63,824 nt of DNA. It comes from Gracilaria domingensis. Lineage: Eukaryota; Rhodophyta; Florideophyceae; Gracilariales; Gracilariaceae. Positions 1 through 63,824 of this stretch are shown in pieces; position 1 is the stretch's first letter; each line of letters opens with the position of its first letter. The notes below the pieces were generated by a model. The model worked only from the letters and a program-made list of their open reading frames with translations. It did not search any database and was not told where the DNA came from. Both the position numbers and the translations under genes were made by a program. The DNA lies in assembly GCA_022539475.1 (NCBI GenBank), contig VCMS01000311.1, forward strand, positions 1 to 63,824, read 5' to 3'.

Positions 1-1437
1 GAGGGCTAATAGATTTCCTGACTGCCCGAGATATAAGGAGTGCCGGAGGCAGGAAGATATTTGAGAAGGCCACTAACTGCCAAGAACCTGCAGAAGCTTT
101 GAGCAGTGCACAGCTGCGAAGAGTGTTGTGAATAACAAACCTGTGGAGAACGATATCTTGTAAGCGAAGTTTTCTTTGATAAGCAGGCGGGGATGAGACG
201 CAGAAACTACGCGATTTAGATTCTCCTTCTCTCTATGGAATAGTGGTATATACCTACCGGTGCGATGCCTTGTTGGTTATTTCATGACCAGGCAGAAAGC
301 AGGTGTGAAGACGACAAGTTTCATTCACCGAACAGCTAGATAGAACCATTTGAGGTCGCTATTATACGACTTATATACTCGGGCACACTATAGATGGGAG
401 AGATACGAGCAACAAGTCCACAATGATTGAAGAAGAAACAACCGAAAAACAGACGAAAAGTGGAACATGCACCACTTTGTACATACCCTCACGATCTTTT
501 ACGTCGTTGTCCATACAAAGACAACTGTGATCGACGGGTTCAGCTATCAGTGAGGTCTTCATGGGCCATCGGAGGTTGTTTGCGCAGCTCATCTTGGATC
601 CACACCGACATGTTCGGGCTACGATGGTGGTAGAGGCGTACTTGTTTACATGAATATGCATGTACCCGTTTTGGAATGCGAGTATCCGCGCTAGAGACAC
701 GGGAGTCTGGTTATGACTCCGCAAGCTTAGAGTACTCGATTCAAACACACAGGATGTGCACAATGAGCAGTACTAGTGAGATGCGGTGGAATGACCTTGA
801 GTGATGAATGCGATATAAACCTCCGAATACTGGCTAAGGAATTTTTTGACAGACCTCGAAACTATATGCGCCCACGATGCCTCTATAGCTTACCGGTCTA
901 AATCAGAGCCAGTGATACTGGATCGAGTTTTCGGAGATACGGACCTGATACCGTAGCTGGTTTTCCTCCCGGTGAGTTGCCTGCACGAAATTTCCAGAAC
1001 TTATCGGAGTTGCTATGAAACGGCGATACAGGATATGTGCTCATCACGGCACGGTTCAATGTGGGCATTCACCCCAAAACCCCGATATGTGACTGAGAAA
1101 ACTTCTACATAATTCCGGGTATATGCCGAACCTTCTCTCGATCCACAGTCTGCCACCCCATCTCGAGTCGAGAATATATGGACTCGATGAGCTCCGATAG
1201 CGAGGATTCAGAAGCCGTGACCTCATCGTGCGCGAACATGAACTCATCGGATTGGCGGTACAACATCGAAAGAACTAGTATTCGAGCCGCCGTTGAAGGG
1301 TATATCCAGTCTCTTTAGAATGAAATATGGACAAGGTGTGGAAAGGGGAAATGAGAAAGTCACACTTTGTAGCGTACAACTCTGACATGAAGGACTAAGG
1401 CACACACATGAAACGTTTGTGAATCAGGTGAGATTTT
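1..1437. other. No convincing gene; possible 5' part of the methyltransferase-SET gene
   Basis: No long or recognisable reading frame is present. A 46-codon frame beginning with ATG at 1178 is Ser/Asp/Glu-rich at its start and ends at a stop near 1318. It could be a scrap of the N-terminal part of the decayed methyltransferase gene that follows, but nothing in it identifies a domain. Confidence 0.4.
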
Positions 1438-2053
1438 ATGGGTGAGGCACAGCTTGTCCTAACAGACCCTCCGTTTAACACTCGAAGGAAGAGGAGCAAC
1501 GGATTAGTGCTCACGATGTCTTCAGTGAGGATGACATGATCAGTACGGCTGACTTAATAAGTTCCGCGCTTCGGTCAGGTGGGCACTTCATTATATTCTG
1601 TGCCATGGCACAGTTTAATGTTGGCACAGGATAATTCGGAAACGGCGAGTACGAAAGATGAAGCTGGAAGCGAAGGTAAGCCAGAACTCATGCCTTCGTT
1701 TAAAGTGGATGGGAATCCACTGGTGTTCATCCGGGATGGAAGTAATGTTGGTGGGAATCCACGGAAGTTTGGGATACAGCCCGTAACGAAGTACGCCGTT
1801 CATGGGGTGAAGCGTGGATTGCGACCATCGAAGGAGCCAGTCTTACTCCATTTGAGGAGAAAATTTCATTCCTTCTACTTTCCCGGCAAACAGGAATATA
1901 ATTGACCGGGTGCCGAAACCGAGAGCGGGGGAGTGGTTGACATGGAAGGTAAATGACCCAGGTAGTTCAGCACCAAGTGGGCAGTACATAAGAATGGAGC
2001 AGAAGTCCAGGGAGTTGATGAAAGAGTTGATATGTCGGTTCACAAGACCTGGT
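1438..2053 (+). pseudogene. Beta-class DNA amino-methyltransferase, 5' part of a methyltransferase-SET fusion, interrupted by E1
   Basis: The frame opened by ATG 1438 reads VLTDPPFNTRR, a DPPY-type motif IV (DPPF at 1465-1476). After a frameshift it continues with a segment ending GGHFIIFCAMAQFN. A further frame near 1640-1860 has PLVFIR, and the frame ending at 2053 has EWLTWKVND, SGQYIRMEQKSRELM and TRPG. The sequence resumes beyond E1 at 13639 with DLVMDMFAGTF, the AdoMet-binding motif I. The order motif IV then motif I is that of beta-class N6-adenine/N4-cytosine DNA methyltransferases. At least three frameshifts and the E1 insertion make it a pseudogene. Which base it modified cannot be read from the sequence. 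Confidence 0.75.
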
Positions 2054-2793
2054 TGTAGTGCAACGCTCATCTATGAGTATTCTGACTGGACTTTAGTCAT
2101 ATTTCCCGTTTACGGGTTTGCCTGGTACACACTAGTATATGACTAGTAGTTACTAGTGGTTGCCATTGGGATGGTTCGGACACGTGGGACACGGTGGAGC
2201 TGATCGGAGGTTGGCCACTACACGTCGGCGGTTGCCACAATTAGTGGGAAGTTTAGTTAATATTATTTATCAATTTTAGTGAGGACACTACTTAGTGCGA
2301 CGGCGTCGCCGCCGTCGCACCAGTAAAGTGCCCCAAACCAGGGTGATCCTACCTCAAGGATCTTGGCTCTAGCCACTCTCGCCTTCGGCGGTGCACAACT
2401 CCTTATCGGAGGGACTCCCCGTTGTAACGGTGCGGCTATCCACCCTGCGTCTCCACAGAACCCAACTTGGGGAGTGTTATAACCATCTGTTGTCGTGTTC
2501 GACACTGTATAGGGAATACCCCGGCGATACGCCGTACCTCTCTTTTTCCCCTCTCTCTCCTATCTTTCCCTTTCCCCACTCCGTGGTTTCGTCCCTCTTC
2601 GAGGCTACTACACTCGCGTGCGAGTCATCCTTCTCTGCTCAACTCTCAACGCCCCGTCGTGACGGTTTGGCTCCGGTCTTACACCCGGCTAGTTGCGCCA
2701 TTCCAGAGAGGCTCTGTTCTCTGGGTTGCCCTCAGTAGAGGAAGATCCCGAACGTCTTCGTGGTGTCTTTTCCCGCTCACGGGTTGCACTACA
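2054..2793 (+). repeat. E1 5' LTR
   Basis: 740 bp, beginning TGTAGTGCAAC and ending GTTGCACTACA, a perfect terminal inverted repeat with TG...CA ends. It contains several short palindromes: CCCGTTTACGGG, CCGTTGTAACGG, CCGTCGTGACGG, and a hairpin with 11-bp arms at 2295-2320. Confidence 0.95.
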
Positions 2794-2795
2794 AA

Positions 2796-2813
2796 GTGGT
2801 TTACCGACTTAGA
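2796..2813 (+). promoter_or_regulatory. E1 putative primer-binding site
   Basis: Two bases after the LTR the sequence TGGTTTACCGACTTAGAA would pair with a tRNA 3' end finishing ...AAACCA. The position and the TGG start suit a PBS. The tRNA is not identified. Confidence 0.5.
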
Positions 2814-2892
2814 AGGTTGACCCACTCTTGTGTACCCTCTTTGAGGTTCGTTTTCTCTCGGAAATTCCCGTGTAACGGTTGGTTGGATACCG

Positions 2893-5088
2893 ATGTCTCG
2901 GAAGCCCTCCGATGCGGAGCCTGCGATCACTCGCAGTCGTTCCACAAACGGTGGTAATCCCACGGATGGTCGGCCCCCTTCGAGGATACCAGTCCGCCCT
3001 GAATCTGCATTGGGTAACAGACCGTCCTCGCGGACGTCTAACCCGCCGGCACGCCGGACACTTCCGTTTTCCCCGTTGATCCCTCCCACTGATGGGATTG
3101 CTCCGGCATCTGCCGTTGCCGCACTGGCTCCTGCTGGGCAGGTAAAGGCGACCGCCGAGGCGTCTCAGGCCCGTCGGGAGAAGATTGACGACCCCCAGGG
3201 CGCAACCCTGGAAGAGCAGGTTCGCATGCTGCGAGCTGCTCACAATTCCCTTATGGGAGCCCATGATTCCCTCGCGGGAGAAGTCCGGACGCTCCGGGAG
3301 GAAGTCCGCACATTTCCTGTGAAGGATGTTGCAGAGGATCTCCGTATTTTACGGTCTGATGTCAACTCCGTGCTGGAATGCATTGGAGGACCCGCTGCCT
3401 TCGTTGAAGGAATCGAGACCCGATTCGATCGGATTCGAAGCCGTCTGGAGACGTTGGAGAAGGCCGCTATCGCGGAACTCGCCACTCCGGCGGAGCCGGT
3501 TGAAGTGTCGCATCGCGACAAGAACACCGGTCGGGACAAATCACGCCGCAGACGGCAGGCCAAGGAGCAAAACCAGTACTCCGACTCGGATTCGAGTACG
3601 TCAGCTGACGCCCCGAATGATTCGGAAAGTTCGTCAGAGTCTTCCATCGAAGATGGTCGTGCAGGGCACTCATCACGTTCTAAGCGGTCATCGGCCACCC
3701 AAGGTGTTGTTCGTACCCGGTCGAAGGGACGGAAGCACTCCGAGTTGAAGGAGCTGAAGCCGACGAACCCGATGTATCGGAAGCTACTCTCATACCGGTA
3801 TTACCGTTTGGAGGATTCCTCATTGGATCGCACACCCCGTGGGACGGGTAAAGTGAAGGACTGCATCCGCCGTATGCAGCTCTCACTGCGTAACCAGACC
3901 TTTTCTGGAGACGACCCAGTCCTGGTGCTTGATTTTCTCGCCCGTTTTGTGGCGGAGGCCGATGTTCTCGGGATGAACGAAGGCCAGGCCTACATTGCGT
4001 TACCGTATTTCTTACGGGGGGTGGCCGAAGACCAGTTCAACTCTGTAAGAGGCTCATCTCGTGCCTCCGAAGGAGTGGTTACGTGCTGGCCGGAAGCGGT
4101 TCAGCACTTGCTGCGCTCGTATGCCACCAACGACGCAATCGGCACGGCCATCCTGGCACTCCGGGACCCCCGGCAGAAGTCTGGAGAGACGGAAACCGAT
4201 TACTCGGTCCGCCTGAATAAGGCTTTCCACCGTTGTGGTAATGTCTACCCCGCAGGGGAACGTTGTACGATGATCGTCGATGGCCTCGACCCGGCCATCA
4301 AGACCTTGGTCGCCCGCTACCGCGAGGATAAGCGGAAGATTACCTACCTCGAGTTAGTCCAGTACGCTCGAGTGGAGGGTGATGCACTTCGTGCACGAGG
4401 TCCTGTCACCAGGTCGAAGTCCGCCAAGGCATTGATGATGGAGACTGGATCCCCATCGTTGTCGCTGCACACGAGCGAGGCCTCCCCAAGGGAGTACGAC
4501 AACGTCCAGTTGGCCCAGGAAGGCCGGAGTTCCATTCCAACTACGGAACTACCGTCAACGACGGATGCCTCCTTCGATACCGCTCGGGACAGCACGCTGC
4601 TTTACGCAGATGCAAACCGTGTGAACGGGCCGAGAATCCCGTACGCGAACGGAGCAACCCGTTTTCAACGGCCTGGATGGAAGGACACACGCCCTAGGTT
4701 AGGGTTCACCGATGCTCGGAATAGTAACCCGCGTTCGGGGATGGCAAGGCCGATCTGTCACCTTTGCTACACGCATGGTCACATTTCGCCGCAGTGCCTC
4801 CTCTCGATGAGGGATATGTCCATGGTTACGGTGAACTATGAAGCCTTGACTCCAGAGGAGAAGAGAACCGTCCCTATGACTTCGTACTTGCGTGCGAAGA
4901 CGGACTTCTCTCACGCTGTCGCATCACCACCGCCGCAGCGGAATGTCCAGGCACCACCCGTGCATCCAAACCCTCGGCATGTTGCCGAACCCCAAACCGC
5001 TAACGCGGGACCCCACGGCCAACGAGCCCAAGCACTCGTAGCCGAGGAACCTGAGCAGCCGCCGCAAGCGGAAGTTCAGGGAAACTGA
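2893..5088 (+). CDS. gag: E1 Gag polyprotein
   Basis: 731 codons from an ATG 99 bases after the LTR. The N-terminal 100 residues are Ser/Pro/Arg-rich. A helical, probably coiled-coil stretch follows at about residues 95-190, then an acidic Ser-rich linker. The conserved capsid-like block starts at LKPTNPMYRKLLSYRYYRLED and includes VLDFLARFVAEADV and SVRLNKAFHRCGNVY. One CCHC zinc knuckle, CHLCYTHGHISPQC, lies at residues 622-635. The same block is recognisable in E3, so it is a real capsid domain. The frame ends at TGA 5086, directly after a potential -1 slippery heptamer. Gag would form the particle in which reverse transcription takes place. Confidence 0.9.
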   Translation: MSRKPSDAEPAITRSRSTNGGNPTDGRPPSRIPVRPESALGNRPSSRTSNPPARRTLPFSPLIPPTDGIAPASAVAALAPAGQVKATAEASQARREKIDDPQGATLEEQVRMLRAAHNSLMGAHDSLAGEVRTLREEVRTFPVKDVAEDLRILRSDVNSVLECIGGPAAFVEGIETRFDRIRSRLETLEKAAIAELATPAEPVEVSHRDKNTGRDKSRRRRQAKEQNQYSDSDSSTSADAPNDSESSSESSIEDGRAGHSSRSKRSSATQGVVRTRSKGRKHSELKELKPTNPMYRKLLSYRYYRLEDSSLDRTPRGTGKVKDCIRRMQLSLRNQTFSGDDPVLVLDFLARFVAEADVLGMNEGQAYIALPYFLRGVAEDQFNSVRGSSRASEGVVTCWPEAVQHLLRSYATNDAIGTAILALRDPRQKSGETETDYSVRLNKAFHRCGNVYPAGERCTMIVDGLDPAIKTLVARYREDKRKITYLELVQYARVEGDALRARGPVTRSKSAKALMMETGSPSLSLHTSEASPREYDNVQLAQEGRSSIPTTELPSTTDASFDTARDSTLLYADANRVNGPRIPYANGATRFQRPGWKDTRPRLGFTDARNSNPRSGMARPICHLCYTHGHISPQCLLSMRDMSMVTVNYEALTPEEKRTVPMTSYLRAKTDFSHAVASPPPQRNVQAPPVHPNPRHVAEPQTANAGPHGQRAQALVAEEPEQPPQAEVQGN

Positions 5089-5132
5089 ACGAGGGAGTCT
5101 CCCTTTCGGGAGAGGCGTCCTCAGAGTTGAGG
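5079..5132 (+). promoter_or_regulatory. Putative -1 ribosomal frameshift signal between gag and protease of E1
   Basis: GGGAAAC at 5079-5085 sits in the gag frame as G GGA AAC, the X XXY YYZ form, immediately before the gag stop TGA. A -1 slip enters the protease frame, which is open from 5055. Downstream are a hairpin TCTCCC-tttc-GGGAGA (5098-5113, 12 nt after the heptamer) and CCTCA-gagt-TGAGG. The arrangement matches known -1 frameshift signals; its use is inferred. Confidence 0.65.
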
Positions 5133-5795
5133 CTGTTGACGCCCGAGGCGTCGTTGCCTCGCTCCCCGGTGAAAATCCTCTCGAGGAAAGACGCCGCAGA
5201 CGCGGATTCGGAACACCTCGGTGTTTTGCGTCGACCGTGGATACGGGTAAGGAATAACCGGATCTCGGACCGAATCATGGTGATGGCCAAGCGAAACTAT
5301 AAGGTGTACGCCGAGCTTGGCCTGAGCCCCCAGTTTATGGTGCGTTACCTGACTGTACTAGACACAGGTGCAGGTCCGAACTTCATCGTGGAGTCCCTTC
5401 TCACACCGCAATTGCGGGAACGTATCCGCCGCAGCATGCTTCCTGATGTCGCTGATGCGAATAACAACCCGTTAACAACGGTGGGAACAATCGACTTAGT
5501 CGTACGCTTGGGAACCTCCGTGGTGAAGGTTGACTTCATCGTTTGTCGGTCATTGGCTGCCCCAGTCATTTTGGGTTGCGATTACTGCGACAGGTTTGTC
5601 GATGCAATCAGGCCCCGCCTCAGGCGTGTAGAACTCGACGACGGTTCGTCGGTACCGATCGTCCGTCGTCCGCTGAAGCGGTCATCGCGGAAGCAAGTTC
5701 CACTCCCTGCTGCGCAGGCCCCGGCACCGGCGTCGCGCGAGCCCACCAAGCTCCGCGTCGCCCGTCGATCCGCATCCCGCCTGAGTCCCAAATGA
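5082..5795 (+). CDS. pro: E1 aspartic protease
   Basis: The frame lies -1 to gag. The catalytic motif appears as LTVLDTGAGPNFIVESLL (Asp codon at 5361), followed by VILGCDYCDRFVD, the usual second protease motif with ILG. The homologous frame of E3 has VLDTGAGPSFLVES. The ORF ends at a TGA at 5793. In E3 the same protein continues about 100 residues further, and the E1 counterpart of that linker is scattered over three frames between 5770 and 6044, so E1 has suffered frameshifts here. The enzyme would process Gag and Pol. Confidence 0.8.
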   Translation, partial: KLNEGVSLSGEASSELRLLTPEASLPRSPVKILSRKDAADADSEHLGVLRRPWIRVRNNRISDRIMVMAKRNYKVYAELGLSPQFMVRYLTVLDTGAGPNFIVESLLTPQLRERIRRSMLPDVADANNNPLTTVGTIDLVVRLGTSVVKVDFIVCRSLAAPVILGCDYCDRFVDAIRPRLRRVELDDGSSVPIVRRPLKRSSRKQVPLPAAQAPAPASREPTKLRVARRSASRLSPK

Positions 5796-8700
5796 TGGTG
5801 TCGGTAATTCCCGTCAACACGGTCTTCGGGTTATTCAACCGCTTACCTCGTTGTACGAGAAGTGCCAACTCGCTGTCGCGAATGGCGTTGTGCAAGTCAC
5901 ACCGGATACTCCGTTTCGGATACTCGTTGCCAACTTGGCAGCACCCCCCAGTATCTGGTGAAGAACCAAGTCATTGGGTCTGTGACACCACACCCACTCG
6001 CGATGCTTCCAACGAAGATGACGGCTGCGGATGTTCTCGGATAGTTACCTCCGAAGAGGACGTCGCCTCATCTAAGGAGAGGGAGGGAGTCGCAATTCCT
6101 GCCGCTTCCATGAGTACCACTACCGTCGCAACGGAGAAGCAACCGACTGACTCGGAACCAAACCCTGTGTCAGGGACAGAAGAGCGTAAGCCCACGAGCT
6201 ACGACAAGGTTGACCCCTTGAAGGCGCTCGAGGAACTTGACCTCGGTCATGTACCGGAGTCGCACCGTGAACGTCTAAGAGACATGTTACGGGAGTTTAC
6301 CCTAATGTGGGATGGCTCTCTTGGAGAGATCAATGCAACGGAACACCGTATCGATGTGTTACCGAACACGCGTCCGGTTTCACAACCCCCTTACAGGGCA
6401 GGACCGAAAGCTCGGGAAGAAGAACAGTTCCAAGTGGACAAGATGCTCCGCGCAGGTGTCATCGAGCACGTGCAATCGCCGTGGGCATCCCCAGTGGTAC
6501 TGGTTCTCAAGGCCGACGGAACCTGGAGGTTCTGTGTCGACTATCGCCGACTTAACGCCGTGACGGTAAGAGAAGCTTTCCCAATCCCTCGTATGGACGA
6601 GTGCATCGATTCGCTCGGTGACGCTACCGTGTTCACGGCATTGGATGCCAATTGGGGATATTGGCAAGTCCCCGTCAGGGAGGAAGACCGCGATAAGACT
6701 GCGTTCGTGTGCCACTCGGGCTCCTACCGCTTCAAGCGGATGCCTTTCGGCTTAACCAATGCGCCCGCTACGTTCCAGCGTGCCATCGACATTCTGCTGA
6801 GCCGCTTCAAGTGGCGGACCTGTCTCGTCTACCTTGACGATATCATCGTGTTTTATAGTAATCTGGACGATCATCTCACCCATGTCAGGGACGTGATGAC
6901 CACTCTGCGTGATGCAGGAATCACCCTCAAGTTGAGGAAGTGTGAATTCTTCACCGACACCGTCAAGTATCTTGGGCACATAATCCGTCCAGGACGGCTG
7001 ACGATCGAGGAAGCTCGCGTCAAGTCACTCGCTAAGGCGAAAGAACCGCGGACTCAAACGGAATTACGCTCCTTCTTAGGGCTGGTCAACGTCTACAGAC
7101 GGTTCGTGCCGAACTTTTCGGACATAGCGGCTCCCCTTAACGCTCTCTTGCGGAAGGGCCAGCCACCAAAACTGGACCCCTTCACGCCCGCACAAGCGGA
7201 AGCGTTCAACTCCTTAAAGGAGGCTGTTACGTCAGCACCGATACTATCGTTACCCAAACCGGGATTGCCGTTCTTCGTGGACACGGACTCGAGCGACTAC
7301 CAAGTAGGCTGCGCGCTGTTCCAAACCACTCCCGAAGGAGAACGAAAACCCATAGGGTACTGGTCACGTTCGCTCAACGTTCATGAACGGAACTACTCCG
7401 TTTCGGAGAAGGAGTGCCTTGCAGTCGTATGGGCATTATCCACCCTCCGTCCGTACCTGCTTGGTGTGCACTTTACCGTGTACACGGATCATTCCTCGTT
7501 GAGGTGGTTGATGAATATCTCTGATCCATCAGGCCGCCTTATGCGGTGGAGGCTCCGCCTAGCGGAATTCGACTTCGACGTCGTGTACAAAAAGGGGACC
7601 CTGAACATCCAGGCGGACGCGTTGTCGCGCTTACCCACAAATGGGGAAACTCTGGCCGTCGAGGACGATGATATTCCTTGCTTCGTCGTTGGCGATGATG
7701 AGCCGGAACTCCCGGAGTGGCAGCTAGACGACTGGCCAGATGACTGGGACGATATGGACGCTGACTTCGACGAACTGCTTGTTGCAGGCAAAACCGAGGC
7801 TATAAAGCCCCTACCGGGGAATTTTGTCCCGGTATCACCGGAAGAAATGATCCGAGAACAGCATGGAGACCCGTTCTGTATCAAAGTCCGTGCCCGACTA
7901 AACGGAGGCGACACCCTCCCATTCGAGGTTAATGACATCGGCTACCTCATCAGGACAGTCGAGTCACACCCACAAGTCGTGGTACCACACTCGTTACAGA
8001 CGAGGATCCTACACCTTTCGCATTACGCAAAGTTAGGTGGCCACGCAGGTGGACGAAAATTATACCTCACTTTGAGAAGAGATTTCTACTGGCCCGCCAT
8101 GGCGTTGGATTGTTACGCTACGGTACGCTTCTGCGCCGATTGCGCGAAAAACCGCGTGAAGCTGCGAAAGAATTCCAAGAAAGTGAAACTATTCCCTGCC
8201 AGGGTGCCGCTTGAATTTGTGGCAATCGATATTCTCGGACCATTGCTTACCACTCGGAGAGGTAACAAATTTCTTCTCGTTATCACCGATCGGTTCTCGG
8301 AACTGGTTCGGACAGTGCCTCTAAAGAGGATCACCGCGTTCACGGTCGAGCAGGCATTCGCCACGCACTGGATCTTCGTGTACGGTCCTCCTGTGGAGTT
8401 ATTATCCGATAACGGAAAGCAATTCGCATCCCGGTTCTTCCAGGATGTCTGCCGCATCATGGACGTGAAGAACCTCTTCACGACCACTTACCATCCCCAA
8501 TGTAATGGGCAAGTTGAACGGTATAACCGTACGATATTGGCATCTCTCCGTTCCTACGTTGCTGACCACCCAAAAACATGGGACTTATACACCGACGCGT
8601 TAACCTTTGCGTATAACACGCAGGTACACAGGACTACTGGTGTTTCCCCATTCGAACTGGTTTTGTCAAGGACACCCCCGCCATTGGCGTTAGAATCACA

Positions 8701-8857
8701 AGCTACCTTGGGCAGTTTCCCATCTGTGGGTGATTATCGCCAACAATGGAAAGCGTCGCTAACGAAGTTAGTACCGGCTGCCCGGAAGTCAATGGCGAAA
8801 GCCCAAGCCGCTTACAAGCGTGATTTTGATGCTCGCTTGCGAGGAAGGACCCCTTAA
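5543..8857 (+). CDS. pol: E1 Pol: reverse transcriptase, RNase H and integrase core
   Basis: Meaningful Pol sequence begins around 6100; the earlier part of the frame overlaps protease and is noise. RT shows FCVDYRRLN, MPFGLTNAPATFQ and the active site CLVYLDDIIVF. RNase H shows VDTDSSDYQVG, KECLAV and YTDHSSLRWL. Integrase has an HHCC zinc domain (HYAKLGGHAG ... FCADC) and a D,D-35-E core: FVAIDILGP, LLSDNGKQFAS and NGQVERYNRT. The frame ends at TAA 8855, after which the same frame resumes at once with VGNHVFVRKEH, so the stop looks like a nonsense mutation. It would copy the element RNA and insert the DNA. Confidence 0.9.
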   Translation: MSVIGCPSHFGLRLLRQVCRCNQAPPQACRTRRRFVGTDRPSSAEAVIAEASSTPCCAGPGTGVARAHQAPRRPSIRIPPESQMMVSVIPVNTVFGLFNRLPRCTRSANSLSRMALCKSHRILRFGYSLPTWQHPPVSGEEPSHWVCDTTPTRDASNEDDGCGCSRIVTSEEDVASSKEREGVAIPAASMSTTTVATEKQPTDSEPNPVSGTEERKPTSYDKVDPLKALEELDLGHVPESHRERLRDMLREFTLMWDGSLGEINATEHRIDVLPNTRPVSQPPYRAGPKAREEEQFQVDKMLRAGVIEHVQSPWASPVVLVLKADGTWRFCVDYRRLNAVTVREAFPIPRMDECIDSLGDATVFTALDANWGYWQVPVREEDRDKTAFVCHSGSYRFKRMPFGLTNAPATFQRAIDILLSRFKWRTCLVYLDDIIVFYSNLDDHLTHVRDVMTTLRDAGITLKLRKCEFFTDTVKYLGHIIRPGRLTIEEARVKSLAKAKEPRTQTELRSFLGLVNVYRRFVPNFSDIAAPLNALLRKGQPPKLDPFTPAQAEAFNSLKEAVTSAPILSLPKPGLPFFVDTDSSDYQVGCALFQTTPEGERKPIGYWSRSLNVHERNYSVSEKECLAVVWALSTLRPYLLGVHFTVYTDHSSLRWLMNISDPSGRLMRWRLRLAEFDFDVVYKKGTLNIQADALSRLPTNGETLAVEDDDIPCFVVGDDEPELPEWQLDDWPDDWDDMDADFDELLVAGKTEAIKPLPGNFVPVSPEEMIREQHGDPFCIKVRARLNGGDTLPFEVNDIGYLIRTVESHPQVVVPHSLQTRILHLSHYAKLGGHAGGRKLYLTLRRDFYWPAMALDCYATVRFCADCAKNRVKLRKNSKKVKLFPARVPLEFVAIDILGPLLTTRRGNKFLLVITDRFSELVRTVPLKRITAFTVEQAFATHWIFVYGPPVELLSDNGKQFASRFFQDVCRIMDVKNLFTTTYHPQCNGQVERYNRTILASLRSYVADHPKTWDLYTDALTFAYNTQVHRTTGVSPFELVLSRTPPPLALESQATLGSFPSVGDYRQQWKASLTKLVPAARKSMAKAQAAYKRDFDARLRGRTP

Positions 8858-10515
8858 TCCCTTACGGTGGGAAACCATGTCTTCGTACGGAAGGAACACT
8901 ACAACCCTGAAAAGGGCAAACGTCATAAGCTCTCGCCTGTGGCGGATGGACCGTACAAGGTAATCTCGGTTGCACCGGACACTGTTGTAGTCGAGATCGC
9001 TGACGCGCATGAGCGGATCTCCCGCGACCGCGTGGTAATGGCCCCTCCACCCTCGTCTGAGGTTACCCCGTCTGATACAGAGCCCGTGTCTACGGAGTCA
9101 ACAACACCGGTACCACCGGAAACAAATGTGGTGACAAGACCCTCCGTCCTGCCCCACCTCACCGAGGCCTTACAGACCTCCCGATAGAGTCGGTGCCGCC
9201 GACTGTGTCGGACAATGATCGCCACCAGGGCACCCCCGTTTCTGTCCCATCGCTGAGTTCACCTACCCGCGATGCGGGACATTCTGTTACTACCCACGCC
9301 GCTCCATCTAAGGAGGAGGAGGAGGTTATCAGCTCTGCTGAGAGTCATAACCCGACGTCGCGTCGTGAGGACAACCGTGAAGCACGGACCATACGGAGCT
9401 CTCCGGATGTTCCGGCCAGTGCGCGGGCATCGCGTCCGCAACGCACGCTCGCACGCCGCACACACAGCCCCGTTGCCGGGAAGTCTACACCGTCGCCGGG
9501 TAAGGACACTCACGCAGAAGCGAATTCGGTTAAGTCAACAGAACCTCGTGGCCAACCAGCCGCGCTGGGTCGAACGAAGTCGAAAGATGTCGCCGGCATC
9601 ACGCCGACGCCGTCGGAACGAAGCCCCACTGGGGAAAGCGCAGCGACATCGCGGCCCGCCGCGCGACGCGACGCAGAACGACCAGGAATCCTGGAAAATC
9701 CTGCGGAGCAGGCACGAGCTGAGGAAAAAGAAGTCCCGAGCAACTCGGTAGAACCCGGCGGTACAGCCGTGGGAATGCCGGACACTCCGGGAAGAGTTCA
9801 CGTCATGGACGGTACGGCGCCAAATATTGGGCGTAAAATATCGGCGCAAGCGCAGGCACGAGCGGAGATCACGAGATCGCAAGCCGCCGGCGGTGTCGAT
9901 AACCCCGGTAACCCGGAAGTAACCGTTCAGAACGGGAACTTGAGCAAAGAAAGAAAAGGGCCAACGGCGCAGCCGTTGGAGGACACCTGCAACAGGGAGG
10001 CGGTTCTCCCGAGGGAGTTTGACAGCCAACCGTCGCTACAGTCACGTGCACGCACGGTTGTGAAGCCACCCGAGGTGGGACTCTCGGACGCAAACGGACA
10101 AGGCGGGCACACAGCTACGCCGACGCCGCCGAAGCGGAAGGACCCACGCCGAGTGGCGGTACGCAGCGACATCGAAAGCACCTCCCTTCGGAGGAAACTG
10201 GCGACGCAAAGCCAGGCGCGCGCTGTTACCCCCGTCACGGGAACCGTTCCCCCGCAAGGGTTGTCGAGCGATGAAGTAACAATAACACGGCAAGGCCGGC
10301 AGGTGTACATTCAGGACTACATTGTCGACCGAATTGTCGGGCATACCTCGGACCAGGAAGGCATCTTGTTATACCGCGTCCGTTGGTACGGCTACGACCC
10401 AGAGTGGGATACATACGAACCTATCGAGCACCTACCACGCTCGAAGGTCGTACAGTACCACCGCTCCGCGGGGACAGCCACACCAGCGACGCTGGACGAT
10501 GCCCAAGTGGGATAA
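8858..10515 (+). pseudogene. E1 integrase C-terminus (GPY/F) and chromodomain, broken from pol
   Basis: Following the stop at 8855-8857, the frame to 9187 has VADGPYKVIS, a GPY/F motif, in the integrase C-terminal domain. A frameshift near 9160-9187 leads into the frame 9193-10515 (440 codons). This begins with a long Ser/Pro/Arg-rich, probably disordered linker and ends with a chromodomain: YIVDRIVGHTSDQEG, YRVRWYGYDPEWDTYEP and IEHLP. Chromodomains on gypsy integrases direct insertion to marked chromatin. Unusual here are the roughly 350-residue linker and the two lesions. Confidence 0.8.
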
Positions 10516-10904
10516 GGTTGCCGTGGAAACGGAAGGATACCATGTTGGTAACACACGTCATGTGACGGAAATTGGGCCCACACCACCTAGGTGGAATGCC
10601 TGTCGCATTGACGGTTCGACCGGCTTGCGCCGCTCGAACACCGATTTTCGGAAAGAAGACTCACTCCTGAGGGTTTTTCATCCAGCTCGCTGGTAATGGC
10701 CTCGCTGCCACACCATGAGCATGGTTTTTCCCCTCGGAAGGGTGCGTTTTTCGCAGCGCATCGCATCGCATTGCATTAGCCGGCTACGCCGGTGAGGAAG
10801 GGATACACCGTCGAAGACGTGAATGAAGCAAAGAATCTTTTTATCTCAAGGCTATACTACTGTGAACAGGTAATTACCCACGCATGGGGAAGCTCGGCTC
10901 CTGT
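10516..10904. other. E1 spacer between the convergent pol and antisense ORF
   Basis: 389 bases with no convincing gene. It contains GC-rich short inverted repeats. Transcripts of pol (plus) and of the antisense ORF (minus) would converge here. I see no canonical AATAAA on either strand. Confidence 0.5.
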
Positions 10905-12155
10905 TTACTGGCCGTTGCCATCGCCCTCATTCTGAGGAGGCATACCGCCAAGGCGTTGAGCCAAGGCATCCGCCATAGCGGTGACGTCGTCAGAGGCCGC
11001 ACTAGCACTTAAACCCGCGCCGCGGAGGAAGCGAGCGATAATCGCACCTTCGTTCACACCCGCCGGCGGGGGATGAGCTACAGCAGCCGCAACAGCGGGA
11101 AGAGCCGGCTGAGCCGGAATGGGTACCGGAATGGGTACCGGAATGGGAACCGGAGTGGGAGCGATGAAGTCAGCCGCCGAGGCGGAGCCGACAACCGGAG
11201 CAGAGCCGGCGCCCTCCCCCGCAGGGGTTGCGTCGATCTCTTCGATCATCTCGATATCGTCGCCTCCCGTGTCCTCGGGCTGATTATCCACCATTGGATC
11301 TCCCCCGAGGTACTCTCGGTAATACTCATCCGAGTTCACAAACCCAGTTGGGTGATCGGCCGGCACGCGCCGGGGAGCAGAACGGAGCTCACCAGCTTCC
11401 TCAGCGGTAATCTCCCGATAATCCCACGGGTCGAAGAAGATATAATCGCCCGCAAGAGCGGTATTTCTTCCCAGACCTGGGCCATATCCACCCGTGTTCG
11501 GGGAATCACCGCGACTACTCTGAGAAAGAGGCACTTCGGTCCAGTCGATACTATCGATATAATCGAGGAGGCTCAACACCTCGTCGTTGTTGGCACGACC
11601 CCCGAGGGGGACTTCCAAGTCCAAACTTCGGATGGCCGCCCGCACGCGGGGAGGGATGAACCACAGTCGATATTGGTCATATGCCTCAGCGAGGACAAAC
11701 GCCGCGGTGCGGACAGCCCAATCGGTGACGACAACCGACCACAACCCAGTCCTGGGATCTGTGAGTAGGTATGACCCTAAGTAGGTGAACACCGGGGGCA
11801 ACTCGATGTAGCACCCCCGGCATGCCTCGAGGTAACTCCACCACTCTGGCAGAGGTACATACCGACCCTGTCGGTGCGCAGCCGCGATATGGCGGATCTC
11901 CACGTTCTGATATGGAGCGAAGTACCCAAATTGGGATCGAGACCGCCTCTCATGGCGGATGAAGTTCTGAAGGAAGTTAGACCGCGAGCGGCGCGGGAGA
12001 TATCGAAACTCAGCCCGAAGAATCGGTCTTGTCCAGCATATGGCTTCCTGCCGTGCAACGGGCATCCCCCGCCAGGAGAAGGTTTCCAACGCCGCTAGGC
12101 GGTCGCAGTAACTGATTTCCCCGCGGGTGCGGTGATACGCCACATCGAAGTCCAT
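10905..12155 (-). pseudogene. E1 antisense ORF, C-terminal two thirds
   Basis: 416 codons on the strand opposite to gag-pol. It continues the protein begun by the 12095-12850 frame after one frameshift near 12140. It contains LPEWWSYLEACRGCYIELPP, VFTYLGSYLLTDP and GLWSVVVTDWAV. These match, block by block, the E4 antisense protein (PSWWDHYEVCQWLEVPTPP, VLAYFGSS, AVWSVARSEWAV). An acidic stretch follows, then a P(V/I)P tandem repeat (12-bp units, about 11117-11160), an Ala/Pro tail and a helical end. No known domain is recognised. Conservation between two gypsy families argues that the protein was selected; its function is unknown. Confidence 0.8.
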
Positions 12156-12850
12156 CCTGGCGGGACAGGAAACTCGAACGGCGCCCGGTCTTGCCGTTTG
12201 TCAGCCACCATGACAAAGTTGGCATGGGCTTCTTCCCGGGATTGCCGATTTTCCCGCGCTACCTGATGGACAGGAATCGCGACGCGCGTGCGCCAATCCC
12301 ACGAAGTGGTCACCATTGCCGGGAGGTCCCCCGGAAGGGTGTTGCGTCCGTCGGCATACTCAGTGATGAGGCTTTCATTGAACACCGCAGTCGGGTGGAA
12401 CCACGGAGCGAGCCGGAGGCGCCTCGCATGTCGCCGGTTCGCCGGGTTGAGCCCTACAAGGGAGTTGAAAGACGGCCAGACCACACCTGGATGGAACCCG
12501 AGGACGGGGCCCGCGAGAGCGGCATGCTGCGCGGAGGATCCTGCGACAGTGTTCGATTGCCCCGCGGACGGGTTGGAGCCCTGTTGAGGGAGCGGAACGG
12601 AGCGGAATCCGGTGAGGCCCCGTTGGGGGAACGGTGGTTGGTTCGGAGGCTGATTCGGTGGAACACCACTCATAGTGAGGTCTATTTCCGGTGTCGGAGG
12701 GAAGTTGATCGCAGGAGCGAGAGAGAGTTCGGTACTCTGAGGAGGTGCTGCTACTGCAGGAGCAGGAAGCACGTCGTTGACGGGAGAAGGAGAAGAACAT
12801 ACAGGAGGACCGGGGAGCGCTGCACTTATATCTTCTTGGCTCGGCGCCAT
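12095..12850 (-). pseudogene. E1 antisense ORF, N-terminal third
   Basis: 251 codons from an ATG at 12850, only 44 bp inside the 3' LTR, so its promoter may lie in the LTR on the minus strand. The N-terminus is Pro/Ala/Ser-rich. The last 90 residues hold SWDWRTRVAIPV, ENRQSREEAHANF and FEFPVPP, matching ARWDCRRLEAVPM, EKQSRFGRQQCF and YYIPVAVP in E4. After PVPPG the homology moves to the overlapping 416-codon frame, showing a single frameshift. The E4 copy is one unbroken ORF. Confidence 0.75.
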
Positions 12851-12880
12851 CCTGCCCTCGTCGAGGTTGTATTACCGCCT

Positions 12881-12893
12881 AAGGAGGGGGATA
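12881..12893 (+). promoter_or_regulatory. E1 polypurine tract
   Basis: AAGGAGGGGGATA lies directly before the 3' LTR and suits the primer for plus-strand DNA synthesis. Confidence 0.75.
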
Positions 12894-13633
12894 TGTAGTG
12901 CAACGCTCATCTATGAGTATTCTGACTGGACTTAGTCATATTTCCCGTTTACGGGTTTGCCTGATACACACCAGTATATGACTAATAGTTACTAGTGGTT
13001 GCCATTGGGATGGTTCGGACACGTGGGACACGGTGGAGCTGATCGGAGGTTGGCCACTACACGTCGGCGGTTGCCACAATTAGTGGGAAGTTTAGTTAAT
13101 ATTATTTATCAATTTTAGTGAGGACACTACTTAGTGCGACGGCGTCGCCGCCGTCGCACCAGTAAAGTGCCCCAACCAGGGTGATCCTACCTCAAGGATC
13201 TTGGCTCTAGCCACTCTCGCCTTCGGCGGTGCACAACTCCTTATCGGAGAAACTTCCCGTTGTAACGGTGCGGCTATCCACCCTGCGTCTCCACAGAACC
13301 CAACTTGGGGAGTGTTATAACCATCTGTTGTCGTGTTCGACCCTGTATAGGGAATACCCCGGCGATACGCCGTACCTCTCTTTTTCCCCCTCTCTCTCCT
13401 ATCTTTCCCTTTCCCCACTCCCTGGTTTCGTCCCTCTTCGAGGCTACTACACTCGCGTGCGAGTCATCCTTCTCTGCTCAACTCTCAACGCCCCGTCGTG
13501 ACGGTTTGGCCCCGGTCTTACACCCGGCTAGTTGCGCCATTCCAGAGAGGCTCTGTTCTCTGGGTTGCCCTCAGTAGAGGAAGATCCCGGACGTCTTCGT
13601 GGTGTCTTTTCCCCGCTCACGGGTTGCACTACA
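12894..13633 (+). repeat. E1 3' LTR
   Basis: 740 bp with the same TGTAGTGCAAC/GTTGCACTACA ends as the 5' copy. It is followed at once by the CTGGT duplication. About 98% identical to the 5' LTR by eye. Confidence 0.95.
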
Positions 13634-14647
13634 CTGGTGATCTTGTCATGGACATGTTCGCGGGAACTTTTCTACGGGTATGGCGAGCCTATCGCTGACA
13701 AAGCATAGGAAGTTCTTAGAGTGCGAGAAGAATAGGCCATATTCCAGCCATGCGAAGCACCATATAACGATTCTTATGGCCGAAGTTCTTCGCGGGAAGA
13801 AGAATGACATCGTGGTTGAACAGGAGGTGGTGGATGCTGCTTCAACGACTTATGAACGGGTTCCACATCGGGACCGAGGTCGGCTTGAATGGGAGGCTCC
13901 ATTTGGATACCCCAGTGCCAAGTGATGCCTGCACATATTACTCAGTTTCTAGGAAGATACTGGAAGGACTGGGAGTTTGTCGACAAGTGTGGACAGCATA
14001 CTGTAGAGCTTTGGGACGAGAAGTACTGAGGAGCTCTGAATCTATTGGATATGCATATGTTGTTGACTGTTGAAGCCAATCGCTATCGCTTACATGTAGC
14101 ATCTCCTGAGATTCGACATCCCCGTGCTGGTATGGGGGTGTTCACGGAGCATAAGATATTGGCTGGGGAAACTATCTGTCATTTTTATGAAACTTTGGTA
14201 TACACGGATCTGACGAACCGGAAGAAAAGACACTTAACGTATGGAACTGGCTGTCTCGGAGCAACCCCTGTGCGGTACAAATTGTTTTCTATGATGGGCA
14301 CTGTGAATGGTTCGGAGTTTCTGCGCCTGAGGAACAGACCAGGATAGGCTCAGGATAGGAAGGAGAGTGAAGTCTACATTGGCCCGGCGCCTTTTTGTAT
14401 CGGGGGCTACATTAACGACGCCGAATATCATGCCGGGGATCCCGATTTATCGCAGCCCCGGTCGAACAGGACTCGAAGTGCCAATGTGCAGATGGTGGAA
14501 GCGAAGTCCGTGATACAGTTTAAGTCCGACCTTTCTAACTATGCTCTACTCCGTTGTAGAGCAGTAAAAGATATTGAGAGAGGCGAAGAGTTGTATTTCA
14601 ACTACGGAGAGCAGTACGTCTCGGACTGGGCTCTGACATTGGAGTAA
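13634..14647 (+). pseudogene. Methyltransferase-SET fusion, 3' part with SET domain
   Basis: After the duplicated CTGGT the frame reads DLVMDMFAGTF (motif I at 13651-13668), then shifts frame to LSLTKHRKFLECEKN. Further on, a frame with EFVDKCGQHTVELWDEKY runs through one TGA into PRAGMGVFTEHKILAGETIC. After a TAG at 14345 the same frame reads IGPAPFCIGGYINDAEYH, then NYALLRCRAVKDIERGEELY and FNYGEQY, ending at TAA 14645. The NYA, GEELYFNYG and RAGMGVF motifs are those of a SET lysine methyltransferase domain. The host gene therefore coupled a DNA amino-methyltransferase to a SET domain. Two in-frame stops and at least two frameshifts mark it as dead. Confidence 0.75.
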
Positions 14648-14896
14648 TAGATGAGTGCAGTACCGAATAGAAAGTAAATATGCTTGTGAATGTTGCAGCT
14701 GCCTGCAATACGCGTTGTAAATGTACACTGGAGCTCTTCATCTATTTGTAACGGCGATATTTGCGAGCCATTGGGCACCTCAAATTCCTAAAAGGCAGGA
14801 ACTGCGGAGTACCCCGGAATATCTTAACCATGCACCCCCCCCTTATCCCCTCTCCCCCTAACAATTTCGGTTCATTACCTCGTTTATCTCCACAAC

Positions 14897-17294
14897 ATGG
14901 GTATAACGCCGAGAAAGCGAAATAGTACGCAGCGTAACAAGAGTAGACAGAAGAAGAGAAGAGCATCGGATGGTACGAATCAGGCTACAAGCACCGCACG
15001 TCCTAAACGGAAGTCTTCCTCGACGAAAGAAAGAGTCAGTGGACGTCCCTCTACAGTACGTTCTCGCTCATCTCGCAGCGGAGTGTCCTCCGGGATTGCG
15101 TCAAGATTTCGTGGATCAGCGAACAATGTCGTGCCGTCAACTGCCGATAATGCAAATCGTGCATCTGTCTCTGCTCCCCAAGAAGATGAGGTAGCTCGGC
15201 CCAGCGGGTCAGGACAGGAGGGCATGACAACTAGAACTGAAGAGGTTCGTATGACACCAAAACCTTCACGTCCCCGGCCGATATCGAAGACCGGAGCTAC
15301 TGGAGCGCAGGTTACGCCGCCCAGTGGATCTGGACAACAAGGGACAATGACGAGAAGTGGTGAGAATCCTAATATATTAAGATCGTCACGTCCCTCCCTG
15401 TGTTCTAGAACTGGGGCCGCTATGAATCGTATTATGGATCGCAATGGGTCCGGACAAGGGAGAAAGACAATAAGAAATCGAGAGATGACTGATAGGCGAG
15501 TTACTTCTCGACCTTCCCCTCTTTCGAGAACGGGGCCCGTTGTAGCTCGTACAAGGCCCAATTCATCTGATATACGATGCCAGGGAGGAGGACAGACACG
15601 GGAGTTGGAGCTCGGAGCCGTGCCAAGGGTGCACACAGAACGCCTGCAGCCTCTCGTGTCTAAGGGTATGGCACATGAGGATAGTTCCGATAACGAAATA
15701 ACACCGAATCCTGCGGCATTACCGGTGCCTGTCGCCGAAGAGGCTAGGGAAATACCGGAACATATCCACACTGGTGTGACTTCAACCACTATGAACAGAC
15801 GTGATCTTTTAAATGAACTGAATTACTTGAAAGAAAAGGTTAAGAGGCTACAAGAGGACTTAATGGTTCGGGGTATTCTAGTGAAGGTCGCCTAAGAGCA
15901 GAGTACGGCTTTGAAGAAGAGGCTTGAGGAGAGGGATCTAGTCATTGAAGTGCTTAGGGGGACACTGAAACAGGAGGGAGATAGGAGTACACGTGCTGGT
16001 GAACCTGGGCATACAGGTCGAAAGAAGCATAAAATTGATGTGTGCGACGAGTTTCGAGGGGTTGCTCGAGCAGTGTATCACAAAATTCTGACGTGGGCAA
16101 GGAGAGAAACAAGTGTGCTATGATTCAAAGGTGAGTCGCTCACCCGAAATTGGAGTAACCGTGCCGAGAAGGTGGAAGACGCAACTGAGAGTGGGGAAGG
16201 GCTTATTGAGCCGGAGGAAGGTGGTTCATACATGGTTCCTAAAAACCCCGTGGAGCTCTTGGGCAGTTTTGGCATGTTCACACCGTCGGTAGAGGGGGGG
16301 GGCAGATGCTTTGCGGAAGAAAATGGTTGAAAGCGAGTTGAAGGAGTTGAGCTGGGAAGGTATTAGAAAAGCATCTCTTACCGACAGGTGTATACTGGAA
16401 CTTTGTGCAGATATGTGCCTTAGGCAGAGAATGCGGCAGACCATGAGTGACGTCGTGGGCGTTCGGAAGAGAAATACGAGAGATAAACTATTTCTGCTCC
16501 TGGGGTACGATCTGATTTGGAGAAGAACAAAGCTGGTAGAAGAGAATACTGACGAACTCACAATGCAGTTGAAGGAAGCGCAGGAGAACATACTGCGTCT
16601 CGACGAAAATGGTCTACCGAACACTTCATGGTGGAGAAAAGCCCCATTTGTTCGTCTAAAGTACTCCAATGCGGAAAATGTGGAGGATAGGCCGACGGAA
16701 GATCAAGACTTGTTCTTCCGAAACCGTGTCGGGGTACAAGTACTGAAGGCGTTTGTTGGGTATGATGTGGAAGACAAAGATACGGGCACCTTTTTAGATG
16801 GCACAATACTGTTGGTCGCACGTTTGGAAGCTTGGGTGTTGACGGTTGTGAGTCTTCTAAGTACGGATGTATCAAGGGGTGGCCAGAGACAGAAACTGTT
16901 TACATAGAAGTTTGCCCAACTGCTACCTCTGTGTTTAAAGAATGTTCTGGGGGATGTTAGGCAACATGTCTTGAGGACCAATTCCAGCTAGTTTCATAAT
17001 TATGGAACGACAACGGAAAATTGGACTAAGGTTCTTGGTAATGACATGAGGGAGGCTACATTTGGATATCGAATGCCGTCGAACGGAAGACTTTACCTCA
17101 CTGTGAAAGAACAATTTTTTATTGACAGTGTGAGCCGAAGATTGGGGTCTATTAGCGATTGTTTCGGTGGTGAATGCGAGGAAGGGGATATGGAGTTCAA
17201 GGAAATGGACATGAACGATTTCGAAAGTAGCACAGGATCACAAGAAAAGGCACCACAAGGTGAACATGTAGAGGATGGAGCCCTTAATGTTTAA
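14897..17294 (+). pseudogene. Repeat-containing coiled-coil protein of unknown function, broken
   Basis: An ATG at 14897 opens a 332-codon frame. It has a basic N-terminus (RKRNSTQRNKSRQKKRR), then three imperfect repeats of about 40-45 residues, each with a GSGQ box and an S(R/K)TG box, then a coiled coil starting LLNELNYLKEKVKRLQEDL. The frame continues through TAA 15893 (ALKKRLEERDLVIEVLRG) and a TGA near 16121. It then shifts at a run of nine G (about 16294-16302) into 16311-16907 and 17046-17294, with helical, Leu/Glu-rich sequence. It ends 11 bp past the end of the convergent transposase remnant. I do not recognise the family. It is probably an accessory gene of the same transposon, by position only. 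Confidence 0.55.
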
Positions 17295-20200
17295 GGCTGT
17301 ACAAAATCAACGTGCTCAGTTGGTCCTTCATCTGAATCATGATAGAATCGATTGATGTAGATTCGGTGTTGAAACCATTGAAGTGGAGTACAAAAGGTGG
17401 AGCAGGGTAGTTTGATCGAACGACATGGACAGTTCCCTGTAGTGCAGAAGCCGGAACCGTCCCGTACCAATGAGTTAACTCTACGATAGTCTCCGCTTTG
17501 GAATGACGAGGGAACAGAAGAGTGTGGGTATTTTCATCGTTTGTAGACCACCGTAAAGATATGCATTTCAATATGTGGTCGATGTTTGTTGCGGGGGGTA
17601 AAACCTCGAAATACCGGACGAATGCCACCTCCGGTGCGGTAAGTGCAGAATCAAGGAGAGATATTCGAATCAGAGCGACTACCTGGGCAACCCAAATCTC
17701 TGAATCTTCTCCACTTACGAATACAATGAAAAACTTTGGCTTTCTACTGGGACCAAATGCTGGAAAAGGGAAGAATCGTTGGATGATGGGGTATTTGGGT
17801 CGTCCCAGCTTAAGTGCCCTAGAAGAAGAATCGACGTGTTCAAGAGTCGGAACGAAACCGCCTTTCACGAGGGCCGAATTCACCAGAGTTATCATTGTCT
17901 TTTCTGGGAAGTATGTAATAAAGTGTTCATCCAGTGTTTCTCTCACGAGACTGAGGAAAAGAGGAAGGACCTGTTCACCAATTTGGTCAAGAATCGACCT
18001 TGGGTCCGTACTTGAGAACATCTCTCTAACAGCAGTCCATGTTTTTGAACTGGACATACTTGAAACACAATGTTGAAGAGCTCGTAAAGTGAAAGAACGC
18101 CCTCTCATTGCAAATCGAGGGAGCTGTGTGGAAGTTCCTGGTCAACCTGGATTACGCTGGTAAGGAGGATTGCCATTCCATTGCTTTCTAACATGTCCGT
18201 GCTCAATAGAGCGAATAGTCTCCTCCACAGCCGTTGCTGTTCTTCTGGACGTCTTTTTGTAGTGTCTCTTAAATAGCAGGTGTGCATGTTTGTATATGCT
18301 TGCTTCGTAGTATTTGATACTTCCCAGACGGCGAATATCGTCCACGAGATGATCGAGAAGATGAAACTTCAGAGTTCCCAGTCTGGAGGGATGAAAATCC
18401 GCCAGAGTCTTTGTTGCGGAACGCTTGAAGGCTTCAATCTCCGAACTAAGAAACAGGAGAGAGCTTTCAGTCCAATACGGGTCACGATTGTATCCGAATA
18501 AGGTCGAAAGCAAGTCCGCGTACTGAGAGAAAACCGTTGTGACTGGGGTAACGTCCTGTTCTCCACAGCATATGTCAAAGAATGTTCCTATGAAGAGGAA
18601 GACCATATCAAGTGCTTTGTAGTTTTTGGCCTCCAGCATTCCACGGAGAGCGTCTTTCGTGAAGATACAATTCAACGATTTGCCTTTCTCCTGCGTGGAG
18701 AAATCGATATATAAACCTGTGGCAGGAGAATCGTGTTCTATGGCAGCTAGAATTGCGTTTGCATGGTTGAGAAGTTGGGTGCGTATCGTTCGAAATGAAC
18801 GCGATTCAGATGTTCCTATTGTAGTGCACAGGGTGTCTGACTGCAGTCTCTCGATTGTGGCCGTTTTTATCAGCTTCGAGATGCCGAGATGCAAGTTGTT
18901 CAATGGTTCGAATGAGAACAGACTCTATGGAGACAATCCCGGGATCATTCCAAGGCTTACGGAAGTTTCGAGGAACGAAGGAATGAGAGATATGGAATTT
19001 GAACGCATCAGAGTATCCGCCTGAGATCTCCTCTCCATCGCACGACGCGGAAGTCTTTCCGTCTCGTCTTTTTGTGCATGTTGCAAGATAGCTGTGTATG
19101 TCTTACGGGTGCTTTTAGTGTGCTTTTAAGAACGTCTGTTGAATGAGGTGGGAACAGGACTGCATAAAGATGAGCGAGGGGATTGCATCTATGACACGGG
19201 CTTTCCGTTTTGGTCCCATGAAGAATGGACAGAATTTCCTTAGCCTCAGAAATATTCGCATAATAACTTGCAAGCAGAGGATGGCACTCTCGCCTTAGTT
19301 TGTCTTCGCCGATGAACTGAAAACCTTTCTGCGTGAGATTTAGAATGGGCTCCAGGACTTGAGGAAGAGATTCTTGAAGGATTTGCATCCTGGACTGGCG
19401 TAGGGACTTGCTAGAAACAAATGACATTGCGTCTGCTTCAGATGCAGAAACCTCGATGAGAGTGGTAGGGAAGTATGCCACTACTGTGAGGTCATCACGG
19501 ATGCACTTACGACGTAGCTCGTCGGAGAAGTTGAGAAATATGAGGTGAAGAAGATAGGCGGTAACAGATGTTTGCTTTAGATTTTTTGAAGACTTGTCGG
19601 TGTAAACCTGCAGAAGACCTACGAAAGATTCACTGTGGCTTATTTCTTAGGAGTACCACACTATTCTACTATCCAAGAAGCCCATGACCATTTCCTTAAG
19701 TTTTGAAGTGGGGTCTCTTGCGAGAGAGCCGGACATGGGGTGAGATATTTTCGTGGAGTGGGTCTGAGGTATAGGGTGGAAGAATGTGTTTTCGTTGTTA
19801 GCCAACTGGAGCTGTTTCAAAAGTGTCTGAACGGGATCTCTCATGTAGAGGGTGGCGCTGAACTTATATCCTTCTGGCGAGACAGTTCTTCGATTGAAAC
19901 CGTCTTTTGAGGCGTATCGTCCGAAAATGGCGTTCTTCAGTTCTGTACAGCGCTTGTAACTTGTTATGGTCTCGTTGAATCGCTTTTGCGAGTATCACGG
20001 GTCCTGAAGTAGCCCAATTAGCTCGTCTGCTTCACGATGACCAAGGTTAGAAGCTACTGAAGCCAGACAAACCGTGAGATAATCCATATGCAAATCACCG
20101 AGGGCCTCCTCAGAAGTCACTGGGTGGGAACTGCTTCCGTGTTCTCTCTCTGATGACGCGGGATCCGGGGAAGGAGAAACAAAATGCGAAGTGTCCGGAA

Positions 20201-20381
20201 TGAGAGGGGCGCACGGAGTGGGGTCTACGATGTCCTCGGACACCGGAGGCTCGGGAAGGCGACAAGACCCAGTGACCGTTTCGGAAGATGCAGGCGCGGG
20301 CGCGGAAAGCTTGAGACGCTTGCTTCTTCGAATGGGCCGCCTTTGTCGTCTTCCAGCGAGGCTTACAGACGAGACGGCCAA
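17284..20381 (-). pseudogene. Plavaka/TNP2-like (CACTA-related) transposase remnant
   Basis: Reading from 20381 down, the first 128-codon frame is basic and Ser/Pro-rich. The frame 19481-19008 has ECHPLLASYYANISEAKE followed by CHRC, like the 'PILA-Y-aD-pE ... C-xx-C' block of Plavaka/TNP2 transposases. The frame 18903-18142 has GTLKFHLLDHLVDDIRRLG, YKHAHLLFKRHYKKTSRR, the signature tail of that family. The frame 18108-17284, in the same frame beyond a TGA, has ISLLDSALTAPEVAFVRYFE and LRWSTND. Frameshifts near 18930-19007 and several stops break it. It would have cut and pasted the surrounding element; I could not find the terminal repeats. Confidence 0.6.
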
Positions 20382-20832
20382 TGATTGACATGCTATTGAA
20401 AAGATAACACTCCTCCGCTAGTAACGAACGGGCACCCCCGCTTCTTATGTGTACAGTAGTAGACAATGGGAAGAAGGAACGAAGGAGAAACGACGACAAA
20501 GACGGCAAAAGAAGGTCTTCCGAAGGGAGAAGGAGGTCTGGCGACAGTCAAGATCGACGTCAAGCTGAGAACGGAGAATACATTTTCAGTTTAAATCACG
20601 TGCTTTCGTTCAAAAAGGAACGTAGGTACACGTCGACCTCAACACAAGGGTGTACTTCTCGTATTATCTACCACTGGTTATAAACCTGTGGTTTTCACAC
20701 GTTGTACGCTGTACACCTGTCTAATCTCGCACAGAAAAATAAATCTCTTCCTTCCTCCGCCGCCCCCGCGCCTCCGACGTCCGACCTTTTGTTAACGTCG
20801 TGATCCGTGCCATCCTCGCGTTCTACTCCGCT

Positions 20833-20894
20833 CCGTCGTACGTTTTTCCGCCCTCGCACTCGCTAGAGTGCGAGGGCGGAAAAAAGTACGACGG
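20833..20894. repeat. 62-bp hairpin, 29-bp arms
   Basis: Arms 20833-20861 and 20866-20894 pair over 29 bp with one mismatch around a GCTA loop. The core arm is CCGCCCTCGCACTC. It could be a foldback or MITE scrap, or a terminator-like structure. Confidence 0.9.
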
Positions 20895-21163
20895 ATTACG
20901 AATTAGCGTGCTGAGAATGGATTCCATTAAGCGGACATGAAGCGTACCTTATTCTCTTTCTCCGCCCTCGTCGGACGCCTCCATAAAGCGGACAGCATCC
21001 GTATCTCACGGATGTATTCCGTGCAGTCTTTCCGTGCATTCTTTTCGTACGTGCTTCCATTTCCTTCTACGTATCTTTGTTCTAAACTAACCAATCCTCA
21101 CCACGTCTCTTCGCGCTCTGCGACATGTAAACGGCAGGAAAAAGGCTTTGGGCTACTTTTGCG

Positions 21164-21297
21164 AGTTACTAGGTCCCTCGACTCTTCTAGCGCAACGTTT
21201 CTGTTTTGCTCTTATCAATGGTACGTTCTATCGCATTTCAACTGTATCCAACGGAGCATTGACTAACTTATGGATACTTTCTGCTTGCGTATACAGG
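21164..21297 (+). repeat. Direct repeat copy 1 (134 bp)
   Basis: Begins AGTTACTAGGTCCCTCGACT and ends GCTTGCGTATACAGG. It is nearly identical to 21541-21673, with a handful of differences. It is a local duplication or a short dispersed repeat. Confidence 0.9.
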
Positions 21298-21540
21298 AAA
21301 ACGACCAATTTCATTTCGTCTCTCAAGATCGATCTCTGGCTGTCGGGATAGGCGATTCTGGTACTTGGTTGGGACATAGGCTGCTCTCTCGTTTATCGCA
21401 TCTTGGGGTATTTTGGCTGCATGGGCATTCTCAGTGTCGTTGCTTGTGAGTTCTCAATTCGAGACTTTTCGCGCTTTACGATGAATGGATTGTTGGTAAT
21501 CTAACCGATCCCTTTCCTTCTTCTTCTTCTTCCTTTTGCC

Positions 21541-21673
21541 AGTTACTAGGTCCCTCGACTTTTCTAGCGCAACGTTTCTGTTTTGCTTTATCAATGGTAC
21601 GTTCCATCGCATTTCAAATGTATCCAACAGACCATTGACTAACTTATGGATACTTTGTGCTTGCGTATACAGG
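21541..21673 (+). repeat. Direct repeat copy 2 (133 bp)
   Basis: Second copy of the 21164-21297 sequence, about 95% identical by eye. A CTTC-rich tract just precedes it. Confidence 0.9.
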
Positions 21674-21718
21674 TAAATGACTTTTGATGCGGACGTAGCT
21701 CACGAGTTGCAGGTGCAG

Positions 21719-21871
21719 GTTCATCAAGTAGGGAACCATGCATCTGGGCATGGTTCCCTACTTGAGGAACGGAGAGGATGAGGCGCGAAGCGCCTCATCC
21801 TCTCGGAGTGCGTATGTGTTCTACCGATACCGCACTTAAGTGCAGGTGCAGTCTGCGGCATCTGCCGCAGA
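21719..21871. repeat. Three consecutive hairpins
   Basis: Hairpin one is 21719-21770: 18-bp perfect inner arms beginning TCAAGTAGGG, extended to about 23 bp with one mismatch. Hairpin two is 21772-21804: 15-bp perfect arms GAGAGGATGAGGCGC around GAA. Hairpin three is 21852-21871: TCTGCGGCA-tc-TGCCGCAGA, with weaker pairing beyond. They sit end to end. Confidence 0.9.
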
Positions 21872-22258
21872 TTGCGCCTACACCCGCTCCATCATGGAAA
21901 AATGGTACATGTAACATAGCGAAGTAGTGGCTAGCAAAAGCGGTCGATAAAAGAATAGGTACGAATAAAACGGTACGAGTTAAGAACGGGCATCATCTCT
22001 ACTAGTACCAGTATTCCATGCGTTGCAGGGTATCATTCCGCAGAGGGTATCGTGTAATGTGCACCTTAATGGAAACTGAACCTAGACTTCGCGAAATACC
22101 GTTCAGGTAGCCCTAGACTAAAGAACTAGCACGAGTGGAAACCCCACCAGTATTTACTGCACAGCGATTCTGGACGACCCAAACAATTATCTCCAAATTT
22201 TGAAATAATTGATCTCGATATTTTTTCAAAAAATTTACTGGACGACCCTCGCCAAAAA

Positions 22259-23540
22259 CTAGCATCTGCAAGAGACAGACGTTCGTGACAAATAACCAAT
22301 TGGCAATCGTTCGCCATCTGCTATGGTCTGGAAAAGAGCGAAGCCAACTTGATAGTTGCTCACATCCGTGTTGATAGCATACGGCAAACCAGCTCTGGGT
22401 AGGGATAAGACCGGTGGCGATGTCTCCGCGTCAACGAGTGACGAGAAAGCAGCAGCTGTGAGATCTTCGAACGCTTCCAGATTAACTGGCTGTCCTTTGC
22501 GAAGAAGCTCGTTTAGAGGTGCAGCGATATCCACGAAGTTCGGAATGAAGCGGTGATAAACATTGCACAAGCCGAGAAAAGATCGGAGTTCAGTCTGCGT
22601 CCGCGGGTGCTTAGCCTCTTTGAGGGACTTCACGCGCGCTTCATCGATTGAAAGCCGTCCCGGACGGATAAAATGGCCGAGATACCTGACGGTTTCGATC
22701 AAGAACTCACACTTCTTGAGCTTGAGCGTAATGCTTGCATCGCGTAGGACTCGCATCACATCCCGTATGTGGGTCAAGTGCTCATCCAGGTTACTGGAGT
22801 AGACAATGATGTCATCCAGGTAAACCAGGCAAGTCTTTCACTTGAAGCGAGCTACCAAAATATCCAGAGCTCGTTGAAATGTAGCTGGCGCGTTCGTTAA
22901 CCCAAAGGGCATCCAATTGAATCGGTACAATCTTTGATGACAAAGGAATGCTGTCTTGTCACGATTCTCAGCCCTCACGGGAACTTGCCAATAGCTCCAA
23001 TTCGCGTCTAGGGTTGTGAACACTTTCGCGTCCCCCAACGAATCGATGCATTCATCCATTCGTGGGATAGGATAAACATCCTTAACAGTGGCCGCGTTCA
23101 ACTTGCGGTAGTCGATACAAAAACGCCAAGTCCAATCAGCTTTTGGGCGCGATCACTACCCGCGATGCCCATGGTGACTGAGCCGGTTCAATAACTCTAG
23201 CGCGGAGCATCTTCTCAACTTTAGCCTTCTCCTCTTCCCGAGCTGTCGGCTCTGCCCTGTAAGGTTGGTGTGAAATGGGCCGCGTATTCGGCATAAGTTC
23301 AATCCGATGTTCGGTAATACCAATCTTCCCGAGCGAACCATCTGACTTGGGCGTGAACTATTCTAGCATATGCCGCAACTTATCGCGGTGAGTCTCTGGG
23401 ACATGACTGAAGTCCACAGACTCGAGCTCCTGTACTGCCTTATCCTTCGTGTCAGCAGCACTCAGGTCCTTCTTTTCATTGTCCGACGAAGTAGGCATCG
23501 CTTCCTTCGACGGTCCTGTGAGATAAAGTGATGCGCAATG
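22259..23540 (-). pseudogene. E3 reverse transcriptase and start of RNase H, broken
   Basis: From right to left: a linker with ESVDFSHVPETHRDKLRHML (compare E1 ELDLGHVPESHRERLRDML), a partial RT start, then 23101-22838 with YPIPRMDECIDSLGDAKVFT and MPFGLTNAPATFQRALDI. Frame 22777-22259 holds YLGHFIRPGRL, SFLGLCNVYHRF and YAINTDVSNYQVGFALFQ, the RNase H start. Several frameshifts and the loss of everything after RNase H residue 40 or so make it inactive. Confidence 0.85.
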
Positions 23541-23950
23541 GATGTCCATCGGATGAAAAATTGGGACATCTATTGGACATCAGTTGGATATATTCTGCGC
23601 ATCCAGGATATCCGAATGATATACCGTGGTACCCCGTTGGATGTGCCTAATTGATGCCCTTTACATGTCCTTTGGATGTACAGAAAATATTTCGAAGATA
23701 TTCATATGATGCACGAAGATATGTCCCATGGATGTCCGGAAATCCGCTGTGCATCATTTGGACATCATAAAATCAATGTACATCTCTTCGTACATCATAT
23801 GCGTAGCAGGTGATTATCATTTGGATATACTTCATGCATCATCCGCGCATCATTTACGTATATCATATGGACATCTTAAGGAGATCAAACGGACATCTTC
23901 AGGTTTCGTAGTTCTAATATGGATTCCCTGACGGATATCATCCGGACATC
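23541..23950. mobile_element. MITE-like insertion rich in GGACATC motifs
   Basis: About 410 bp splitting E3 between protease and RT. The left end is GATGTCCATCGGATGA. The right end reads, reversed, GATGTCCGGATGATATCC, so the ends form imperfect terminal inverted repeats. AAT on both sides (23537-23539, 23951-23953) is a possible 3-bp target duplication. The interior is densely packed with variants of GGACATC, GGATGT and CATCATATG in both orientations. There is no ORF. Confidence 0.65.
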
Positions 23951-25040
23951 AATTCACCTCTCTGGGCGGGCTACGGTCATTTGCATCCAACGAAGTCCGC
24001 TTAGCATCTCCTGACGAACTGTTAAGTCCAGTGTTCGGTTCGGAATTGTTCCGTTCCGCCTCCCCCTCCTCAGTTTCGAGGATTCCGAGAACTTCGGAAA
24101 TAGAAACCTGAGTAGGCACTATAGCCGCAGGGTGCGGAAGCAATGAACCCATGAATTGGCTCCTGATCAACCGTTGAGGAAAACGGCTGAAGTTTGCGAC
24201 CAACACCTGAAAAAACTTCTTGGGTTCAACAAAAACAATCCCATTAGCGAGGACAAGCTGATGCTTCTCCTGCAACGAAGGCAACGGTTGCATCGTTTGT
24301 AAGCCACATTGTGGAGACGTCACTGTAACACAGACCTGCGATTCTGGCGGGAGACATACTGACCGAGCAACTCGGAGCTGCGTAGACTTCGGTTCATCAG
24401 CGGCAGGCTCCTGGGCAGCAGGCAAACGAACTTGCTTCTTCAAAGCCCGTCTAAGGGGTCGCGGGATGATTGGCACCGTTCTGCCGTCTTCCATCTTGAC
24501 GGTTCTTTGCCGCGCCCGAATTGATTCGACGAAGCGGTCACAGAAGTCACATTCGAGTATAACCAGCGCAGCGAGCTGCTTGCAAACCAAGAAATCGAGC
24601 TTCAACACGTAGCGCCCAAGCCTGACGAGCAGGTCGAAAACTCCTAATGTCGAAAGTGGCCGATTGATCGCATCCGATATATCAATATGCAGCGCCGCAC
24701 GAACGCGAGACAGCGAGTGTGGCGCTATCATAGACTCAACCAAAAAGCTTGGCCCAGCTCCTGTATCCAGCACGGACAACTGCCGAACCATATACTGGTC
24801 AGAAACACCTTGGTCGGCGGAAACTTCGTAGTTACGTTTCGGCATGACCAGGACTCTATCCGGGAACCGGCTGTTCTTAGACCGTATCCACGGGCGACGC
24901 AAGACACCAAAGTGCCCAGAGTCCACTTCTGTAATGGCCATTTTCCTCGAAAGGATTGTGACCGGGGAGCGAGGCTTCTCAGTCTCAGACGCACTAAACC
25001 CCGTCGCTGGGGGCGTCTCTCCCTTGCCGGATGCCCCCAT
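23949..25040 (-). CDS. pro: E3 protease and linker
   Basis: 363 codons, open throughout. It shows SPVTILSRKMAI and HFGVLRRPWIR (compare E1 SPVKILSRKDA, HLGVLRRPWIR), then the catalytic LSVLDTGAGPSFLVES and VILECDFCDRFVES, where the usual ILG is ILE. It continues with a linker containing LPPESQVCVTV and FMGSLLPHPAAIVPT. The frame is -1 to gag, as in E1, but the E1 slippery heptamer is not kept (AGAAAGAC here). The C-terminal end runs into the MITE-like insertion. Confidence 0.8.
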   Translation of the reverse strand: MGASGKGETPPATGFSASETEKPRSPVTILSRKMAITEVDSGHFGVLRRPWIRSKNSRFPDRVLVMPKRNYEVSADQGVSDQYMVRQLSVLDTGAGPSFLVESMIAPHSLSRVRAALHIDISDAINRPLSTLGVFDLLVRLGRYVLKLDFLVCKQLAALVILECDFCDRFVESIRARQRTVKMEDGRTVPIIPRPLRRALKKQVRLPAAQEPAADEPKSTQLRVARSVCLPPESQVCVTVTSPQCGLQTMQPLPSLQEKHQLVLANGIVFVEPKKFFQVLVANFSRFPQRLIRSQFMGSLLPHPAAIVPTQVSISEVLGILETEEGEAERNNSEPNTGLNSSSGDAKRTSLDANDRSPPREVN

Positions 25041-25042
25041 GC

Positions 25043-27031
25043 TCAGTCTTTCTGAGCTTCGCCGCCAGTCTGCGGATCTGGATGTCCCGCAGATGCGGCT
25101 GCGTTCCCACCCTGAGGCGGTTGGGTTTCCTGTTTCTCATGCTGAGTTTCCGCCTTCGCACGAAGGTACGATTTTTCGGGAACACGTTCCCGTTCGGCGG
25201 GCGTCAACGACTCATATTGAGGGACGATTTTCGCGATATCCTTGAGAGGCAACAAGAAATTCGGAGCAATGTGTACGGGCCCGTAACAAGTATGACAAAT
25301 GAGATGGCGAAGAAGATTCGCGTGGGGCGACCGCCGCTCCTGTAGTGGACGATACGGGTCCCTCCATCCAGGGCGTTGGTTAGGATATCCACCTGCTTGT
25401 GGCACATGCAATGCCGGAACATGTTGACTGGCGTATAGAGCAGGGTCTACGTCGACTGCAGATGGCTCCGTAAATGACAGCAATTCCGAAGTCGGTATTG
25501 AATCATCGTTCTGCTGCAGGTGTAGGTTATCATAACCTCCTTGAGCCGATCCTCGCGATAGAGGCAAAGAAGTGTCCTGGCCTTCTATAGGAAGGAGGCG
25601 ACGTGTGCGCGTCTTGACACCAGCGCGTTCTCGGGCTGCATCTACCTCAGCTTGGGCAAATTGTACGAGTTTTAGATAGGTAATCCGGCGTTTGCCCTCC
25701 TGATAACGGGCAACCAGCGTTCCGATCGAACGATCTAGGCCATCGAAGAATATCGTACACCGCAGAGCTGCGGAGAACACGTTGCCACATGTGTGAAAAG
25801 CCTTGTTGAGGCGGGTAGAATAAACAGCTTCCGACTCTTCGGGTCCTTGCTTTGTGTCTCGCAGCGAGAGTATAGCACCTCGTATCGAATTTCCCGTACC
25901 GTGCGATCCCAAGAGGTATTGTACGGCCTAGGGCCAGCACGTAACTCCTCCTTCGGAGGCGCGAGTCGATCCACGAACCGAATTGTATTGATCTTCGGCT
26001 ACGCCCGTTAGAAAATACGGCAGCGCATTGAAGGCCTGTTCCTCACTCATCCGAAGTACATCGGCTTCCGACACGAAGCGGCCAAGAAAATCCAAGACAA
26101 GGATTGGATCTTCCCCAGAGAACTTGTGGGGCTCCAGCGTGAGTGCTTTGCCAGTCCCACGTGGGGTTCTCTGTCGCGTCGTGTCTTCAAGCCGATAATA
26201 TCGGTACGACAGTAACTTCCGATACAGTAGATTTGTCGGCTTCAATTCTTTTAATCCAAGGTGTCTCCGTCCTTTCCTACGGCCTCGTGCGACGCTCTGC
26301 GTTGCTTCAATAGCCCGCGAACGGGTATCGCGATGACGAGAACGACCGTTCTCGCTGTCCGACGAGTCGGATGAAGATCCCACTTCTTGGGCTTTCTCTT
26401 CTGACGAAGACGAAGAAGACGAATCCGACTCCAACTTAACCTTCTTCTTCTTAGCCGGACGATCCCGGGAACGGTGTGAGTGCTGAGAACCTTTGGAAAC
26501 CGGGGCTTCGGGCGCAACAGTATCGGAAATGATGATTTCCTCGACCGCCTCCAGACGGGTGGCCAGGCGGTCCAGGCGTGCAGAAGCCTGCTCGTGCAGT
26601 GCAGCCGACGCCTGTCGGTCTTCCATAACCAGGTTGACATCAGACCGTAAAACACGGACGTCGCTTGAAACATCCCGGACACCGGCTTCATCGAGCCGTT
26701 GCCGGAGCTTCGTAATATATCCGATGAGGCCCACTTGGGAGTTCTGTAAACTACGAACTTGAGCCTCTAACTCGCGCAGGGTTTACTCGTCGAACCGCGA
26801 CGACATAGCATCCACCGCAGTAGCGGGTTTAGCTGCAGGTGCGGATTCAGCTGGCCCACGAGTGGGTGGGTTCCCGTTATCAGAACGGGGACCCCGGAAA
26901 GTCGGTTTCGGGTCGCCATTGCCTGGAACCTCGAGCGTGTCCTTCGGGAAAGGAGGCAAACTTGCCGGCAAGCCGGACGAACCGGGCACTGAAGCGGCAC
27001 GTGGAGCCCCACTCCGGCAACGGGACGACAT
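25043..27031 (-). pseudogene. E3 Gag, broken
   Basis: ATG at 27031 opens a Pro/Ser-rich 82-codon frame stopped by TAA at 26783. The same frame resumes with a predicted coiled coil (LRELEAQVRSLQN), an acidic Ser-rich linker and the capsid-like block LKELKPTNLLYRKLLSYRYY ... VLDFLGRFVSEADVL. Around 25920 it shifts frame to YSTRLNKAFHTCGNVF and YLKLVQFAQAEV. The zinc knuckle reads CHTCYGPVHIAPN with the last Cys lost. The gene is the E1 gag homologue. Confidence 0.85.
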
Positions 27032-28616
27032 CGTTTAACCGACAAAGTCAGCCAATCGGCAACCAGAAAGACTCCCGAAAACGGGCAATGAAAGAACCGT
27101 ATGAAAAGATATTCCCAACAACTTGGGCTCTGACAACCGAATCAATCCCAACTAATGTTGGCGGGTAAGGCCGATTCTAAGTCGGGAGGACAGTTTTTGG
27201 TGCAAACCCACGTGCCGTAAAACAACAGCCGCGTCGCGGAAAAGGACCGGCAGGGTGGTCACGTTCTGTTCCCTATAGGGGCAGGGACAGTGATAGAACC
27301 CTCCGATAGGGCTGACACGAGCCAGGTGTAAATCCGGGCAGCCTCTTTCTGGGCGTGCAGTCGGAGGTGGGGGTGGGTAGAATCGGCGTGAAATCCGAGC
27401 TGTTTAGCGGGCAACAGCGAGTGGAGGTATTCAGACAAACGACATGGGAAAACGAGAGATCAACAAACGAGCCCCACTGCAGAGCACTGACTCGCGATAA
27501 GCTGGAAAAAATACCGAAACAAATTTGGCAAACCAGTATAACAGGATAGAGTAGCGAGAGCCGTATGACGGAAATAATATCAATAAAGCAATAGAAAGAT
27601 GCCGTAACGAGGGTCTAGGACTCCTCAGTGGTAGAGGTCGGATGACTAGCGCGGAACTGCGGAGGCTTGCCCGGTAAAGAACGAAGACCGTTCGCAAGCG
27701 GCAAGAAAGTCAAAGCTAAAAGCCTCCTTGAGGTTTAATTCCCGTACAGTGGCGGCAAGTGCCGCCACTTATATACGACACTGAGAAATATCAAGCTAAA
27801 ATATCTAAGTATCCGGCGCTGCCGGCCAAGATTCTAAACGTAGGAAACCGTGGCCGATTTGCCACGGCACACACGGCATCGGGCCAACTCAGCACACGTG
27901 TGCAGGAACACTACCTTTTCTAGACATACCTCCAAATGGGAAATTGTCACAATGCCTTCTCATGACATGAGGTGTCGAAGCCGGTAACAGATCAACAGAA
28001 TATGAAAAGCGACCCAGTGCGTCATTGGAAAGAGCGTTTTGCTCTACAAATCTCCCCGAAACGTTTCAGGTCTACTGAAGCAATTTCAAGAACTGCCCGG
28101 TCAAGCCAACGAAGCATTTCGTATTTGGTTTAGCTCTACAAGAGAAGCGTATGATTTTTACGATCACGACACAACGGTCACACGAAGTCCTGAACTCCAA
28201 AGAGAAACTTGAGTGGACAAAGTTATTTTCTTTTCAAGAAAACAAGTAGTGCAGCGACTAGCCGCGGAAGAAAACCAGAATGTGAAGCTCGATTGCAAAA
28301 CGGAGACGAAAATATGTCGTGAAGTCAGAGAGCTTAGAGATCGCATATTTGGAGTTACGGAGCCATTGATTACTATGTGGTCTGATGAGTAAGTTGGGAG
28401 CCATTAAGGCAAAAGAACGCAGGATTGACCTGAAACTCAACTCAAATCGTATCCACCAGCAGTCACACTGCGATAGGCATAAGGGTTGTAAGGTAGAGCT
28501 GTAGGAGATGGGGCGGGTGCTGTTGTAAAGGTTTGATAAATGTGAGTCAGGAAACCCGCAAGCGGGCAAGAAATACAGAACAGTAGACAAAGAAAAAAAA
28601 AAAAGAAAGAAAGAGT
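27032..28616. other. Gene-free region, probably the 5' leader and LTR of E3
   Basis: About 1.6 kb with no credible ORF. It includes hairpins GTGGCGGCA-ag-TGCCGCCAC (27749-27768) and CCGTGGC-cgattt-GCCACGG (27848-27867), and an A-rich run near 28590-28605. The LTR limits cannot be set because the partner LTR is absent from the window. Confidence 0.45.
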
Positions 28617-29042
28617 TTACTGGGATAAGTAGGCGTCCATGTCGCGAACTAGAGCGGCAGTTGCAGCTTCCCTTGCCTTTGCACGCTTTAAGCAATGCAT
28701 GACGAAGCGCATCCCGTCTCTCAGGTCCCGCACGTACGTTGGCGGGGCCAAAGTCAAGATGTCGCGCACAATGTCCTCCGCGTAGCGTTCGCCGTTACAC
28801 GAGCGAAGAAGCCACGTGTTCACCTCCTTCATCGCATCACGAGGGGACAAGTGTCCCCCGCCCCCAGCCGGTCCACCACCACCCATGCCCGCAACGGTGC
28901 CAGCAATGACGGCACCCGACGCGGGCACCTCGTCCTCGGCGACGCCGTTCTCCAGCACCGCGTCCTCTTCGGGCTCGACGTCGATGACGGAGTGGGGACC
29001 GGTGCTGGCCTCCCCATCGAAAGCGCCGGTCTGAACAGACAT
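28617..29042 (-). CDS. Orphan 141-residue protein
   Basis: ATG at 29042 (context CAACAATGTC) opens 141 codons; a longer version from upstream is possible but less likely. Residues 1-60 are acidic and Gly-rich (EPEEDAVLENG, GMGGGGPAGGGGH). Residues 65-141 look helical and basic: DAMKEVNTWLLRSCNGERY, DILTLAPPTYVRDLRDGM and CLKRAKAREAATAALVRDM. I do not recognise the family. It is a stable soluble helical domain by appearance, and its open frame among decayed repeats suggests a host gene. It is divergent from the zinc-finger gene, with about 500 bp between. Confidence 0.55.
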   Translation of the reverse strand: MSVQTGAFDGEASTGPHSVIDVEPEEDAVLENGVAEDEVPASGAVIAGTVAGMGGGGPAGGGGHLSPRDAMKEVNTWLLRSCNGERYAEDIVRDILTLAPPTYVRDLRDGMRFVMHCLKRAKAREAATAALVRDMDAYLSQ

Positions 29043-29553
29043 TGTTGAGGAAGGGCGTAGGGAGCGGGACGGCGCGAGTAAGCCCAGCCGAGGAGAGATT
29101 AAATAGAGCCACAAGAGGCGCGCACAGGTAAGCCACGTGGCCAAATGACTCTCTGCCGCGCAGGGCGCCATGATAATACGCGTGGTATGGTCTCGCCAAC
29201 CCTAGATTTATTATAGTAGTTTAAAAAGAAGAACCGAATCAGATGCGAGTGTAATGCCCGTGGCAAAATGTGCACCGCCGCGAGGAGGTGCCAGTGTAAT
29301 GCGCGTGGCACAATCTCAAGAATCCTAGGTTTCGCATAGTGGTTCGGGACCCAAATCTAGGTTGAGTGGCTCACTAAATTCTGCCACGCTCAAAACCCGA
29401 TTACGAAATCACCAACCCATCGGCATGTAACGTACCCGACCGTCCATAACTAGACAGTTATTGGGCAAAGGGCCATAATCGTACATGCAACGCGAAATTA
29501 TTGGCGGGATTGAAAACGACGACTTGTAGCCCATTGTTTAGGATAGAAAGCAC
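29043..29553. promoter_or_regulatory. Divergent intergenic promoter region with three 14-bp repeats
   Basis: Between the orphan gene (minus) and the zinc-finger gene (plus). Three direct copies of TAATRCSCGTGGYA occur at 29174-29187, 29252-29265 and 29297-29310, all on the plus strand. CTAGRTTT-like words recur nearby. They may be transcription-factor sites for the gene pair. Confidence 0.45.
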
Positions 29554-29561
29554 TATAAAAG
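29554..29561 (+). promoter_or_regulatory. TATA box of the zinc-finger gene
   Basis: TATAAAAG in the context CACTATAAAAGGGCC. Transcription would start near 29585, giving a pyrimidine-rich 5' untranslated region of roughly 590 nt before the intron at 30179. Confidence 0.65.
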
Positions 29562-30177
29562 GGCCGGAGCAGTCGCCTCCGACTCAACTCCGGCCAGACC
29601 ACTTCCCCTTCGACGACCTCCTGCCACCCTCACTCCTCATCTCTTTCCCCCTTTGTCGTCTCAACCTTCTTCCCCCCCATCCCCAACCTCTCTCGATCTC
29701 CCCCTTTGGCGGCTTGGTCTCACCGCCCACAACGTTCCCTGCTACTCACACAGCCCCTCCTCTGGGTTCGTCTCGTGTGAGCCGGCAAAGCGTCCGCACT
29801 ACCCTACCGTTGGATTAGCCTTGTGCGGGCGTGCCTCTCTCTCCCGAAGTCCGTTCTTCTTGGTTCCCCGTCCCTCCTCCTTCTCCGTGGTGATTCTCTT
29901 TGTTGTCGTTGTTCTCGTCATCGTTCTTTCCCGTTTCCATACCCCACGGTTGTCTTTGTTGTTGCTTCCCTTCGTTCCTTCGTCGTTGTGCGGGCCTCTC
30001 CTGCCTGCATCTGTTCCCTTGCTTCTCTTGTCGGCCTTGGACTCTGGTTTCGCTGGTTCTTTCGCGTTGCGATTCCGTTCCTCACATGGTGTTGCTTTGC
30101 ACCTGTTGTTGCTAGAAACACTGTGTGATGCGGCGTAAGGGTCCCATTAACCTACGGCCCTGAGGCAATCGTTCAAG

Positions 30178-30678
30178 AGTAAGTTGTTCTCAGCTGCTCT
30201 TTTGGCATTTTGTGTGACTACTAACTTCTTGTTTGTTTCACATCAAGTGCCAACGTCTTTCGTCTCATCCAGCGAGTATTCGTTCGCGGTTGACCCGGAC
30301 GAGCGTCTAGAAGAAGTCTCTGACCACGTTCCGCAGATAAAGAAGTCGGCTGTGCAGCCTCTTGACGGGCCACGCGAGCGCCATATCTTTCGCGTAGCCA
30401 CTCAGAAGGAGAAGCGCCGTCGTAACCCTCCGCCGCGTAAGCGAATCTTCAAACGCTGTCGTGTCTGTGACATCAAGGTCCAGAGCCAGCGTCAGCTTGA
30501 AGTCCATCAAGCCGGCCGTCGCCATCGCAGAGCTTTGCGCCGTGCAAACTACACCGAGCTGGACATTCACTGCAAGGCTTGCGACATCCGGTTCTCTGAA
30601 GCCCACGATCTGCGCGTCCACTACAGGAGCCGTTGTCATCGTGCGATACTTAGAAAGAAGAACAATACTATCTTTTAG
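30178..30678 (+). CDS. C2H2 zinc-finger protein with one intron
   Basis: Two fingers are clear: CRVCDIKVQSQRQLEVHQAG followed by RRH, and CKACDIRFSEAHDLRVHYRS followed by RCH. Both have the C-x2-C-x12-H spacing of U1/zf-met-like, possibly RNA-binding, fingers. They follow a basic stretch (KEKRRRNPPPRKRIFKRC) that could be a nuclear signal. An intron at 30179-30247 has GTAAGT, a TACTAAC branch site and a 3' AG. Splicing joins A at 30178 to TGCC at 30248, making an ATG in frame with the whole protein (143 residues). Without splicing no ATG precedes the coding part in this frame. The alternative 3' site CCAG at about 30272 gives no in-frame ATG. Confidence 0.65.
   Translation, partial: SKLFSAALLAFCVTTNFLFVSHQVPTSFVSSSEYSFAVDPDERLEEVSDHVPQIKKSAVQPLDGPRERHIFRVATQKEKRRRNPPPRKRIFKRCRVCDIKVQSQRQLEVHQAGRRHRRALRRANYTELDIHCKACDIRFSEAHDLRVHYRSRCHRAILRKKNNTIF
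30179..30247 (+). other. Spliceosomal intron (69 bp)
   Basis: Starts GTAAGT, has TACTAAC at 30219-30225 and ends CATCAAG. The branch A is about 23 nt from the 3' end. The strong branch consensus resembles that of intron-poor eukaryotes. Confidence 0.65.
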
Positions 30679-31054
30679 AGCATAGATTTCTCTTTTCATT
30701 GCCCAGTTGTGACACATTTCTATTCATATCCTATTACATATATTATCCTTGTTTGTTCTTCTTTATCTTTTTGTCTATCGTTTGGTATCCCTCCTCTGTT
30801 CTTGTGTTTGTGCTTGTGTTGTTTGGCTTCTGCCGCACTCTATCTACGTAAGCTTATATTTGGCTAGTGCTTCTTCGTCCGATTGAACTGGTACTCTACG
30901 AGAGCAAACTTTATTTTTATCGTTTTTGCCCCCTTTGGCTGTAACCGCCGACGCCAACACCAAAATGGCGTTTTCAATAAAGCCGGCCAACTCAAAATAG
31001 GAAAGTTTGGTGGTTTTAATTTAAAATAAAGGAGAGATCGGTATGTGTTTTTGT
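30679..31054. other. Gene-free AT-rich stretch
   Basis: The 3' flank of the zinc-finger gene, T-rich, with no ORF of interest. Confidence 0.5.
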
Positions 31055-31270
31055 ACTGACTACATCAAACAAAATTTCACAACTGTAAGGGACTCATTTT
31101 TTTCCCTGAGAATGGATGAATGCACTGACTCACTACAATATGCAAACATCTTCACCACATGGACGCACTTTGCGGTTATTTGCAGATCAAAATACCAGAA
31201 GAAGATCGGGATGAGACTGCGTTAACATGCCACGCATGTCTGTAGCTTCTCATAGATGCCGTTCGGTTTA
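31055..31270 (+). pseudogene. Ty3/gypsy reverse transcriptase scrap
   Basis: Broken frames read RMDECTDSLQYANIFTT, a QIKIPEEDRDET-like stretch and MPFGL-like remains. This matches the PRMDECIDSLGDA ... VREEDRDKTAF ... MPFGL segment of E1 RT. Only some 70 codons survive, with AT-rich drift. It is an old insertion, not part of E1-E4. Confidence 0.7.
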
Positions 31271-31679
31271 CGAATTTAATTTAATTTAAAAGAATGCATC
31301 GTGTGACACACCCAGAAAACTCTCAAAAGCTTTATTTTTGGCAGTTAGCGCCTTATAGAATTCCAATCAAAGATACGGAGGTTTTAATTTTCTCACCAAA
31401 GCTCCCTGACTTTCGGTGCAAAATGTCAAAAGTTTTTTTCTGGAGACAACTACAGTACTATGAAAAAGCGACAGCTATGCTGCTAAATAAATTGTGAATA
31501 TTTTGTTCTAAGTTAAGGAAAACCTATTTTTTCAGTCATAAAAACTTCATTATTTGTTGCAGTTTGCAGAAAAAGACATGTTAGACATTTGAGCCAAGGA
31601 GCTTTGCGCCCTTTTTGGTTGAGATGATTTCTTCTCAAAGCGCTGATATTCGCTCAAAGAATCCAGCAAGAAAAGCCTC

Positions 31680-31935
31680 AAGTAGACCCGCAGCAGCACC
31701 CTCAGCAACACCCACAGCAGCACCCACAGCAGCACCCGCAGCAGCACCCTCTGCAGCACCCGCAGCAGCACCCTCAGCAACACCCGCAGCAGCACCCTCA
31801 GCAGCACCCGCAGCAGCACCCTCTGCAGCACCCTCTGCAGCACCCGCAGCAGCACCCTCAGCAGCACCCGCAGCAGCACCCTCTGCAGCACCCTCTGCAG
31901 CACCCGCAGCAGCACCCTCGGCCTCACCTGCAGCA
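31680..31935. repeat. Minisatellite of 12-bp-like GCAGCACCC units
   Basis: Tandem GCAGCACCC(G/T)CAGCA-type units in about 250 bp, with T/C variants. On the plus strand they encode an APSAAPAA-type repeat inside an open frame (31615-32193), and on the minus strand EGAAAGAA. Reading through in every frame is a consequence of the repeat, so I do not call it a gene. It lies just downstream of the minus-strand membrane protein. Confidence 0.8.
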
Positions 31936-32022
31936 GCCTCTATTTCTTCTATCACTTCTGCCTCTGCTCCGACTTTTTCTCCTGCTATTGCTCTTTGTAC
32001 GGCTACTTGTATTGCCGAGGAG

Positions 32023-32793
32023 CTAAATTTCCAAAACTTTTTTTCCCCTCGTCGTCAATTCCAAAAAACCGTCACCAAGAGCTCCTTTAACACGACGAAT
32101 GATTGGAAAACTGATAATAATACCTTCGAGCACGTCCATGGGCCCGACCTGAGGAAGTTTTGGTTGTCCGCGATGATGGTTTGGAGGTTTTAGAGTTCTT
32201 ACTCTTTGGCAAGTGAATGTTGCTTGGAAACTCTTCGACTTGTTCTTGTGCAAACCACTGTATGCGCAATCGCAACTGAAAGGTGGGGAGTCTGCAAGAC
32301 TAGATATCTCCAAAGTGCCGATGATTGCATCAGAGCAGACACAACCTGTAGGGACTTCGCCGTCTGGACAGAACGTCGAAACATACACCTTTCCGTGATC
32401 GTTGGGATTCAGCGTAACGTTGGTTGTGTGTGCATTTTTTGCATTTGTATGAACGTTTGTTGAAGCATTATTCCCATGCCATACACCGAACTTCACACCA
32501 GATGACTCGACTGTGTTCTTACCGGTTCCGCCTGAATGTTTGCCCACCGTGGGCTTAGAAAGAGGGCCATTCTTTTTCAATTCAGATGTTCTGCTATTAG
32601 AAGAAAATAGAATCCCACGACGCGTTAGTTCGGTCATCATGGCGATGTGGCTCTGGAAGTCGTTTTCGGTTTCTTCTTTAGCTCTTTTCACTGCCATGGC
32701 CATCATTACTCCGACCGTTGTTATTAACACTATAATTGCAATATCGGAGCTCTTCTTGTTGCCATTTTTACGCGCTATGCTTCCTTGCTGCAT
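32023..32793 (-). CDS. Single-pass membrane Cys-rich protein, copy A
   Basis: 256 residues from ATG 32793; an upstream non-ATG extension exists but is not needed. A single hydrophobic segment, DIAIIVLITTVGVMMAMAV, follows a short basic N-terminus, giving a probable type II membrane protein. The outer part has HIAMMTELTRRGILF, potential N-glycosylation sites (NAST, NVTL) and the Cys block STFCPDGEVPTGCVCSD, LEISSLADS, SCDCAYSGL ... ATFTC. The same block and the same overall plan occur in the divergent gene at 33588, so the two are paralogues. No known family is recognised. The C-terminal 60 residues are unlike the paralogue. Confidence 0.7.
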   Translation of the reverse strand: MQQGSIARKNGNKKSSDIAIIVLITTVGVMMAMAVKRAKEETENDFQSHIAMMTELTRRGILFSSNSRTSELKKNGPLSKPTVGKHSGGTGKNTVESSGVKFGVWHGNNASTNVHTNAKNAHTTNVTLNPNDHGKVYVSTFCPDGEVPTGCVCSDAIIGTLEISSLADSPPFSCDCAYSGLHKNKSKSFQATFTCQRVRTLKPPNHHRGQPKLPQVGPMDVLEGIIISFPIIRRVKGALGDGFLELTTRGKKVLEI

Positions 32794-32844
32794 TGTTATC
32801 TTAGATGAAACAACGACCTCACCAATCTTCTTCACGAGTAACAA

Positions 32845-33587
32845 ACGCGATGGAAGTTTTAAACACGCATCTCTTGAAACAAAGCACCTTCAGTATGCCA
32901 AGAAAAGGAGCCTGAAGACGATAATTAAAACAATCTGGGAAGAGTGGACGCAGCTCGCTTACACTGCGTATAGTTAGATGGACATAAAGTTAAGATTTAA
33001 CAGATCAGAATAGAAAAGATATGGCCCGCGCTCACTGTGAGCTTCGTGAGCAGACGCTTGTCAAACTCAAATACGATAACGTTCATGGCATTCGACCTCG
33101 TGCTAAGGACAAATTCGTTCCCCGACAAACATTTGTATATGTTTCCATAGAACTTGAAATCGGGGAAAAATGATTTAAAAGCCTGAACAGTTCCATTTGC
33201 TGCCCCGCATTCAGTGATACGTAGCATGAAGATGAATTTAATACTTCAGTGATTAGATATCAAACGTATACTGGGTACGAATTATTTGACGCTTGATGAA
33301 AGGTATGCAACGAATATCGGCCCAACGTAATATGAATTAATCCAAACAGGTGAATTTTGGACGTGTGAACCATGGTATTGGGACTTTGCTGTGGCCGGGA
33401 GAGTCGATTTGTCAGTCTTGACGTGAATTTGAACTTTATGCTCTCAGAAAGAAGTTACATAAAGTCTGAACTGATAAGAAAAAATCATGAACACTTAAGG
33501 CATCTTTTCAGCAGCCTCTTTCAACCACAATATCACCTCTTGTTTTTGTATTGAATACCTCACGGTGTACGAGAAGAAATTTGAAGT
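32845..33587. promoter_or_regulatory. Shared 5' region of two divergent paralogues
   Basis: About 740 bp between the two head-to-head membrane-protein genes. No ORF in it looks real. It must hold both promoters; no clear TATA pair is visible. Confidence 0.4.
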
Positions 33588-34316
33588 ATGACGGAAAATT
33601 ACACATCTCTTAGAGGTACAGAATCAAACAGCAAGGAACGAAGCCTCAAAGTTGTTGGTAGAACAATTCTGTTAGCCGCGGCTGCCAGCTTTGGACTGAG
33701 TCTCTTCTCAAATCAATCCACGGATATTCAAATGCATCAGCAGGCAATGGCAATGAAGAAGTTAACGGATCTTGGTCTCATATCAAAGTTGAGCAGCAGA
33801 GGAAGAATGTATGACGTAAAGTTGAAAGCGTTGAAACCAATATTTGAACATCTAAACGTGACAAGAGAGGCTCTGTCCACAGGTTTCAGATATAGTGTTT
33901 ATAGAGGAGAGGTTATCGATGGATTCAGCTGGGTACCTGCGAATGGGCTCCACTACATAAATATGACGATAACGCCAGAGCAGGGTATCGTGTATTTGTC
34001 GTTCTACTGTGAAGGCCCTCAAATGCCAACTACCTGTCAGTGTTCCAAATCAGATGTGGGCGTGCTGCAAATATCTTCCTTGGATGATTCCAGTGGAGTT
34101 TCGTGCGACTGTGCGTACACGGAATTGGATGACTTGAACCCATTCAGCTTTCGTGCAGTGATGACATGCGGGGATAATTTGAATAGTTGGCAAGTGACTA
34201 GTATCCATGCGCTGAGCTCATTCGTGGGGTCTGCAGTGGAAGCAATGAGTGGGAACAATGCTGAGGCCCTTGGACAGTCTATGAAGGAAGCGATGGCAAG
34301 TTGCACTAACAAGTAA
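33588..34316 (+). CDS. Single-pass membrane Cys-rich protein, copy B
   Basis: 242 residues from ATG 33588. A hydrophobic segment, TILLAAAASFGLSLF, follows a basic N-terminus. The outer part has MKKLTDLGLISKLSSRGR, NVT and NMT glycosylation sites, and the Cys block LSFYCEGPQMPTTCQCSKSD, LQISSLDDS, SCDCAYTEL ... AVMTC. The Cys spacing and the ISSL-DS and SCDCAY words are shared with copy A at 32023, showing duplication. It ends with a helical tail (SSFVGSAVEAMSGNNAEA). Location is probably the cell surface or secretory membranes; function is unknown. The gene ends 59 bp before the H1 transposon. Confidence 0.7.
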   Translation: MTENYTSLRGTESNSKERSLKVVGRTILLAAAASFGLSLFSNQSTDIQMHQQAMAMKKLTDLGLISKLSSRGRMYDVKLKALKPIFEHLNVTREALSTGFRYSVYRGEVIDGFSWVPANGLHYINMTITPEQGIVYLSFYCEGPQMPTTCQCSKSDVGVLQISSLDDSSGVSCDCAYTELDDLNPFSFRAVMTCGDNLNSWQVTSIHALSSFVGSAVEAMSGNNAEALGQSMKEAMASCTNK

Positions 34317-34387
34317 TCAATAGTAAATTGAGGGCTTGATCTGTACCCTCTCGCAAAAAAGACCATGACAAGTAAGGGCCGTTCTAT

Positions 34388-35456
34388 CCCCATGCCCCTT
34401 GCGAGACCGATTTTGATCACGCTGGCCAGCAAGATTTTGCGAGAATTAGAGAGAATCTCGCTGGCCAGCGAGATGTTCTCAGTGTAGCAGCGAGAGCTTC
34501 TCGCTACTACAGTGAGAGCTCTCGCATGCGCGCCGTCGCTCTCGCACCGTAGCTCGTCTCTCCTCCTGGCTGCTGTTGTCTGCCTCTGCCTCTCCGCCTC
34601 GCCGCCCTGCGCCATCCCTCACCGCTCGCTTCTTTGCTGTTCCGGCGCTCTTCCGCCGCTCTAGCGCCTGCTTCGCCGCCATCTGCCTCGTTTTCATCCG
34701 CTGTGCTACCGTCTGCTTCGCCGCTGCTTTGCCTTCCGCCTTGCCGCATTACGTCTCTACGCCCGTCCTGTGAGCGCAATCCACATCACCGCTCTCTGCC
34801 CCGCCGCCCTTTGCTACGCCACTTTCTGCCTCGCTGCACTCTGTGTCGCTGCCCTCCGCCTCGGCGCCCTCCGCCTCTTCGTTCTTCGCCTCACCGCCTT
34901 CCGTGTGGCTTTCTCACCATCGCCGCTCTGCGCATCACGGCCCTGCGTTTCTCCGCCGTACGTGTCGCTGCCTTTCGCATCGCCATCCTTCCGCTTCCCG
35001 CCGTGTGTGTTGCTGCTCCTTACCTCGCCGCCCTCCGCGTCGCTCTCTCCATCTCGCTACCGTTCTTCTTACTGCCGTTGTTCTCGCCGCCTTTCGTCTC
35101 TTCGCCGTTCGTCTCGCCACTCCACGCTTCGTCGCCTTTCCCATCATCGCCCCTCACATCCCCGCCCTCCGCCTTGCCACATTCCGTGTCTCTGCTCTCC
35201 GCCCCACCGCTCTCTGCCTCGCTGCTCTCCGCCTCACCGCCCTCCACCTCTCCGCCATCAGTGTCGCCGCCCCTCGCTTCCCGCCCTTCGTGTCGCTGCT
35301 CTCCGTCCCTCCGCCTTCCGCCCCACCACTGTCTGCCTCGCTGCTCTCTGCCTCTCTGCTCTCCGCCTCGTCGCCCTCCGCCTTTTCGCCGTCAGTGTCG
35401 CGGCCCCTCGCTTCCCGCCCTCCGTATCGCTGCCTCTGTTTCGCTGCCTTTCATTT
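34388..35456 (+). repeat. Left arm of the LTIR element
   Basis: Built of degenerate short tandem units such as TCTCCGCCTCGCCGCCCTCC, so long Ser/Pro/Arg/Cys/Leu ORFs appear in all three plus frames; none is a plausible gene. The outer 130 bp has CTGGCCAGC-AAG-type palindromes and (T)CTCGC repeats. Confidence 0.9.
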
Positions 35457-35842
35457 TGTCGCTCTTGCAGCTTTCGCTGCTGTTTCCCTCTCCGCTCTCG
35501 CCGCTTTTCACCTCGAATCTCTCGCTGTGGTTCGCCTTCCGACTTTCGCGCTTTCTTGTATCACGACTTTTGCTGCTCATCGTGGCCGCTCGCATCACTG
35601 TTCGCGTCGTTGCTTTCGCCTCCGTTTGCCTCTGGGCTCATGCCACCCTACACGTACACATATTTTGGCTCTCTCAATTCTCGCATCCCTCCGACGCACC
35701 GACCTTCGTCGTCCCGCTTTCCTCTACCTCCACGTTTCTGCTTCTTTGCTGTCGTTTCTCTTTGCCTCGCCGCTGGTCAGTAGACTACAAACCTGCAAAA
35801 CATAGTTTTACGTCCATTTTCATATACGTCACGATAAAAAAT

Positions 35843-37792
35843 CTACACGTTACTTTGGTTAAGTTCTTCCAATTCGTTCTTAGCCTTCTTAATAAGATCT
35901 TCCAGTTCTACTGCAGATATTGCGGCCTTCCTAAGTTTTCTCCTCCGATGCCATGTATTCCAGCAAGCTGAGCATAATGGTTGGCGACACAACCTACACC
36001 ACTGTCTCGTCTTTGAGCCACCTCGCTTCTTAAAAACCCGTCCTCCCAATTTAACACTATGATAATATGAACACAAAGAACAATATGCAGGCTTGTCTTT
36101 TAGCATATGATGTGATTCCGGAGCTGACAAACGTCTTTTTGTGTCATTGGTTTGGTTATATTTTTCAATAACGTTCTTCACATACATTTGCTTCACAACC
36201 TCCTTCTCTGAGACGTTCGACGATTTTCTTCCACAAGAACTCTCAGCACATTTGATTCTTCCATAGATTTCCGCAAACTCTTTCGCTAAATGTTTAGCGA
36301 ACGAACAAAAAGTCATGTGTTTTGTCACATCATGTCGCAGTTGTCGATAACTTGTTGCAGATCCTTCTTGTGGATTAATTCTATCGGGAAGACTTCCATG
36401 TCTTCTTGCAAGGTAAAGTCTGTAAACAATGCCGGCATTGTTTACTTGTGCACACAGCAGTCTTCCAACAACGCTGACAATCGGATTCTCGGATGAATTC
36501 GTGTAGCAAAGGTTCTGCATGCTTCTACTAAATTCATCAACTCCCCCCTTCAGTAAGTTCCAGAACACAAGACATGTGTGTCTTATCATGCGTGCCGGAG
36601 GTAGGGATCCCTTTTCATCGCATAACTTCTTGTAAGCTGCACTCAAATTGTAAAACGAACCAAAAGAATATATATCTGTGGCGTGAGAACTTTGCAGAAG
36701 TTCGTCATATTGTTTGGGTATATGTATGGCCGACGAGCCTATCCATTCAAACGCCATCCTTCTCATGAACGAAATGCTGTACGTATACTTTGCAAGAAAT
36801 GTTCTATGAAATTGTAGCATTGCAACATAAATGATGTTTGCTACTCCAAGGCTGCTTCCCTTTGAAACAACAAAAAGAACGTAAGGCCTTTCAACCACGG
36901 CCGCATGGTGAACGCACTGCAGTCTGTACTCAGTACATGGTACCAACTGATGAAAGAGTTTTGTTGAGTACTCCGAGTGTCCAATGTCCGGTATTTTCAC
37001 CACCCTGCTGTATCGATGACGAATGCGCTCCGCCTCCTTCGACGTTCGTAAGGAGGTCATTGTTTTAATTTCAATCGCCGCCACTGTGATCACGTTATTC
37101 TCATCAGATATTGCCGAAATACCATCCGGGCTGCCTGCCAAGAGTTCAACACTCTTTGACCCAATTATTCCAGTAGTCCATATTCTATTGATAGTATATC
37201 GTTTCGCGTACTGCGGTCTAAATGTCGCTTGAACCTGGAACGCATTTCCGTCCAAAACGTCATTGTCAGAGAAGAATTTAGGAAGTGAGCGCAAGACACT
37301 CTTTTCGTTGATTGATCCCTCCCGCATTCCCGCCGTCACTGTCAGCGGCTTCATAAACCAAGCCTCCAAAGAGGCCTTGTAAAGACACTTTTGAATACTT
37401 CGTCGCAAGCTGTCGTTTGTTTCTGAGTCATTTAGTGAAGCTGTGAGTATTATTGAACCATTGACCACGTCATTCTGAAGTTTGAGTATTTTATCAACCA
37501 ACTGCGGTTTGTTAAGTGATGCGGGCGGTCGATGGCCCACTCTTGTCAGCATTGTCACCAACGCCGTCTTCAGCAGGGCCGACAGCGATTCTTGCGTGGC
37601 CGTCATTATGTGACCGACGGCTTCTGTCACCTCGCCATCAGTCGCCGAATTTCGCTGAGTCATTCCTACATCGTCTATTACTGCCGCCATTTTGTCACTG
37701 AGCAATGCTCTCGTCTCACTCTCCTGAGTCGGAAGAGATTGTGCCCCTTTCATGACAGTTTTACCGCGAAGGAGTAGGGCTCCGCCTCGCAC
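35843..37792 (-). CDS. YqaJ-like PD-(D/E)XK nuclease with Cys-rich C-terminus (LTIR element)
   Basis: 649 codons; the ATG at residue 14 (37753) is the likely start. Residues 155-300 carry a YqaJ/lambda-exonuclease-like pattern: GMREGSINEKSVL (E163), LLAGSPDGISAI (D223), AAIEIKTM (E241, K243) and EYRLQCVHHA (Q292). The last 90 residues have a zinc-binding-looking cluster, CSLC, then WCRLC and LCSACWNTWH, similar in layout to the Cys-rich tail of piggyBac-type transposases. It starts overlapping the end of the upstream transposase gene by about 40 nt in another frame. It may cut DNA during transposition; that is inference. Confidence 0.65.
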   Translation of the reverse strand: MRGGALLLRGKTVMKGAQSLPTQESETRALLSDKMAAVIDDVGMTQRNSATDGEVTEAVGHIMTATQESLSALLKTALVTMLTRVGHRPPASLNKPQLVDKILKLQNDVVNGSIILTASLNDSETNDSLRRSIQKCLYKASLEAWFMKPLTVTAGMREGSINEKSVLRSLPKFFSDNDVLDGNAFQVQATFRPQYAKRYTINRIWTTGIIGSKSVELLAGSPDGISAISDENNVITVAAIEIKTMTSLRTSKEAERIRHRYSRVVKIPDIGHSEYSTKLFHQLVPCTEYRLQCVHHAAVVERPYVLFVVSKGSSLGVANIIYVAMLQFHRTFLAKYTYSISFMRRMAFEWIGSSAIHIPKQYDELLQSSHATDIYSFGSFYNLSAAYKKLCDEKGSLPPARMIRHTCLVFWNLLKGGVDEFSRSMQNLCYTNSSENPIVSVVGRLLCAQVNNAGIVYRLYLARRHGSLPDRINPQEGSATSYRQLRHDVTKHMTFCSFAKHLAKEFAEIYGRIKCAESSCGRKSSNVSEKEVVKQMYVKNVIEKYNQTNDTKRRLSAPESHHMLKDKPAYCSLCSYYHSVKLGGRVFKKRGGSKTRQWCRLCRQPLCSACWNTWHRRRKLRKAAISAVELEDLIKKAKNELEELNQSNV

Positions 37793-39972
37793 GTGCTTCC
37801 GAAATCAGAGGCCATAGCCCTGAAAAACAAGTGCGTTGTTCGAGATGTGAACCTAAATGCTCTGGCGAGAAACCATCCGGGATCTTCGGATTGTAAGATT
37901 GTGTACTCGTGAAACTGCCTTGTGGCAAGAGAAAGATGCAATAATGAGGTCTGTGCTATACCATTCTGATCTGGATTACACCCCTCTTCGCCGTTCTCTG
38001 CAAATCCTGTCTTGTTCTTGCAAAATCGGCTGTACACTTCCCGCAGATCTTGAATATCCTCTGCAGTAAGAGACCTTGACCCAAATTCCGTCTTCGGGAT
38101 CAGCGTAAAATTACTTGCGCCGAACATGCTCATATTGTTGTGGTATACAGAGGCAATTCTCCCAGAATAGCTCTCTCGATATACAATGGCTTGAACTTCC
38201 CTTCCACCCTTCTCTGTTGGCGGTCGCACTGCGCTGTACACCGCACGGCACCCTTTCTCCTTTATGACCATGCCCTTGTGTTTCTTCCGGATAGGTCCGT
38301 CACCAAAAACAAAGGGATAATCCAAGCTCCGTTTATGGGTCCCTATACCAGTGGCGCCTAGTCGGTCGTTTATAAAATCTATAGTCTCTTTTCCATTCTA
38401 GCCTCTGTCAGCTGCAAATATGGCATCAGTCATTGGAACAACGCAGCCAGGGGTCGCTGCTCCTTGAACCAGTTGGACAAGACGCTGCCATACGTGAATG
38501 ATTTTCTCGTGTGGTCTGGAGTAGTGGTAAGCTAGAAAGGCGGAAGTCAAAGCCGAGCACAGCGCATTACTAACAGGACCTAAGGCCTTCTGAGGGTTGT
38601 TGACGTGCGAAAGATTAGTCAACTGAGTTACTGCCCGTGACCTTAGCCGCTGATGATCGTCATCCAAGGAAAATATTGTCTGTCCTGGAACGTATAAGAA
38701 CCTTCGGTTCACTGCTGCGAGTTGCTGCTCCAATTCCGTTATCAGCTGGTTCCCGGCAATTGGCCTATTAGACCATCCGAGACCACAGTCTTGCACCCGC
38801 TCACGCCGTTTCAGAGTGCCACTTAACGCCGACCACACTGCATTGTATCGCTCCCCCGAAACTCGAGTGTGAAAGTAAAATTCTCGATGTTCCGCTGACG
38901 TCATGATCGATACGGATGTTCCATAAGAGGCAGCAAGTACATGCGTAATTATGACCTCCTTGATCTCCAAAGTGTTGGTGAGCGATATCTTGCGCTTCGA
39001 TAAAACTCGATTGACGAATTCTTTAAGTTTCTCTAGCACAGAGCTGGGAAGAAACACATCCAATGCTTGCATTCTGGTCATATGTCCGATATTTGTTTGA
39101 GAAATGCTTGTAGTGTTAACCTCAATTTCATTCATGACGCTGTCTAACATATGGTTTGCTTCAACCAAAAACCGACGGCCGAGAATTCCTTCTGCATTGT
39201 CCACTTCGATTCGTATGTCCTCGAAAGCCCCTGCATACTTCCATCCAGGAAGACCCCCAACCCTGTTGTTTACACTTCTTTCCTCGCTGTCAGTTACGCT
39301 CGTGGTCCTCTCATTACCAACAATGTCGTTCTCCAGTTCGTCTGTGATGTCGTCCAGAAATTCCACAGAGTCTACAAAGAGAGTGGACCAAAAGTCCTCT
39401 GTCGCGTTCTTGCCTGCATCCACGATATTAGGCATCATATCGGAATGATTCAACGGCGTTTTATGCTCCTCTTTGTTATGCAGCATTTGTACTTCTGTGT
39501 ACTGTATTTGTAACTCAGATGCTGACAAAGATGTGTTATCACTGGCACTCTCTTGTGAAGAGGAGATATAATCATCCCCGTGAAAAGAAGACCCCGAGTC
39601 CGTAGATGGATATTCATTATCATTTGGATCATGGAGAACATCAAAAGATTTGGGTAGTTGTTCCTCTTTATCATTCTGCTCCTCTTCCTGAATTTCTTCT
39701 GCTACCATGCGATGGGGTTGTGACCTCATTCCAGATGTGAAGGACTCCGATCCAGTACTGTGCGCATCTATTGTATTACAAGCATCGTTTTTCAAAGGCT
39801 GTGGACCGAAATCAATCACATTTGCATCACAGTTTCCCCCTTGAGCGCTATTGCCCGCATAGATCGTCTGTGTGCTGGGCCTCTTTTTCTTAGTTGGCGA
39901 TGGTGTAAAGACGCAAACCGGCGGTGCCGAAGCTTTAGTTGAAGCGTACGGCATGCTCGTAATCCGCGTCAC
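37750..39972 (-). pseudogene. Putative DDE transposase of the LTIR element, one TAG
   Basis: 524 codons end at TAG 38398, and the same frame continues 215 codons to 37750. Residues 1-250 are acidic and Ser/Asp-rich. The conserved part has FLYVPGQTIFSLDDDHQRL (first Asp), a helical stretch with HYSRPHE, then AIFAADRG-stop, with FINDRLGATGIGTHKR, PFVFGDGPIRKKHKG and GCRAVYSAVR after it. The stop stands where an aromatic residue usually follows DRG in transposase folds, so it is probably a nonsense mutation. The downstream part includes YRESYSGRIASVYHNN. The family is not identified. The start at 39972 may be an ATG a few codons in. Confidence 0.6.
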
Positions 39973-40145
39973 ACAGATATGAACGTTCGGAAATCAGTTC
40001 GGGGTCTCGAGACCGACGGAAATGTTTGCGTTAAACTAAAACCCTGCAAGGTTGGCGAGGGACAAAAAATTGAGAGCAACAACTTCATAAGCAAGAGCTG
40101 GAATGCGCAGAACGTGGAGGCGGAGGGTTACAAGGCCGAAAGCCG

Positions 40146-41227
40146 AAAATGAAAGGCAGCGAAACAGAGGCAGCGATACGGAGGGCGGGAAGCGAGGGGC
40201 CGCGACACTGACGGCGAAAAGGCGGAGGGCGACGAGGCGGAGAGCAGAGAGGCAGAGAGCAGCGAGGCAGACAGTGGTGGGGCGGAAGGCGGAGGGACGG
40301 AGAGCAGCGACACGAAGGGCGGGAAGCGAGGGGCGGCGACACTGATGGCGGAGAGGTGGAGGGCGGTGAGGCGGAGAGCAGCGAGGCAGAGAGCGAGGCA
40401 GAGAGCGGCGGGGCGGAGAGCAGAGACACGGAATGTGGCAAGGCGGAGGGCGGGGATGTGAGGGGCGATGATGGGAAAGGCGACGAAGCGTGGAGTGGCG
40501 AGACGAACGGCGAAGAGACGAAAGGCGGCGAGAACAACGGCAGTAAGAAGAACGGTAGCGAGATGGAGAGAGCGACGCGGAGGGCGGCGAGGTAAGGAGC
40601 AGCAACACACACGGCGGGAAGCGGAAGGATGGCGATGCGAAAGGCAGCGACACGTACGGCGGAGAAACGCAGGGCCGTGATGCGCAGAGCGGCGATGGTG
40701 AGAAAGCCACACGGAAGGCGGTGAGGCGAAGAACGAAGAGGCGGAGGGCGCCGAGGCGGAGGGCAGCGACACAGAGTGCAGCGAGGCAGAAAGTGGCGTA
40801 GCCAAGGGCGGCGGGGCAGAGAGTGGTGATGTGGATTGCGCTCACAGGACGGGCGTAGAGACGTAATGCGGCAAGGCGGAAGGCAAAGCAGCGGCGAAGC
40901 AGACGGTAGCACAGCGGATGAAAACGAGGCAGATGGCGGCGAAGCAGGCGCTAGAGCGGCAGAAGAGCGCCGGAACAGCAAAGAAGCGAGCGGTGAGGGA
41001 TGGCGCAGGGCGGCGAGGCGGAGAGGCAGAGGCAGACAACAGCAGCCAGGAGGAGAGACGAGCTACGGTGCGAGAGCGACGGCGCGCATGCGAGAGCTCT
41101 CACTGTAGTAGCGAGAAGCTCTCGCTGCTACACTGAGAACATCTCGCTGGCCAGCGAGATTCTCTCTAATTCTCGCAAAATCTTGCTGGCCAGCGTGATC
41201 AAAATCGGTCTCGCAAGGGGCATGGGG
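40146..41227 (-). repeat. Right arm of the LTIR element
   Basis: Inverted copy of 34388-35456 with a short extra unit near 40390. Its reading frames repeat those of the left arm and are not genes. Confidence 0.9.
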
Positions 41228-41412
41228 CTATGAGTTCGCGAAATAGGCAACTGGAAATTTGGAAACTTTCCGAATTCCGCTTTCCTGGTTGCAGGGTGTT
41301 CCAGGAGCCCAGGCTGTAACTCGGACATATGTGCCATGAAAGCTGATTCGAACAGCTCATTCACACCTACCTCTCCTCCAGAACCCACCCACAGACTACC
41401 GTTAAACACTCC

Positions 41413-42687
41413 ATGCTTTATCCAGAGCGAGTTGCCCACCGAAGACTTGCGCGAGTCCGTACTCCTCTGCGACAAATAACCAGGCGGCGACGCAACAATG
41501 TACCACTCCTCTTGCGTGTGCTTCAAATATGTCTTGACGAATGGAACCAAAGATGTACCAGCTCTACACTACGAACAGTTATCTCACGAACACCGTTTTA
41601 CGCAACTGCACACATGAGAGGTCTACCACGTATGTACTTCACCAGGATGTACCGCGTTTCAAAGCACCAATTTGCGCTTTTGTCAACAGTCCTCCACGAC
41701 AAACTTCACCGCAAACAACGCCATGAAAGCTGTATTGCCCGTGCAGTTTCTGTCGATATAATGCTATTCGTTACTCTGCGAATTTTGGCAGGAGCTAGCT
41801 ACCTCGATGTGAGTTGGCCTTATGGCATAGGATTGTCAACAGTGTATGCTGTGTTTGAAGAAACGCTTTTGGAATTGGATCGTTCGCTTCCAGAAATACG
41901 GTTTGCTCAGAGCGAACAGGAATGCAGGAAGAGTGCTGACATGTTCTGCACATTGCGCAAGACACCACTACATGGTGTAATTGCGGCTTTGGACGGGCTA
42001 GCCGTTGAAATTGCGAAACCGAGAGCAACTGATGTTCCTTATCCTCGTAAGTATTTCAACCGGAAAGGCTTTTTTGCGGTTTGTGTACAAGCAGCGGTGC
42101 AGGCGGACTACCGTTTCTGCTTCGTGTCTGCACGTCACTCCGGAGGAACGCATGACTCCACAGCGTTTCGCTCCACACTGCTTCACGAATTGTTGACGAG
42201 CTCAAAACTACCGGAATGGGCCGCAGAGGTCGCAGATGATGCATACTCCAACGAAGCTGCGATTCTTACCCCGTATCCCGGTATAGGTTTAACTCAAAAG
42301 GAAGACGCATTCAATGCTTATCTTTCGCTTTGTGGAACAATTGTAGAGCAAGCGTTTGGCATGCTCATATGTCGGTTTGGGATTTTCTGGTCTGCGTTGC
42401 GATACCCTTTACGAAAAGTAAGTCAAATCATTCTTGTCGCTTGCAAACTACACAACTTTATTATTGATAATGCCGACTCTTTACTGTTTGAAGTGATGCC
42501 CCCTCATGATGAAAATCACGTTAGTGGTACGCCATTTGTACACTTTCAGGATGTGCTCCATATGGAACAAGAGAATATGCGTTCAAGAAATCGTGGTCGA
42601 GAGAAGTCCACGCTTCGGGACGGTATAGCTAATAGGTTGCAAGTTCTTGGGTTTGTTCGTCGAAGACCATGTCATGGCACAAACTGA
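41413..42687 (+). CDS. H1 PIF/Harbinger transposase (DDE_Tnp_4 type)
   Basis: 424 codons from ATG 41413, intact. An N-terminal helical region (RVSKHQFALLSTVLHDKL) is followed by FVTLRILAGASYLDVSWPYG and STVYAVFEETL, the helix-turn-helix-like block of Harbinger transposases. The catalytic core shows GVIAALDGLAVEI (D194), SARHSGGTHDSTAF (D248) and GTIVEQAFGMLICRFGIF (E312), then KLHNFIIDN. Length and motif order are usual for the family. It would cut H1 at its inverted repeats with help from the accessory protein encoded convergently. Confidence 0.9.
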   Translation: MLYPERVAHRRLARVRTPLRQITRRRRNNVPLLLRVLQICLDEWNQRCTSSTLRTVISRTPFYATAHMRGLPRMYFTRMYRVSKHQFALLSTVLHDKLHRKQRHESCIARAVSVDIMLFVTLRILAGASYLDVSWPYGIGLSTVYAVFEETLLELDRSLPEIRFAQSEQECRKSADMFCTLRKTPLHGVIAALDGLAVEIAKPRATDVPYPRKYFNRKGFFAVCVQAAVQADYRFCFVSARHSGGTHDSTAFRSTLLHELLTSSKLPEWAAEVADDAYSNEAAILTPYPGIGLTQKEDAFNAYLSLCGTIVEQAFGMLICRFGIFWSALRYPLRKVSQIILVACKLHNFIIDNADSLLFEVMPPHDENHVSGTPFVHFQDVLHMEQENMRSRNRGREKSTLRDGIANRLQVLGFVRRRPCHGTN

Positions 42688-43933
42688 TAATCCTCTTGTT
42701 CACATTCAGCTTCCTCTCGTTTACGTAAGTACAAACGTACCAATATCGCTCCAAACCCCCGCCATTATGTGCTCCCCCCAGCCGAGCTCCAAGCCACACA
42801 AGCAGCGGTGCCAGCAACTGTGCTGATCTCCCCCAACGCGCCTTCAAAGCAGCCTACTCGTCGTGCCTTTAAGCTGCGTGCCCCACGCCGATGAGCTTTC
42901 TTTCTCACGCTACGCTGCGCACAATGGTTGCCACCTGCACTGCCTTCACCCCTGCCTTTCACTTCTGCGTCGCGTCTCACCTGCCCGCCTACTGTTCTGG
43001 GTCCGTGTTATGTGCGCTGTTGCGCTGTTGCGCCTACTCCTTCTTCGCAGACTGATGTTGTCGCGCATGGCACCGCTGCTGCTGCCGAACCGCTTAACGT
43101 GCTTGATGGTGCTCTTCCCACTCCAATTGACTCTTCGCTAGAGGCTGTACAGGTTGACGTTCAGTCCGACCCCCGAAACCCGCACATATGAGATCTTCAG
43201 GAACGCACATACAGGGAGGCTAGATCGTTCAAGAACCAAAGGTGCTTGTTCATTGTTGATGATGTATGGAATACGAAGGGAATAACGCCCTACTTTTCTC
43301 AATTCTGAGGACAGTGCTGCACGATGGAAGCCTGCTGGTATACGCAACAAGAGGTGATCGCTTCATGGAAGAAGCAGAACGAAACATTTCAACAAAGCAG
43401 ATGTAGCGCACGAGAGGCCTCCTTAACGCTCACCGACACGGACGCGACGACGACTGTGGGGAAGATTGAACACCCACGGACTGAGTGAGGTTTCAGAGGC
43501 TGTGTCCACCATGAGCATTTTCTGGCTACGGATGCAAGATAGTCGACCGTCGTATCAACGAGAGACGCCGCTGTGCGTATTTGCTGACGTAATTCTCCAC
43601 GAGGGACTTCAAGGCTTGGCGGTCCTCAAGAATGTACTACTTGCAATGTGCGTGTATGTAATACAACAAATCCCGACGTTCGTGAAGCAGCTTGGTACGG
43701 GGTTGGGAGCTCCCGGTAGGACCTTTTAGCGCATCGGAAAACGGTCTAAGTGTGAACACGCTTCTGCTCGACTGCTGCGAAGAACAAGCTGTTGATTAGC
43801 TAAAGGTAGTACGGGACGCTTTTCAGATAAACACCAGCAACACATAAGGATGCTCCAAACACAGTTTCTTTAACGTGGCTACCAATGCAAACATAAAAGC
43901 CAATTCATAACCAACAATGGGTATATGCATAAT
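42688..43933. other. H1 internal spacer without a gene
   Basis: 1.25 kb between the transposase and the accessory gene. Short frames near 42863-43191 are not convincing. Confidence 0.5.
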
Positions 43934-45292
43934 CTAAATCCATGAAGATGGAGCTCCTTTCGAGAGACTTTCGATCGATCGCTTTAGAGTGCTTTGAATT
44001 GCCTGCTTCTCCTCTTCGCTCGTAGCTTTCTCGATCATATATTTGGCCTTCTCAATCGTTGTCAAAGCCTCCGTATTCCACCCCTCCCTTGCATGCAGGG
44101 CCTCGTAAACCATTTTATCTCTTTCGGCCGCTTCCAGCTCTTTCGCCACTGCCTTGTCCTGTGGCTCAAGGGCTGAAACAAGACTGTCAATTCCACCCAC
44201 CTTGTTCCAACTGCTAGTCCTCTGCCTTTTGTGTTGCACACTTGTAGATGTAGATCTCACGGGATGTACACCACTACCTACTCCCTCTTCTCTCTGTGCG
44301 TCAGAGCTCAAAGCACGTGTCGCCAATGGAGTAAGCAACGGATTTTGCTTTAGAAAGCAATGCGCATACATTATATATGTCTTCCCATCCGCAAAATTTG
44401 CAAAAGCCTCTGGATCTCCTTGGCCTGATGCTTCATATCTTGAGAGACACGTGCCGTACAAGCTCTTCAGCTCCCCGAACTTCCTCTTAAGAACCCCGCC
44501 ATCTCGCAAGTGTGGTCACCAAGACGGGTTTATTGAAGCAATGTCACTAATGGCTACTCCTCCTGACAAGGTTCGAATGGCTTCAGGCTTGAATTCTGCA
44601 TCATTAAACAAGGGCGCTATTGATTCGCTCCATGGGTCTTCCATTTCCGTATCCAACTCTTCACGTGTTAAACAACGCATGAGTTTTTGTCTCGTTGCCG
44701 TCATCCTAGCATCTGTTAAGACGTGGAGAAGCCTACAAACTTCGACTGCCTCAAAGTGAGGTCTACAGACGTCAGCAGAAGACAAGTTTGGCCTTTCGTC
44801 CACTTTTGGCTCTCCAATCAGCACTTTTCCGTCTTTCATGACTGGCCTGTCTCCTTTTATCCATGTAAATGATTCTTCCTCGTGGTCTAGCTTTCGTACG
44901 AGCACAGTTGTTGATGCTAAGCTCTTCACCCGCATGTTTCCTGTTGTGCTATGATCGCAACTTCCGTCGATTATGTTGCAGGTCACATTGAGTGATATTC
45001 TTCTTTAAACAATTTTGCAAGCCAGGATGTCTCGCTTTGTGGCACGTTTTGCGTTCTGGGCGCCATGTATACGGAGAGCTTTTATTGCTTGTTTGCAGTG
45101 GATGTTATCGAAGTTGTGTCTTTTCAACATATCTGTTGCTTGTTGAACGTTTTGCGCAATTGTGCATGGGGCATCACTTTGAGTCGGACAGTCTTTTGAT
45201 AATGTTCTTGATTCAGAGATCTGAGGTTCATCATGGGCGCTGGTTGGGTTCACTTCTTGCGTTTGACTTGCTGTTGGAGCTGGTGTCTCCAT
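43934..45292 (-). pseudogene. H1 accessory protein gene with two in-frame stops
   Basis: ATG 45292 opens one frame running to 43934, interrupted only by TAA 45005 and TGA 44516. The parts read METPAPTASQTQEV ... IHCKQAIKALRIHGAQNA, then SCDHSTTGNMRVKSLASTT ... ISDIASINPSW, then HLRDGGVLKRKFGELKSLY and SGQGDPEAFANFADGKTYIM. The last block resembles a DNA-binding-type accessory protein, as PIF/Harbinger elements usually encode beside the transposase. The C-terminus is helical and charged. It was about 450 residues when whole. The family is inferred from position and the W-HL-D-G pattern. Confidence 0.6.
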
Positions 45293-45839
45293 TGGTTATG
45301 CCAGAAGAAGGCGAGAGTTTAAATGTGTGATTTATGCGTTTGGGGGGTTCATTCGAACAACGTGGTTGCGAGTTTCGGGGACTGGGAAGGCAACTACTTC
45401 GCAGGCGTGAACTGACGCGGAAACGACACAGATGTAACGTGGATGGCATTTATTGGGGTGTCTGGAGTTTCCACTTTCCGGTCAAGAATTTAGCAAACTC
45501 GTAGAACGCCCCTAAGCCCTAAGAGCATCTCTATCAAAGACCCAAAATCCTATTTATTTAGGATTGACGTCAGAAGCGCAACACTATCAAGTGTCTAAAA
45601 CTCAAAACATTTGGGTAGGGACCCAAACTTCTTCCCAAACTCGAACGAGTTTAGACAGAAATTTGGGTCTCTGCCTAAATTTCAAAACCACTCATGTCTC
45701 GCCACGTTTTGCTGCTTTCTGATTCAGCAATTGGCGCCAACTCCAAACAGAAACACTCGTGTGTCGCATATCTTGACAAACGCATTCCCTCCGCAATGTC
45801 CTCTCGTGACATTTCGTTCCTACAACATCAAGATCCAAC

Positions 45840-46841
45840 ATGGACACCACCAGAGGCCCTAACTTTACTCCAAATGAAGATCTCGCACTGGCGCGATCAT
45901 GGATATCTGCATCCCAATCCACTACGGAGCAAAACGCAGACACTTTTTGGAAAGCTGTGGCAAACGTTTACGCAAAACAGCCCGAATGCTTTCGTCCTCG
46001 CATTCACAGTAGTTTAAGCTCACGGTGGACTACTGTGGCTCGTACAGCACAGAAGTATTTGGCAGCTGAAAAACTATACCGCGCAAACATCCCCTCTGGC
46101 GAAACGGAGGAAGACACAGTGAGGAACATAATGATCTTGTACCAGAACAACAGCAAGTTTAAGTACAAAGGTGAACTACGAACACCTAGTGTCATTCGTT
46201 TTGTTGCTGCCATACGACTACTCTCAACTTGCCCAAAGTTCTCTGGACAAGTAGGAGGAAGCTCACAGAACGCCGTTGGGTACAAACCAAGTCCGAAACG
46301 AAATCAAGAAACGGAAAACATAACATTGTCGGACGAGCATCCAGCACAGATTCCGATGACTACTCCATGCAGTGCGCGCCCAACAGGGGCAAAGAAGCGC
46401 AAGGCAGAAGAGCAAACGGAACGCAACCTCTCCAAAGTAGCTAAAAGTATGGATGCCATGTCTGCAAGCATCCGAGACTCAGCGAAAAACAAGAAAATGG
46501 CAGCTTCGATAGCACTACAGCTCAAAATTTTGCACCGCATGTGTTTATCGCCAACAGAGACCAACAGGAGATTGGAAGATTTGATGCAGAAGGCAGCGCT
46601 GTTGGGCGATTTCGAGGACAGTGTGAACGATGTCGGTGACTTTAATCAACAAAGACCGAAAAGCCTCTCTCTTCGAGTTGGAAACCCTTCGTCCTACCAA
46701 TTGACAGATGGCGGGCAGAGCAGCACCGGTGAACCACAAGAAGGAGGCAATGGTGCAGCATACGCAGAAACGCAAATCCTTTCAGTACTCACGAATAGTG
46801 AGGAAAGACTTTCAGACGTTGCCTCTGATCGAAACCGCTGA
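45840..46841 (+). CDS. H2 Myb/SANT-like accessory protein
   Basis: 333 codons from ATG 45840, intact. The N-terminal 130 residues read NFTPNEDLALARSWISAS, TFWKAVANVYAKQP, SLSSRWTTVARTAQKY and SKFKYKGELRT. This is the trihelix/Myb-like fold of PIF/Harbinger accessory proteins and NAM-associated domains, with the Trp residues in place. A basic linker (KKRKAEEQTERN) and a helical region follow. In this superfamily such proteins bind the element ends and carry the transposase into the nucleus. The gene ends 121 bp from the convergent transposase gene. Confidence 0.8.
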   Translation: MDTTRGPNFTPNEDLALARSWISASQSTTEQNADTFWKAVANVYAKQPECFRPRIHSSLSSRWTTVARTAQKYLAAEKLYRANIPSGETEEDTVRNIMILYQNNSKFKYKGELRTPSVIRFVAAIRLLSTCPKFSGQVGGSSQNAVGYKPSPKRNQETENITLSDEHPAQIPMTTPCSARPTGAKKRKAEEQTERNLSKVAKSMDAMSASIRDSAKNKKMAASIALQLKILHRMCLSPTETNRRLEDLMQKAALLGDFEDSVNDVGDFNQQRPKSLSLRVGNPSSYQLTDGGQSSTGEPQEGGNGAAYAETQILSVLTNSEERLSDVASDRNR

Positions 46842-46877
46842 AAAGTGAGATTCGGAGCTCTCCGCTAGGAGCAGAGT

Positions 46878-46933
46878 CTGGGGCGGAGCCCCAGCTGCTG
46901 GGGCGTCTACGGCGCCGCAGGCGCCGTAGACGC
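46878..46933. terminator. Two strong hairpins between convergent H2 genes
   Basis: CTGGGGC-gga-GCCCCAG at 46878-46894, and a 14-bp perfect stem beginning GCGTCTACGGCGCC at 46903-46933 with a GCA loop. Their position between two convergent 3' ends suggests a role in 3'-end formation or transcript arrest; this is inference. Confidence 0.4.
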
Positions 46934-46962
46934 TTTGTAGTAAGGTTAACGCCGGGCGTGGA

Positions 46963-48318
46963 TCAGGTTTGGAAGCCCCGAAGTGCCCACAAGTGGTTTG
47001 TCAGCGCTTCATAAAGTTGTTGGTGTTGCTGTACGTTGGTCACAAGATCAAACTGCTCTAATAAAAGAGGCAACCCTCCGAAAGCCGAGGTGTTATCGTT
47101 TCCATCGTTGTGCTCTTCGTCGGTGATTTCCAATGATGCCTCTTGGGAAAACTCCTCAACTATGCTCACAGGCTGCCCGTTTTCGTCTGTTTCGCTTCGT
47201 AGTTTCCCACGCAAGTCCATATCTACTAACATGTTATGCACAATTACACAAACCTGGCTGATGAAAACAATTTTCTCGTCACTCCAATCGAACATCTCCT
47301 GTCGTAGTATCTTAAAGCGGCCTTGTAGGCAACCGAAAAAGCGTTCGATATCTTTTTGTGTTCCTTCTTGCGCTTTGGTCATTTTTGTTTCCCGTTCATT
47401 CACTCGCGCATGGTTGGGACCGACAAATATCGCCCATGGAGGGTAGATTCCGTCTATCAAGTAATACAGCAGGCCATTTCGAACGGATCCATTGACCTTA
47501 TAGCCTTCCGGTAGAGTCATCCTTCTCTTGTTCGAAAGAATGTCTATAAAAAGTGGGCTGTTACCCACAACAGTGAGGTCGTTGTTCGTACCACATCGTC
47601 CGGCAAACCAATGCCAGCAATACAAGTTGTGGTCACAAAGAGCCTCACAACTTATCGATGCGAGCTTCCCATCTTTGGGGTTATGGTACTGTCCTTTCAA
47701 GGACTTTGGACAGTTCTTCCAATGCAGATGCATGCAGTCGATGCAACCAATACAGCCAGGAAATTTAGACTCGTTGTATTGCTTTTCAATAGCACGAAGT
47801 TCTTGCAATGTTGGTTCACGGTTGAGGTAGATAGGCACAAACCTTTTAAAGATATTCTGAAGCACCATTTGAAAATAGTACCGCTGGCTTTCGGAAGACA
47901 TCTTTACCATGTCGTCCATTTGATCAAAGGAAAGACCAGTTGCTAACTTGCGTAGTGTGCCTAGAATTTTTTGGTGTGATGAATGACCTAAAACACCACC
48001 ACCATTTAATCGTTGCTGCAATCGGGGTTCACACTGTAGAAGTTCTTTGTGAAGTATTCAATACAGCGCAAGGGGTATGCGAAATATTTGGCGAAAGCGA
48101 GATGCTGGATACACAGGATTTGTAGACAGATAATTCGAAAACCAATCGCAATGGCCTCGACGGACTGTTGCAGTCAATGGTTGACGCCCAGAGTATGGTG
48201 TGTGAGAACTAATTGCGATGGGCAGTAGGGCTGTGAGAGCCGCCATACTGCGTGCGGCTCCTTGCTCTTCGGTGTCACTGAATGTGATAAACTCGTCGTC
48301 AGAGGAGGTGTCGCTCAT
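46963..48318 (-). pseudogene. H2 PIF/Harbinger transposase with one in-frame TGA
   Basis: ATG 48318 (MSDTSSDDEFITFSDTEEQG) opens the frame, broken only by TGA at 48058-48060. The remaining 352-codon part has LGTLRKLATGLSFDQMDDMV, CIGCIDCMHLHWKNCP (first Asp), GRCGTNNDLTVVGNSPLF (second Asp), a YLIDGIYPPW block and KDIERFFGCLQGRFKIL (Glu), then VIVHNMLVD. This is the classic plant-type Harbinger transposase (Plant_tran/DDE_Tnp_4). The stop is in the N-terminal region, before the catalytic core. Apart from it the gene looks fresh. Confidence 0.85.
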
Positions 48319-48523
48319 TTTCGAAGGAGCTTGGGCACAAGAACTGCTTTAAAAGAAGCAGAAGAGTGTGCATGATCTCCGCATACGGAAGTGTTCTTGC
48401 AACACGTCGACGACACGTTTTGGCCATCCCAGCACTGATAGGGGTGCGTACTGGCGGCTAAACCAAATTTTACACAAATGGGCTGTTTGGAACTTTGCTT
48501 TGGGTTTTTTGATAGAGATGCTC

Positions 48524-49036
48524 TTAAGCAATAAACGCTTTAGCTGCACTTTACAAGACGTACAGATTTCGGGGGAACGGGAGTCGAAGTCCTAAGAAGT
48601 TTTGAATGGCACATCGTTGCGTATGTAGACTTGAATGGTATTGTGAAATCCCATTACAGTAGTCTTCGGTGCCTCGCCTCATTTTTTTCGTTAGGTCGTC
48701 GATGGGACAAAATAAAGTGGGTGAAATGCCAATGTCCGAAGTATGGGTCGAGCTTGTACAGGAGATACCTAGATGCTACGAGGCGATAATGCTTCTTTGC
48801 TGCAATCTTGAATATGCTTCTCACTTGTTCGTGGTTTAAGTAAGAATCACGGGGCACCATTCTCCGACAAGCCCCCTTACACCGAGGGCGCGCGCTTAAA
48901 GCTGAGGCGGCTGCGCTGAGCGGCGCGGTGTGACGCAGAGCGCGGCGCGGGCGTGAGTGTCGTCTTTTGTTGCGACCTTGTGCGTGTGCTGGGCGTCTTG
49001 CGCGGTTGCTGCTGCTTTGCCTGCGATTATTCCGCC
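48524..49036. other. Short intergenic region; CG-rich 5' flank of the transporter gene
   Basis: No ORF of interest. 48880-48960 is rich in GCGC/CGCG words and lies directly upstream of the transporter-like ATG, so it may be its old promoter. Confidence 0.4.
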
Positions 49037-50018
49037 ATGTCCGTCAATAATGCAGCGGCGCAGCCGCTATCGCGCCATATAAGCAATATCGTAATAGCCG
49101 TGTTCTTTGGTGGGTCATCTCAATCTCCATGGTACCATGAGAAAGGGCTCTGAGCAGCGTGCAAACACCGGTGTTTGCACGCTGCTCAGAGCCCTTTCTC
49201 GTCCCCTGGTCCCAATCTCAGTCCGTCTTTACCATGCTGTTCTGATACGTGGCTGGCGAGCTGCGCATCGACAACGTGCCCCGGTTCGATGTGCGCCGCG
49301 ACATTCTCAACCATATGCTATCCCTGTCGTTTGTACCAGGTGGCACGCTCGCTCATCATTGTGTTCAACGTCTTCTCCCACTATTTCGTGCTGGGCCAGA
49401 TAACCTCTTTGAAGGCCATGGTGTGCTGTGCATTCGTCGTGTCCGGCTTTGCGCTCGGAAACGTCGAGGAGATGCGCTGGTCCATGCTGGGCGTGATCTT
49501 CGGTGTCACCTCCTCCTTCTTCGTCGCCATGAACTCCATCTTTTTCAAGAAGAAGTTTGTGCTCGTCGATAACAACCCTCGGAAGATCACCCTGTACAAC
49601 AACCTCAACGCCTCCTTCCTCTTCCTCCCGCTCATTCTTGGCTACGGTGAGACTCGTACGTACTCTCCTCCCCGGATGTGCACACCCTCAACTACTGGCT
49701 CCTCTTGCTCGGCTCCGGCTTGCTGGGTGTCAGCATCTCGTTGCCTCCGCCGCACAGATCAAGTACACCTCTCCTCTTACGCATAATGTTTCCGCCATTG
49801 AAAAGTCCGCCGCACAGACTATCATTGCCCTTCTCGTCTACCGAAACCCCATCTCCCCCCTTGGGGTCCTCGCCATGCTTATTGTGCTTTCGGCCTCGCT
49901 AGGGTACACGCTTTTCAGAAGAGCCAAGATGAAGAAGAAAACTGAGGAGCGGACTGCCTCCGAACTTGACACCGCCAAGGAGCCTCTCACGTCGTTGTCG
50001 TCGTCCAGTCCAGAATAG
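49037..50018 (+). pseudogene. GDP-fucose-transporter-like nucleotide-sugar transporter, decayed
   Basis: From ATG 49037 the frames read HISNIVIAVFF, then (shifted) VISISMV near the usual FYWVTSISMVF segment. Later come LIIVFNVFSHYFVLGQITSL, ALGNVEEMRWSMLGVIFGV, NSIFFKKKFV and KITLYNNLNASFLFLPLIL, and finally AAQIKYTSPLTHNVSAIEKS, AQTIIALLVYRNPISPLGVL and LGYTLFRRAKMKKK. These are the conserved segments of SLC35C1-type Golgi GDP-fucose transporters, including QIKxTSPLTHNVS. At least four frameshifts, a stop at about 49244 and a 62-bp palindrome break the gene. Some length between helices may be missing. Confidence 0.8.
49139..49200. repeat. 62-bp perfect palindrome
   Basis: Arms of 31 bp meet without a spacer at 49169/49170, centre CAAACACC|GGTGTTTG. 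It lies in the loop region after the first transmembrane segment of the transporter-like gene. Confidence 0.95.
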
Positions 50019-52800
50019 CGTGTGGAGAAAGCATAGGCCCGTAAAATCGTGCCCTATTGTTGTCTTCCACCTCATCTATCATTCCGACTGCGCTCTACTT
50101 GCTTTGCCGTACTTCTACTCCATGTATGCTGCTGCGCCTCTCACGCCAATATGAGAGCCGCCTCAGTCATACTTGTATCTTCAAGAAAGCAAATTCGCAG
50201 TGGAACAGAAGCATGTTCTGTTTTTGGCTCCCTTACGTCATCTCATTTGCTCTGCCGTCTCTTGCACAACTTGTGCACGCCGTTGTCATATTGGTCAACA
50301 TTGATTTGCTGCCTTCGATGATTCTCGAGCGTTTATGTTTCTTCAGTACGTAGTCATTTCGTCGCGACTGCCGAAGCGCACTACTGTCAATGTAGTAACA
50401 CAAGTGCGCTTATGCCAAATACAAGAGTAAATGAATTGAATCTCTTGTTTTGCACGGCTTTACCGGGGTTCAAAAGCCAAACCAACGACAGGCAATGGTA
50501 TTAGTGGTTCATAGAACGGGAACACCGCGTCGATAGCAAAGGGCCTGCCCGGGTGGGAACGTTTCAGTTCTGCAGAGCAGAACAAAAAAAGATGTATTGC
50601 TATACCCCAAGGGTATAAGAATACAGGTTGCAACAGCAGTGCTTCTGCCGATGTCGGCTAAAGAGGATTAAGCATACATCGCCACGGGAGAAAAGGCCTC
50701 CCCCAAAAACGTACTGCCTACTACGTGCTGGGCTTCAGGCCACAAAATGCCCATGTCCTTCTAAGCATTCAAGCCCCTCTCTCGGCCTATATTCGCTTGC
50801 TTTGTCTCATGCACAATCTCACATAGACGGCATCACCTTCGTCTTATTAACGTGGCTTCATAACTCTTAGCAAGGGGATATCAGCCGTTTCTTTGATACT
50901 GTAGAGGGTGCCGTGCAGCACGACACCGTCTTAGCTTTGTTCGAAAATGGTTGGACCGAACAACGGTGAACAACAGCAACTGTTCTGTGCCGCCACTCTG
51001 GCACTGCCAATGCCCTTCACCATTAAACATCTTTCTATGACACTACAATACGCCATCTCCGGCTGCCGGGCACAGACAGCCCCTGCGATACTGATAGCCC
51101 ATTGAAGATTGGAAGGCGCCAAGAACCTTTTCATAGCAAGAACGTCCCTTTCCCGAGCGACAAAAGTAATTAGCTAGTCATTCGAAAGACTTTCCGGCAT
51201 CCAAGTCTGGAACCACAACGATACGCACATCTACACCGTTAAGGAGGTATTACCTCATGACCTGTATCTGGTTCAAAAGCTTCCAGTGTTCTTTTCAACC
51301 GAATGTGTTACAAATCCTACCTAGCACATCGCTTGCTCCAATTTCTTCGATTGTTTCAAAAGACTCCCATAGAAACCGGTGCTGATCCCTGTTATTCCGT
51401 GTGTCGTTTTCAAGTTGATCAATGATGATCGACAGATGTCGTGAATGCTTCCTAGACAGCTCTCGCATTATACCAGCACATCTCCAGTACCAGACCGGTT
51501 TGCAACTAAAACCGGGTAGTTATGGTTCCCCTTTTTTCCCCATTACCATTTCCTCAGAATCGGTTTTGGTGATCATGTGAAGCCTGGAGAATATTCCAAA
51601 CAAGCGTCTTTGAGCCACCAACACCAGCTCTGAGACTTCGTTTTTGGTCGTTTCTACTTTTCGCTCGTCCCCTTCAACAAGTGCTCCGACGTTTTCTTCC
51701 CCCCCCCCCCCCCACCCATCCGCAAATGCATCCTTCTGAGAAACTAGCTCCAATTCGCCTCGCGCTGCTTCTTCTCTAGGCACTGCTTTAGACATCACCG
51801 GGCGTGTGAGTTCCCAACAACCTGAGTCGTTGAGATTCGCTTCAATATCTTTGTCGTCAATGCGTTCGGTTTGTCCTGGTTTCCCACTCACTCTCTCAAA
51901 TACCAGACAAGAATCTATAATAGCCAGGGGAGCATTTGTGACTATCTAAAGTAAAATGAGTAGTCGCTGATCACAGAAATGCTAAATCATGTAGTCACAA
52001 CGCTCTACAAATAATAACAACATAGGGTAATGACTAGTCGTTTGCTAGTGTCTATTCAACAATTGACCTCATATGAGGTCATTTGGCGTCATATGAGGCC
52101 AGTTTAAGATTTTATATATCTTCTAAATTTTTGCAATAAAGACCATTATTTTATGCTCATTCGAATCGCAAGACGCATATCTTGTTTGGTAGGAACCTTC
52201 TGATGCGTATTTAGTAGAAGATTTACGTAAGAAATATGCAATTGAAGCCTTTATAAAGCTCGCTGGCTTTGCCCACGCTCAGATTTAATTACATTGTGCA
52301 AAAGAAGAGAATCATGGCTCTCAAACGACAGAGATTGCACCCTTTTCTTAGTCGAGAAGTATAACTGTTTTGAATATCTATATCACTTCAGAATCCCCAT
52401 TTGTGCTTCAAGTTCAAATTTTCAAACTAGCCTTTAATTTCACTTGAATTTCAAGGAAATATTTGACCTCATGTGAGGCCAAGGACGCGGCCGAGTAGAC
52501 AGTAAGTGTAATCAGAGATTGACAATCTCCATAATTTGGCAAAATAGTCAGTCAAAAATACGACCCTGATATTATTAATAGCTTGCCGGTCGATAACTGA
52601 ACTGGCGCTGCGCCAACAGTTTATCCAGAACATAAATTTTTGCGGATTGTCAGCCACGTGTAGTGCGCGCGGCACCACACGTGGCTGGGGAGCTCACTTA
52701 AGCCGCCGCCGTCGCTTCGCAGCGACGGCGACTGGAAGAAGACAACAGAAAAGCAAGAAGAAAAAAACGGTAGCTGGCCCTAGTTTGTTGTGCAGCTTTC
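50019..52800. other. 2.8 kb without a convincing gene; likely contains the 5' LTR and leader of E2
   Basis: Contains a C run (51700-51713) and an AT-rich part (51900-52460). Palindromes TGACCTCATATGAGGTCA (52064-52081), its relative near 52085-52100, and TTGACCTCATGTGAGGCCAA (52463-52482) are present. CAGCCACGTGT and its complement (52651-52661, 52677-52687) and a GCCGTCGC hairpin near 52710 follow. A 123-codon minus frame at 51520-51891 has no recognisable feature. Confidence 0.4.
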
Positions 52801-55800
52801 ATGGTATTCTCGGGGAGGGCCGTTTCATCGTCATCTTCGTGCAGTTCAATTGATTCTTTTCATTCTAGCATGTCGTCAGATGCTATAGCCGCGTCGTCTA
52901 GCACTACTCGCGTGGTGTTTGACGGCAAGTCGTCTTCGGATGTTGGCCGTTTCTTCTTCGCGTATGAAAATGTAGTCATGCGAGGAAAATCGGACTCTGA
53001 AAAGACTCTGCAGCTCCTCTGTCATCTTGAGGGGGCAGCATTCGACTTCTACTATGAGACCTTTGCTACCAAGGGCAGCCTCACCGAAGAGGCTGGTCGC
53101 TACACGGATGTAAAGGCTCGCTTTATGGCACAGTTTTCGCATAAAACGCCGCCTGAAGAGGATGTAAGGATCGCCGTCGCGGCTGGATTGGACCCGAAGG
53201 ACGTGACGGGATCTCTTGGAAAACTGGACTCGTTGTACACTCGCGCTGGGTTCAACGACAAGGCTTCGTTCGGTCTTCTTCGCACTCGTGTGGCAAAAAT
53301 TCCGGACATGGCTCGCTTTGTGATGTATCGTTCGCCGAGTGACTACACGTCGCTCAAGAAGGCGATAATGGAGTACGAGATTGGACGCAAGGCTTTCTTC
53401 ACCGCCACGGAGACGATGCAGGGAGGCGAACCTTCTCATGTTAGGATCCTTTCGAGGCCCGACGCTCGTTCTGGGACCTCTCAGCAGTTGGAGAGCAAGG
53501 TCGACCAGTTGGCGGGGCAGTTTGCGGAGTTGACTCTGCTGGTGAAGAAGAAGTTCCAGTCGTCCGACGTGGGCGACAAGCCGAAGGAACGTACATGCAG
53601 TTATTGCAATAAGCCTGGACACGGCGCCAGTCGTTGTCCAGCTAACCCGCATCGTGACACGAAGTGTCCGCGTTGTGGTAAGTTTGGTCATTCGGAGGCT
53701 ACTTGTTGGTCGAAACCAAACCCGGATGGAGTTCGCTCTGGACTGGAGGACGCCAAGTCCGAGTCTGGCGAAGAACTGAAGTTGAAGAATGAGAACCGGG
53801 GCGACCATGTTGCTCTGGTTCAGGAACAGGGTGAGGTAGATGTCGTCGCTGCCGCGAAGAGGAATGCGGATGGTGAGGCACTACCTAAACAGGCCCGTCA
53901 GGGCGTGATGGACATCGATGTCCTTACTGGGAAGTCCCCTCGCCCTCTCGTCCGTGCGAAGCCGAAGAAGAAGAGCCGCAGGAGCAGGAAGAGCCGAAAG
54001 CCGTCGGCGACTATCCAGGACCAGGTTGGGAAGTACAACCTCCTGGCCGAGCTGGCGACAGCTCCTTGTGGGCTAACCTTTGGACAACTTCTCCGGGGCG
54101 ATGCCGAGGAGGCAAGGAAGCTGCTGAGGCGTCTACTCGCCGGTAGCCTTCCTGCGAGTCATGCCTCTGTCATCCAGGGTAGGAACCTCCCCCGTCGGTT
54201 GAAGGTTGTCCCCGTTAAGCTGTACGGAACGCAGACGAATGCGTTGTTGGATTCAGGAGCAGTGCCTAACATCATGTCTACAAGGATGTGTGACATGTTG
54301 ACCTTAGCTCCGTCTCCGACGAGCAGGAGAGTCACAGTCGCTGATGGAAGTTCGGCGACGGTTCTTGGTTATGTCAAGGATGTTCCAGTCGCATTCGGTG
54401 AGAACGGCACACCGGTGGACTTCCTTGTGGTGGAGAACACGCCGTTCGACGTAATCATAAGGTGCCCGACGTTGGAATCCCTTCGAGCTCGCCTCGATCT
54501 TGGACGCCAACAGGTACACATGACCGTTGGTGAAGAGGAGGTTGTGCTCGAGTTGTCTAACGAGCCACCGAGAGTGGATGGTGCGCTCACCGACAGTGAG
54601 GATTTCACGTCGCCAGATGAGTCTGCGGAAGAAGCTTTCCCGCAAGACAGCTCTTCATCGTCTTCCGATGATGAATCGAGTGAGGACTCGGGGTTGGTTC
54701 TGGCCATCATGGACGATGACCCGTACGAACCGGACCTCGAGGGTATGGGAGAAGTTGAGAACCCTCCCACCGAAGAGGTTGAAGACCGAGAAGCAGCGCA
54801 GTCGGCCCTTCTGGCGGCAAAGATGAGGCATCTTCCCGCTGGGATACAGGAAGGCCTGACGGAATCGTTGAAGGAGACGAATATCATCGCCTGGGACATC
54901 AATGAGTTGCGCCCAGCCGATGTACCGGTTGCTCACTCGTTCGAGCTGACCGGCGACGCCCCTATTCACTCCCGTGCTCGTCGTATGCCTCCTAGGCACA
55001 ACGAGGTCGTAAGAAAAGAAGTGGATGAGCTCTTGGAGACTGGTATAATTACCCCTTCGGCGTCAGCCTGGTCCGTTCCAGTGGTCATTGCGACCAAGAA
55101 GGACGGCAGGCCAAGGTTCTGCGTTGACTATCGTCAGCTGAACCGCGTGATGAAGCCCGATCGCTGGCCTCTCTCCCGAATTGAGGAGATATTCGACGAC
55201 TTGGGTGGTGCGAAGGTCTTCACTACACTTGATCTGTTCTGTGGATACTGGCAGGTCCGTATGGCGGAAGAGTGCAAAGAGATGACAACATTCACTTGCC
55301 GATACGGGACCTATAAGTTTGAGGTAATGCCATTTGGCCTCATGAACGCCCCGTCGACATTCCAGAGGATGATGGATGAAGTTCTCCGTGGCCTACCGTT
55401 CGTCAGAGTCTACATTGACGACGTGGTAATCTTCTCAAAGACCATGGAGGGACATTTGGAACATTGTCGGGCGGTGTTCGAGCGCATTCGCGAAGCTGGT
55501 CTCAAGGTTAAGGTGACCAAGTGCAGCTTTGCACAGTCGAAGATTAAGTTGCTAGGACACGTTTTGGACGAAGAGGGTATCTACGCCGATGAAGAGAAGG
55601 TTTCGGCGATCTTAAAGGCCCCTGTACCAAGAAACGCGTCCGAGTTGAGGAGCTTTTTGGGCTTAGCTGGATACTACCGCAGATTCATCAAGAACTTCGC
55701 CGAGAGCTCAGCTGCATTGCACGCGGCGACCTCGACGAAGCGCGGGAAGTTCGTGTGGACAGAAGAGATGCAGGATGCTTTCGAGGATCTGAAGATGAAG

Positions 55801-57123
55801 CTAACGACTCCACCAGTGTTGGCCTATCCGGACTTCGCGGAGCCTTTCATCGTCGAGACGGATGCGTCTTCCGTGTCCCTTGGGGCGGTTCTCTGTCAGA
55901 AGAAAGAGGATGGGAAGGTAAATCCCATCCACTACGCCTCACGCACGATGACTGAGGCAGAGAGGAAGTACAGCACCTGCGAAAGGGAAGCCCTTGCAGT
56001 GGTGTTTGCGTTCAAGAAGTTCCGCGTGTACCTCCTCTCCGAGAACATATTCGAAGTAATCACGGACCACCAGGCTTTGCAGTATGCGTTCAGGAAAAGG
56101 GACATCCATGGGCGCTTGGCCCGCTGGATGGACTTCATGGCGGAGTACAACTACCGCGCCCGGTACCGCCCTGGTCCAGAGAACAAAGGACCCGATTATC
56201 TGTCAAGGATTGAGATTGAGGAAGGTGGCGAGCCGCTGGACAGTGCGGAGGAGTTTGTCACCGCCGTGTTGTGGGAAGACCCGAACCTGTCGGAGTTGGA
56301 GCCGTATTTGTTGAACATCGCAAGGTTCTTGGCCGGTGTGCCTATCCAGGAGCACAACATCATGCTCCGTCAGGCGATCCGGCGCAATGCCAAGAAGTTC
56401 ATGTTGTGGAACAACACGTTGTTTCGTCGAGAGCCGGCCGGGTTGACCGCGGTTCCTTCGAAAGACGGACGTTTGGAGGCACTGAAGATGCTTCACGATG
56501 ACATAGGGCACTGGGACGAAGGAGCAACGAGGAAGTTGGTCCGCGAAAGGTTCTGGTGGCCGTCGGTATATGATGACGTCAAGGATTACGTTCGAGGGTG
56601 TGACGAGTGTCAACGCGCCGCCAATCCTGCGGTGTATCGCACCATCCTCAGAACCCCAGTGACCGGACTGTTCGAAACCTTTTCGATGGACTTCGCTGGG
56701 CCCTTGCCGCGTTCACGTACGGGGAAGAGGTTCGTACTGATTGCGGTGGAACATCTCACAGGATGGCCTATCGCTGTTGCCACGGAGAACTCGGTCTCCG
56801 ACACCCTCATCAAGTTCATCGAGGAAGAGATTATTCGTCCGTTCGGTCTTCCGAGGACGATCGTGTCTGATAACGCGAACGCGTTCGTTTCGCGGGCTGT
56901 CGATGACTACTTGAAGAAGAAGGAGATCCATAGGAGGCCAGTCTTGCCGTACGCGCCGATGTCGAACGGTAGGGCTGAGCGTATGGTCGGAACGGTGTGT
57001 GGTATAGCCGATCGGTGCGAGCTGCTAGTGGGGAGCCCTGCGTGGGCTCGACCCGGCGGAGGAGTGAAACACGTGACACCTAATAGGTCGGCAGCACCCA
57101 CCGTTGCCTATAGTGCACGGTGA
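52801..57123 (+). CDS. gag-pol: E2 Ty3/gypsy Gag-Pol polyprotein, 3' end not homologous
   Basis: A single 1440-codon frame; ATG 52801 or 52870 could start it. Two CCHC knuckles, CSYCNKPGHGASRC and CPRCGKFGHSEATC, lie at residues 263-303. Protease: ALLDSGAVPNIMST (about 482). RT: FCVDYRQLN, MPFGLMNAPSTFQ and RVYIDDVVIF (about 870). RNase H: VETDASSVSLG and VITDHQALQYA. Integrase: HDDIGHWDEGATRKL ... GCDECQ, FSMDFAGPLP, TIVSDNANAFVS and NGRAERMVGT, a full D,D,E. After about 57030 the residues no longer fit an integrase; E4 begins here. Unlike E1 no frameshift separates gag and pol. The element is truncated, not otherwise broken. Confidence 0.9.
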   Translation: MVFSGRAVSSSSSCSSIDSFHSSMSSDAIAASSSTTRVVFDGKSSSDVGRFFFAYENVVMRGKSDSEKTLQLLCHLEGAAFDFYYETFATKGSLTEEAGRYTDVKARFMAQFSHKTPPEEDVRIAVAAGLDPKDVTGSLGKLDSLYTRAGFNDKASFGLLRTRVAKIPDMARFVMYRSPSDYTSLKKAIMEYEIGRKAFFTATETMQGGEPSHVRILSRPDARSGTSQQLESKVDQLAGQFAELTLLVKKKFQSSDVGDKPKERTCSYCNKPGHGASRCPANPHRDTKCPRCGKFGHSEATCWSKPNPDGVRSGLEDAKSESGEELKLKNENRGDHVALVQEQGEVDVVAAAKRNADGEALPKQARQGVMDIDVLTGKSPRPLVRAKPKKKSRRSRKSRKPSATIQDQVGKYNLLAELATAPCGLTFGQLLRGDAEEARKLLRRLLAGSLPASHASVIQGRNLPRRLKVVPVKLYGTQTNALLDSGAVPNIMSTRMCDMLTLAPSPTSRRVTVADGSSATVLGYVKDVPVAFGENGTPVDFLVVENTPFDVIIRCPTLESLRARLDLGRQQVHMTVGEEEVVLELSNEPPRVDGALTDSEDFTSPDESAEEAFPQDSSSSSSDDESSEDSGLVLAIMDDDPYEPDLEGMGEVENPPTEEVEDREAAQSALLAAKMRHLPAGIQEGLTESLKETNIIAWDINELRPADVPVAHSFELTGDAPIHSRARRMPPRHNEVVRKEVDELLETGIITPSASAWSVPVVIATKKDGRPRFCVDYRQLNRVMKPDRWPLSRIEEIFDDLGGAKVFTTLDLFCGYWQVRMAEECKEMTTFTCRYGTYKFEVMPFGLMNAPSTFQRMMDEVLRGLPFVRVYIDDVVIFSKTMEGHLEHCRAVFERIREAGLKVKVTKCSFAQSKIKLLGHVLDEEGIYADEEKVSAILKAPVPRNASELRSFLGLAGYYRRFIKNFAESSAALHAATSTKRGKFVWTEEMQDAFEDLKMKLTTPPVLAYPDFAEPFIVETDASSVSLGAVLCQKKEDGKVNPIHYASRTMTEAERKYSTCEREALAVVFAFKKFRVYLLSENIFEVITDHQALQYAFRKRDIHGRLARWMDFMAEYNYRARYRPGPENKGPDYLSRIEIEEGGEPLDSAEEFVTAVLWEDPNLSELEPYLLNIARFLAGVPIQEHNIMLRQAIRRNAKKFMLWNNTLFRREPAGLTAVPSKDGRLEALKMLHDDIGHWDEGATRKLVRERFWWPSVYDDVKDYVRGCDECQRAANPAVYRTILRTPVTGLFETFSMDFAGPLPRSRTGKRFVLIAVEHLTGWPIAVATENSVSDTLIKFIEEEIIRPFGLPRTIVSDNANAFVSRAVDDYLKKKEIHRRPVLPYAPMSNGRAERMVGTVCGIADRCELLVGSPAWARPGGGVKHVTPNRSAAPTVAYSAR

Positions 57124-58562
57124 CCAAGTGGTAAATACGCCTGCACTGGTGTGCGGCAGGCACGTATAACCCTCGAGGTCAGCAAAACTATTAGAGGACT
57201 ACTAGACTTACCAATTGGTGACTGTAGAACCGAACTGGTGTCAAATTAGTCTAGTTGGTGCTTGACTTTACCATTTGGTGTGGGAGGTTGGCGTCTCGGG
57301 GGTTTAGTACACCCGAGCGCCCCTCCGGCTCTCACGGGCCTAGTGCCACGTGGGCCACCGGGAGGTGCATTTGTGGTGCACCACCCCGGCCACATATCTA
57401 CACTACCTAGTAATTATTAATTCTAAATTATCGAGAATAGACTAATTAGTCCTGTCCAATCCTGCGCTTGCGCGTCCCACGTGGTACAGTAGACACACGT
57501 GCCCGGGAGCTCGTGACCTCACCACTTGGTCTTGTAGAGCCCCCGTTGATCTGGCCGAGCTATACTACAGACCCCCCTCCTACCGACAGGCACGCCCCGT
57601 GGCTGCGAAGGTCCCACGGCGTTTGCCGCCTTTTCACCAAACGGTCGTCGGCGCGCATCGCCTGGCGCACGGCGCGTCTCGCGATGACGCGAAGATGGCG
57701 CGGTGCACGGCGCGGTTCGCCACATGCACTGCAGCGCCATTACCCACGCCGCCGTACCCCTCTGTGGTAGGTGCGATCGTACCTTACGTCCCTCGTGGTA
57801 TTGGAACGCGAAACCGCGAACCGCGACCATTCAGGTTGATCTTGTCGCGCGCCTGGTACCACGTGGTTGTCTTCGCCTCTTTGGTCCCTCCCGGAGGAGT
57901 CCGTCACTCCATCTTCCCCTGTCCGTCCTCCCCCTGGGCGGGTTAGTCCCGGCTTACCAGTTGGTTTCGAGCCTCCCTTCGGTGGGGTTCGCAGTTGTCA
58001 ACCGATCGGCACACCGCCCCCTCGTGGTGTCGCTCCTATTCTCTGTTGGCCACTTGGTCTTGTGCCGTACTGAGGTGATACCTCGTTGGTTCCGACACGT
58101 ACTGTCTCTCCGCTTGAGTGAGGGCGCCACTGGGGTGTCGTTGCCTGGGGCGGCCGCGTCGAGGAGACTCCTGCCCGTGGCTCTTCAGACTTCGTGACCG
58201 TACCGGTGCTGACGCCGCTTCTACCTAGTGGTCTGCCTCATCGGGGTGTTCAGGCTTGCTTCAGGTCCAGCCGAGGGGTTTACCCGACTGCGTGGCGTTC
58301 AGCGCCCCTCCACCTGGTTCCTCGCGGTCTCCTTCCGTCCCTTAGGTTCCCTCTGGGGTGGTTGTACCCTCCCTGGTTCACGGAACCCGTCCAGCCGGCG
58401 CACAACCCTGGTCATTTTCACGGTGTGTCAGCTCGCTCGAGCGGCGTGCCCGTTCTCTGTGACCCCTCCGGTTTCATCTAGTCATCCAATTGGTGGTGTT
58501 CCCTCTCTCGGTTGGTATCCTCCGTGGCACGCTCTCGCTCCAACTCGCGCCTTTTATACCTC
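57060..58562. repeat. Presumed E4 3' LTR and adjoining untranslated sequence
   Basis: About 1.5 kb without a gene but rich in TGGT/ACCA words. Exact ACCANNTGGT sites occur at 57123, 57210, 57270, 57521, 57858 and 57956. TTCCCTCTCTCGG near 58499-58511 could be a complement of the polypurine tract. The partner LTR is needed to fix the borders. Confidence 0.45.
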
Positions 58563-61292
58563 ATGGGTGATCAACCCGCTTCCCCAACGGGGTGGTCGAT
58601 GACGTTCGAACGCCGTGAAGACGGTGCCGAGGAGGGCATCGCGCGCGCCCTTCCCGTTGTGGTGGACCCCGGGGGTGAGACGGCGCCGTTTCAATCGAAT
58701 TACCACGTGGTTGACTCTTCGCAGCCCTGTTTGCCGTCCCAGACCGGTACACCTGTGTCCTTTCCATCGGGCGCCGAGGCTCCCGTGGAGGCCAACCACT
58801 TGGTATTGGAGGAGCCGCACTTCGACCCTATAAAGGGATATTCGGCTTCTGAAGTCTCTCCCTCGGCGGAGGTCAACCGTTCGGTTCGCGAAACTGTTGC
58901 CTCCAGGTCGAGGATGTCTGGCAAGACCCCTGGGGTAGCGCGCGGCCGCGGAGGTGGCATGTTCAAGCCTAACACGCGGTCGAGTACGCGTTCTCGTCAA
59001 GACCCTTACGGTCGCGGTGGGTATGATCCCTACGCAGCCGCCGCGGGCCCGAGCAACGTTAACCCTCTTGCGGTGGCCGGTACGGTGGAGGCTCAACAGC
59101 TGAATCCTCATGACCTTAATAGGACGCACGGGCAGCCGCATGCCCACTATGGTGCACGCTTTGCCGATATCTCCGCCGAATTGGTCGCTCTGGGGAACTG
59201 GCCTTTCCACATCAGTTCCTCACTCTGTCCCTTGCGGTTCCGCCACATGGGTCTCACGCAGTATACCGCAATTGCCCGTTGGGATTGTCGCCGGTTGGAG
59301 GCGGTGCCTATGGCACCTCCTCCACCACGCAAGGGCGAGAAGCAGAGCCGGTTCGGTCGACAACAGTGTTTCCATGCGCGGCAGCGACACACGAAGTTTC
59401 TATACTACATCCCCGTGGCCGTACCGTCGGATCTCCCCTTCATCCGCTGCGATGGGGAGGTCCACTACTTCCGCCGTTTGGTAGATATCCTTCACCGCTT
59501 GGACGAACCTGCTACGCACATCGAGGTCGATCTGGAGTACGTCGCGTTTGAGCGCCCTTTAGACACCAATTATTGGACTGACCGTGGGAGGTGGGCGACC
59601 GATGCGATGGCTGAGAGCCGTGTTCGTCACCGTAACAACCGTACGCGGACCATGTTCCTGTTCCACAACGTTGAGTATTGGTCGCAGAGCGACCACAACC
59701 GCCGGACATGGTATGTCAATCGACCCTCTTGGTGGGACCACTATGAAGTATGTCAGTGGCTGGAAGTGCCGACCCCGCCGGTCCTTGCGTACTTTGGTAG
59801 TAGCATCTCCCTCGAGAGGAACAACGCCTATGCCGTTTGGTCGGTCGCGCGCAGCGAGTGGGCCGTCATGGTGGCTATCCTCGCCCTTCAGGCTTCCGTG
59901 GAAGGTGTGACTTGGGACACGCGCTGCCCTGACAAGTCTGTCGGGATCAGCGGAACTCAACCAGTTGGTCGTATCTTCAATATTCCCAACGATGTGGTCG
60001 GCGACATTCGTGCCATGGGGCTCTCCAACATCGTGGAGGGCACCAAATATACTGCGCAGCAGTTGGATGGCTACCTCACTGCGGTAAGTAACCACAATTG
60101 GGGGCCTGAACAGGGTTGGGATGTCTACGACCCGGAGGTTCATAGCATCGTGCCTCTCCAACAGCAGCACATGGCTGGCGAAGACCCATTTGGTAATGAC
60201 GATACCGTGATGGTGGCTGCCGAGAACTATGAGTCCCCCGCATTGCCTCCGTCGGCACCTGTACAGGCTACTCCTCCGACCAGCGTGGCTGCGCCTGTTC
60301 CAAGTGGTCCGGCGAACCCTCAGGCGGCTGCTCACCCTCCCGGACGGGCTGCCCAGGGGCCTCTTCGGGTTGGTTTCCAGTCGCTTCCGGTGAATCCGGT
60401 GCCCCCTGGTGGTGATAGTGGCGCGATACGGAGCGCTCTGGCTCGTCTCAACCACGCCTCGATGGTGCACTTCAACCGTCCTGGTCCCAATGATATCCTC
60501 ACCGCTGTGGATACTCTTACCAACTTGCTCCCCGTGGTTGCTCACCACGAGCGGCGCACTTCTGAGCTGCGACAGTTCCGCGACTACTTCCAGCGCAATC
60601 TCTACCGTGAGGTGACAGCCTATGTTGGTCAGTTGAGCAACCTTGTGGAAGGCCACGCGCCGTTACATCGACCCCCTGTGGAAAGTTTCAACCCGTACGC
60701 TTCTGCGTCACAGCAACCTGCGACCCCAATGGTAGGCTTTGGTGGCCTTGGTACGTATCAACTCCCTGGTGGACCTCCTGGTGGTGGTGATCCTGCGGCA
60801 CCTTTCCATACTCCGCTTGGTCCTCACAACGTTCCTCTTCCTCCAGCAAGTACTGGGACAGGAGCACCAAGTGGTTTCTCAACTGGTTTCCGTTCGGCTC
60901 CGCTTCCGCCGACGTCCGGTGCTCCTAGGCCGCCTACTGGTCTGACCCCCGGTGCAGGGCCGTCTAGTGGTCTTGCTCCTCCGACCTCTGGTGGCATCCC
61001 TCCGTCTAGCTTACCGCCTTCCTTCCATCCACCCACTGGTCCTGCGAATACCATGCCGGTAGTCAGCAGCGGTACCCCTGCGGGACCTGCTGGTACTTCT
61101 GCTCCCTTACCAAGTGGTGGTGCGCCACCGAGCGCGGCTAGCGGCGGGGGCGGAAGCTCCGCCGGACCTATGTCGGTGTCCTCTGGTCGTGGAGGTTCCG
61201 CTTCATCTCGCGGGACCTCCCGTGGACGTGGTCGCGTTCGTGGAACCAGTCGTGGACGCGGACGTGGCCGTGGGTCCTCCAAGGCCTCCTAA
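58563..61292 (+). CDS. E4 antisense ORF protein (intact)
   Basis: 909 codons from ATG 58563. Residues 1-180 are disordered with an RGRGGG patch. Residues about 185-540 form the conserved domain: ARWDCRRLEAVPM, EKQSRFGRQQCF, YYIPVAVP, DGEVHYFRRL, NRPSWWDHYEVCQWLEVPTP, AYFGSS, AVWSVARSEWAV and FNIPNDVVGDIRAMGL. All have counterparts in the E1 antisense protein. A Pro/Gly/Ser-rich stretch follows, and a C-terminal RGG box (SRGRGRVRG, SRGRGRGRG) of the kind that binds RNA or DNA. AATAAA at 61332-61337, 40 nt after the stop, is a polyadenylation signal on this strand. No known family is recognised. An intact frame this long, with its own 3' signal, indicates expression. Confidence 0.85.
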   Translation: MGDQPASPTGWSMTFERREDGAEEGIARALPVVVDPGGETAPFQSNYHVVDSSQPCLPSQTGTPVSFPSGAEAPVEANHLVLEEPHFDPIKGYSASEVSPSAEVNRSVRETVASRSRMSGKTPGVARGRGGGMFKPNTRSSTRSRQDPYGRGGYDPYAAAAGPSNVNPLAVAGTVEAQQLNPHDLNRTHGQPHAHYGARFADISAELVALGNWPFHISSSLCPLRFRHMGLTQYTAIARWDCRRLEAVPMAPPPPRKGEKQSRFGRQQCFHARQRHTKFLYYIPVAVPSDLPFIRCDGEVHYFRRLVDILHRLDEPATHIEVDLEYVAFERPLDTNYWTDRGRWATDAMAESRVRHRNNRTRTMFLFHNVEYWSQSDHNRRTWYVNRPSWWDHYEVCQWLEVPTPPVLAYFGSSISLERNNAYAVWSVARSEWAVMVAILALQASVEGVTWDTRCPDKSVGISGTQPVGRIFNIPNDVVGDIRAMGLSNIVEGTKYTAQQLDGYLTAVSNHNWGPEQGWDVYDPEVHSIVPLQQQHMAGEDPFGNDDTVMVAAENYESPALPPSAPVQATPPTSVAAPVPSGPANPQAAAHPPGRAAQGPLRVGFQSLPVNPVPPGGDSGAIRSALARLNHASMVHFNRPGPNDILTAVDTLTNLLPVVAHHERRTSELRQFRDYFQRNLYREVTAYVGQLSNLVEGHAPLHRPPVESFNPYASASQQPATPMVGFGGLGTYQLPGGPPGGGDPAAPFHTPLGPHNVPLPPASTGTGAPSGFSTGFRSAPLPPTSGAPRPPTGLTPGAGPSSGLAPPTSGGIPPSSLPPSFHPPTGPANTMPVVSSGTPAGPAGTSAPLPSGGAPPSAASGGGGSSAGPMSVSSGRGGSASSRGTSRGRGRVRGTSRGRGRGRGSSKAS

Positions 61293-61331
61293 GTCACCTC
61301 GTGGTTCCCTCTTCGTGGATTCTTCTCGACT

Positions 61332-61337
61332 AATAAA
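61332..61337 (+). terminator. Polyadenylation signal of the E4 antisense ORF
   Basis: AATAAA 40 nt beyond the stop codon, followed by GT-rich sequence (TGTCTTGCATTGTGTTC), a normal poly(A) site layout. The 152-bp gap to the convergent pol end holds it. Confidence 0.6.
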
Positions 61338-61444
61338 GTGTCTTGCATTGTGTTCTCTGATCTTCTTTTGTTTTCCTGTTAGGTTAGTTAGTTAGCTTTT
61401 CGTGTAGCGTGGCGTTTAACGGCTTCGATAACCCCCCCCCTTCC

Positions 61445-63824
61445 TTAGCGACGCGTACCACGCGAAGCAATACCAGTTGGTGGGGGCGTTCGCCCTTGTT
61501 TGCGCCAGTATCGGATGATGAAGTTGTTAGGGATATGACCAGGTGGTTCCATAGAGTCGTGCTCGGGCGACCATCCATACCATCTTACCCGGTAGCGCAT
61601 ACCCTTTGTGGTGTGTTCGTGACCTACAATGGTGTCAATGGCGCACTCCTGAGTGTCTACTTGAGGGTGTGACTCTTCCATTTGGTCATGGGGTGCGTGG
61701 CTCCCCGTGGGTGGTGTGACCCGTTGGTCTTGCCTAGGCTCGATCTCCTGTGCCGCTTGGGTCGTGGGGTCAGCCGTTACGGCTCTGGTGGAAGGTTGAC
61801 CGCTCGGCTGACTCATCATAGGAGGGGGTATGGGAGACGTTTGCTCCCTCTCCGCTTCCTGCTGCGTTGGCTCACCTATTGGTTGTGCATTCGCTGTCGT
61901 CGGTTGTGCGGCCTTGACAATCCTGTCGATGGAGACCGTGTTCTCCAAACCTTCCATTATGACCGTAGCGGTATGCTCGTCGGAGCGAATCACCTTGTAT
62001 GGTCCCGTGGACTTGGGTAGTAGTTTAGAATTGATATCCTCCTCAAGGCGGATGTCCTCTTCCATCTCCGCTGGGGTTGGTCGCTTACCTTTTGGTGGCA
62101 CGTCGAGGAAGACCATGTCTCCTGCTACCACTTTGGTCACTTTGCTCACCGTTCGGTCATAGTCCGCTTTATACCGTTCTTGGGCTGCTGTCATCTTAAC
62201 TTTGGCAGCAGCCAAAGCGGCGCGTAACTTCTGGAGTATGTCTCTCTTGACCTTCGCCGGTGTGAGTGTCCCGGCCGCTTCCGAGCGGTCAGGTCCGGGC
62301 TGGACGATAATACCATGTGGTGTTCGCGAAAGTACCAGGTCGAATGGGGTTGTTTGAGTGACCCTGTGGACCTGGAGGTTGTACGCATATGTCAATGGTT
62401 GGACATACTCCGACCATGTGGTTTGGTGCTCTTCGACATAGTGCCGTAGGCGTGCCACTAGGGTCTTATTGAAGCGTTCCACTTGGCCGTTTGTTTGCGG
62501 ATGATAGGCCGTGGTAAAGTAGTGCTTGACCCCTAGCATTGTACAAACCGCCTCGAAGAACTTAGAAGCTAGGTTCGAACCGTTATCGGTCAGTAGGTAC
62601 ATGGGAGCACCGTACGGGTAGACCCAATTCTCCAGGAAGGCTGTCGCTAGTGTCGTTGCCGTTTGGTTCTTCAGAGGTATGGCTCTGGTGAGCTTTGTGA
62701 ACCTGTCGGTTATGACTACTACAAAGCGATAACCCTCTGAGGTCTTGGGCAGGGGCCCCAGTATGTCGATTGCTACGAATTCCAGGGGCCCCGCCGCCGG
62801 GAATAGCTTTAGGTACTTCCTGTGCTTCGCCACACCACCTCGGGTCTTAATGCACGAATTGCATTGCGCCACATAGGTATATACATCGTTAGCCATATGC
62901 GGCCAGTAGAATTGCCTCCGAAGGGTATAGTACAACCGCGTGGCTCCAGGGTGCCCCGAAAGCCGTGGATTGTGTGACAGATATAACACCCTTTGTCTTA
63001 ATGACTCAGGTACGACCTTCTGGAGAGCTCCGTCTAAAGGTGAGCGTCTGATGAGGTACCCATTGTGGTCGACGTCGAAATGAGAATCCTTCCTTCCAAG
63101 TACGTCAGCGAGCGTTTTGCACAACCTATCGGTCGATTGTTCGCGTAAGAATTCCTCACGGGTGATTGGAGCGTGTTCCCCTTCCTCCACAGGAAGGAGG
63201 GTCTCCACTACCACTTGGTACGTACTGTCATCATGCCAGTATCCCTTCAGAACTTCATTGACCTCGTGGTTAGCTGGTTCTATAGTAAAGCATGGGATGT
63301 CGTCGTCCACTGGGTCAGTGTCCAATCCTTCGGTATTCAACCGGGACAATGCATCCGCCACTCGGTGCTTGACCCCGGGGCGGTACTGCACATCGTACTC
63401 AAACTCCGAGAGTCTCAGACGCCATCGGGCCAGACGACCCGATGCGTCCGCCAAGCCTAATATCCACCTCAAGGAGTCGTGATCCGTTCGGAGCGTGAAG
63501 CGCACACCATATAGGTAAGGACGTAGCATGAGCATGCTCCAAACAACCGCTAGGCATTCCTTCTCCGTTACGGTGTAGTTCTGCTCCGCTTGGTTAAGAG
63601 CTCTACTCCAATACCCAATTGGTGCGAGCTTGCCGTCCTCCTGTTCCTGCATTAGGCAGCAACCTATTTGGGCGTCCGACGCATCCGTGTCCAGTGTATA
63701 CGGGAGTCCCGTTTTGGGCAATGCCAGTACCGGTGGGGAGAGAAGCGCTGCTTTCAATGTATAAGACGCTCTACCTCGTCTCTTCCAGTGGTCAATAGTG
63801 TGTGGGCATGCCCCTTCTGCAACC
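61445..63824 (-). CDS. pol: E4 Pol: RNase H, integrase and chromodomain (partial, 5' end outside window)
   Basis: The frame is open to the window edge; the 63757 start is only an internal codon. RNase H has LDTDASDAQIGCCL, KECLAVVWSM and RTDHDSLRWIL. Integrase has HNPRLSGHPGATRLYYTLRR ... CNSC, FVAIDILGPLP, LLTDNGSNLAS and NGQVERFNKT, then GPYKVIRSDEHT (GPY/F). A Pro/Gln-rich linker leads to a chromodomain, CAIDTIVGHEHTTKG, YRVRWYGWSPEHDSMEP and GHIPNNFI. No lesion is visible, so E4 may be a young, possibly active copy. Its protein is clearly a different family from E1, although domain order is the same. Confidence 0.9.
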   Translation of the reverse strand, partial: VAEGACPHTIDHWKRRGRASYTLKAALLSPPVLALPKTGLPYTLDTDASDAQIGCCLMQEQEDGKLAPIGYWSRALNQAEQNYTVTEKECLAVVWSMLMLRPYLYGVRFTLRTDHDSLRWILGLADASGRLARWRLRLSEFEYDVQYRPGVKHRVADALSRLNTEGLDTDPVDDDIPCFTIEPANHEVNEVLKGYWHDDSTYQVVVETLLPVEEGEHAPITREEFLREQSTDRLCKTLADVLGRKDSHFDVDHNGYLIRRSPLDGALQKVVPESLRQRVLYLSHNPRLSGHPGATRLYYTLRRQFYWPHMANDVYTYVAQCNSCIKTRGGVAKHRKYLKLFPAAGPLEFVAIDILGPLPKTSEGYRFVVVITDRFTKLTRAIPLKNQTATTLATAFLENWVYPYGAPMYLLTDNGSNLASKFFEAVCTMLGVKHYFTTAYHPQTNGQVERFNKTLVARLRHYVEEHQTTWSEYVQPLTYAYNLQVHRVTQTTPFDLVLSRTPHGIIVQPGPDRSEAAGTLTPAKVKRDILQKLRAALAAAKVKMTAAQERYKADYDRTVSKVTKVVAGDMVFLDVPPKGKRPTPAEMEEDIRLEEDINSKLLPKSTGPYKVIRSDEHTATVIMEGLENTVSIDRIVKAAQPTTANAQPIGEPTQQEAEREQTSPIPPPMMSQPSGQPSTRAVTADPTTQAAQEIEPRQDQRVTPPTGSHAPHDQMEESHPQVDTQECAIDTIVGHEHTTKGMRYRVRWYGWSPEHDSMEPPGHIPNNFIIRYWRKQGRTPPPTGIASRGTRR

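Follow-up and report, generated by a model that had tools for sequence, protein, structure and literature searches.

The window analysed here, contig C311 of the 77.9 Mb Gracilaria domingensis genome, is a stretch of 63,824 nucleotides that holds, among other repeats, two LTR retrotransposons with a long antisense gene opposite to pol (hereafter aORF): E1 on the plus strand and E4 on the minus strand. E1 starts with a 740-bp 5' LTR at positions 2054–2793, with termini TGTAGTGCAAC...GTTGCACTACA, and finishes with a 740-bp 3' LTR at 12894–13633, immediately preceded by a purine tract. Both LTRs are identical at 728 of 738 aligned bases, and the element is flanked by a 5-bp target duplication, CTGGT. 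The gag region and pol occupy 2845–8857 on the plus strand (gag frame 2845–5088, pol frame 5534–8857), and the Pfam families found in pol are RVT_1 (E 2.7e-35), RT_RNaseH (8.8e-37), Integrase_H2C2 (1.3e-12) and rve (1.1e-8). A chromodomain lies at 10318–10458 (plus strand; PF00385, E 1.2e-8), which corresponds to residues 415–461 of the frame 9076–10515. A Pfam scan of the gag-region frame gave no family over the cut-off; a CCHC zinc-knuckle layout, which Pfam does not call, can be seen there by eye. Scanning of the window with Rfam at the gathering threshold and with a tRNA search gave no matches, and the stretch of E1 from the pol stop to the aORF stop had RNA-structure z-scores of -1.8 and -0.8 on the two strands.

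The aORF of E1 lies on the minus strand between the chromodomain and the 3' LTR, with its ATG at 12850, 44 nt from the LTR, and its stop at 10905, 0.39 kb from the pol stop. It is present as two frames, 12871–12095 and 12200–10905, with a 106-base overlap. Part 1 (12095–12850) encodes an N-terminal Pro/Ser-rich stretch and the start of the core, while part 2 (10905–12200), in a different frame, encodes the remaining core, an acidic linker and a C-terminal motif. In relatives of this element parts 1 and 2 are fused in a single open frame of 651 aa. Because these copies are open and contain no stops, the split is a defect of the copy in the window, which is frameshifted; intact copies exist.

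The window covers only the 3' half of E4. Its 3' LTR (56998–57569, minus strand, 572 bp) lies within the integrase frame of another element, E3, and is followed by the complement of a purine tract. We placed the outer end of this LTR where the homology between copies ends, which is also where the homology to E3 ends in the loci L061 and L062, and we read the inner end from the inverted-repeat end and the purine tract. Next comes a leader (57570–58562, plus strand), a putative promoter region and 5' UTR for the antisense gene, and then the aORF itself (58563–61292, plus strand), a single open frame of 909 aa opposite to pol, with a conserved core at 59157–60110 (residues 199–516). An AATAAA is found at 61332–61337 on the plus strand, 40 nt beyond the antisense stop codon. 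The 3' part of pol, cut by the end of the window, runs from 61445 to 63823 on the minus strand, with its stop 0.15 kb from that of the aORF, and encodes RNase H, integrase and a chromodomain at about 61502–61639 (RT_RNaseH 1.1e-35, rve 9e-13, Chromo 4.7e-6). Regarding their classification, E1 has the LTR pair, target duplication, purine tract and RT-RNase H-integrase order of Ty3/gypsy elements, E4 is placed with them from its 3' half, and in both of them the chromodomain is C-terminal, after the integrase, with PF00385 over the cut-off. The initial annotation had described a long antisense ORF between chromodomain and 3' LTR in the two elements; it is there in both, but it is open over its whole length only in E4.

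Two other readings of E4 were considered and rejected. One was an LTR of at least 2.2 kb containing the antisense ATG, based on two copies 11 kb apart on contig C27; we rejected it because the purine tract and the inverted-repeat end set the 3' LTR at 56998–57569, and contig C27 is better read as a tandem E4 pair with one common LTR. The other was that the loci L057–L060 might be solo LTRs; they are aORF-bearing copies.

The aORF proteins range from about 610 to 909 aa and have a common layout: an N-terminal stretch rich in Pro, Ser, Ala and Gly, a core of 293–318 residues, an acidic low-complexity part (basic instead of acidic in E4) and a C-terminal motif, I-x-x-FL-x-x-AG...AL, which is seen in E1, E5 and Gracilariopsis chorda and is weak in the others. 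The core contains 29–40 Arg and 0–6 Lys in seven of seven proteins, as a raw composition that includes the general bias of the genome, and its pI goes from 6.0 to 10.1. The E4 protein carries RG repeats (3 RGG and 13 RG). The RGG tail and the AATAAA past the stop had been singled out in the initial annotation and both are present in E4, but neither is a feature of the family, the RG-rich tail being found in one of eight aORF proteins and the canonical AATAAA in one of eight sequences. In the approximately 110 nt past the stop we read by eye GATAAA in E1 and E1b, and AGTAAA in E5, E6 and E7.

To compare the E1 and E4 proteins we used both pairwise and profile searches. BLASTP with the E4 aORF found the second frame of E1 at E 2e-12 and nothing significant in the first (best E 0.11), and intact E1 relatives were matched down to E 2.7e-15. 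By hhalign, the alignment of E4-type cores (7 rows) matched that of E1/E5-type cores (7 rows) over 248 columns with a probability of 97.5% and E 8.2e-12. A profile of 11 non-E4 proteins gave the E4 core 57.3 bits; the best score against 2000 shuffles of that core, 1216 of which were reported, was 5.0 bits, and the reversed E4 protein scored -15.6 bits. The homology that had been proposed from ordered blocks of residues is therefore confirmed by profile comparison, over a common core of around 300 residues. As to the blocks themselves, P-x-WW..E-x-C, PPV-x-YxGS and WSV...WAV are shared by E1 and E4, but QSR and FxFPV are not conserved across the family. The pol proteins of E1 and E4 are 48% identical over 554 aa, compared to around 25% over 171 aa for the aORFs, and therefore the accessory gene evolves faster than pol.

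We then searched the G. domingensis genome; the copy numbers given here are lower bounds, with only the best candidates scored. The E4 protein gave at least 54 matches (50 of 1076 candidates scored), 24 of them spanning residues 1–909 with no stop, as counted from the table of matches. The second frame of E1 gave at least 99 (97 of 1233 candidates scored), including nine open 651-aa frames and 22 open 721-aa frames, all devoid of stops; the latter form a family, E5, with 48–52% identity to E1 in the same table. Besides, from at least 150 reverse transcriptase matches (1776 candidates) we picked ten loci by hand across the spread of scores and inspected 2.0–4.2 kb of each, starting around 3.5 kb past the RT, two of them being cut by contig ends. 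Seven of the ten had a homologous antisense ORF at the expected place and strand: L045 and L048 (family E6), L049, L051 and L054 (E7), L052 (E8) and L047, which is degenerate. Among the other three, L046 keeps the chromodomain end of E8 and has no aORF, L050 keeps only a stretch that resembles the E6 frame over its first 20 codons, and L053, which instead matches a different repeat in the window (17171–21681), shows neither aORF nor chromodomain. Of these three, two resemble products of deletion, and in one the sequence passes into a different repeat. Altogether there are at least seven aORF families, namely E1, E1b (locus L032, a relative of E1), E4, E5, E6, E7 and E8, and a chromodomain is recognisable in all seven (by tblastn for those beyond E1 and E4). 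Non-functional aORF copies are common.

Selection on the antisense frame was measured as dN/dS by the NG86 method. Within the E4 family (21 pairs), 19 pairs had a dS above 0.1, of which 18 gave ratios of 0.12 to 0.29 and one gave 0.48; the two closer pairs were at about 0.43. Comparisons of E1 copies with E1b gave 0.21–0.23 (8 pairs), and the remaining E1 copies, near-identical to each other, 0.57–1.15 (28 pairs). The values were 0.21–1.21 in E5 (10 pairs), 0.33 in E6 and 0.76 in E7 (one pair each). As expected, young copies decay near-neutrally after insertion and old differences are filtered; the constraint supposed in the initial annotation is thus strong in the deep pairs, with the near-identical E1 copies lying closer to one.

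This constraint is specific to the frame. In comparisons with the E4 copy L003, six copies (all but L043) gave 0.14–0.22 in the aORF frame versus 1.47–3.0 when the same strand was read in either of its other frames, and 0.25–0.33 in the frame of the opposite strand that shares its third codon positions with the aORF. For L043, near-identical to L003, we obtained 0.41 in the aORF frame versus 0.80 and 1.28 in the others. The aORFs of E1 and E1b gave 0.25 in frame versus 1.5 and 1.9 out of frame; for these two elements the pol end, which is poorly aligned, gave 0.63 and the chromodomain 0.40, and the pol ends of E4 copies gave 0.23–0.42. Within the protein, five deep E4 pairs had ratios of 0.08–0.09 in the core and 0.145–0.225 in the N and C parts; for L034-L036 and L041-L036, which are shallower, the ratios were 0.22 and 0.35–0.72, respectively. 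As judged by these ratios, the aORF is a protein-coding gene under strong purifying selection in the antisense frame, and has been kept for long. Homology and dN/dS together bear out the earlier proposal that two diverged chromodomain gypsy families keep an antisense coding gene in the same place; neither result named there as refuting it, a missing profile match or, for the deep pairs, a dN/dS near 1, was obtained.

The E4 copies also allowed us to compare the history of the aORF with that of its surroundings. The leader of L003 is 0.53–0.55 identical to those of L034, L041 and L036 (509–639 of 993 bases alignable), with 0.78–0.80 for the aORF. In their pol ends, L034 and L041 are near L003, L043, L042, L040 and L035 (dS 0.06–0.23) and distant from L036 (0.70–0.73). 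In their aORFs, on the contrary, they are near L036 (dS 0.18–0.23) and distant from the other E4 copies (0.72–0.81). Their leaders track the aORF, with identities of 0.78–0.79 with L036 and 0.48–0.55 with the rest, and their LTRs track pol (0.87–0.95 versus 0.83–0.86 with L036, over 110–506 aligned bases). The pol stretches in this test are short, 625–872 aligned bases, and the gap in dS is three- to twelvefold. According to these divergences, leader and aORF moved jointly as a cassette from one E4 subfamily to another, independently of pol and LTR.

The initial annotation had described the antisense ORF in chromodomain elements. Among the elements sampled the aORF goes with the chromodomain, but in this genome the position is used as well by elements of the E3 type, which have no chromodomain. 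We took the 4.2 kb downstream of five E3-related elements, out of at least 102 matches, and found in them by tblastn no similarity to the chromodomains of E1 or E4. The aORF was absent from all five of these chromodomain-less elements, where tblastn reached E 0.36 and the profile 0.3 bits at best. In L062, a copy of E3, an antisense frame of 471 aa is found between pol and sequence that matches the 5' end of E3. This frame scored -1.1 bits with the aORF profile, had no BLASTP match to the aORF at E up to 1, and gave no Pfam match above the cut-off and no similarity to PDB sequences. A genome search with it returned at least 84 matches (90 of 117 candidates scored), and on eight contigs (C128, C1, C41, C26, C100, C98, C160 and C417) a match closely follows an E3-type integrase match, on the opposite strand, with 35–100% identity. 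One close pair gave a dS of 0.011 and a dN/dS of 1.04. On this evidence, the slot is occupied by two unrelated antisense ORFs, one in each of two gypsy lineages of the genome. The idea that antisense genes are bound to the chromodomain was accordingly rejected, and we restrict our claim to the aORF family. An unrelated ORF in the same slot suggests that this slot, with a second message from the 3' end, may be useful to the elements.

Outside the window's own copies, the aORF core profile matched the G. domingensis protein FGB62_50g12 (P0004) at E 2e-80; 411 of its 419 residues are identical to contig C50, save for an insert omitted from its gene model. A Perkinsus-like dinoflagellate relative as host, for which a spliced-leader pattern gave 0 matches with up to 1 mismatch, was rejected once Gracilaria proteins had turned up. 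A second profile search added BWQ96_03215 (617 aa) and BWQ96_05177 of Gracilariopsis chorda, together with several unnamed proteins (8 hits in total among 8000 candidates scored). The same kind of database search with the E4 aORF alone gave no hits among the 8000 best candidates. In a midpoint-rooted tree of 17 rows, with long-branch flags on E8, E7 and P0009, the G. chorda protein and P0006 (100/99) group with E1 and E1b (92/100, not starred), P0008 goes with E6 and E7 (100/99), and E4 stands apart (100/100). Since the G. chorda protein groups with E1 and E1b, the aORF families appear to be older than the split between Gracilaria and Gracilariopsis; transfer between hosts is also possible.

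Searches of domain collections gave little. With Pfam, NCBIfam and PHROGs the aORF had only weak matches below the cut-off, and PDB sequences gave nothing of note (best E 0.35). We found no bZIP, and Pfam, read at E up to 1, returned no family for the proteins P0001, P0002 and P0003. A genome search for TRP28 (PF04195) with E values allowed up to 10 found nothing, and 14 control genomes were likewise devoid of a match over the cut-off; TRP28 was also absent from the Pfam matches of P0001–P0003 (E up to 1) and of 14 cores and 6 outside proteins (E up to 5, in a scan whose filters discard most matches above about 0.1). No membrane segment was detected, the largest 19-residue Kyte-Doolittle mean being 1.15–1.54 in all eight proteins. 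A structure model built from the window sequences alone (alignment A4) had a mean pLDDT of 32 and no usable fold. By these searches the aORF protein belongs to no known family and appears new.

The arrangement itself has precedents. Plant Retand elements, of the Tat lineage of Ty3/gypsy, are described as carrying one or more antisense ORFs between pol and the 3' LTR throughout the lineage, with no known origin outside transposons and a proposed regulatory role (PMC11963269). The aORF is also antisense and lies between pol and the 3' LTR. Retand is, however, a non-chromovirus lineage in which 97% of clusters encode TRP28 (PMC11963269), whereas aORF elements carry a chromodomain and PF04195 had no match in the genome or the scanned aORF proteins; the hosts are flowering plants for Retand and red algae for the aORF. 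In HTLV-1, HBZ lies opposite gag-pol in the 3' region and is expressed by antisense transcription from the 3' LTR (PMC8622228), and the antisense genes of deltaretroviruses and HIV-1 are described likewise as lying on the opposite strand of the 3' region and transcribed from the 3' LTR (PMC3182985). The aORF, known from sequence alone, resembles HBZ and the HIV-1 ASP in being opposite gag-pol in the 3' region, and differs from HBZ in its length (about 610–909 aa) and in having no bZIP or other Pfam domain. Bdelloid rotifer LTR elements have repeatedly gained accessory ORF3s after pol (GDSL, DEDDy, env-like; PMC5408684). Like them, the aORF is an extra ORF beyond pol; unlike it, they have known enzyme or env domains, and the excerpted text of that source mentions no antisense ORF (PMC5408684). 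A study of Ectocarpus reports that the gypsy elements of brown algae that carry a chromodomain are not chromoviruses, and mentions a DNA transposon with an accessory gene on its opposite strand (PMC12477816). The aORF elements share with chromoviruses the order RT, RNase H, integrase and C-terminal chromodomain, a placement made by domain content. Among the open-licence papers searched, none that we found described an antisense gene in gypsy elements of red algae or in those with a chromodomain. We know of no antisense accessory gene in chromoviruses. Hence the antisense arrangement is of a known kind, as in Retand and the deltaretroviruses, and the protein family, the chromodomain setting and the host group appear to be new.

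Taken together, conservation across families and codon-level constraint demonstrate, as far as comparison of copies can, that the aORF is a homologous protein-coding accessory gene of chromodomain Ty3/gypsy elements in Gracilariaceae red algae. Its most likely role, which we hold with middling confidence, is that of a trans-acting regulatory or RNA-binding protein. Transcription of the gene would begin at the 3' end of the integrated element, in the 3' LTR in E1 and in the leader in E4, run toward pol and stop before the pol stop codon; we infer this from where the gene lies, from what is known of HTLV-1 and from the AATAAA that follows the E4 stop by 40 nt. The product would be a soluble trans-acting regulatory or RNA/DNA-binding accessory protein that acts on the expression or the RNA of its own element, much as HBZ of HTLV-1 is known to act and the plant Retand antisense proteins are supposed to. 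The functional domain would be the core, with the tails rich in Pro, Ser, Ala and Gly serving as flexible linkers and, in E4, an RG-rich tail added for RNA binding. Since there is no family match, nucleic-acid binding is suggested by composition and analogy. The aORF mRNA would be complementary to the genomic RNA of the element over 2–3 kb, because the genomic RNA must traverse the same region. The genome has four Piwi-domain loci over the cut-off, and with this complementarity they make an RNA-level or anti-silencing role worth testing.

An anti-silencing factor, in the form of a protein that binds or hides double-stranded RNA or blunts silencing in a host with RNA interference, would fit the four Piwi-domain loci, the antisense coding region lying inside the element, and hence within its genomic RNA, and the RG-rich tail of E4. 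We nonetheless consider it unlikely, given that no dsRNA-binding or other known domain was found and that the RG tail is missing in other families. Somewhat less probable still is copy-number control, where the antisense RNA or its protein would repress the element's own sense expression or assembly and limit insertions. Placement and orientation are those of HTLV-1, whose HBZ is described as lowering sense transcription (PMC8622228), but a purely RNA-level version would need no constraint on the protein, and constraint is seen. We regard as improbable that the aORF serves, through its own message, to supply a protein of the particle or of RNA packaging, as an additional nucleocapsid-like or structural component: it has stretches rich in RG or R, yet it shows no similarity to the gag-region frame of E1 (hhalign probability 0.1%), a frame with its own CCHC layout by eye, not called by Pfam.

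Envelope-like ORFs usually lie between pol and the 3' LTR, and the aORF shares that position, so an envelope-like ORF3 for cell entry has to be weighed. It lies, however, on the opposite strand and none of the eight proteins has a strongly hydrophobic segment, and because of this lack of a membrane segment the envelope reading is nearly refuted and highly improbable. That there is no gene at all, only chance open frames in GC-rich sequence, could be argued from the sense strand, which also has overlapping frames of 250–260 aa; cross-family homology, frame-specific dN/dS and open frames in dozens of copies refute this, and we give it practically no weight. A regulatory or RNA-binding protein stays the preferred reading.

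More speculatively, and as a possibility that we find rather doubtful, the aORF may represent a new class of retroelement gene: a family of antisense-encoded proteins whose domain is unrecognised and which became fixed in a red-algal chromodomain Ty3 lineage before the split between Gracilaria and Gracilariopsis. Its product would protect or control an element whose own genome is complementary to a long RNA that it produces, in a host that has four Argonaute-type genes, and between elements the gene would recombine as a promoter-plus-gene cassette. If this were true, the second antisense gene of the E3 lineage would mean that the slot is used repeatedly, and the strategy of HBZ and Retand would have had an independent origin here. 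Antisense genes of LTR elements are known in deltaretroviruses, debated in HIV-1 and described in one plant lineage. The aORF adds a further case, in which selection at the protein level is strong and a single seaweed genome has dozens of intact copies, which would suggest that LTR elements repeatedly put an opposite-strand gene at their 3' end. It also adds a protein family with no known relatives, and makes the purpose of antisense genes testable outside an infectious virus.

Within the E4 family, whose members carry the antisense accessory gene (aORF) between the chromodomain and the 3′ LTR, a comparison that included L003, L034, L035, L036, L040 and L041 revealed mosaic elements. The leader, between the 3′ LTR and the aORF ATG, and the aORF itself have been swapped between subfamilies, independently of pol and of the LTR. 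Contig C27 (1–13370; L055, L012 and L056) probably contains two E4 elements in tandem with one common LTR, the period being about 11.1 kb. RT or integrase matches are also regularly spaced on two other contigs of the genome, in 11.6-kb steps on C144 and 8.1-kb steps on C94, which suggests further tandem arrays of this kind.

Regarding E1, the non-coding stretch from the pol stop to the aORF stop (10516–10904) showed a conservation of 0.81 in comparison with its relative E1b, above the 0.74 of the aORF. The folding z-scores of this stretch were not significant. Immediately inside the 5′ LTR, E1 (2794–2823) and the E4-type copy L055 of C27 (2227–2260) have in common CCGACTTAGAA, which occupies the primer-binding-site position in both. 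The gag-like frames of E2 (23949–26782, minus strand) are kin to E1 (226-bp match, 73%), and we detected no aORF match in the neighbourhood of E2.

The integrase frame of the window element E3 (52774–56997) is interrupted by E4 at 56998; the homology of two E3 copies from elsewhere in the genome (L061 and L062) to the window E3 extends to 56997. Between pol and the 3′ end, L062 (contig C128) carries an antisense ORF of 471 aa (1885–3297, plus strand, with the element on the minus strand) that is unrelated to the aORF family. Among the matches listed in a genome search, its relatives show 35–100% identity and adjoin E3-type integrase matches on at least eight contigs. Searches with this ORF gave no Pfam match above cut-off and no PDB match. 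Towards its C-terminus, visual inspection shows an NC...H...D arrangement that may correspond to that of cysteine proteases.

Elsewhere in the window, the stretch 34385–41230 resembles a DNA transposon of the type bounded by long terminal inverted repeats: arms of about 1.08 kb each (34385–35457 and 40146–41230), 99–100% complementary and with a 15-nt periodicity, enclose two frames on the minus strand, 653 aa and 531 aa long. By eye, the frames at 41347–42687 and 46963–48057 presumably resemble Harbinger/DDE transposases, and two neighbouring frames at 14030–14647 a SET-domain protein. We also identified a repeat (17171–21681) with a second occurrence in the RT locus L053 of contig C115 (91–95% identity), and a tandem repeat with a 12-nt unit (31626–31985; 21 registered copies).

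Finally, L046 and L050, from the hand-picked RT loci, are kin of the aORF-bearing families; in these two loci the aORF is wholly or almost wholly gone, and they are possibly non-autonomous derivatives.
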